Shown here piece by piece: positions 1-25,451 of a stretch of DNA of 25,451 nt. The stretch comes from a virus, in the IMG/VR virus record IMGVR_UViG_3300019458_000084, positions 1-25,451 of that record. One strand, given 5' to 3'. The notes beneath the pieces are model-generated. The model saw nothing but the letters and a program-made list of their open reading frames with translations. It did not search any database and was not told where the DNA came from. Both the position numbers and the translations under genes were made by a program. Position 1 is the first letter of the stretch; the number at the start of each line of letters is the position of its first letter.

Positions 1-2
1 AG

Positions 3-704
3 CGCGGTGCCACTGGTGCCACCGGCCCTGCTGGAACAGACGGTGCCGCGGGTCGTGACGGAGCACCTGCGCTTGCGGGAGATGACGGAGACTCGTTCTT
101 CGGTGTCCCTGGTGTACGTGGAGCAGATGGAGCGGCCGGAGGTACGGGACCCGCAGGCGCAACAGGTGCCACGGGAGCGCCCGGATTGCCAGGTGAGGAC
201 GCACACGACACGTTCCTGACTCCGCCGACTCCCGATATCACACAGCTACAGGGGTTTCCCGGTGGCACCACATTCCTCCGGGCTGATCGTACGTTTGTGG
301 CGCCCGCAGGCGCTCCACCCGCCGGGACGACGGTAGAGGTAAACCTAGGTTCCGTTATGGTCCATGAGGGCAAGTTCACCATCACCGATCCGGTCATCAG
401 CGCCAGCAGTAAAATCATGTGCTGGCAGGCACCCGGCCCTTACACAAACAAAGGAACCAGAGCTGACGAAGCCGCCATGGCCCCGGTAAGGGTGTTGTCA
501 GTGGAGCCAGGTGCAGGTTCGGCTGTGGTGAGATGGGACTCCTCTCAGGGTTTCACACCAAAGCTGGCTGAGCCTAGGCCGCTGAACCAGTTCATTCCAA
601 TCGCGGCCTCGCGGGACATCGTAGGTTATCCCGAGGTCCTTGGAGTAGGGGCTAGGGGTTTTGTGCGCGGCAACATCAAGTTTTCGTACGTCGTCTTCGC
701 TTAG
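3..704 (+). CDS. Collagen-like virion fibre protein (3' part; start outside window)
   Basis: The reading frame is open from the left edge and ends at the TAA at 702-704, so only the C-terminal 233 residues are visible. The first ~60 residues are Gly-X-Y triplets rich in Ala, Thr and Pro, broken by a short Asp/Phe patch (DDGDSFFG). Such repeats form collagen-like triple helices in trimeric phage fibres. The remaining ~170 residues, after a Pro/Thr linker (TPPTPDITQLQ), are not repetitive, look beta-rich, and may be the trimerising or binding head. I do not recognise the family of this C-terminal domain. The next gene starts 10 bases downstream, so the two are probably co-translated. A role as a tail fibre or capsid-attached fibre is inferred from the collagen motif and position. 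Confidence 0.75.
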   Translation, partial: RGATGATGPAGTDGAAGRDGAPALAGDDGDSFFGVPGVRGADGAAGGTGPAGATGATGAPGLPGEDAHDTFLTPPTPDITQLQGFPGGTTFLRADRTFVAPAGAPPAGTTVEVNLGSVMVHEGKFTITDPVISASSKIMCWQAPGPYTNKGTRADEAAMAPVRVLSVEPGAGSAVVRWDSSQGFTPKLAEPRPLNQFIPIAASRDIVGYPEVLGVGARGFVRGNIKFSYVVFA

Positions 705-714
705 GAGGTTTAGT

Positions 715-1383
715 GTGGCAGTCATTGAAGGTGGTGTATCTGGTTCCTTGGTGGAAGTGGGTGTTGGTGCCGCTGTGGCCCAGCACATCACCGCCAAGCC
801 TATTCCTCACGGCGCGCTAGGACACTACCGAAGTTCGGTACGGTTCGCGCTAGCCAACGCGCAGGCTGCCGCCAGTCGTCTGTGGGAGATCAGGAACACA
901 TCGACTAACCTTATTATCCCCACGCGCCTGGAGGTGCGCTGGACTCAGACCGCGGCGCACACGGCGGCCATCCTCGACGCCCTCCAGTTGTTCCGCCTGA
1001 CCGCTTTCACGGCCGTGGACACCACCAACACGGTGACCCCGACCGCCTCTGTGCGCCGCACATCGGGCATGGCAGCGGCGCCGGGCGGGGCGGCTATTAG
1101 ACACGTCACGGTGGCCGGAGTCGCGGCCGGGATGACCGGTGGCACGCTGACAAAGGACGGTGGCTTCGCCAGCATTATTGAGCAGTGGCTCCTTTTGGCA
1201 CAACCCACGGCGAGCACCATCGTGCCGATCATCAAGGAGATGCTGGACGATGTGAACGGGGCACACCCGTTCGTCCTCGCGCAGAACGAGGGCCTCGAGA
1301 TCGAGAACCAGGTCCTGCTAGGTGCGGCAGCAGGTTCGAGCGTTACAGTCGACTTCAGTTGGGCTGAGGTCACGGCTTTCTAA
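715..1383 (+). CDS. Beta-rich virion protein of unknown role
   Basis: This encodes 222 residues from GTG at 715, preceded by a strong ribosome binding site (AGGAGG at 703-708). An in-frame TTG at 661 would overlap the previous gene and lacks such a site. The protein opens VAVIEGGVSGSLVEVG and contains a GALGHYRSSV segment. It ends with a beta-rich stretch in which NEGLEIENQVLLGAAAGSSV is followed by a Trp-Ala-Glu turn. This layout resembles a widespread but uncharacterised group of siphovirus structural proteins encoded near fibre or head genes. I recognise it by pattern only. There is no signal peptide or membrane segment. It sits between collagen-like fibre genes, so it could be a decoration, fibre-anchoring or adhesion protein. 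The function is unknown. Confidence 0.75.
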   Translation: MAVIEGGVSGSLVEVGVGAAVAQHITAKPIPHGALGHYRSSVRFALANAQAAASRLWEIRNTSTNLIIPTRLEVRWTQTAAHTAAILDALQLFRLTAFTAVDTTNTVTPTASVRRTSGMAAAPGGAAIRHVTVAGVAAGMTGGTLTKDGGFASIIEQWLLLAQPTASTIVPIIKEMLDDVNGAHPFVLAQNEGLEIENQVLLGAAAGSSVTVDFSWAEVTAF

Positions 1384-1394
1384 GGAGGCAACAC

Positions 1395-1733
1395 ATGGCA
1401 GGTCAACCGTTTAAGGATGGTCCCGCGTTTCTCGTTACCACGTCGGAAGATGTCTACGTTCCCCCTGCGAATACGTACGCGCTGGTCCGTCACATCCACG
1501 TAGCCAACTCCAATGCAACCGCCCGTGCATTCTCGTTGTGGGTTGGCGCAACAGGCGCAGAGGTCAACGGCACTGAGCTGGCTGAGCTAAAGAACGTCCC
1601 CGGAAATGACTACGTGGACCTCTACTTCCCAGCCGGACTGAAGCTAACAGCCGCCGACTTCCTTGTCGGTCTGTCTTCGGTGGATGCGACCTCGCTGGCC
1701 ATCACCGTGACAGGCGAGCTGTACGCCGCGTAG
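1395..1733 (+). CDS. Small beta-rich virion protein, unknown function
   Basis: This encodes 112 residues from ATG at 1395, with AAGGAGG at 1383-1389 as ribosome binding site. The sequence alternates hydrophobic and small polar residues ([42 protein letters not shown]), as expected for a single beta-sandwich domain. It contains no Cys, membrane segment or known catalytic motif. It lies 11 bases after one virion protein and 10 bases before the long collagen-like fibre gene. This suggests a small accessory subunit, such as a fibre-associated or decoration protein. I do not recognise a named family. Confidence 0.75.
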
Positions 1734-1743
1734 TCGAGGTAAG

Positions 1744-4395
1744 GTGGAAGCCAAGCGCGTCAAGCTCAAAGTTGCGAAGGGCAAGCCCGGACTCCGCGGG
1801 CTGAAAGGTGACCGCGGGCCTATGGGCCCAGACGGTGCGAAGGGAGACCGGGGTGAGCCGGGACCCCGAGGTCCTGCTGGCCCCAGGGGACCTGAAGGTC
1901 CCATTGGGGACCGCGGGTGGTTGGGCCCTGAAGGACCTCGCGGCCCGGTTGGACCTGAGGGTCCGGCCGGTCCTGCGGGTCCCATCGGCAACACTGGTGA
2001 GAAAGGCCCGCGCGGTGGCCCAGGTGACCTGGGTCCTCAAGGTCCGCTCGGTGAGCTTGGACCAAGAGGTTCGCCCGGCCCAAAGGGTGAGGTAGGCGCA
2101 GCAGGTCCGCCAGGTGCACGTGGCCCGCAGGGTAGGACAGGGATCGGAGAGGTTGGTCCTGAGGGTCCCACCGGACCCCAAGGACCACCCGGTGCACGCG
2201 GCCAGCAAGGCCATGCAGGGGATCATGGCAAGGCAGGTCCAAGAGGTCTTGACGGCAAGGATGGCTCCACCGGGCCCAAGGGCCCGAAGGGCCACACCGG
2301 ACCTCGCGGGGTTCCTGGGCCGCAGGGCCCCGCTGGGCCAAAGGGTGATCCCGGCCCGACCGGCCCCGAAGGACCTCAGGGTGAGACCGGGCCACAGGGT
2401 GAACCAGGTCCGCGCGGGCTGGATGGCCGAACTGGCAAGAAGGGTGACCAAGGTGACCAGGGCCCACCCGGCGAGGATGGTGTTGGTGTCCCGCCCGGTG
2501 GTGATATCCTCCAGGTGCTGGCGAAGGTGTCAACCGAGGACTTCGACACCGACTGGCGTTACATCTCGACTGGCGGTGGAGGCGGGAGCGGCAGCTCGGA
2601 GCACCCGAACCTCGCGGCCCACGATGCCCTGGGCCTCGCTACCGACTCTGAACTGGTCGCACACGCCGCGACCCCCCACGGTGGTAGCCACCCCGACCTA
2701 GCCACCCACGACGCACTGGGCCTCGCCACGGACGCAGAGCTGGCGGCACACGAGGCGGCGGCTGATCCGCACCCAGGGTACCTCACCGAAGCCGAAGGCA
2801 ATGCCTCCTACGCTGACGTCTCCGAACCGATCGCGGCGGCCCACATCGCGGACACGACCGAGCCACACGACCACGGGCAGCTCGCTGGTCTGGCAGACGA
2901 CGACCACCCGCAGTACGCGACCAACGCTGAGTTCGACGACCACAGCGCCCGCCACGAAAATGGCGGCGCGGACGAGATCAGCATTGCCGGGTTGGACGGG
3001 ACGCCGGTTGAGCTTCAGGCGCACCTAGACGACACGACCGATGCGCATGACGCTAGTGCCATCTCGGTGGACTCAACGACCTTGGCTGGCGTTGGGACTG
3101 ACGTTCAGGCGGTGCTCGAGGAACTGGACGATGTTGACGCCGCGCTTCGGGCGATTGACTATCTGGTTGGTACGGCCACGGGTGAGTTAGGTGGAGAGAT
3201 TGCGGTAGGGACCACGCCCGGTGGAGAGCTGGGCGGCACTTGGGCATCACCGACCGTGGACGCCACACACTCCGGATCTTCCCACGCGGGTGTTGTATCA
3301 GCTCATGAAGCTGCATCGGACCCGCACACGGGATATAGGCTGGAATCTGCTGATCACAGCCACGCATCTGCTGGTCTCCAGGGTGGCACGATCGACCACG
3401 GTGCAGCTTTGACTGGGCTCACCGACGACGACCACACCCAGTACCTGAAGGAGAAAGCCAGCGGCGGCACGGCTGCGGAGACTCCTGAGCACACCCATGC
3501 ATCTACGGCGCAGGCCGGGACGGTCGACCACGGCGTACTCACCGGTCTCTCGGACGATGACCACCCACAATACAGCGGGCTTCCTGAGACGCAGATTTAC
3601 ACAGCCGACGCCACTTGGACAAAGCCAGCGGGGTGTAGGCTCGTGCTTGTCTGGTTGGTTGGCGGTGGCGGCGGAGGCGGCGGCGGCGCGAGAGGGCCTA
3701 CCAACGACTCTGGTGGTGGCGCAGGAGGAGGCGGTGCGTACACGCACTCTGTTCTTGTCGCGTCAGACTTGGCGGACACAGTTGCAGTCGTAGCAGGTAC
3801 CGGAGGCCCCGGGGGCCCCGGTGGCGCGACAAACTCAAGTAACGGCTCGAACGGTACAGCAGGGGAAGACTCGTCTTTTGGTACGCACGCCTTTGCCAAG
3901 GGAGGCAGCTTTGGCGACGGCGGCGGGACCACCCAAGGCGCAGGAGGACTTGGGGGTAGCCACACAAACTTCCTAGGGATCTGGGAACACCTCGGCCGAA
4001 GGGGGGGCGACGGCGATGACCTCGGTCCCGGCGGCGCAGGAGTTTCCGCTTCAGCTTCGGTTTTCGACGGGCTTGGCGGCGCTGGGGGAGGGGGCGGAGG
4101 TGGCAACTCTGGTGCCAACCGCGCCGGAGGCGACGGGGGAGCGTACTTCACCACAGCAGGCGGGTCAGGAGGACCTGCGGGCACCAACAACGGAGCCGAT
4201 GGCTCTACGTTCAAGGTTGGTAGACCCGGTTCAGGTGGCGGCGGTGGCGGTGGGAACACTGCTGGCGCAGGTGGGAATGGAGGAAACGGAGGACCCGGAG
4301 CAGGTGGAGGGGGCGGCGGCGCGTCCTCCTCTGGTCAAACAGCAGGTGAAGGCGGGTACGGAGGAAACGGCTATGTCATCGTCGTTGCCGTCTAA
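1744..4395 (+). CDS. Long collagen-like fibre with His-rich repeats and polyglycine C-terminal domain
   Basis: This encodes 883 residues from GTG at 1744, with a GAGGTAAG-like ribosome binding site immediately upstream. Residues ~1-12 are a basic head ([13 protein letters not shown]). Residues ~13-250 are almost unbroken Gly-X-Y triplets, with one two-residue step at GRTGIGEVG, indicating a collagen-like triple-helical shaft. [13 protein letters not shown] linker leads into residues ~285-615, which carry repeated HDALGLATD and GLxDDDHxQY units typical of trimeric phage fibres. From about residue 618 ([11 protein letters not shown]) comes a C-terminal domain with a short beta start (LVLVWLVGG) and then ~240 residues extremely rich in glycine. 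This resembles polyglycine-sandwich adhesins such as those of T4-like S16 phages. It is probably a host-binding or capsid-attached fibre. The position just before head genes is unusual for a tail fibre. Confidence 0.88.
1780..2495 (+). repeat. Collagen-like Gly-X-Y coding repeat
   Basis: About 235 codons keep glycine at every third position, giving a 9-base quasi-periodicity in the DNA (GGN at each first codon). Prolines and Lys/Arg/Glu/Asp dominate X and Y, with charged pairs such as KGD, RGE and KGE that stabilise triple helices. The minus strand is open across this region only because GGN/CCN codons avoid stops there. That is a by-product of composition, not a gene. Confidence 0.9.
2605..2760 (+). 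repeat. Two diverged tandem repeats in the fibre gene
   Basis: Two copies of about 28 codons occur in tandem. Each contains [12 protein letters not shown] followed by AHxA, and each copy starts with HPNLA or HPDLA. The DNA copies differ mostly at third codon positions, so the repeat is old and kept at protein level. They precede the GLxDDDHxQY repeats of the same fibre. Confidence 0.75.
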
Positions 4396-4409
4396 GGAGA
4401 GAGACTGAT

Positions 4410-5837
4410 ATGCCCTGGAGCATCTATTCAGATCACCCGGACTGTAGTGGCTACGCTGTCGTGCAAGATGACAGTGGCCGTATGGTTGGGTGTCATGAAA
4501 CGCGTGAAGAGGCGGAGGACCAAATAGCAGCGCTGTACGCTAGCGACGCTGACAAGGAGAAGTCAATGCGCCTGACCAAGACGTATGAGGTAGTGTCATT
4601 CAAGGCATTGCCGGATGAGGCCGGTGATGAGGGCCGATTCGAGGCGATTGTCTCGGTGTTTGGTAATGTAGACTTCCAAGGCGACCGGGTCATGCCCGGC
4701 GCGTTCAAAACGAGCATCGACCGGTGGCAGGAGTCCGGAGATCCAATCCCTGTCATCTGGTCACACGACTGGGGCAACCCACTTGCGCACATCGGATTCG
4801 TTGACCCTGGCGATGTTGAGGAAGTCGAGACAGAGGGCAAGGCCCGCAACAAAGTAGGTGGCCTGAAGGTCACCGGACAGATCGACTTGGACAACCCATT
4901 CGCCGCACAGGTGTACCGCTTGATGAAGGAGCGGCGCGTGAAGGAGTTCTCGTTTGCTTACGATGTGATTCGCGAGAGCCCGGGGCGTGACCGCGCCAAC
5001 GAGCTGCACGAGCTTGACCTCATCGAGGTCGGCCCTACGCTTAAGGGTGCAAACCCGTCCACCGAGCTGCTGGGTGTCAAGGAGCGACTTGAGGACGCCG
5101 CGGCCGAGGCGCGCGAGCAGGGGTATGACGCCGAGGGTGCAATCCGTGAACTAGCAAAGTACCAGATTGGTTATCGGGCAGGGGACGATCTCGTTCTGCC
5201 TGAGGGCATCGACGACCTGATGGACGCGATCGCACGTAAGGTGGAGATTCCCGAGCCTGTCCTTGAGCCAGAGAAGAAGAACGTGTACGCCGCGCTAGAG
5301 GGCACCCAAGAAGCACTACGCGAGGACATTGCGGATGAGTTGACCGCATGGGCGCATGGCTTCACGGGCTCCGTTGAGGCCTACATCAACGTCGTGGGTA
5401 CTTACTCAGATAGGGTAGTCGCTGAGTTGTACTTCGAGCATGAGGATACATACTGGGAGTTCAACTATGATGTGGACGAGGATGGCATGATCACGCTGTC
5501 GAATCCGCAAGAGGTTGATCCAGTCGTGAGCCTTGTGCCTGCGACCCCGGGGCAAACTTCTAGGTCAGTTAGTGCAAAGGCGGGCAGGGTGCTGAGTGCC
5601 AAGAGTGAGGCGCTCGTCCGCTCGATTGCTGATTCCGCTTCTGCGCTGCTGGCGCAGGTGGAGAAGGATAACGAGGAGAAGTCAGTGTCTGAATCCACGA
5701 CTATCGTGGCGACACCGGTTGTTGGGGTCACCGCTGCACCGGTCACCATTACAGAGACGCCGGATGAGCCGGACCCTGACGCGGAACTGAAGGCCGCGCT
5801 GGAGATGCTGGAGCTCGGGCAGAAGATCGGAGCCTAG
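4410..5837 (+). CDS. HK97-family prohead protease with N- and C-terminal extensions
   Basis: This encodes 475 residues. It is the serine protease that matures the procapsid by cleaving the capsid delta region. The core spans residues ~53-225. It shows the typical GRFEAIVSVFGNVDFQGD start, the catalytic His in VIWSHDW (H119), the catalytic Ser in VKEFSFAYDV (S181), and the closing LDLIEVGPTLKGAN motif. The first 52 residues (HPDCSGYAVVQDD, VGCHETREEAEDQIAAL) are a small separate module often seen before such proteases. An in-frame ATG at 4566 has its own strong ribosome binding site, so a 423-residue form is possible. Residues ~225-475 are an extension with a helical segment, a YWEFNYDVDEDGMITLS beta motif common in phage head proteins, and an acidic tail. 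The capsid gene lies downstream, as expected. Confidence 0.92.
   Translation: MPWSIYSDHPDCSGYAVVQDDSGRMVGCHETREEAEDQIAALYASDADKEKSMRLTKTYEVVSFKALPDEAGDEGRFEAIVSVFGNVDFQGDRVMPGAFKTSIDRWQESGDPIPVIWSHDWGNPLAHIGFVDPGDVEEVETEGKARNKVGGLKVTGQIDLDNPFAAQVYRLMKERRVKEFSFAYDVIRESPGRDRANELHELDLIEVGPTLKGANPSTELLGVKERLEDAAAEAREQGYDAEGAIRELAKYQIGYRAGDDLVLPEGIDDLMDAIARKVEIPEPVLEPEKKNVYAALEGTQEALREDIADELTAWAHGFTGSVEAYINVVGTYSDRVVAELYFEHEDTYWEFNYDVDEDGMITLSNPQEVDPVVSLVPATPGQTSRSVSAKAGRVLSAKSEALVRSIADSASALLAQVEKDNEEKSVSESTTIVATPVVGVTAAPVTITETPDEPDPDAELKAALEMLELGQKIGA
4554..4568 (+). promoter_or_regulatory. Internal ribosome binding site and alternative ATG in the protease gene
   Basis: AAGGAG at 4554-4559 lies six to seven bases before an in-frame ATG at 4566, exactly where the conserved protease core begins (MRLTKTYEVVSF). 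It is at least as strong as the site for the upstream ATG at 4410. Either start may be used, or both. Confidence 0.55.
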
Positions 5838-5838
5838 T

Positions 5839-6465
5839 GTGCACATTTGCGACACAGCGGCTGACTGGATCACCGAGGCTGAAATCGAGGCGTTCCTAGG
5901 CGAGTCGATTGACGCTGCATTGGCAACCTTCCTGATCGAGACGACCCAATCCCTGATCCGGGAGTACACCGGCCAGTGTATCACCGAGGTCGAAGATGAC
6001 ATTGAGTTCGTAGATGGAACGGGCCGTGACGCCTTCCGTTTGCGGCAGCGCCCGGTCACCGAGATTGCGGAGCTGCTAGAGGACGGCACTGATACGCCAG
6101 CTGGAACATACCCGGATCATGACTGGATGTTCGACCAGGACACGGGCGTTGTGTTCCGCGAGGCCGGGAAATGGCGTCCAGGCCGGGGAAACATCAAGGT
6201 GACCTACACGCATGGCTGGGCTGCCGCGGACGTGCCCGCGGTCCTGGTGGCCGTTAGTCTGAATGTCGCCCGGCGTCTGTTCAACACATACGGCACGATT
6301 GCCGTGACCGGTACGGTGCAGTCAGAGACTATCGGGGCATACTCATACACCTTGGCTGTAACAGCCGATCAGATGGCAGGCGTGGTCGTCGGGCTAGTGC
6401 CCTCGGAGAAGGCAGTCCTTTCCCGCTTCCGCGTCGCTGGACCGGAAGCAGGTAGCAAGTCGTAA
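5839..6465 (+). CDS. Head-tail connector, gp6-like
   Basis: This encodes 208 residues from GTG at 5839, one base after the protease stop, so it is probably translationally coupled. The N-terminal half is helical (ADWITEAEIEAFLG, ALATFLIETTQSLIREYTG). It is followed by a beta segment carrying DTGVVFREAGKWRPGRGNIKVTYTHGW, and then DVPAVLVAVSLNVARRLFN. This helix-beta-helix plan, especially the (R/K)GNIxVTYTHGW motif and the alanine/valine helix after it, is typical of connector proteins that form a ring under the portal. In most HK97-like phages this gene follows the capsid gene; here it precedes it, with a tRNA between them. The C-terminal ~40 residues (SYTLAVTADQMAG) match the usual exposed tail of the family. 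Confidence 0.85.
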   Translation: MHICDTAADWITEAEIEAFLGESIDAALATFLIETTQSLIREYTGQCITEVEDDIEFVDGTGRDAFRLRQRPVTEIAELLEDGTDTPAGTYPDHDWMFDQDTGVVFREAGKWRPGRGNIKVTYTHGWAAADVPAVLVAVSLNVARRLFNTYGTIAVTGTVQSETIGAYSYTLAVTADQMAGVVVGLVPSEKAVLSRFRVAGPEAGSKS

Positions 6466-6469
6466 CATG

Positions 6470-6542
6470 TGCGGCGTAGAGCAGATGGCAGCTCGCCAGT
6501 CTCATTCACTGGAAGTCGTGGGTTCGAGTCCCACCGCCGCGA
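6470..6542 (+). tRNA. tRNA with anticodon CAT (Met-type), atypical anticodon loop
   Basis: The 73 bases fold as a full cloverleaf. The acceptor is TGCGGCG/CGCCGCG with a T-G first pair; the D arm is GAGC/GCTC with GG in its loop. The anticodon stem is CCAGT/ACTGG around loop CTCATTC, with the anticodon at 6503-6505. There is a five-base variable region, a T arm GTGGG/CCCAC with loop TTCGAGT, and discriminator A. CCA is not encoded. The anticodon CAT fits Met, or Ile if C34 is lysidinylated. Position 37 is T, although this position is almost always a purine in functional tRNAs. It is in the late operon, four bases after the connector stop, so it would be released from the polycistronic transcript. 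Confidence 0.85.
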
Positions 6543-6629
6543 CGATGGCCCCAAACTCCTGTGGGGATCACTGCGAGGGGAGCAACCACCAGATTGCCGA
6601 CCAAGGGCAGCTCTGCAAGGAGAGGCGCC
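6543..6629 (+). other. Untranslated spacer between tRNA and capsid leader
   Basis: This spacer holds a small hairpin (CCCCA 6549-6553 pairing with TGGGG 6562-6566) and a GCAG/CTGC mini-stem near 6607-6616. It ends with AAGGAGAGG at 6617-6625, a strong ribosome binding site. I see no promoter resembling -10/-35 boxes. Confidence 0.4.
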
Positions 6630-6737
6630 ATGAAGACCCGTACGCTCCGGGTGATGAGCGCGAAAGGTGAAGCAAATGAAGTCAGCAAAGGACTTCCTAG
6701 AGGTGGAGATCGACCGCCACATCAAGGCGGCTCGTGA
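6630..6737 (+). CDS. Possible 35-residue leader peptide overlapping the capsid start
   Basis: An ATG at 6630, with a near-ideal ribosome binding site (AAGGAGAGG, 6617-6625), opens a 35-codon frame. It begins MKTRTLRVMSAKGEANEVSK and ends at TGA 6735-6737, about 60 bases inside the capsid gene in another frame. The capsid's own site (AAAGGTGA) is weaker. It could be a translated leader that couples ribosomes to the capsid start, or a chance frame. The peptide has no recognisable domain and its second half is simply the overlapped capsid DNA read in another frame. Confidence 0.35.
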   Translation: MKTRTLRVMSAKGEANEVSKGLPRGGDRPPHQGGS

Positions 6738-7887
6738 GATCACCCGTTCGGCCGAGGACAGGAACGAGCAGTTGTCCGAGGACGAGCGCAAGCAAGTCGA
6801 GGAGCACGTGGCGCAGGCTACGTCCCTCAAGGCCCGCGTGGCCGAGCTGCAGGAGGGTGAAGACATGAAGGCCCGCCTGGACGCGCTGTCCGGAGCGACC
6901 AAAACGTCAACGCCTTCCGTGGCACCTCGCGCGCGGACCATTGGTGACCAGTTCATCGCTTCCGAGGCGTATCAGGCCCTCAAGGCCCGTGGTCTCGGTG
7001 GTAGTTGGACGACTGGTCCCGTCGAGCTGAAGGGGACCTACAACCGTGGGTTCAAGACCGTCGGTGATGACATCGTCGATGAGGTCTCCGCGGACGAGGA
7101 GCTGCTCGGCGCGCCGCAGGTGGTTCCGGGCATTGTCCCGATCTTCACCGACGTCGCACCGTACAAGCTCGTTGTGGCCGACCTTTTCGGGCAGGGCATC
7201 GCGACGACCAACTCGATTGTCTTCCTCCGGGAGTCGATCGTGGATGACGACGCGTATATCGTGGCTGAAAAGGCTTCGAAGCCGTCTTCATACATCGAGT
7301 TCGACAAGACCACGACTGCGGTGGAGAAACTTGCCACGCACCTCGCGATCTCCGACGAGATGATGGAGGATGCCCCACAGGTCGCCTCGTACATCAACTC
7401 GCGCCTGGCGCTGTTCGTTCGCAGGGCTGAGGAGGCTTACCTCCTTACCAAGCTGGACGACAATGTTAGCCAGACGTCGAGCGGTGGCTCGAACGACTTC
7501 GATGACATCTACTTCGGCATGACGGACGTCAGGGTCAACGGCGGGCTCGAGCCCGACGCGCTCCTGATTCACCCGACAGATGATGCCGCACTGGTGACGT
7601 CGAAGGACGCTGTTGATGGTCAGTACTTCAGTGGTGGGCCTTATGCACCCCCGATCCAGAACCCTTGGGGTCTGCGTAAGATCATCACCTCGGCTCTGCC
7701 ATTGAACACAGCAATCGTCGGTGCGTTCCGCGAAGGTGCCACAGTGTGGCGCCGGGGCGGCGTGACCGTCGAGGCGAGTAACTCGCACTCCGACTTCTTC
7801 CTCAAGAACTTGACCGCGCTGCGTGCCGAGGAGCGCCTTGCGCTTACAGTTTATCGGCCGCTCGCCTTCACCTATATCACGGTGTAG
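6676..7887 (+). CDS. Major capsid protein, HK97 fold
   Basis: This encodes 403 residues from ATG at 6676 (MKSAKDFLEVEIDRH), with AAAGGTGA at 6663-6670. A GTG at 6667 would add three residues. Residues ~1-75 are a charged coiled-coil resembling the delta scaffold domain removed by the prohead protease. A linker TSTPSVAPRART near residues 76-87 is a plausible cleavage zone. The rest has HK97-fold hallmarks: the E-loop/P-domain region VPGIVPIFTDVAPYKLVVADLF, a spine helix around TTAVEKLATHLAISDEMMED, NSRLALFVRRAEEAYLL, and a C-terminal LTALRAEERLALTVYRPLAF strand. No separate scaffold gene is needed. The gene follows the protease and connector and is the likely expression peak of the operon. Confidence 0.92.
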   Translation: MKSAKDFLEVEIDRHIKAAREITRSAEDRNEQLSEDERKQVEEHVAQATSLKARVAELQEGEDMKARLDALSGATKTSTPSVAPRARTIGDQFIASEAYQALKARGLGGSWTTGPVELKGTYNRGFKTVGDDIVDEVSADEELLGAPQVVPGIVPIFTDVAPYKLVVADLFGQGIATTNSIVFLRESIVDDDAYIVAEKASKPSSYIEFDKTTTAVEKLATHLAISDEMMEDAPQVASYINSRLALFVRRAEEAYLLTKLDDNVSQTSSGGSNDFDDIYFGMTDVRVNGGLEPDALLIHPTDDAALVTSKDAVDGQYFSGGPYAPPIQNPWGLRKIITSALPLNTAIVGAFREGATVWRRGGVTVEASNSHSDFFLKNLTALRAEERLALTVYRPLAFTYITV

Positions 7888-7923
7888 GTAGCAGGTTCTG
7901 ACTGAAGAAGTCAAAACTGATCT

Positions 7924-7961
7924 GGGTTCCTGCTCCGTACCTTTCTGCGGAGCAGGAACCC
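7924..7961 (+). terminator. Perfect 14-bp hairpin after the capsid gene
   Basis: GGGTTCCTGCTCCG (7924-7937) pairs exactly with CGGAGCAGGAACCC (7948-7961) around a 10-base loop. No T-run follows, and the next ribosome binding site (AAAGGAG) begins six bases later. It is therefore more likely a partial terminator, RNA-end stabiliser or processing site that sets capsid expression above the downstream cluster than a full stop. Confidence 0.6.
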
Positions 7962-7976
7962 ACCAGAAAGGAGATC

Positions 7977-8207
7977 ATGAAGACCTACTGCTGGAGGTGT
8001 CCGAACTGCGGGTGGACCACCGAGTCCTCCAATCGCGACACCCCACCCGACTGTGAGGTGTGCTGGGACGCCTTCCCCTGCGGCGGGCCACGCTTGTACA
8101 TGACCCGTGACTACCGAGCCGAAGCCCCGAACATTGACAAGGGCGCATTCTACGGTTACGGCATGCGCAGAAAATATGTCAGCGGCAACGTACCGGACCC
8201 GTGGTAG
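7977..8207 (+). CDS. Zinc-ribbon microprotein heading the glycan cluster
   Basis: This encodes 76 residues from ATG at 7977, with AAAGGAG at 7967-7973. Two CxxC knuckles, CPNC (residues 8-11) and CEVC (26-29), form a zinc ribbon, and there are extra cysteines at 5 and 35. The remainder is aromatic and basic (RLYMTRDYRAE, GAFYGYGMRRKYV) without a known motif. Small zinc ribbons in phages bind nucleic acid or proteins; the exact role is unknown. It is the first gene after the post-capsid hairpin and ends two bases before the likely start of the first glycosyltransferase, so it shares that transcript. Confidence 0.8.
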   Translation: MKTYCWRCPNCGWTTESSNRDTPPDCEVCWDAFPCGGPRLYMTRDYRAEAPNIDKGAFYGYGMRRKYVSGNVPDPW

Positions 8208-8209
8208 TA

Positions 8210-9196
8210 ATGCGCATCCTCGCTCATCTTCACAAGTTTCTACCACACCATAGGGGCGGAGCGGAGCACCACGCACTGGAGGTTCTGCGCTACTTTGCTG
8301 ACCAGGGTCATGGGGTGGTTGCTGCGGTGCGGACCGTGCCGGGTGACTACACGATCCACGGCATTCGGGTCATGTCAACACGAGACCGCCTGGACGAGCT
8401 GCAGGCACTGTACCGCTGGTGCGACGTTGCTATCACCCATCTCGATGTAACGCGCGGCGCGCGCCTCGAGGCCGCCAAAGCAGGCAAGCCGCTCGTCCAC
8501 CTTGTTCACAATGAGCGCACCCTCCGCGCTCAGGGTGTGAAGCGTGATGGCGCGGCGTTGATTGCCTACAACTCGGAGTGGCTTCGGCGACAGGTGGAGG
8601 ACGTCGAAGGTGACAAGCTGTTCGCGGACCGGTCCATGGTAGTCCGCCCGCGGGTACGGTGCAAGGACTACGAGGTTACCAGCTCGCGCGAGTGTCTGAC
8701 TCTGATCAACCTGTCTGAGAACAAGGGTGCTGACACGTTCTGGGAGCTGGCTCGGCTGATGCCAGAGCGCCGTTTCCTTGGAGTAGAGGGTTCATACACT
8801 GAGCCTGTCAGCAGAGACCGCGGGCAGATCATGCCGCCAGACCTGCCGAACGTCGAGGTGGTCCCGACCGGGGACGTCGTTCCCGTGTACGCCCGGACGG
8901 ACGTGCTGCTGATGCCCTCACACTATGAGTCGTGGGGACGCACCGCTCTCGAGGCCGCGGCGTCCGCTATCCCGGTGATCGCGCACCCGACGCCAGGGCT
9001 GATGGAGGCGATGGGAGCCTCCGCGCTGTACGCGCCGCGCTTGGTTCCCGAGGCCTGGGTGAACTGGCTCCTCCGGCTCGACGAACCGGGGTTCCGCCAG
9101 ATGATGTCCGACGCCGCATGGGAGCACGCACGTCTGCAGGAGCGGGTGGCCCGAGATGATCTGGAAGCACTGAGCGCGCGGTTGGAGGAGCTGTGA
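8210..9196 (+). CDS. Glycosyltransferase, GT4-like (GT-B fold)
   Basis: This encodes 328 residues from ATG at 8210, two bases after the previous stop. A GTG at 8201 would add three residues and overlap that gene. The N-terminus, MRILAHLHKFLPHHRGGAEH, is the classic GT4 opening with a Gly-Gly-Ala-Glu loop at ~16-19. The C-terminal domain has LTLINLSENKGADTF and DVLLMPSHYESWG, followed by RTALEAAASAIPVIA. This last part carries the E-x7-E type nucleotide-sugar motif near residues 237-258. It should transfer a sugar from a nucleotide donor. No membrane segment is visible, so it acts in the cytoplasm. Neighbours are five further glycan enzymes, and the virion is the likely target by context. Donor and acceptor cannot be read from the sequence. 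Confidence 0.88.
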   Translation: MRILAHLHKFLPHHRGGAEHHALEVLRYFADQGHGVVAAVRTVPGDYTIHGIRVMSTRDRLDELQALYRWCDVAITHLDVTRGARLEAAKAGKPLVHLVHNERTLRAQGVKRDGAALIAYNSEWLRRQVEDVEGDKLFADRSMVVRPRVRCKDYEVTSSRECLTLINLSENKGADTFWELARLMPERRFLGVEGSYTEPVSRDRGQIMPPDLPNVEVVPTGDVVPVYARTDVLLMPSHYESWGRTALEAAASAIPVIAHPTPGLMEAMGASALYAPRLVPEAWVNWLLRLDEPGFRQMMSDAAWEHARLQERVARDDLEALSARLEEL

Positions 9197-10161
9197 GGAT
9201 TGCGTATCTAGGGAACTTCTCTGTTCCCTACTGTACTGAGGTTCACGTTGCAGCTTCGCTAGAGGCCCTAGGCCACCAGGTGACCCGGATTCAGGAGGGG
9301 CAAGTGCGAACAGCGGTCGTGCCCAGGATGTCAGAGCGCCATGACTGCTTCCTTTGGACACAAACGTACTCTCTAGCAGAGAGAGGAGGCACCCGGTCCG
9401 AGCGCCACCGGATGCTGGAGCAGATTCGAAAGACGATGCCTACCGTTGGGTTCCACCTAGATCGGTGGTGGGGCCTGGGCCGCGAGCACCAGATTCAAGA
9501 GGAGCCTTTTTTCCGGGTTGACTACCTGTTCACCGCCGACGGCGGACACCAGGACGAGTGGGAGCGCGCTGGTGTGAACCACCTGTGGAGCCCGCCTGCT
9601 GTGTACCACGCCGAGGCAGTGGACGTTGATCCCGACCCTCGGCTAGACGTGGACGTGGTGTTCGTGGGGGCCTGGCGGGAGTACGGGCACAAGGAGTGGT
9701 GGCCCTACCGGCAAGAGCTGATCACGCGCCTGGAGGGTAGGTACGGAGATCGCTTCACCTGCTGGCCACGCGCGGGCGAGCCCGCGGTGCGGGGGCTCGA
9801 CCTTAATCGCCTGTACGCTTCGGCGAAAGTGGTAGTTGGGGACTCATGTTTGGCCGGTGCGGCTCACTGCTACTTCTCGGATCGTGTGCCCGAGACCTTG
9901 GGTCGAGGAGGCTTCCTGATCCACCCGCAGGTCAAAGGTCTTGGGGTGATTCACCCCGAACTGCCGACCTACCCACTTGGTGATTGGAATGCCCTGTTTG
10001 ATCTAATCGATTGGTACATTGCAAACCCTGCGCAGAGGGAAGAACTGCGTCGGCGGCTGGCTAGCGATGTCCGCGCAAACCACACGTACATGAACCGGAT
10101 GCAGTACGTTATTGGTGTTATAGGAGGAGCAGATGCCGCGCGGTATCTATGTGCGCACTGA
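9193..10161 (+). CDS. Glycosyltransferase, CgeB/YkvP-like (GT-B)
   Basis: This encodes 322 residues from GTG at 9193, overlapping the previous stop (GTGA) with GGAGGAG just upstream. The N-terminus, MRIAYLGNFSVPYCTEVHVA, is a Rossmann start. The middle carries VDYLFTADGGHQDEWERAG and DVVFVGAWREYG. Near residue 232 is RVPETLGRGGFLIHPQVKGL, the C-terminal donor-site motif of the spore-coat CgeB-type glycosyltransferase family. The final section (ALFDLIDWYIANPAQREELRR) is the usual closing helix. The last 29 bases overlap the start of a homing endonuclease gene. The ending GGADAARYLCAH is therefore encoded by DNA that also serves as that gene's ribosome binding site and first codons, and may be a replaced terminus. 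Confidence 0.82.
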   Translation: MRIAYLGNFSVPYCTEVHVAASLEALGHQVTRIQEGQVRTAVVPRMSERHDCFLWTQTYSLAERGGTRSERHRMLEQIRKTMPTVGFHLDRWWGLGREHQIQEEPFFRVDYLFTADGGHQDEWERAGVNHLWSPPAVYHAEAVDVDPDPRLDVDVVFVGAWREYGHKEWWPYRQELITRLEGRYGDRFTCWPRAGEPAVRGLDLNRLYASAKVVVGDSCLAGAAHCYFSDRVPETLGRGGFLIHPQVKGLGVIHPELPTYPLGDWNALFDLIDWYIANPAQREELRRRLASDVRANHTYMNRMQYVIGVIGGADAARYLCAH

Positions 10162-10723
10162 AGCAGCAAAGGCTGCCAATGCAGCGGGACAAAGACGCCG
10201 GTTTACTAACCCGGACGAGCGAGCAAGGCACTCGGCCCGGATCAAGAAATGGGCAGCCGACCCAATGAACAAGAATGTCCTGTCGAAAGCAAACCGCGAA
10301 GTCTGGGCCCGCCCCGGTCATCGCGAGAAGATGTCACAGGCTCACCGTGGGCAAACCCACCAGCGGCACACAACGGAGTCACGTGCGCGGATATCTGCAT
10401 CCGTCCGTAAACAATGGGCACGAGGGAATCTTCCCGGGCGCCGACGGGCAGGTACACGACCTGAACAGGTTATGGCTGCTCTGTTGGAATGGGCAGGGGT
10501 GCGGTTCGAGGCGCAGCGCCAGTTCGGGCGGTACGTCGTCGACTTCTACCTACCTGACTCGCGGGCAGTGATCGAGGTTGATGGCGAGTACTGGCACAAG
10601 CGGAACGAACAGCGCAATCAGGGTTACCAAGCAAGGCGAGACCAGTTTCTACTTGATACTGGCGTAGTGTCCATTCATCATGTAACTGATGGGCAGCTGG
10701 TTTCTGCTGGGTGGATGTCTTGA
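10133..10723 (+). CDS. Free-standing homing endonuclease: NUMOD repeats plus Vsr-like (EDxHD) nuclease
   Basis: This encodes 196 residues from ATG at 10133, with TAGGAGGAG at 10121-10129. Residues 1-98 are basic and carry NUMOD3-like repeats (SKANREVWARPGHREKMSQA, ESRARISASVRKQWA), which bind DNA in phage homing enzymes. Residues ~108-175 form a Vsr/PD-(D/E)xK-like fold. They carry E111 (RPEQ), D137 (YVVDFYLPD), E148 and D150 (AVIEVDGEYWH), H155, and D170 (RRDQFLLDTG). This pattern matches the EDxHD homing endonuclease group. It overlaps the upstream glycosyltransferase by 29 bases and the downstream one by 13. Its insertion between two glycan genes, with no intron or intein visible, marks it as a selfish mobile gene. 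A DUF559-like non-homing nuclease is the alternative. Confidence 0.85.
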   Translation: MPRGIYVRTEAAKAANAAGQRRRFTNPDERARHSARIKKWAADPMNKNVLSKANREVWARPGHREKMSQAHRGQTHQRHTTESRARISASVRKQWARGNLPGRRRAGTRPEQVMAALLEWAGVRFEAQRQFGRYVVDFYLPDSRAVIEVDGEYWHKRNEQRNQGYQARRDQFLLDTGVVSIHHVTDGQLVSAGWMS

Positions 10724-12285
10724 TCCAGGTGGTGTGGTACGGGGACCGCCCCGATGTGATCAGCCGTGGGTACTGGGACCAAGGATTCCTTGAGGAGTTC
10801 TTCGCTAGGCATCTGTGGAAACCGCCTGGGCCAACCGAGTTCAAGCACATGGCGGCTGGCGAAGCAGACGGCCGCGGTGCGGTGGTCGTGGTCCCCGCGC
10901 GTTGGCACGCTGGCCGCGAGGCCGAGGTGCGGGAGTTCGCCGACGGGTTGGCCTGGTGCCTGTTGGTCCTGACCGGCGACGAGGAGAACGCGTTCGATCG
11001 CTCCGGCTGGGACCCGTTGGGCGAACGTACGCGGGTGTGGGTCCAGACCCCGAGGCCAGACACCGCGCGCGAGGGCGAGCGGTACATCGGCGACATGTGT
11101 CCGCCTGAGGCGCGGCAGCTCGGACTCATGGACTGGACGAAGGATCGCGACTGGTTCTTCGCTGGCCAGATAAACACCCTCGACCGCTCGGAGCTCCAGA
11201 TGGCCATGGGGGAGAGCGAGCACTTCACCGGCACGAACACCTTTGGGTCAGGCCTGCCTTACGCCGAGTACCTGAGTGAGATGGCCCGCTCTAAAGTGGC
11301 ACCCTGTCCCGGCGGGCCGTTCACCCCGGACACCTTTAGGCTGTTCGAGGCCCTCGAAGCCGGGTGCGCCCCGGTCGTTAGAGATGACCCCTACTGGGCA
11401 GTTCTGGGCGACCCGCCGCTAGTGAAGACGGCGGACTGGAGGCGTGGGATCAAACAGGCTTTGCGCGACTGGCCTGATTCAGCGACCCGGGCATCGTGTT
11501 GGTACCAGCGCTACAAGCGCGAGATCGCGCGGCGATTCTACGCCGACCTGTTCGAACTGTCGGGTGAGCCTCGCCCAGAGGCCAGGATGACGGTGCTGAT
11601 GCCGACGTCCAGCGCGCCCGCTGACCCTTCAACCGAGATCATCGAGGAGACCGTCTCATCGCTGCCATCCGGGGTGGAGGTCATCATGATGATGGACGGT
11701 CTACACTTCAGGCACCAACACCGTTTCGCACAGTACGCCGAGTACCGACGGCGCGTGGCTTGGCTGTGTGAGCACCGCTGGACGAATGTGCTGCCGATCT
11801 TCTTCGAGGAACACTTGCACCAAGCCGAGATGACTCGACGTGCGCTGGGCGAGGTACACACGCCACAGATCCTGTTTGTAGAACACGACACGCCGTTAGT
11901 TGGTGAGGTTCCGTGGGCGCAGATGTCCGAAGTTGTTGCATCGGGCGAGGCCGATGTGATCCGGTTGCACCACGAGGCGCACATCTTGCCGGAGCACGAG
12001 CATCTCATGCGTGGTGGGGTTGAGGAAGTCGCGGGTGTGCCCATGCGCCGGACGGCGCAGTGGAGCCAGCGTCCGCACCTGGCCAGCGCTGCCTTTTACC
12101 GTCGTGTGATAGCCCAGCATTTCACGCCTGCGTCGCGGACCTTCATCGAGGACGTGGTGCACAGCCCGGCGCAAGACCCTGCCTGCGACTGGAAACTGTG
12201 GATCTATCACCCACCGGGCGACATGAAACGGAGCCGCCACCTAGATGCTAGGGAAGGCGAACCTAAGGTGCCGATGGTCCCATGA
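10711..12285 (+). CDS. Two-domain glycosyltransferase (exostosin-like plus GT-A-like)
   Basis: This encodes 524 residues from GTG at 10711, overlapping the endonuclease gene. A TTG at 10720 is the alternative start. Residues ~1-285 resemble exostosin/GT-B proteins. They include DWFFAGQINTLDRSELQMAM, YAEYLSEMARSKVAPCPGG and, near residues 209-223, DTFRLFEALEAGCAPVV, the usual donor-binding end. From about residue 291 a second domain starts (RMTVLMPTSSAPADPSTEII, VEVIMMMDG) and runs to a FVEHDTPL motif near 389. The acid-rich turn there could be the metal-binding motif of a GT-A enzyme. The C-terminus has FIEDVVHSPAQDPACDWKLW, similar to phage or cellular GT-A-like proteins. Bifunctional sugar transfer is inferred. 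No membrane segment is present. Confidence 0.78.
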   Translation: MDVLIQVVWYGDRPDVISRGYWDQGFLEEFFARHLWKPPGPTEFKHMAAGEADGRGAVVVVPARWHAGREAEVREFADGLAWCLLVLTGDEENAFDRSGWDPLGERTRVWVQTPRPDTAREGERYIGDMCPPEARQLGLMDWTKDRDWFFAGQINTLDRSELQMAMGESEHFTGTNTFGSGLPYAEYLSEMARSKVAPCPGGPFTPDTFRLFEALEAGCAPVVRDDPYWAVLGDPPLVKTADWRRGIKQALRDWPDSATRASCWYQRYKREIARRFYADLFELSGEPRPEARMTVLMPTSSAPADPSTEIIEETVSSLPSGVEVIMMMDGLHFRHQHRFAQYAEYRRRVAWLCEHRWTNVLPIFFEEHLHQAEMTRRALGEVHTPQILFVEHDTPLVGEVPWAQMSEVVASGEADVIRLHHEAHILPEHEHLMRGGVEEVAGVPMRRTAQWSQRPHLASAAFYRRVIAQHFTPASRTFIEDVVHSPAQDPACDWKLWIYHPPGDMKRSRHLDAREGEPKVPMVP

Positions 12286-12299
12286 CCCAGGAGAATATC

Positions 12300-13010
12300 A
12301 TGAGGAGCACCAGAATCTACCGGGGCGACGTCCCGGACCTGATCCTGCCCGAGCACCTGGCGGCGTGGGACGTGCACGACTACTGGGAGCGTGAGGTCTA
12401 CGACAGCATGGCCGCCCTGCGCGAGGAGGGTGAGGTCCTGTGGGTGATCGGGGCGGAGCACGGGTACATGGCCGCGCTCTGGGCCCGGCTGTTCGGGGGG
12501 CAGACCGTGCTGATCGAACCGTCACCACCGTTCTGGAGGAACATCCGTCTGACGTGGGAGGCGAATGGCCTGCCAACCCCGAACGCGACGATCCAAGCGT
12601 TTCTATCAGATACCCCTGCGGGTAGTGTGACTGTTTGTGAGTCGGGCTGGCCGGACTCTGCGGCTGGGGACGAGGAATGCCCTGCACAGGAGTACCGTTA
12701 CCTCTGGCAAGAATCTCACGCCCAAGCGATCGCCGCCACGACAGTAGATGCGCTTGTGCAGGTGGGGGTTCCTGCTCCGACAGCATTGACCTGCGACACT
12801 GAGGGTGCTGAGGTCCGCATCCTTCCGGGTGCCCAGGCCACCCTTGCCGAGCATGACGTCAAATGCTGGCTGAGCCTGCACCCGGACCTGATCGAGCGTG
12901 ACTACCCGGGCCACTCGGACCAGGAAGTGCATGATCTTATGGGGGAACTAGGGTACGACGGAGACCTTCTCTCTACCGACCACGAACAGCACTGGCTTTA
13001 CGTGCCGTGA
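12300..13010 (+). CDS. FkbM-family SAM-dependent methyltransferase
   Basis: This encodes 236 residues from ATG at 12300, with CAGGAGA at 12288-12294. An ATG at 12282 overlapping the previous stop would add six residues but has a weaker site. Motif I is VLWVIGAEHGYMA (residues 46-58), with Ala-Glu where most members have Asp-Gly. Motif II is TVLIEPSP with acidic E73. The FkbM signature LTCDTEGAEVRILPGA (163-178) is followed by WLSLHPD. FkbM enzymes usually O-methylate sugars or polyketides. Within a set of glycosyltransferases it most likely methylates the phage-made glycan, perhaps capping it. It is cytoplasmic. Its stop overlaps the next GTG (GTGA), so the two are coupled. Confidence 0.85.
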   Translation: MRSTRIYRGDVPDLILPEHLAAWDVHDYWEREVYDSMAALREEGEVLWVIGAEHGYMAALWARLFGGQTVLIEPSPPFWRNIRLTWEANGLPTPNATIQAFLSDTPAGSVTVCESGWPDSAAGDEECPAQEYRYLWQESHAQAIAATTVDALVQVGVPAPTALTCDTEGAEVRILPGAQATLAEHDVKCWLSLHPDLIERDYPGHSDQEVHDLMGELGYDGDLLSTDHEQHWLYVP

Positions 13011-14020
13011 AACTGGGGCTGATCGTCCGTGTGGACAACCGCGGTCTGGGCATCCAGTCGTGGGAGTTGTACCGCCACCTTCGGCCCTACCGCACAGTGG
13101 CCGTCAGAATGTCTGGCGTACCTGGGCACGACCAGGGGCGTGAGTTTCTAGACCGTTTCCCCGACGCTCTGCACGTGAACTACGTCGGCGGGTACGGACA
13201 CGGCAAACTTGAGCCGTATCGCGAGGTCCGTCAGCACCTAAGTGTCTGCGACATCCTGTTGACTGTAGAGACCCCATACGACTTTCGCTTGCTCGAGGAC
13301 TTGCCGAGGACGGTCGTTGCGGGAAACCGCGAGTTCCTGAACTGGGTCGTCGACCCTGACTTGCTACTTCCGACGCTGTTCGTCGCGCCATCCACCTGGC
13401 GGCTAGCAGACTGGCCAGAGAACACCGTGTACCTACCACACCCGGTCGACCGAGAGCGCCTGCCGTTCCGAGAGCGGTCGGACATCCAGGCGTTCCTGCA
13501 TCTCGCTGCGGAAGCGTTCCGGGACAGAGCCGGGACTGATCTTGTGTCTGAGGCTGTGAAGCACGTGCGCCCGCAGGTTAGGATCACAGTCAAGGCTCAG
13601 CGCCAGATCAACCGCCGTCGTCGCGTTGCCTGGTTGGTGGAGGACGTAGACGACTACTGGAAGGTCTACCAGGGGTTCGATGTTCTGGTTGCGCCGCGTC
13701 GTTACGGTGGCCAAAGCCTGCCAGTGAACGAAGCCCTAAGCCTCGGCATGCCGGTGATCGCACTGGATCGGGAACCCGAGCGTTCCATGCTGCCGCTCGA
13801 GTCACTGGTTCCAGCGAACCGGGCGCGAGACCTCAAAGTGTCCGGCGGGGTTGTCGGGCTGTGGGACGCGAATCCTGTTGACTTAGCACAAAGGATTGCA
13901 CAGTTCGCATCTGACCCCGAGCTCGTTCGGCGCCTGAGCCGTGACGCTGACGCACGCGCATCCGAGCTGTCCTGGGAGCGCTTGCTGCCACGATGGCAGA
14001 AGCTTCTTGAGGAGGTCTGA
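13007..14020 (+). CDS. Glycosyltransferase, GT4-like
   Basis: This encodes 337 residues from GTG at 13007, overlapping the methyltransferase stop. The N-terminus MKLGLIVRVDNRGLGIQSWE is a Rossmann start with the acceptor-side Gly loop. There are CDILLTVETPYDFRLL in the middle, an APSTWRLADWPENTVYLPHP segment near the domain linker, and an arginine-rich patch (KAQRQINRRRRVAWLV). The donor-binding motif is DVLVAPRRYGGQSLPVNEAL, followed by SLGMPVIALD, around residues 226-254. The closing helix is ERLLPRWQKLLEEV. The combination is standard for retaining GT4 enzymes. Donor and acceptor are unknown. It overlaps the next gene by one base (TGATG). Confidence 0.85.
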   Translation: MKLGLIVRVDNRGLGIQSWELYRHLRPYRTVAVRMSGVPGHDQGREFLDRFPDALHVNYVGGYGHGKLEPYREVRQHLSVCDILLTVETPYDFRLLEDLPRTVVAGNREFLNWVVDPDLLLPTLFVAPSTWRLADWPENTVYLPHPVDRERLPFRERSDIQAFLHLAAEAFRDRAGTDLVSEAVKHVRPQVRITVKAQRQINRRRRVAWLVEDVDDYWKVYQGFDVLVAPRRYGGQSLPVNEALSLGMPVIALDREPERSMLPLESLVPANRARDLKVSGGVVGLWDANPVDLAQRIAQFASDPELVRRLSRDADARASELSWERLLPRWQKLLEEV

Positions 14021-14943
14021 TGGTAGACTGCCTGGCCAGCGAGTCTCACTACTGGGATCACCTGAAGCCCGTGTGGGACGCGCTGCCGCCGCACCTGCGA
14101 GGGACGGTTCTCACTGAATCCGAGTCTATTGGCTTCGGCTCACTTACGCTGATCGCATCAGAGCGAGACCGAAGCAGCGCGGTGCTACGACCGGTGGTCC
14201 GCATGGAGCACGGGATTGGCATGAGTTACGCAGGGGTCGACCACGGCTCCTGGCCTGGTGGTCGCTACCAGACTAACGTCATTGCCTTCCTGTCTCCGAA
14301 CCGGCCATGCGCCTCGCGGTGGATGGGGGCATACCCCGGCGCCAAGGTGCACATCGTGGGCGTTCCGCGGATGGACGCCTGGAAGAGGCTCGGCAAGAAA
14401 GAGATGCCGGATAGACCGTTGGTGGTCTTCAGCTGGCACTGGGACTGCCAGATCATCCCCGAGGCGGGATGGGCGTGGCCTGAGTTCAAGGGCGCAGTGC
14501 GGAGGCTCGCGCGTCGATCTGACATCGAGGTGGCTGTACACTGCCACCCGTTCGCGCGGGGCAGCATCAAACCTTGGGCAAGCTTGGCGGGGATACGATT
14601 CATTGAGTCATTCAATGAGGTGTTGGCTACGGCAGACGTCTACGCTGCTGACACCAGCTCCACGCTGTACGAGTTCGCGGCCCTGGACCGCCCGGTGATC
14701 GTGATGAACAGCAGGAAGTACCGCCGTGAAGTCCGTCACGGCATCCGGTTCTGGGACTGGAGCACCGTCGGCCTGAATGTGTGGCCCGCAGATGACCTAT
14801 CGGCCGCCGTGGACCTCGCGCTCGAGGACCGGTTCGAGCAGCGGACCGGGCGCTGGGGCGCCGTGCGGTCCTTGTTCCCACACCTCGGCACCTCCACTGA
14901 GCGTGCCGCTCAACTCATTGAGGAGATTGCGTGTCGTTCCTAG
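14020..14943 (+). CDS. CDP-glycerol glycerophosphotransferase-like enzyme
   Basis: This encodes 307 residues from ATG at 14020, with GAGGAGG at 14009-14015. It has the motif order of the TagB/TagF group. There is an N-terminal MEHGIGMSYAG loop (residues ~62-72, the family HG), then HIVGVPRMDAW and LVVFSWHWD. AVHCHPFARG near 174 is the family HP motif. ADTSSTLYEFAALDRPVIVM (~210-229) is the family D-x-S-S ... P-V motif. Related enzymes move glycerol-phosphate or sugars to wall teichoic acids or polysaccharides. Here it sits at the end of a virion-linked glycan cluster and could add a polyol phosphate or sugar to the glycan. It may act as an ordinary GT-B glycosyltransferase; the substrate is inference. 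The next gene starts inside its last 13 bases. Confidence 0.75.
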   Translation: MVDCLASESHYWDHLKPVWDALPPHLRGTVLTESESIGFGSLTLIASERDRSSAVLRPVVRMEHGIGMSYAGVDHGSWPGGRYQTNVIAFLSPNRPCASRWMGAYPGAKVHIVGVPRMDAWKRLGKKEMPDRPLVVFSWHWDCQIIPEAGWAWPEFKGAVRRLARRSDIEVAVHCHPFARGSIKPWASLAGIRFIESFNEVLATADVYAADTSSTLYEFAALDRPVIVMNSRKYRREVRHGIRFWDWSTVGLNVWPADDLSAAVDLALEDRFEQRTGRWGAVRSLFPHLGTSTERAAQLIEEIACRS

Positions 14944-15266
14944 CACTGCTCATTCATCAAGTGGATGTCAGCAACCCGACGTTCCCGGGAGGTGTCAACC
15001 GGTACGGTGACCCAGATGAGACCCCCACGGTCACGGCTGGTGTACGCTGCCGAGTGCAACCTGCGGGCGGCGATGAGCGGCTGGACAACAGAGATACTCG
15101 GACTACACGCATGAGAGTGTTCTTCTTGCCCAGCGCGCCGATCACCGCGCTGTCCACACTAACGTGGCTCGGCCGGACGCTGCGCGTGAGCGCGGAGCCC
15201 GAGCCTTACTACGACAGTGGCGCGTTACACCACTACGAGGTGGATACAGAAGAGGTGCTTGGATAA
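14931..15266 (+). CDS. Head closure / head-tail joining protein
   Basis: This encodes 111 residues from GTG at 14931, with TGAGGAG at 14919-14925, overlapping the preceding gene. The sequence has the plan of SPP1 gp16-like stoppers. It starts with an early loop (QVDVSNPTFPGGVNRYGDPD), followed by TVTAGVRCRVQPAGGDERLDN. Next comes an Arg/Thr stretch, then VFFLPSAPITALSTLTWLGR, RVSAEPEPYYDSGALHHYEV and a short acidic tail. Members close the portal channel after packaging. It begins the neck module and overlaps the next gene (TAATG), matching the usual order of head closure, tail completion, tail terminator. Confidence 0.8.
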   Translation: MSFLALLIHQVDVSNPTFPGGVNRYGDPDETPTVTAGVRCRVQPAGGDERLDNRDTRTTRMRVFFLPSAPITALSTLTWLGRTLRVSAEPEPYYDSGALHHYEVDTEEVLG

Positions 15267-15604
15267 TGGCGGCATTGGCAGGTGTGAAATTCATCCCCAA
15301 CCCGGCAGGCATCTTCGCGCTCGCCAACTCAGCCATTGTGGTTCAGGCCGTTGAGGCACTTGCTTCAGCGATTGCGGAAGCTGCCAAGGCAAATGCACCC
15401 TATGACTCTGAGAGTGATGGTCCGCACTACCGTGATTTAATCATTGTAGAGGATGGGGAAATTCCTGGTACGAAGGTTGTGGTTGCGTCCAAGTTTACCA
15501 GTTACTGGCTGGAAGTCGGGACGGAAGACACGCCCGCGTTTGCACCTTTGAGAAAGGGCGCGGATCAGGTGGGCGTTGTGTTGAAAGCTGGAGATGATCA
15601 GTGA
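15266..15604 (+). CDS. Tail completion protein, HK97 gp10-like
   Basis: This encodes 112 residues from ATG at 15266, overlapping the previous TAA. A longer in-frame start at 15164 would overlap the head-closure gene extensively and is unlikely. The helix AIVVQAVEALASAIAEAAKA, followed by NAPYDSESDGPHYRDLIIVEDG, then VVVASKFTSYWLEVGTED and a closing FAPLRKGADQ, is the standard gp10-like architecture. That is a long helix, the NAPxD(T/S)GxLRDSI-like turn, and the YAxxxExGT strand. The protein joins tail tube and head. Its stop overlaps the next start. Confidence 0.8.
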   Translation: MAALAGVKFIPNPAGIFALANSAIVVQAVEALASAIAEAAKANAPYDSESDGPHYRDLIIVEDGEIPGTKVVVASKFTSYWLEVGTEDTPAFAPLRKGADQVGVVLKAGDDQ

Positions 15605-15999
15605 TGCCACGTTACCAGGAGTTTCCCGATGCAGAGGCAGTGACCTCCGTAGCGCTCCGTGCTGCGGGTCTGGCTGTCGCCCAGCGCGTCTACTCTGGCA
15701 TTCCTAAGGTGCCAACGTACCCGCTCCTTGTGGTGCAGCGATTGGGCGGAGTGCCCGCTGAGCGACATCACTTGGACCGTGCCCGCATCCAAGTAGATGC
15801 CTGGGCGAACAGCAAGGACGAGGCTCACGACGCAGCCGCCGAGGCACGCGTTGCGTTGCATGAGCTTGAGGGCACCAGCGTCACAAGCCCGGATGCGTAC
15901 ATCACGGCGGTGGTGGACAGTCTAGGCTTGTCGTGGGCGCCGGACCCGATCACGGACAGGGACAGGTACCTGTTTGCCGTGGAGATCTTCCTCCACTAG
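15601..15999 (+). CDS. Tail terminator-like protein
   Basis: This encodes 132 residues from GTG at 15601, with ATG 15604 as a close alternative; CTGGAGA lies upstream. It carries PDAEAVTSVALRAAGLAVAQ, TYPLLVVQRLGGVPAERHHL, ARIQVDAWANSKDEAHDAAA and YLFAVEIFLH at the end. The pattern of a strand pair followed by RIQVDxWAxxKxEAxxxA and a C-terminal strand is typical of tail terminator proteins that cap the tube. The position after the gp10-like gene and before the major tail protein supports this. Confidence 0.8.
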   Translation: MMPRYQEFPDAEAVTSVALRAAGLAVAQRVYSGIPKVPTYPLLVVQRLGGVPAERHHLDRARIQVDAWANSKDEAHDAAAEARVALHELEGTSVTSPDAYITAVVDSLGLSWAPDPITDRDRYLFAVEIFLH

Positions 16000-16014
16000 C
16001 GGAGGAAATAAGGA

Positions 16015-16066
16015 CAGGCGACGTGGTGTCGCCTGCCGACCAACCGGTGGGAAGCAAGAGCCCACC
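16015..16066 (+). promoter_or_regulatory. Two adjacent hairpins before the major tail protein gene
   Basis: CAGGCGAC (16015-16022) pairs with GTCGCCTG (16028-16035) across a five-base loop. GGTGGG (16046-16051) pairs with CCCACC (16061-16066) across nine bases. They are ten bases apart and lie in the 84-base gap between tail terminator and major tail protein. No T-run follows. They could be an RNA stabiliser, a processing site, or a cis element that raises tail-tube expression. Confidence 0.5.
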
Positions 16067-16083
16067 AGAGAGGGAAGATTACA

Positions 16084-16662
16084 GTGGCCGAGAATTCTGA
16101 TCAGGTCGTGGTTGGTGCTGACGGTCAGGTGTGGGTTGCCGAATTCGGCGACGCGCCTGCCGCCCCCACCAACGCTACGACCGACCCAAACACCGTGGAC
16201 GCGGACTACGCGAACCTCGGTTTCACGTCTGAGGAAGGCGCCACGATCACCGATGGCAAGACAATCACGGACATCGGTGCGTGGCAGTCCTTTTACCCGA
16301 TCCGCTCGATCGTGACCGCACGAGACTTCATGGTTGCGTTCATGCTCCGCCAGTGGAACCGAGACACCGTCGAGCTTGCGCTTGGTGGAACCGTTTCTGG
16401 CTCCGCGGGCAACTGGACGTTTGTTCCGCCCAGCCCAGCCGACCTGGACCTGCGGGTCCTGATTCTCGACTGGCAGGATGACGCCCGGTCGTACCGGTTG
16501 TACATTCCGAAGTGTCTGTCGATTGAGAACGTGGAGACAAACCTGGTGCGTACGAGCGCTGCGGATCTACCGATCACGCTCAAGGCGTTGGACCCCGGCG
16601 ACGGGGATGACGTCTACACGCTGTTCACAAACGATGATGCGTTCGGACCTACGGGATCGTAA
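16084..16662 (+). CDS. Major tail (tube) protein
   Basis: This encodes 192 residues from GTG at 16084, with AGAGGGAAG at 16069-16077. The protein begins with GADGQVWVAEFGDAPAAPTN, typical of actinophage and related tube proteins. YANLGFTSEEGATITDGKTI follows, then a W-rich SFYPIRSIVTARDFMVAF strand and DLRVLILDWQDDARSYRLYIP. It ends with ADLPITLKALDPGDGDDVYT. This is the beta-barrel tube fold with its usual order, and the tail chaperone genes follow directly. High expression is expected and the upstream gap carries two hairpins. Confidence 0.88.
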   Translation: MAENSDQVVVGADGQVWVAEFGDAPAAPTNATTDPNTVDADYANLGFTSEEGATITDGKTITDIGAWQSFYPIRSIVTARDFMVAFMLRQWNRDTVELALGGTVSGSAGNWTFVPPSPADLDLRVLILDWQDDARSYRLYIPKCLSIENVETNLVRTSAADLPITLKALDPGDGDDVYTLFTNDDAFGPTGS

Positions 16663-16692
16663 CGCTTCGTTCTAGTAGAGGAGGAGACAGCA

Positions 16693-17004
16693 ATGGGCAA
16701 CATTGATCTGGACAAGAGTCGAGCAGAACGTGCAGCTGAGCGGGAAGGCAAGGGCGAGGGCCCTACCTTCACGCTCGGCGGAGAAACGTTCGCACTCCCG
16801 GTAGAGATGCCGTACAACGTTGTGCCCCATCTGGCCAGCGCTATGTCTGGCGTGGTCAGTGCCGTCCCACGCGTGTTCGAGACGCTTCTGGGCGATGAGG
16901 AGTATAAGCGATTCACCGAACAGGCCCCGACCATGGACGATCTGTTCGTCCTCATCGAAGGAGTAATGGTTGAGTACGGGTTCAATGACGCGGGGGAATC
17001 GTAA
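16693..17004 (+). CDS. Tail assembly chaperone, upstream frame (gpG-like)
   Basis: This encodes 103 residues from ATG at 16693, with GAGGAGGAG at 16678-16686. The N-terminus is charged (LDKSRAERAAEREGKGEG), followed by a beta/helix core FTLGGETFALPVEMPYNVVP and FETLLGDEEYKRFTEQAPTM. The end is LFVLIEGVMVEYGFNDAGES. This matches lambda gpG-type chaperones that coat the tape measure during tail assembly. The stop TAA (17002-17004) comes just after a G GGG GAA slippery sequence; a fraction of ribosomes should continue into the next frame. Confidence 0.88.
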   Translation: MGNIDLDKSRAERAAEREGKGEGPTFTLGGETFALPVEMPYNVVPHLASAMSGVVSAVPRVFETLLGDEEYKRFTEQAPTMDDLFVLIEGVMVEYGFNDAGES

Positions 17005-17405
17005 GCCTCGCACTGCTCGTGTCAGGGCATTACGAGGCTCTTGAAGCTGATCTGCTGGCACACTACGGGCTCGATCTCCGGGAGGGGATTGGGGTCCGTA
17101 GACTGCGCGCCCTTGTCCAGGGACTCCCCCCGGGTGGGGCGCTTCATCGTTCTATAGACCCAGACGGGTGGCGGTGGACGACTGACACAGAGATGCTGGC
17201 AACCGTAGCTGAGTTGGTGGATGCGAACAACCGGCTGTTCTACTCAGCACATGCGAAGAAGGGTTCGTCGCCAGTAAAGCCCATCAAGATCATGCGACCG
17301 GGCAAGCTTGCTGAGGAGGAAGAGCAGCTACCACGCCGCAAGCGAAAGTCAACGAGGGACGAGCTGAAGAAGTTCGTTAAGGGCAACGTAGTAGTGGGAG
17401 ACTAA
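16989..17405 (+). CDS. Tail assembly chaperone, downstream frame (T part of gpG-T fusion)
   Basis: This frame lies -1 to the preceding chaperone gene. A GTG at 17019 could start it, but it has no ribosome binding site, whereas the frameshift site at 16992-16998 joins it to the upstream frame. Its product reads LLVSGHYEALEADLLAHYGL and DLREGIGVRRLRALVQGLPP, then DTEMLATVAELVDANNRLFY. The C-terminal third is basic and charged (KRKSTRDELKKFVKG). The segment SLALLVSGHYEAL, just before the GTG, is preserved as sensible protein, which supports the fusion. The T domain recruits tail tube subunits, and the tape measure gene follows. Confidence 0.82.
   Translation, partial: RGGIVSLALLVSGHYEALEADLLAHYGLDLREGIGVRRLRALVQGLPPGGALHRSIDPDGWRWTTDTEMLATVAELVDANNRLFYSAHAKKGSSPVKPIKIMRPGKLAEEEEQLPRRKRKSTRDELKKFVKGNVVVGD
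16992..16998 (+). promoter_or_regulatory. Programmed -1 frameshift site (G GGG GAA)
   Basis: In the upstream frame the codons read GCG GGG GAA TCG TAA. The heptamer GGGGGAA at 16992-16998 lets the P-site tRNA on GGG slip back one base onto another GGG. The -1 frame has a stop at 16986-16988 and is then open to 17405, so the slip must occur between 16989 and 17004, exactly where this heptamer lies. The fusion continues IVSLALLVSGHYEALEADLL and would be about 237 residues long. Confidence 0.8.
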
Positions 17406-17406
17406 T

Positions 17407-19479
17407 GTGGCTGGATTTGGGGTAGGCACCGCAATCGTTCCCGTGCTGCCGGACATGACGAAATTTGGCGCGGCAACGGCTGCCGGTGTGCAGAAGTCAG
17501 TCGGTGGTCTGGGCTCTAGGCTAAAGGGCGCATTCGGACCACTTGGCGTCACGCTTGGTGCGGCGTTTGCGGTCGGGTTCGCAAAGTCTGCATTCTCAGA
17601 GTTTGAGGAGGCAGAAAAGTCACTGGCGGGCTTCAACAAAGCCCTGGAGAACACGAACCAGCTTGCTACAATCAACCAGGACAGCTTCAATGCGTGGTTG
17701 TCTGACTTCGCTCTAGGCATCGGCGAGGATGACGACGCCTTGCGTGACTTGTCAACCAAGCTAGTCAATGCATTTGACTTTGGCAGGTTTGGCCCAGATG
17801 CTCAGGATGTTCTACAGGACGTGACAGCCGGTATCAAGGACATGAGTGCTGCAACTGGTCTCGCCGAGACTCGTCTCACGAAGATGTTTCTGGCCATCTT
17901 GAATGATCCGGCAGTCGCAACCACGCAGCTTCAGAAGTTAGGTGTCGTGACCGAAGCTGAGGCCGACAATCTGACAGAAATGGCAGAAGCTGGAAATGAC
18001 GCGGCTGTCACTACGATCCTCCTGGACAAGGTGACAGCAAAGTACGCAGGCACTGCGGCGGAAACGACTACCGAGAGCGAGAAGATGAGCGCCGCATGGG
18101 GAGAGTTCAAAGAGACCATCGGTGGTCTGCTCTCTACAGTCCTAAAACCTATCATCGCTGTGTTTACCACGCTGTTTAAACTGCTGGCCAGCAACGAGGG
18201 TGCGGTAAAGGCACTGGCTGCGGCATTGGGAGTGCTGTTGGCACTGAAGGTCGCAACAAAGATCAATAGTATGGTGGGCGCGTTTCGCAACTTTGCAGCG
18301 TCTGTTGCATCTATCAACCCAGCCACAGCCGTAGCACTTGCTGGGCTTACTCTCCTTAGCGCGGGCATGCTAATCAATGCGCAAGATGCTGAAACGAACA
18401 AAGCTGCTATCAATGCATGGGTTCAAGCACTCACTGATGGTGGCAAGACTTTGGAGCAGTTTGCTGCTGCTATGGCTGCTGCCCGAGCTGAGGCGCCTGA
18501 CTTCGCGCAGGGCCAGCTCGATGCCATGGAAGCGTCTATCCTACACGATGCTGCCCTAGCGCGAATCAATCAGCGTCTCGGTGAGGGCAGCATCAAACTC
18601 GATTACTACCGACAACGCGCGCAGGATCTGGGTCTTACTGAGAGAGAGATTACCGCCAACATCAATGCCGCGACTGAGGCTCTCGGTGACACTGGCGATG
18701 AAGCAGGTAAAGCAGGGCGCAGTTACAACCGGTTTGCAGGCCTCGGCAAGAAGGCATTCAAGGAGTGGGCGGCCAGCATCAGCGGTTCGTTGCGCTCCAC
18801 GACGACTCAAGTGTCAGGCTTCTCGAAGACGTGGGAGTTTACAGCACGCAGCTTCCAGCGCACCGTGAAGCAGATGGTAGTGCGCGCAAAAGAGATTGCC
18901 AGGGCATTCCGCAAGCTTGACGAGGAAGCTATCCCAGAGGACTTCCGCAAGTGGTTGATTGAGCAGGGCCCTGATGCGGTGCGTGCGTTCACTCAGTCAT
19001 CAGACGAGGGGCAAAAGGATATCGTGGCAAACTGGAAGTTGGTTGATAAGGCCACGAATACTACAGAGCGTTTTGTCAAAAACCTTGACAAGACTACGGC
19101 GCAACTCGCAGCCCGTCAGCGCGGAGAACTCGCGGGGTCCGTTGGTGCAGCTGGACGCGCGTTTGACAGCGCCGCAGATCGTGCGGAGTTCTACCGCCAG
19201 CGATTGCTTGCTTTGGATGGGATGACAGTGAGGACAACCATTCAGACTAACGTCGTGGGCGGAGGGAGTGGCGGAGGCCCGGGAGTCAACCAGCAACTTC
19301 ACGAGGGCGGGATCGTTCGGCGTGGTACGGTAACGGCGGACCTGCATGGCCCGGAAGCTATCATTCCACTGAGCCAGGGTGGGTTCGTTGTGCGGGGTGA
19401 TTTGACAATGCGAGATTGGCGCCGCGGTATCGCCGAACTTGACGGGGAACTGAACTTTGACGATAGAGGAAGGGTCTAG
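17407..19479 (+). CDS. Tape measure protein
   Basis: This encodes 690 residues from GTG at 17407, two bases after the chaperone stop. The N-terminal domain (VGTAIVPVLPDMTKFGAATA, LGSRLKGAFGPLGVTLGAAF) is typical of actinophage tape measures. A region with SEKMSAAWGEFKETIGGLLS and repeated hydrophobic segments (STVLKPIIAVFTTLFKLLAS, LAAALGVLLALKVA, AVALAGLTLLSAGMLI; residues ~240-325) probably inserts in the host membrane at DNA entry. The C-terminal half is helical and Ala/Arg/Glu-rich, ending in GLHEGGIVRRG-like and GPEAIIPL segments (QQLHEGGIVRRG, HGPEAIIPLSQGG). At the usual ~0.15 nm per residue the tail would be about 100 nm. Its spot-counted GC is about 50%, lower than the glycan cluster. 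Confidence 0.9.
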   Translation: MAGFGVGTAIVPVLPDMTKFGAATAAGVQKSVGGLGSRLKGAFGPLGVTLGAAFAVGFAKSAFSEFEEAEKSLAGFNKALENTNQLATINQDSFNAWLSDFALGIGEDDDALRDLSTKLVNAFDFGRFGPDAQDVLQDVTAGIKDMSAATGLAETRLTKMFLAILNDPAVATTQLQKLGVVTEAEADNLTEMAEAGNDAAVTTILLDKVTAKYAGTAAETTTESEKMSAAWGEFKETIGGLLSTVLKPIIAVFTTLFKLLASNEGAVKALAAALGVLLALKVATKINSMVGAFRNFAASVASINPATAVALAGLTLLSAGMLINAQDAETNKAAINAWVQALTDGGKTLEQFAAAMAAARAEAPDFAQGQLDAMEASILHDAALARINQRLGEGSIKLDYYRQRAQDLGLTEREITANINAATEALGDTGDEAGKAGRSYNRFAGLGKKAFKEWAASISGSLRSTTTQVSGFSKTWEFTARSFQRTVKQMVVRAKEIARAFRKLDEEAIPEDFRKWLIEQGPDAVRAFTQSSDEGQKDIVANWKLVDKATNTTERFVKNLDKTTAQLAARQRGELAGSVGAAGRAFDSAADRAEFYRQRLLALDGMTVRTTIQTNVVGGGSGGGPGVNQQLHEGGIVRRGTVTADLHGPEAIIPLSQGGFVVRGDLTMRDWRRGIAELDGELNFDDRGRV

Positions 19480-20259
19480 ATGGCTGACAACGTAGCAATT
19501 ACAGCAGGAGCCGGGACCACCATCGCGACGGATGATGTCAGCGGTATCCACTTCCAGCGTGTGAAGCTGGTTGACGGCACGCTCGATTCGACCACGGTTA
19601 TCGCGGCGGGTGGTGGAGTCGAGGGTGCAGCTCTGCGTGTCACGATCGCGAGTGATAGCACAGGTGTTGTGTCAGTGGACGACAACGGAGCGGCACTGTC
19701 AGTTGACGATAACGGCGGTTCTCTTACGGTTGACGGGGCGGTAGACGTTCTCGGCGATGTTGCTCATGGCACCACCGACTCGGGCGATCCCGTGAAGGTT
19801 GGAGGCCGTGCTAAGAACGTGTTCCCGACCGCCGAGGCGAATGACGATCGCGTGAACGCCATGTTCGACCTGTTCGGGCGGCTGATGGTCGGCGGGATTC
19901 CTGCTGATCTGATGACATGGAAGTCGTTCAACGCGGCTACACAGCAGACCGGAGCGGACGTTTGGTCGCCCGCTGCTGGCAAGAGGATTGCGATTACCAG
20001 TGTGGCGATCAGCGTCTACGGCACGACGGCGGGACGGCTGATCCTGTGGTTCGGCGACAACGCTGACACGACCTACAGTGCTGGGACGGATCAGCTGCTG
20101 GTCGCCTACAGTTATGCTCCCAGTGCGACGCTGAAGGAGCGGGACTTCCTGGTATTCCCTTACCCGGGGCACACCTGTACGACTGCCGACCGTGAGCTGC
20201 ACATCACGACAGACGCGGCTATGTCTGTCGACATCGCGCTCACTGGTTACGAGTGGTAG
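19480..20259 (+). CDS. Beta-rich virion protein with Asp-rich turns
   Basis: This encodes 259 residues from ATG at 19480, directly after the tape measure stop, with AGAGGAAGGG upstream. The N-terminus (MADNVAITAGAGTTIATDDV, FQRVKLVDGTLDS) belongs to a group of uncharacterised phage virion proteins known to me by pattern. Residues ~65-90 contain three similar VDDNG/VDG turns. The C-terminal half is beta-rich (KRIAITSVAISVYGTTAGRL, ATLKERDFLVFPYPGHTC, AMSVDIALTGYEW), resembling a jelly-roll. A position between tape measure and tail-tip genes suggests a tail-tip or fibre component. There is no enzymatic motif. Confidence 0.72.
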   Translation: MADNVAITAGAGTTIATDDVSGIHFQRVKLVDGTLDSTTVIAAGGGVEGAALRVTIASDSTGVVSVDDNGAALSVDDNGGSLTVDGAVDVLGDVAHGTTDSGDPVKVGGRAKNVFPTAEANDDRVNAMFDLFGRLMVGGIPADLMTWKSFNAATQQTGADVWSPAAGKRIAITSVAISVYGTTAGRLILWFGDNADTTYSAGTDQLLVAYSYAPSATLKERDFLVFPYPGHTCTTADRELHITTDAAMSVDIALTGYEW

Positions 20260-20265
20260 GCCGGG

Positions 20266-21447
20266 TTGGCTACTCGTTGGCCTAATCTAGTTTGGGGCGC
20301 ACCTTCCGTTGGGGATCCACCTACCCCGCCAAACCCTGATGAGAACCCGTTTGTCACGTACCGACTCGCGCTCGCACAGCGCGGTACGTCATCCGGGCTT
20401 GGCACGGTGATCATCTCGGACGTTCACGACGGGGTTGGCACGGAGCAGCGTGGTCGTCAGTTGAGGTTCACAGAGAAGTTGAACGACTATGGCACGCTGG
20501 AGTTTGTGTTGCCCATCGATCACGCCGACGTGACACGCGCCAACTATGCCGTAGGGAACCGCGAGCTGCACTTGTATAGAGACGATGGCGCGGGGGAGCG
20601 CCTGGTCTGGGGCGGCAAACTGTGGACTGCTGATGTGACTGGCAGCGGATGGTTTGTGCGCTTCGTTGGGCACGGCTGGTGGTATGACTTCACGCGTCGG
20701 TTGGTCACCGCGGACTATGCATTCACGAGTCGTGATCAACTGCGGATCGTACGTGATCTAGTTGACAACACGCAAGCCGAAGGCAGCGGAGGTTTGGGTA
20801 TCACTCACTATGACACGTCGCTGTCAGGCGTGAATCGACGCATTGCGATTTGTGTGGAGGAGGGCCGGATAGTTGCTGATGTCATCGAGGAGCTGTCACA
20901 AGCAAACAACGGGTTTGATTTTGAGGTCACCCCCGACAAAAAGCTTCGCCTGTGGTACCCCAAGCGCGGAGGTTCCTCCGGACTCACGTTCGACGGCACG
21001 TTGAGCCTTTCGGACTTTGGCTACACTGAGGATGCCCTGGATATCGTAACCGAGATCGTAGGTCTCGGGCCGCAAGAGGAGTGCTCTGTGCCAGAGACGT
21101 ACACCGCTGCCAGTGCTTCCGCAAAGGCAACATACGGCCTGCTTCAGGAGGCTGAGCAGCTCGAGGAGAATAAGGACGGGGACCTGCGGACCGCGATCGT
21201 GGATGAAAGGCTCCGTCTCGGCAAGCAACCCTTGTTCGAGCCGAAGATCGGATACTCGTTCCCAATGCCGGAAGCACACGGATTCTTCGATTATCAGGTG
21301 GGCGACACGGCCATCATTCAAACTTCGCGGGGAAACAGTGGCGGGTTTGGCTATTTCACACAGACGTTTAGAATTCTCGCCCGCGAGGTTGAGGTACAGA
21401 GTCCAGGACTGGAGGAAATTACATTGACTGTGGATCAGGTGACATAG
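20266..21447 (+). CDS. Tail-tip protein, Siphovirus ReqiPepy6 Gp37-like
   Basis: This encodes 393 residues from TTG at 20266, six bases after the previous stop and without a clear ribosome binding site. Coupling to the previous gene is likely. Recognisable segments are FTEKLNDYGTLEFVLPIDHA, ELHLYRDDGAGERLVWGGKL, GHGWWYDFTRRLVTADYAFT, LLQEAEQLEENKDGDLRTAI and FDYQVGDTAIIQT. The order (an early tail-hub-like beta domain, a helical insert with TTA-like ASASAKATYGLLQ, and a closing FxxxVGDxxII domain) matches the Gp37-like or gp18-like hub proteins of actinophages. It probably forms part of the baseplate below the tail tube. The stop is directly followed by the next GTG. Confidence 0.8.
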   Translation: MATRWPNLVWGAPSVGDPPTPPNPDENPFVTYRLALAQRGTSSGLGTVIISDVHDGVGTEQRGRQLRFTEKLNDYGTLEFVLPIDHADVTRANYAVGNRELHLYRDDGAGERLVWGGKLWTADVTGSGWFVRFVGHGWWYDFTRRLVTADYAFTSRDQLRIVRDLVDNTQAEGSGGLGITHYDTSLSGVNRRIAICVEEGRIVADVIEELSQANNGFDFEVTPDKKLRLWYPKRGGSSGLTFDGTLSLSDFGYTEDALDIVTEIVGLGPQEECSVPETYTAASASAKATYGLLQEAEQLEENKDGDLRTAIVDERLRLGKQPLFEPKIGYSFPMPEAHGFFDYQVGDTAIIQTSRGNSGGFGYFTQTFRILAREVEVQSPGLEEITLTVDQVT

Positions 21448-23088
21448 GTGCCTGGATCTAATCTGGAGCGGCGGCGCGAGAGACGGCTGGAACTCAAACG
21501 ACTGAGGCGGCGTGCGTTTCGCAAATCGCCTTGTGATCGGCCACCAGAGACGCCAGAGAATCTAGTCGGTGACTTTGACACGAAGCACCGACGGCGGCAC
21601 GACCGCATCCGCGCGAAGTTGCGTTGGGGGGAGGTTGTGCTCGACACGTCCGGCATCCCGATTCGCATTCGTGGGTATGATGTAGAGTGGAACTTCTCCA
21701 CCGACGGTGGCGTGGTCTGGGACGATGACCCCGAACGGTTCTTCGTTTCAGCGAAGGATGATACAGACCCAAACACCAAGGCACACCTAGTCATCAAGAG
21801 CATCAACAAGCGACTGTACTATCGGTGGAGGGTCCGTACGCAGCGGGATAAGGACTGCAAGTCTGAGTGGTCTGACTGGGATGAGCTGGGGTTTCCTACT
21901 GATACGGTCCCGCCAGATGCACCGACAAATGTCAAAATCAAGCGTGCGGCACAGGGCATCCGACTTGTCTGGAAGGCCCCTGACGACTCAGACGATGAAG
22001 AGCTGATTGACGACGACATTGACCACTTCATCGCGACGCTGCATTCCAACTCAAACTTCTCCACCGCGTCATTGGTTGAGCGGAGGCGGCTCATTCGAAA
22101 TGAGCATGTTGTGTTCCAAATCGATGACGACGAGGTCAATGACGGGCCTTTCTACGGGCGGGTACGCAGTGTGTCCGAGACGGGTGTTAAGTCCGCGTGG
22201 ATTCCGGCGACAAAGGCAGGCAACTCAAGTCCTGGTGCAGCTCCGGAGGGTCGTCAGCCCCGGCACGTGCCGACCATCTCTAGCGCTGCGCCCAACAATG
22301 GTGACATCCTGGTCTATGATTCCTCGGATGAGCGGTATGAACCCGAGGCGCCTGGGGGAGGTGGGGGCGAGGATTTAGACTTCACTACCGGTGAACTGAT
22401 GTGGGATTATACCGATATGATGGCTGTACCAGATTTGACAGGAACAGGCAGCGGTAATATGGCCAACTGGGGCTTCAACACTCTTGGAACCGGAGCAGGC
22501 ACTGCATCCTTAACCGCTGAGCCAAATCACCCTGGAATCTGCCGATTTGACACTGGTTCAGGGAACAATAGTCAAGGAAGAGTTCACCTTCAAAACGCGG
22601 GATTGGGCCTAGTTACTAATGTTCCTGTCGGCTCAGGGCGCGTTCGGATTGGAGCTTGGGTACGATACAGTGCGGCGTCCACATCAACGGAGCGATACGT
22701 CACAGGGGTTGGTCTCTCGAACCAAGGCATCATTGACTACGGTGATACGGGGGAACATGGGATTTTCATTACAGCCCGCGATGATCGAAACAGTGGGGCA
22801 TGGGAAGGCGTGGCTTTGTCTAATGGCACTGAAACACTCGATCCTCTCGATGACAACGGCGGGGCTGTCACACTCACTGCAAATACCTGGTATCACCTGT
22901 TGGTAGATATCGACGCGGCAGCGAGTAGTGTGGACTTCTACATCAACGGTGTTCTCAAAGGAACCATTTCCTCGGGTATCCCGACGAACAACATGGGCGT
23001 GCATGTGACCATAAAGAAGCAAGCTGGCAACACTTCGCGGAAAATGGATGTTGATGCGGTGTATATTCTTCATGAAATATCTAGATGA
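21448..23088 (+). CDS. Tail protein with fibronectin-like modules and lectin-like C-terminal domain
   Basis: This encodes 546 residues from GTG at 21448, abutting the previous stop. Residues 1-30 are strongly basic (LERRRERRLELKRLRRRAF). Two fibronectin type III-like modules follow, ~36-150 (IRIRGYDVEWNFSTDGG, YYRWRVRTQRDKDCKSEWSD) and ~152-265 (PPDAPTNVKIKRAAQGIRLV, FYGRVRSVSETGVKSAW). A Gly-rich linker (PGGGGGED, ~305) leads to a C-terminal beta-sandwich resembling a LamG/concanavalin-like domain. It includes GRVRIGAWVRYSAASTSTER, ANTWYHLLVDIDAAASSVDF and YINGVLKGTISSG. Lectin-like folds of this kind often bind cell-wall sugars. The DNA encoding it drops to ~45-55% GC in spot counts, so it may be exchanged separately. 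Confidence 0.8.
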   Translation: MPGSNLERRRERRLELKRLRRRAFRKSPCDRPPETPENLVGDFDTKHRRRHDRIRAKLRWGEVVLDTSGIPIRIRGYDVEWNFSTDGGVVWDDDPERFFVSAKDDTDPNTKAHLVIKSINKRLYYRWRVRTQRDKDCKSEWSDWDELGFPTDTVPPDAPTNVKIKRAAQGIRLVWKAPDDSDDEELIDDDIDHFIATLHSNSNFSTASLVERRRLIRNEHVVFQIDDDEVNDGPFYGRVRSVSETGVKSAWIPATKAGNSSPGAAPEGRQPRHVPTISSAAPNNGDILVYDSSDERYEPEAPGGGGGEDLDFTTGELMWDYTDMMAVPDLTGTGSGNMANWGFNTLGTGAGTASLTAEPNHPGICRFDTGSGNNSQGRVHLQNAGLGLVTNVPVGSGRVRIGAWVRYSAASTSTERYVTGVGLSNQGIIDYGDTGEHGIFITARDDRNSGAWEGVALSNGTETLDPLDDNGGAVTLTANTWYHLLVDIDAAASSVDFYINGVLKGTISSGIPTNNMGVHVTIKKQAGNTSRKMDVDAVYILHEISR

Positions 23089-23120
23089 GACTACGCGAAC
23101 GGGCAAACTAGGAGGATGAC

Positions 23121-23789
23121 ATGAGAAAGTACATCACTGCGAAGTTCCCCGAGTCGGAGATCGTCCGCGAGACCGGACGGACTAAGGCCATGCTGCGCGT
23201 GCGCAGATTCATGGCGCGCGCTGGCAACCAACAGTCCCGCATTCGCGAGGCGGGCGGCGACTTTGGCCCCTGGAAGAAAAACATTGAGATCCAGCGTATC
23301 GTCCGCAAACGAACGAGCAACCGTGGCACCAAACTGATTGTCCAGCGACAGGCTGACACACAGCAGCTCTCTATCCGTGCGATTGAGCCTGAGCCACCCA
23401 TTGCCGATCTCGGCTGCCACCCAGAAGTCGAGCGCATTCACGCGAGCGTGTGGAACCAGTTCCGCGGCAATGTGCGGTCCGGTGGAATCTATGTCTGCCG
23501 GTTCATCGACGGCACCAGCACCGTTAGCAAGCATGGCTATCGCGGCTCAACTCCGCCACCTCCGTGGCGCGGTGCGGCAGAGGACATCTTCATCAAGTCT
23601 GGTGGGATGACCGAGCTCGAGCGCGTGGCCGACTACATCGTGGCCGAGACTCAGGCCGGGCGTTTGAGTGCTGCCACCGTCATCGTAAATCGTCGCATCT
23701 GGACGCGCGATGGTGGATGGCGCGCATACACCGGCGTCACCCACTACCACATCCACGTCGATGTCGACGGCGGACAGCCCTGTATGTAA
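23121..23789 (+). CDS. Putative LAS-type (M15-like) peptidase, endolysin candidate
   Basis: This encodes 222 residues from ATG at 23121, with AGGAGGA at 23111-23117. The second half contains a possible zinc site. SKHGYR (S136, H138) is followed by AAEDIF (D155), which resembles the SxHxxGxAxD motif of D-Ala-D-Ala peptidases but has a ten-residue Pro-rich insert. GVTHYHIHVDV (H208, H210, H212) resembles the final HxH ligand. The N-terminal half (LRVRRFMARAGNQQSRI, GPWKKNIEIQRIVRK) is basic and not recognised. It lies just before a holin, where actinophage endolysins may lie. It could cut peptidoglycan peptides. It is too small for a multi-domain lysin, and the zinc site is non-standard, so the assignment is tentative. 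Confidence 0.55.
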   Translation: MRKYITAKFPESEIVRETGRTKAMLRVRRFMARAGNQQSRIREAGGDFGPWKKNIEIQRIVRKRTSNRGTKLIVQRQADTQQLSIRAIEPEPPIADLGCHPEVERIHASVWNQFRGNVRSGGIYVCRFIDGTSTVSKHGYRGSTPPPPWRGAAEDIFIKSGGMTELERVADYIVAETQAGRLSAATVIVNRRIWTRDGGWRAYTGVTHYHIHVDVDGGQPCM

Positions 23790-23799
23790 GGAGTAAACC

Positions 23800-24030
23800 A
23801 TGATAGATCCAGAGCGCCAGACGGAAAAGGCCCGTATCGACTGGGACGTGCGAGGCATCCTCGCAATCCTTGCTGTCGTTGGCGCATTCAGTCTTGCTTT
23901 CGTTCAGCTCCTGTTCGCGCCAGTGGCGTCAGCTGAGATTCCGGCGTGGGCTGCGGCTGTCGTTTCGGGAGTTACTGGCTTCTACTTCGGCTCGCGCAGC
24001 GGGTCCGGCTCCGGAGGTGAATCCACATGA
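23800..24030 (+). CDS. Holin, two transmembrane segments
   Basis: This encodes 76 residues from ATG at 23800, with AAGGAG at 23788-23793. A charged N-terminus (ERQTEKARIDWD) is followed by TM1 (GILAILAVVGAFSLAFVQLL, ~18-39), a short loop, TM2 (IPAWAAAVVSGVTGFYFG, ~47-64) and a Ser/Gly tail. Two helices with a small soluble tail next to a putative lysin are typical of small phage holins that open the inner membrane at lysis. The last bases overlap the next tiny ORF (ATGA). Confidence 0.78.
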   Translation: MIDPERQTEKARIDWDVRGILAILAVVGAFSLAFVQLLFAPVASAEIPAWAAAVVSGVTGFYFGSRSGSGSGGEST

Positions 24031-24098
24031 CGTTCGAACTCGCCCTATTGATCGGTGTCGCGAGCTGGTACATCGCCCGCCACCGTATCAGCAGATGA
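24027..24098 (+). CDS. 23-residue single-pass membrane microprotein
   Basis: This starts at ATG 24027, overlapping the holin stop by four bases, with a strong GGAGGTGA at 24012-24019 at ideal spacing. The peptide MTFELALLIGVASWYIARHR, plus three more residues, has one hydrophobic helix and a basic end. It ends in TGA overlapping the ATG of the next membrane protein. The start-stop overlaps and clear ribosome binding site argue that it is translated, at least as a bridge to the next gene. It could be a holin modulator. I know of no family for it. Confidence 0.5.
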   Translation: MTFELALLIGVASWYIARHRISR

Positions 24099-24382
24099 AA
24101 CATCCCAGCATGTTGGGGGCTGCCGCTGCGATGCTGGTCGCGTCGATGGCGTTCGGGACTTGGGGCGCGGCCGCGGTGCTCCTGGTGGTGGGCTGCTGGA
24201 TGTTCCCTGTCGCGTTGCGTTGGGCAATCCGACAGGACCAGATTGACAGACTTGATCAGCAGATCGGAGCGTTGGACAAGGCGATCACTAAGGATGATCA
24301 AGCCAACGAAGTCAACCGATTCATGGAGACGTTGGACGCCACCCTAGATCGCATCTTGCGTCGGGATTCGGCGGAGGAGTAA
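24095..24382 (+). CDS. Membrane protein with C-terminal coiled coil, lysis cassette
   Basis: This encodes 95 residues from ATG at 24095, overlapping the microprotein stop. A longer open frame upstream would run through the holin gene in another frame and is not the real start. Two hydrophobic segments (MLGAAAAMLVASMAFGTWGA; AAVLLVVGCWMFPVALRW) precede a charged heptad-like region (IRQDQIDRLDQQIGALDKAI, VNRFMETLDATLDRILRRDS). Actinophages often encode an additional membrane protein after the holin, such as those called LysF1 or LysZ, which helps disrupt the envelope. The architecture is compatible, but the identity is inference. It is the last gene of the rightward operon. Confidence 0.65.
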   Translation: MKHPSMLGAAAAMLVASMAFGTWGAAAVLLVVGCWMFPVALRWAIRQDQIDRLDQQIGALDKAITKDDQANEVNRFMETLDATLDRILRRDSAEE

Positions 24383-24386
24383 GCGC

Positions 24387-24427
24387 GCGAGCACCTCGGG
24401 CTACTCCTCCGGCCCTGGGGTGCTCGC
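24387..24427 (+). terminator. First hairpin of the operon-end double terminator
   Basis: GCGAGCACC (24387-24395) pairs with GGTGCTCGC (24419-24427) with a 23-base interior that can partly pair further. It begins four bases after the last plus-strand stop. It has no T-run of its own and probably works with the following stronger stem. Confidence 0.55.
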
Positions 24428-24443
24428 CCCAATGTTGCAAAAT

Positions 24444-24475
24444 GGGCAGACTCAAACTTGAGTCTGCCCGTTTTT
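24444..24475 (+). terminator. Strong intrinsic terminator, probably bidirectional
   Basis: GGGCAGACTC (24444-24453) pairs exactly with GAGTCTGCCC (24460-24469), and the stem can extend by one or two pairs. It is followed by TTTTT at 24471-24475. On the other strand the stem is followed by ATTTTG, so it can also stop the leftward genes that converge on it. Confidence 0.85.
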
Positions 24476-24487
24476 GCATGCCTGTTT

Positions 24488-24715
24488 TTAGTCGGATGCG
24501 AATTCGTCCAACTTGTTCGCAAGCGTCGCCAGCGCACCCGCCAGTGCGAATGTCACGCGCCGGATGCCGGCAGTTACTGTTGTCACGACGCTTGTTGCCG
24601 CACCCACACCCATGTCGACCAGCCCGATCAGATCAGCGGCGACACTGGGGAGGACGGCAACCACTGACGACAGCACGTCAGCGAATCGCCTCACGAACTC
24701 CCTAAGAGCTTCCAT
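24488..24715 (-). CDS. Small hydrophobic protein after the recombinase
   Basis: This encodes 75 residues on the minus strand, from ATG at 24715, preceded by GAGGAGGTGAAC. An in-frame ATG at 24739 would overlap the recombinase end and has no such site. The protein is helical and mostly hydrophobic or amphipathic (LSSVVAVLPSVAADLIGLVD, GAATSVVTTVTAG, VTFALAGALATLANKLDEF), suggesting membrane association or a helical bundle. It is the last gene of the leftward unit, ten bases after the recombinase stop, and ends close to the shared terminator. There is no family that I recognise. A role in recombination directionality is possible but unsupported, since it lacks a helix-turn-helix look. Confidence 0.6.
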   Translation of the reverse strand: MEALREFVRRFADVLSSVVAVLPSVAADLIGLVDMGVGAATSVVTTVTAGIRRVTFALAGALATLANKLDEFASD

Positions 24716-24725
24716 GTTCACCTCC

Positions 24726-25316
24726 TCACCACTCAGCATTGCGCACAGCGTCCAGCGCCTCCTCAGGACTCAGACTGGCTAGATAGGTTGCCGTTGTCGC
24801 CAGTGATGAGTGCCCCAACAACCGCTGGATGTTCACGATGTTGACTCCTCGGCGGAGCAGGTCCACTGCGAAAGTGTGCCGGAATATGTGCGCGTGTACC
24901 CTACGCTCGACACCGGCCCTCCTCGCAAGCCGCGGCAACATCGCCCTCACGTAGGACTGGCCGATCGGGCCGCCCCTAAGGGTGCAGAACAGTGGGCGGC
25001 CGCGTGGATCTCCTGACCAGTTCTTGGCTAGTTCCTCTCGTCGAGCCCTCCAATCCTCTAGCACCTGGAACGCCTGTGGGTCCGTGCCGGTGGTTCTCGC
25101 ATGATCTCCTTTCCCATGGAGGACACGGATCGTGCGGGCTTCTGGGTCCACATCCTTCCACTCTAGCGCGAGGGCCTCGCCCAGCCGGAGCCCAGAGCGC
25201 CACATAGACGTGATCAGGGCCCGGTTGCGCAGGCCGGTGTCGGAGCGCCCGCATGCGTCCAGAAGCGCAAGCACCTCCTCCCGGCGAAGATGCTCGGCGG
25301 GGAACTTACGACCCAT
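24726..25316 (-). CDS. Arm-less tyrosine recombinase (integrase or invertase)
   Basis: This encodes 196 residues on the minus strand from ATG at 25316, with GAAAGGG upstream. It contains all catalytic residues of tyrosine recombinases: R44 (SGLRLGEAL), K69 (LHGKGDHAR), H143 and R146 (HIFRHTF), H169 (LLGHSS) and nucleophile Y178 (TATYLA). It lacks the N-terminal arm-binding and most of the core-binding domain of lambda-type integrases, which are twice as long. The size matches FimB/FimE-type invertases and the short, arm-less mycobacteriophage Brujita integrase. Its placement at the end of the structural region, opposite in direction, is the usual place of a phage integrase. No attachment site could be identified by eye. 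Confidence 0.88.
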   Translation of the reverse strand: MGRKFPAEHLRREEVLALLDACGRSDTGLRNRALITSMWRSGLRLGEALALEWKDVDPEARTIRVLHGKGDHARTTGTDPQAFQVLEDWRARREELAKNWSGDPRGRPLFCTLRGGPIGQSYVRAMLPRLARRAGVERRVHAHIFRHTFAVDLLRRGVNIVNIQRLLGHSSLATTATYLASLSPEEALDAVRNAEW

Positions 25317-25381
25317 TACACAACCCTTTCATCTAGGCTCGCTTTCATAACAATCCGACTCTATACGCCAAACAGGCCGAT
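25317..25381 (-). other. Spacer upstream of the recombinase
   Basis: These 65 bases are AT-richer than the surroundings and carry the recombinase ribosome binding site (GAAAGGG on the minus strand). A TATAGA-like element is visible on the minus strand near 25360-25370, but no convincing -35 box accompanies it at proper spacing. I see no perfect repeat that would mark an attachment core. Confidence 0.3.
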
Positions 25382-25451
25382 TCACGCTTCAGTTTCCTCT
25401 GCTGCCTCAGTGGCCACGCTCTCAGTGGAGACGAACCGCTGCCTCATGTCA
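25382..25451 (-). CDS. 3' end of a minus-strand gene (cut by the window edge)
   Basis: An open frame enters from the right edge and ends with TGA at 25382-25384 (minus strand). It encodes at least MRQRFVSTESVATEAAEETE plus one residue. The final part is Ala/Glu/Thr-rich, like a disordered tail. An ATG at 25447 is present, but the frame remains open to the edge, so the true start is probably outside. It would precede the recombinase in a leftward unit. The function cannot be judged. Confidence 0.35.
   Translation of the reverse strand, partial: DMRQRFVSTESVATEAAEETEA

Follow-up and report, generated by a model that had tools for sequence, protein, structure and literature searches.

Phage-encoded glycosyltransferases (GTs) are known from mycobacteriophages, in which the C termini of capsid and tail-tube subunits carry glycans (Freeman 2023, as cited in PMC12619734). 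The DNA analysed here, a contig of 25,451 nucleotides from an uncultured tailed phage (IMGVR_UViG_3300019458_000084; hereafter the window), also encodes GTs, but differs from the mycobacteriophage systems in that six glycan enzymes lie in one operon segment (8201-14943), with a methyltransferase and a TagF-like phosphotransferase among them. The mycobacteriophage systems serve here as a precedent only.

Among cultured phages, Streptomyces phage TurkishDelight encodes a double GT4 enzyme (gp20) with 33% identity to the first GT of the window (GT_A), located between the capsid and major tail protein genes. Unlike the window, it holds a single fused gene, a capsid of another family (phrog_777 type), and no FkbM methyltransferase or TagF-like enzyme annotated nearby. 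Streptomyces phages Yara, Wentworth and their relatives carry a homologue of the second GT (GT_B; about 33%) with an FkbM methyltransferase close by, immediately behind a tail gene; this pair, however, is found where the tail/lysis block ends and not after the capsid gene, and the annotation includes no counterparts of the remaining enzymes (GT_C, GT_D and the phosphotransferase, GPT). In virus Rctr41k from a DAMO enrichment, gene 32, annotated as hypothetical, is 34% identical to GPT and lies two genes after capsid/protease, but without an adjoining annotated GT. Grouped GTs are also found in the DNA-hypermodification clusters of the TET/TAGT type and in SP-15 (genes 146-155), where the cluster with GTs and a CDP-glycerol glycerophosphotransferase-like gene has been assigned to DNA hypermodification (PMC5977210). 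Such clusters carry base hydroxymethylases or TET oxidases, whereas none was detected in most relatives or among the scanned genes of the window, which comprises the late region only. The most likely reading of the locus, to which we give a probability of roughly 0.55, is that its enzymes build a multi-step glycan on virion proteins.

Layout of the cassette and its enzymes

The preliminary description had placed four GTs, an FkbM methyltransferase and a PF04464-type enzyme between the major capsid and head-closure genes, and the family matches (Table 1) agree with this, weakly in the case of GT_C. All six enzymes are present, but a seventh gene inside the set, encoding a homing-type endonuclease, had been overlooked. 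Its GC3 is 0.58, compared with 0.68-0.78 in the adjoining genes, and it is probably a separate mobile insertion. The overlaps between the genes are tight, as described, although not all of the GTGA/TGATG type: the junctions read GTGA, ATGA (GT_C/FkbM), GTGA and TGATG, while the endonuclease gene is flanked by overlaps of 29 and 13 bases.

Table 1. Features of the glycan cassette and its surroundings in the window.
Feature	Coordinates	Strand	Evidence
Collagen-like tail fibre; alternative acceptor candidate	1744..4395	+	phrog_5073/6320 ~3e-44
Major capsid protein, HK97 fold; context, possible acceptor	6667..7887	+	PF05065 1.1e-25, phrog_10 4e-46
Very stable RNA hairpin, capsid gene to glycan genes	7909..7976	+	MFE computation
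76-codon Cys-rich (zinc-ribbon-like) ORF	7977..8207	+	translation
GT_A, GT4-type glycosyltransferase	8201..9196	+	PF13692 2.3e-14, phrog_26352 1.6e-65
GT_B, glycosyltransferase	9193..10161	+	PF13524 6.2e-11, phrog_28745 7e-44
Homing-type endonuclease, between GT_B and GT_C	10133..10723	+	NUMOD3 4e-4, DUF559 1e-8, Vsr 8e-7
GT_C, large enzyme	10711..12285	+	PF03016 2e-4, PF24785 8e-4 on residues 1-290, both below cutoff
FkbM-family SAM methyltransferase	12282..13010	+	TIGR01444 47.0 bits (cutoff 37.7), PF05050 26.0 (cutoff 22.7)
GT_D, GT4-type glycosyltransferase	13007..14020	+	PF13692 3.8e-7
GPT, TagF/TarL-like GT-B phosphotransferase	14020..14943	+	PF04464 34.0 bits (cutoff 22.1)
Head closure Hc1; context	14931..15266	+	phrog_501 5.5e-12

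The capsid gene and GT_A are parted by a Cys-rich ORF, which found no match in a Pfam search, and by a hairpin whose surroundings (7888-7980) reach an MFE of -44.7 kcal/mol (z = -6.1; none of 200 shuffles was as stable). At the other end, the last 13 bases of GPT are shared with the head-closure gene, which is preceded by a Shine-Dalgarno-like GAGGAG at 14920-14925. The nearest characterised capsids, those of Arthrobacter phages, share 33% identity with the capsid protein, which shows no obvious Ser/Thr-rich tail, and a megablast of the whole window against phages gave no match. The collagen-like fibre contains 78 Gly-X-Y triplets in two runs, with Thr at position Y in eight of them.

For GT_A, the ATG at 8210 is the more probable start, and the protein carries the E-x7-E motif (ESWGRTALE). 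This motif is unmatched in GT_D, where the first Glu is replaced by Gly, as in most of its relatives (RYGGxxLPxxEA; alignment of seven homologues). GT_B is 31-47% identical to homologues from module-bearing phages, and the methyltransferase belongs to the FkbM family by a TIGR01444 score exceeding the cutoff. GT_C probably consists of two GT domains: its N-terminal half has a weak exostosin/RXYLT1-like match below cutoff, and a Pfam search with the C-terminal half gave no match. Homologues of GT_C were found in two other lineages (39% identity in L116 and 36% in L117), while a tblastn search against phages returned nothing; its sequence matches in the PDB (chemokines, E >= 0.04) were dismissed as chance, and an AlphaFold model built from three sequences was unusable (pLDDT 36).

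A phage-enriched TagF-like enzyme and the host envelope

The AlphaFold model of GPT is confident (pLDDT 95.3), and its best fold match in the PDB is TagF (3l7j; E 1.6e-9, TM 0.59-0.67), with UDP-GlcNAc 2-epimerases scoring equally; a viral fold search retrieved generic GTs only. An alignment of 39 family members revealed the invariant residues H64-G65, H140-W141, H174-x-H176-P177, D211, S214 and R243. The pair of histidine motifs expected of a TagF-type catalytic site is represented by H64-G65 and H176-P177, of which HP aligns to TarL and HG to a cellular PF04464 protein. The canonical motif of the TagF class is HGTxxK, and its Lys is missing from the GPT motif. GPT shares with TagF/TarL the GT-B fold, the HG and HP motifs and a D-x-x-S segment, but is a short, single-domain protein (~307 aa) with subfamily motifs of its own (EHGxG and YRRxVxHGxRFW) and little similarity in the N-terminal half; two relatives, L010 (17.4) and L053 (20.5), score below the PF04464 cutoff of 22.1. 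No gene for synthesis of a CDP donor stands beside GPT in the window, whereas in six relatives a nucleotidyltransferase of the TagD/HldE type, scoring below the TagD equivalog cutoff, is encoded close to it. The TagF-like fold, tied as it is with the epimerases, the conserved histidine motifs and these neighbouring cytidylyltransferases make it plausible that GPT adds a polyol-phosphate cap.

The family is phage-enriched, with 62 viral loci against five loci in 84,980 species genomes, three of the five in phage-like regions. These viral relatives came to light with the GPT alignment as the query; scans of viral sequences with GPT, GT_C or GT_D as single proteins gave no match.

The likeness of GPT to wall teichoic acid polymerases in both fold and profile raises the question of whether a glycan of the host wall or membrane, such as teichoic acid or capsule, could be altered during infection, for example against superinfection or against adsorption of progeny to debris. 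The six enzymes indeed lack any membrane-like segment, as had been stated before (highest 19-residue Kyte-Doolittle mean 1.16), yet this says little in favour of a virion acceptor, because enzymes of the TagF class are peripheral: their substrates are lipid-linked chains, although the enzymes themselves have no membrane segment. Moreover, the Yara tail protein adjoining GT_B bears a glycerophosphodiesterase domain, which suggests that the phage may meet teichoic-type polymers. On the other hand, the late operon position speaks against a role in the host envelope, GPT is nearly absent from cellular genomes and its cell-like contexts are few (L123, L124), and the 46 relatives tested have neither a GtrA-type flippase (PF04138, 0/46) nor a lipid-linked initiating transferase (Bac_transf, 0/46). 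A membrane-anchored system of the Gtr seroconversion type was accordingly rejected, and we consider action on the host envelope in general improbable.

Recurrence and exchange of the cassette among phages

Many of the matched records are near-copies and fragments, and the gene labels in relatives are profile-based. The five-gene order GT_B-FkbM-GT_C-GT_D-GPT occurs again in L116 and L117, beside the unrelated capsid family phrog_777. GPT lies within two genes after GT_D in all 11 loci, and fusions of GT_B with FkbM were found in two lineages (L103, L110). Since the same enzyme families come together in many other phages, the set in the window is not due to chance, and this co-inheritance, with the occasional fusions, supports the proposal of the preliminary description that the enzymes form one pathway.

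The embedding of the cassette in the virion-assembly operon, also proposed there, extends to several head-gene lineages, so that GT genes lie inside the virion operon in relatives as in the window. GPT loci are set among terminase, portal, head or tail genes; in L010/L049, for instance, a methyltransferase-GT_A-GPT group has terminase on one side and portal on the other. A PF05065 capsid gene is present in 26 of 36 GT_A records, and in the non-redundant set GT_A follows the capsid gene at a distance of one to three genes in 8 of 11 loci, compared with 3.1 expected. In some relatives, this position also holds further glycan enzymes: cytidylyltransferase, rhamnosyltransferase, PIG-L deacetylase, GDP-mannose dehydratase, aminotransferase and hexapeptide transferase. 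When three head-gene types are traced on the GPT tree, 10 changes are needed (the minimum being 2), several of them forced by well-supported branches alone, which indicates that cassettes moved between phages carrying different head genes.

Alternatively, the genes could be accessory ones, loosely assembled at a shared insertion hotspot behind the capsid gene and not serving any joint pathway. The endonuclease inside the set, the lone single GTs of many relatives and the different genes filling the slot after the capsid gene in different phages would agree with that; nevertheless, the constant GT_D-GPT pairing, the GT_B-FkbM fusions and the reappearance of the five genes together in further lineages make it highly improbable.

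The acceptor and its consequences

According to the virion-protein reading, the locus would be a late-expressed, mobile glycan-synthesis cassette, whose cytoplasmic enzymes build a short methylated glycan on at least one virion protein during assembly. The major capsid protein would be the first candidate for the acceptor, with the tail tube or the collagen-like fibre as alternatives. GT_A and GT_B (one or more of these GT4/GT-B enzymes) could initiate the chain on the protein and lengthen it, the large GT_C could contribute further sugars, and a sugar could be O-methylated by the FkbM enzyme. GT_D would then supply the sugar on which GPT acts, and GPT would complete the chain with a terminal group, plausibly a polyol phosphate taken from a CDP donor that host or phage provides. 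We infer the nature of the acceptor, the sequence of reactions, the kinds of sugar, the CDP donor and a benefit in the form of shielding or altered adsorption. A broader proposal, which we regard as doubtful, is that the particles of many uncultured tailed phages are covered by a teichoic-acid-like coat. A TagF-type enzyme specific to phages would there place polyol phosphate at the end of a methylated glycan of several sugars that is attached to capsid or tail proteins, and the cassettes responsible would be swapped between unrelated phages, in some of which they include a cytidylyltransferase of their own.

According to the main competing reading, which is less likely, the GTs, the methyltransferase and the TagF-like enzyme would decorate hydroxymethylated phage bases, much as in the TET-dependent glycosylation of 5hmC or in SP-15, and thereby block restriction and Cas nucleases. 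Placement by packaging and head genes would then reflect modification just before packaging, and DNA-glycan clusters near structural genes, as well as teichoic-acid-like enzymes acting on DNA, have reportedly been described by Pyle in 2024. The SP-15 phosphotransferase gene among GTs likewise points to DNA. TET/JBP was detected in 3 of the 46 relatives, each of which also carries the GT_B/GT_D/GPT module. L092 holds ParB-TET-TAGT a few genes before the module and a C5-methyltransferase elsewhere (a C5-methylase was detected in seven of the 46), and DNA may be the acceptor there; in the L103 record, TET-ADDT-hydroxylase-kinase lies ~30 kb from the module, but forms a distinct operon that includes tailoring enzymes of its own. 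These three relatives, one with TET beside a TET-associated glycosyltransferase, make DNA a live alternative acceptor. Still, TET was not detected in 43 of the 46 relatives, many of them fragments, and a thymidylate-synthase-type hydroxymethylase (PF00303) was found in none; six other TET records, on short contigs, are without GPT, the wider TET scans having reached few lineages, and GT_A or GPT directly follows the capsid gene in phages without such DNA-modification genes. For the cassette in general we therefore consider DNA an unlikely acceptor, if one to be taken seriously.

The GPT family, being phage-enriched and confident in fold, offers a tractable handle that marks such cassettes in metagenomes, and the question of the acceptor can be put directly to the test in cultured Streptomyces phages that encode related enzymes (TurkishDelight, Yara). 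If the acceptor is DNA, the cassettes would extend hypermodification chemistry to a TagF-type enzyme. If virion proteins are modified instead, phages would assemble glycans in several steps on the particles they produce; this would matter for adsorption, binding to decoys, recognition by the immune system and stability, and would account for the frequency with which GTs are found behind capsid genes.

Organisation of the glycan-enzyme set

The window, a linear IMG/VR virus record of 25,451 bases, represents a structural region with genes on the + strand in the order collagen-like fibres, prohead protease, adaptor, tRNA-Met, HK97-type major capsid protein, glycan-enzyme set, head closure, neck, tail terminator, tail tube, tape measure and minor tail genes. 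Terminase and portal genes were not seen within it, and a search of 50,697 phage records gave no near match. Because the closest characterised capsids (~33% identity) are those of Arthrobacter phages, an actinobacterial host may be guessed.

Features of the window and of related viral loci (L-numbers)
Record	Position	Feature	Remark
Window	3-6465	Uncommon gene order	Collagen-like fibre genes immediately before prohead protease; adaptor gene before capsid gene
Window	4410-4560	N-terminal extension ahead of prohead protease domain	DHPDCSGYAVVQDDSGRMVGCHETREEAEDQIAAL
L105	888-1052	Separate ORF similar to this extension	
Window	6470-6543	tRNA-Met (CAT)	Inside head operon, between head-tail adaptor and capsid genes
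Window	7888-7976	Hairpin of very high stability (z = -6.1)	Immediately 3' of capsid gene
Window	8201-9196	GT_A	Glycosyltransferase
Window	9193-10161	GT_B	Glycosyltransferase
Window	10133-10723	Homing-type endonuclease	NUMOD3 + DUF559/Vsr-like
Window	10711-12285	GT_C	Glycosyltransferase
Window	12282-13010	FkbM	SAM methyltransferase
Window	13007-14020	GT_D	Glycosyltransferase
Window	14020-14943	GPT	TagF-like phosphotransferase
L097	5652-13413	Long glycan cassette flanked by adaptor/head closure and by tail genes	Glycosyltransferases, nucleotidyltransferase, GPT, epimerase, hexapeptide transferase, DegT aminotransferase
L092	1460-3655	ParB-TET-TAGT	Phage also bears GT_B/GT_D/GPT
L131	6702-10942	TET-ADDT-aspartyl hydroxylase-P-loop kinase	Phage also bears GT_B/GT_D/GPT
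L005 (Yara)	8063-11944	gp27, large tail protein	BppL_N + glycerophosphodiesterase domains; immediately before GT_B-type gene

As the preliminary description stated, the set holds six enzymes, all devoid of membrane-like segments; they occupy 8201-14943. The GTGA and TGATG overlaps reported for their junctions were found, together with an ATGA overlap (in gene order GTGA, ATGA, GTGA, TGATG), and GPT overlaps the head closure gene by 13 bases. That description left out the endonuclease gene interrupting the set, which overlaps GT_B on one side (29 bases) and GT_C on the other (13 bases); its GC3 is lower than that of its neighbours, as would be expected for a mobile insertion, and it could aid cassette spread among phages. 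Between the capsid gene and GT_A lie a 76-codon Cys-rich ORF and the hairpin, which could protect the capsid message or reduce downstream gene expression. Two domains in GT_C, as previously called, are plausible from a weak match confined to its N-half, and its weak resemblance to RXYLT1, a xylosyltransferase that acts on ribitol phosphate, may serve as a lead only.

The high-confidence predicted GPT model (pLDDT 95.3) has TagF, a wall teichoic acid polymerase, as its best solved fold match, with UDP-GlcNAc 2-epimerases tying on score, while sequence profiles preferred PF04464, Cps3D (a TagF-like capsule polymerase) and TarL to epimerases. The invariant H64-G65 and H174-x-H176-P177 line up with the HG and HP motifs found in PF04464 proteins. 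Cytidylyltransferase-like genes occur near GPT at six loci and at none of the loci lacking GPT, and a whole-record search found them in 2 of 46 records, GPT adjoining in both; a CDP-polyol is thus a plausible putative donor.

Recurrence and movement among phages

The window set is part of something wider. Pattern-based searches, whose counts are lower bounds, gave 54 viral loci for GT_A and, by alignment, 62 for GPT; among 84,980 species genomes the latter turned up at five loci, three lying in phage-like regions. A PF05065 capsid gene was present in 26 of the 36 GT_A records tested, just upstream on the same strand, and with near-copies removed GT_A stood one to three genes after the capsid gene at 8 of 11 loci (3.1 expected). 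Likewise, 53 of 67 GPT loci had a recognised structural gene upstream on the same strand, at most eight genes away. Genes of the relatives were called with a simple codon-bias caller, many of their records are fragments and near-copies, and several family labels come from profiles built in this analysis. In a large phage group (L011, L020, L045 and similar loci), a single GT_A-type gene sits between the capsid gene and connector genes, in some with an FkbM gene ahead.

GT_B, FkbM, GT_C, GT_D and GPT occur all together in L116 and L117, adjoining tail genes and a phrog_777 capsid unrelated to the window capsid family. GPT follows GT_D within two genes at 11 of 11 loci, GT_B and FkbM are fused in L103 and L110, and the same pair is found in the cultured Streptomyces phage Yara. 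Other cassettes add one or another of PIG-L deacetylase, rhamnosyltransferase, GDP-mannose dehydratase, DegT aminotransferase, hexapeptide transferase and TagD/HldE-type nucleotidyltransferase. The enzymes are inherited as one pathway, and unlinked accessory genes sharing no common pathway are a very improbable explanation. On a maximum-likelihood tree of 39 GPT proteins, three head-gene types, a coarse classification, require 10 changes against a minimum of two, several being forced by well-supported branches alone; therefore, the cassettes have moved from phage to phage and settled again in particle-building operons.

The acceptor of the glycan

A virion protein is the predicted acceptor, with a probability of roughly 0.55. 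In its favour are the capsid and tail-tube glycans of mycobacteriophages (Freeman 2023, as cited in PMC12619734), the embedding of the enzymes in the head and tail operons of several lineages, and the probable translational coupling of GPT to head closure suggested by their overlap. The absence of GtrA, Bac_transf and a thymidylate-synthase-type hydroxymethylase from 46 relatives was also counted for it; the host envelope as acceptor is distinctly improbable.

DNA, the main rival acceptor, is less likely than a virion protein and likelier than the envelope. DNA-glycan clusters close to structural genes, and teichoic-acid-like enzymes that act on DNA, were reportedly described by Pyle and colleagues (2024). 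TET, a dioxygenase tied to DNA hypermodification, was found in three of the eight relatives with the GT_B/GT_D/GPT module and in none of 38 others, representing at most two independent cases as two are near-identical. In L092, ParB-TET-TAGT lies a few genes ahead of the module, with a C5-methylase elsewhere, and SP-15 carries a CDP-glycerol transferase gene inside its DNA-modification cluster (PMC5977210). In L103 the TET cluster is ~30 kb from the module and carries a transferase and a kinase of its own, pointing to two separate systems in this phage. For the acceptor question, the Streptomyces phages TurkishDelight and Yara are the practical systems for testing.
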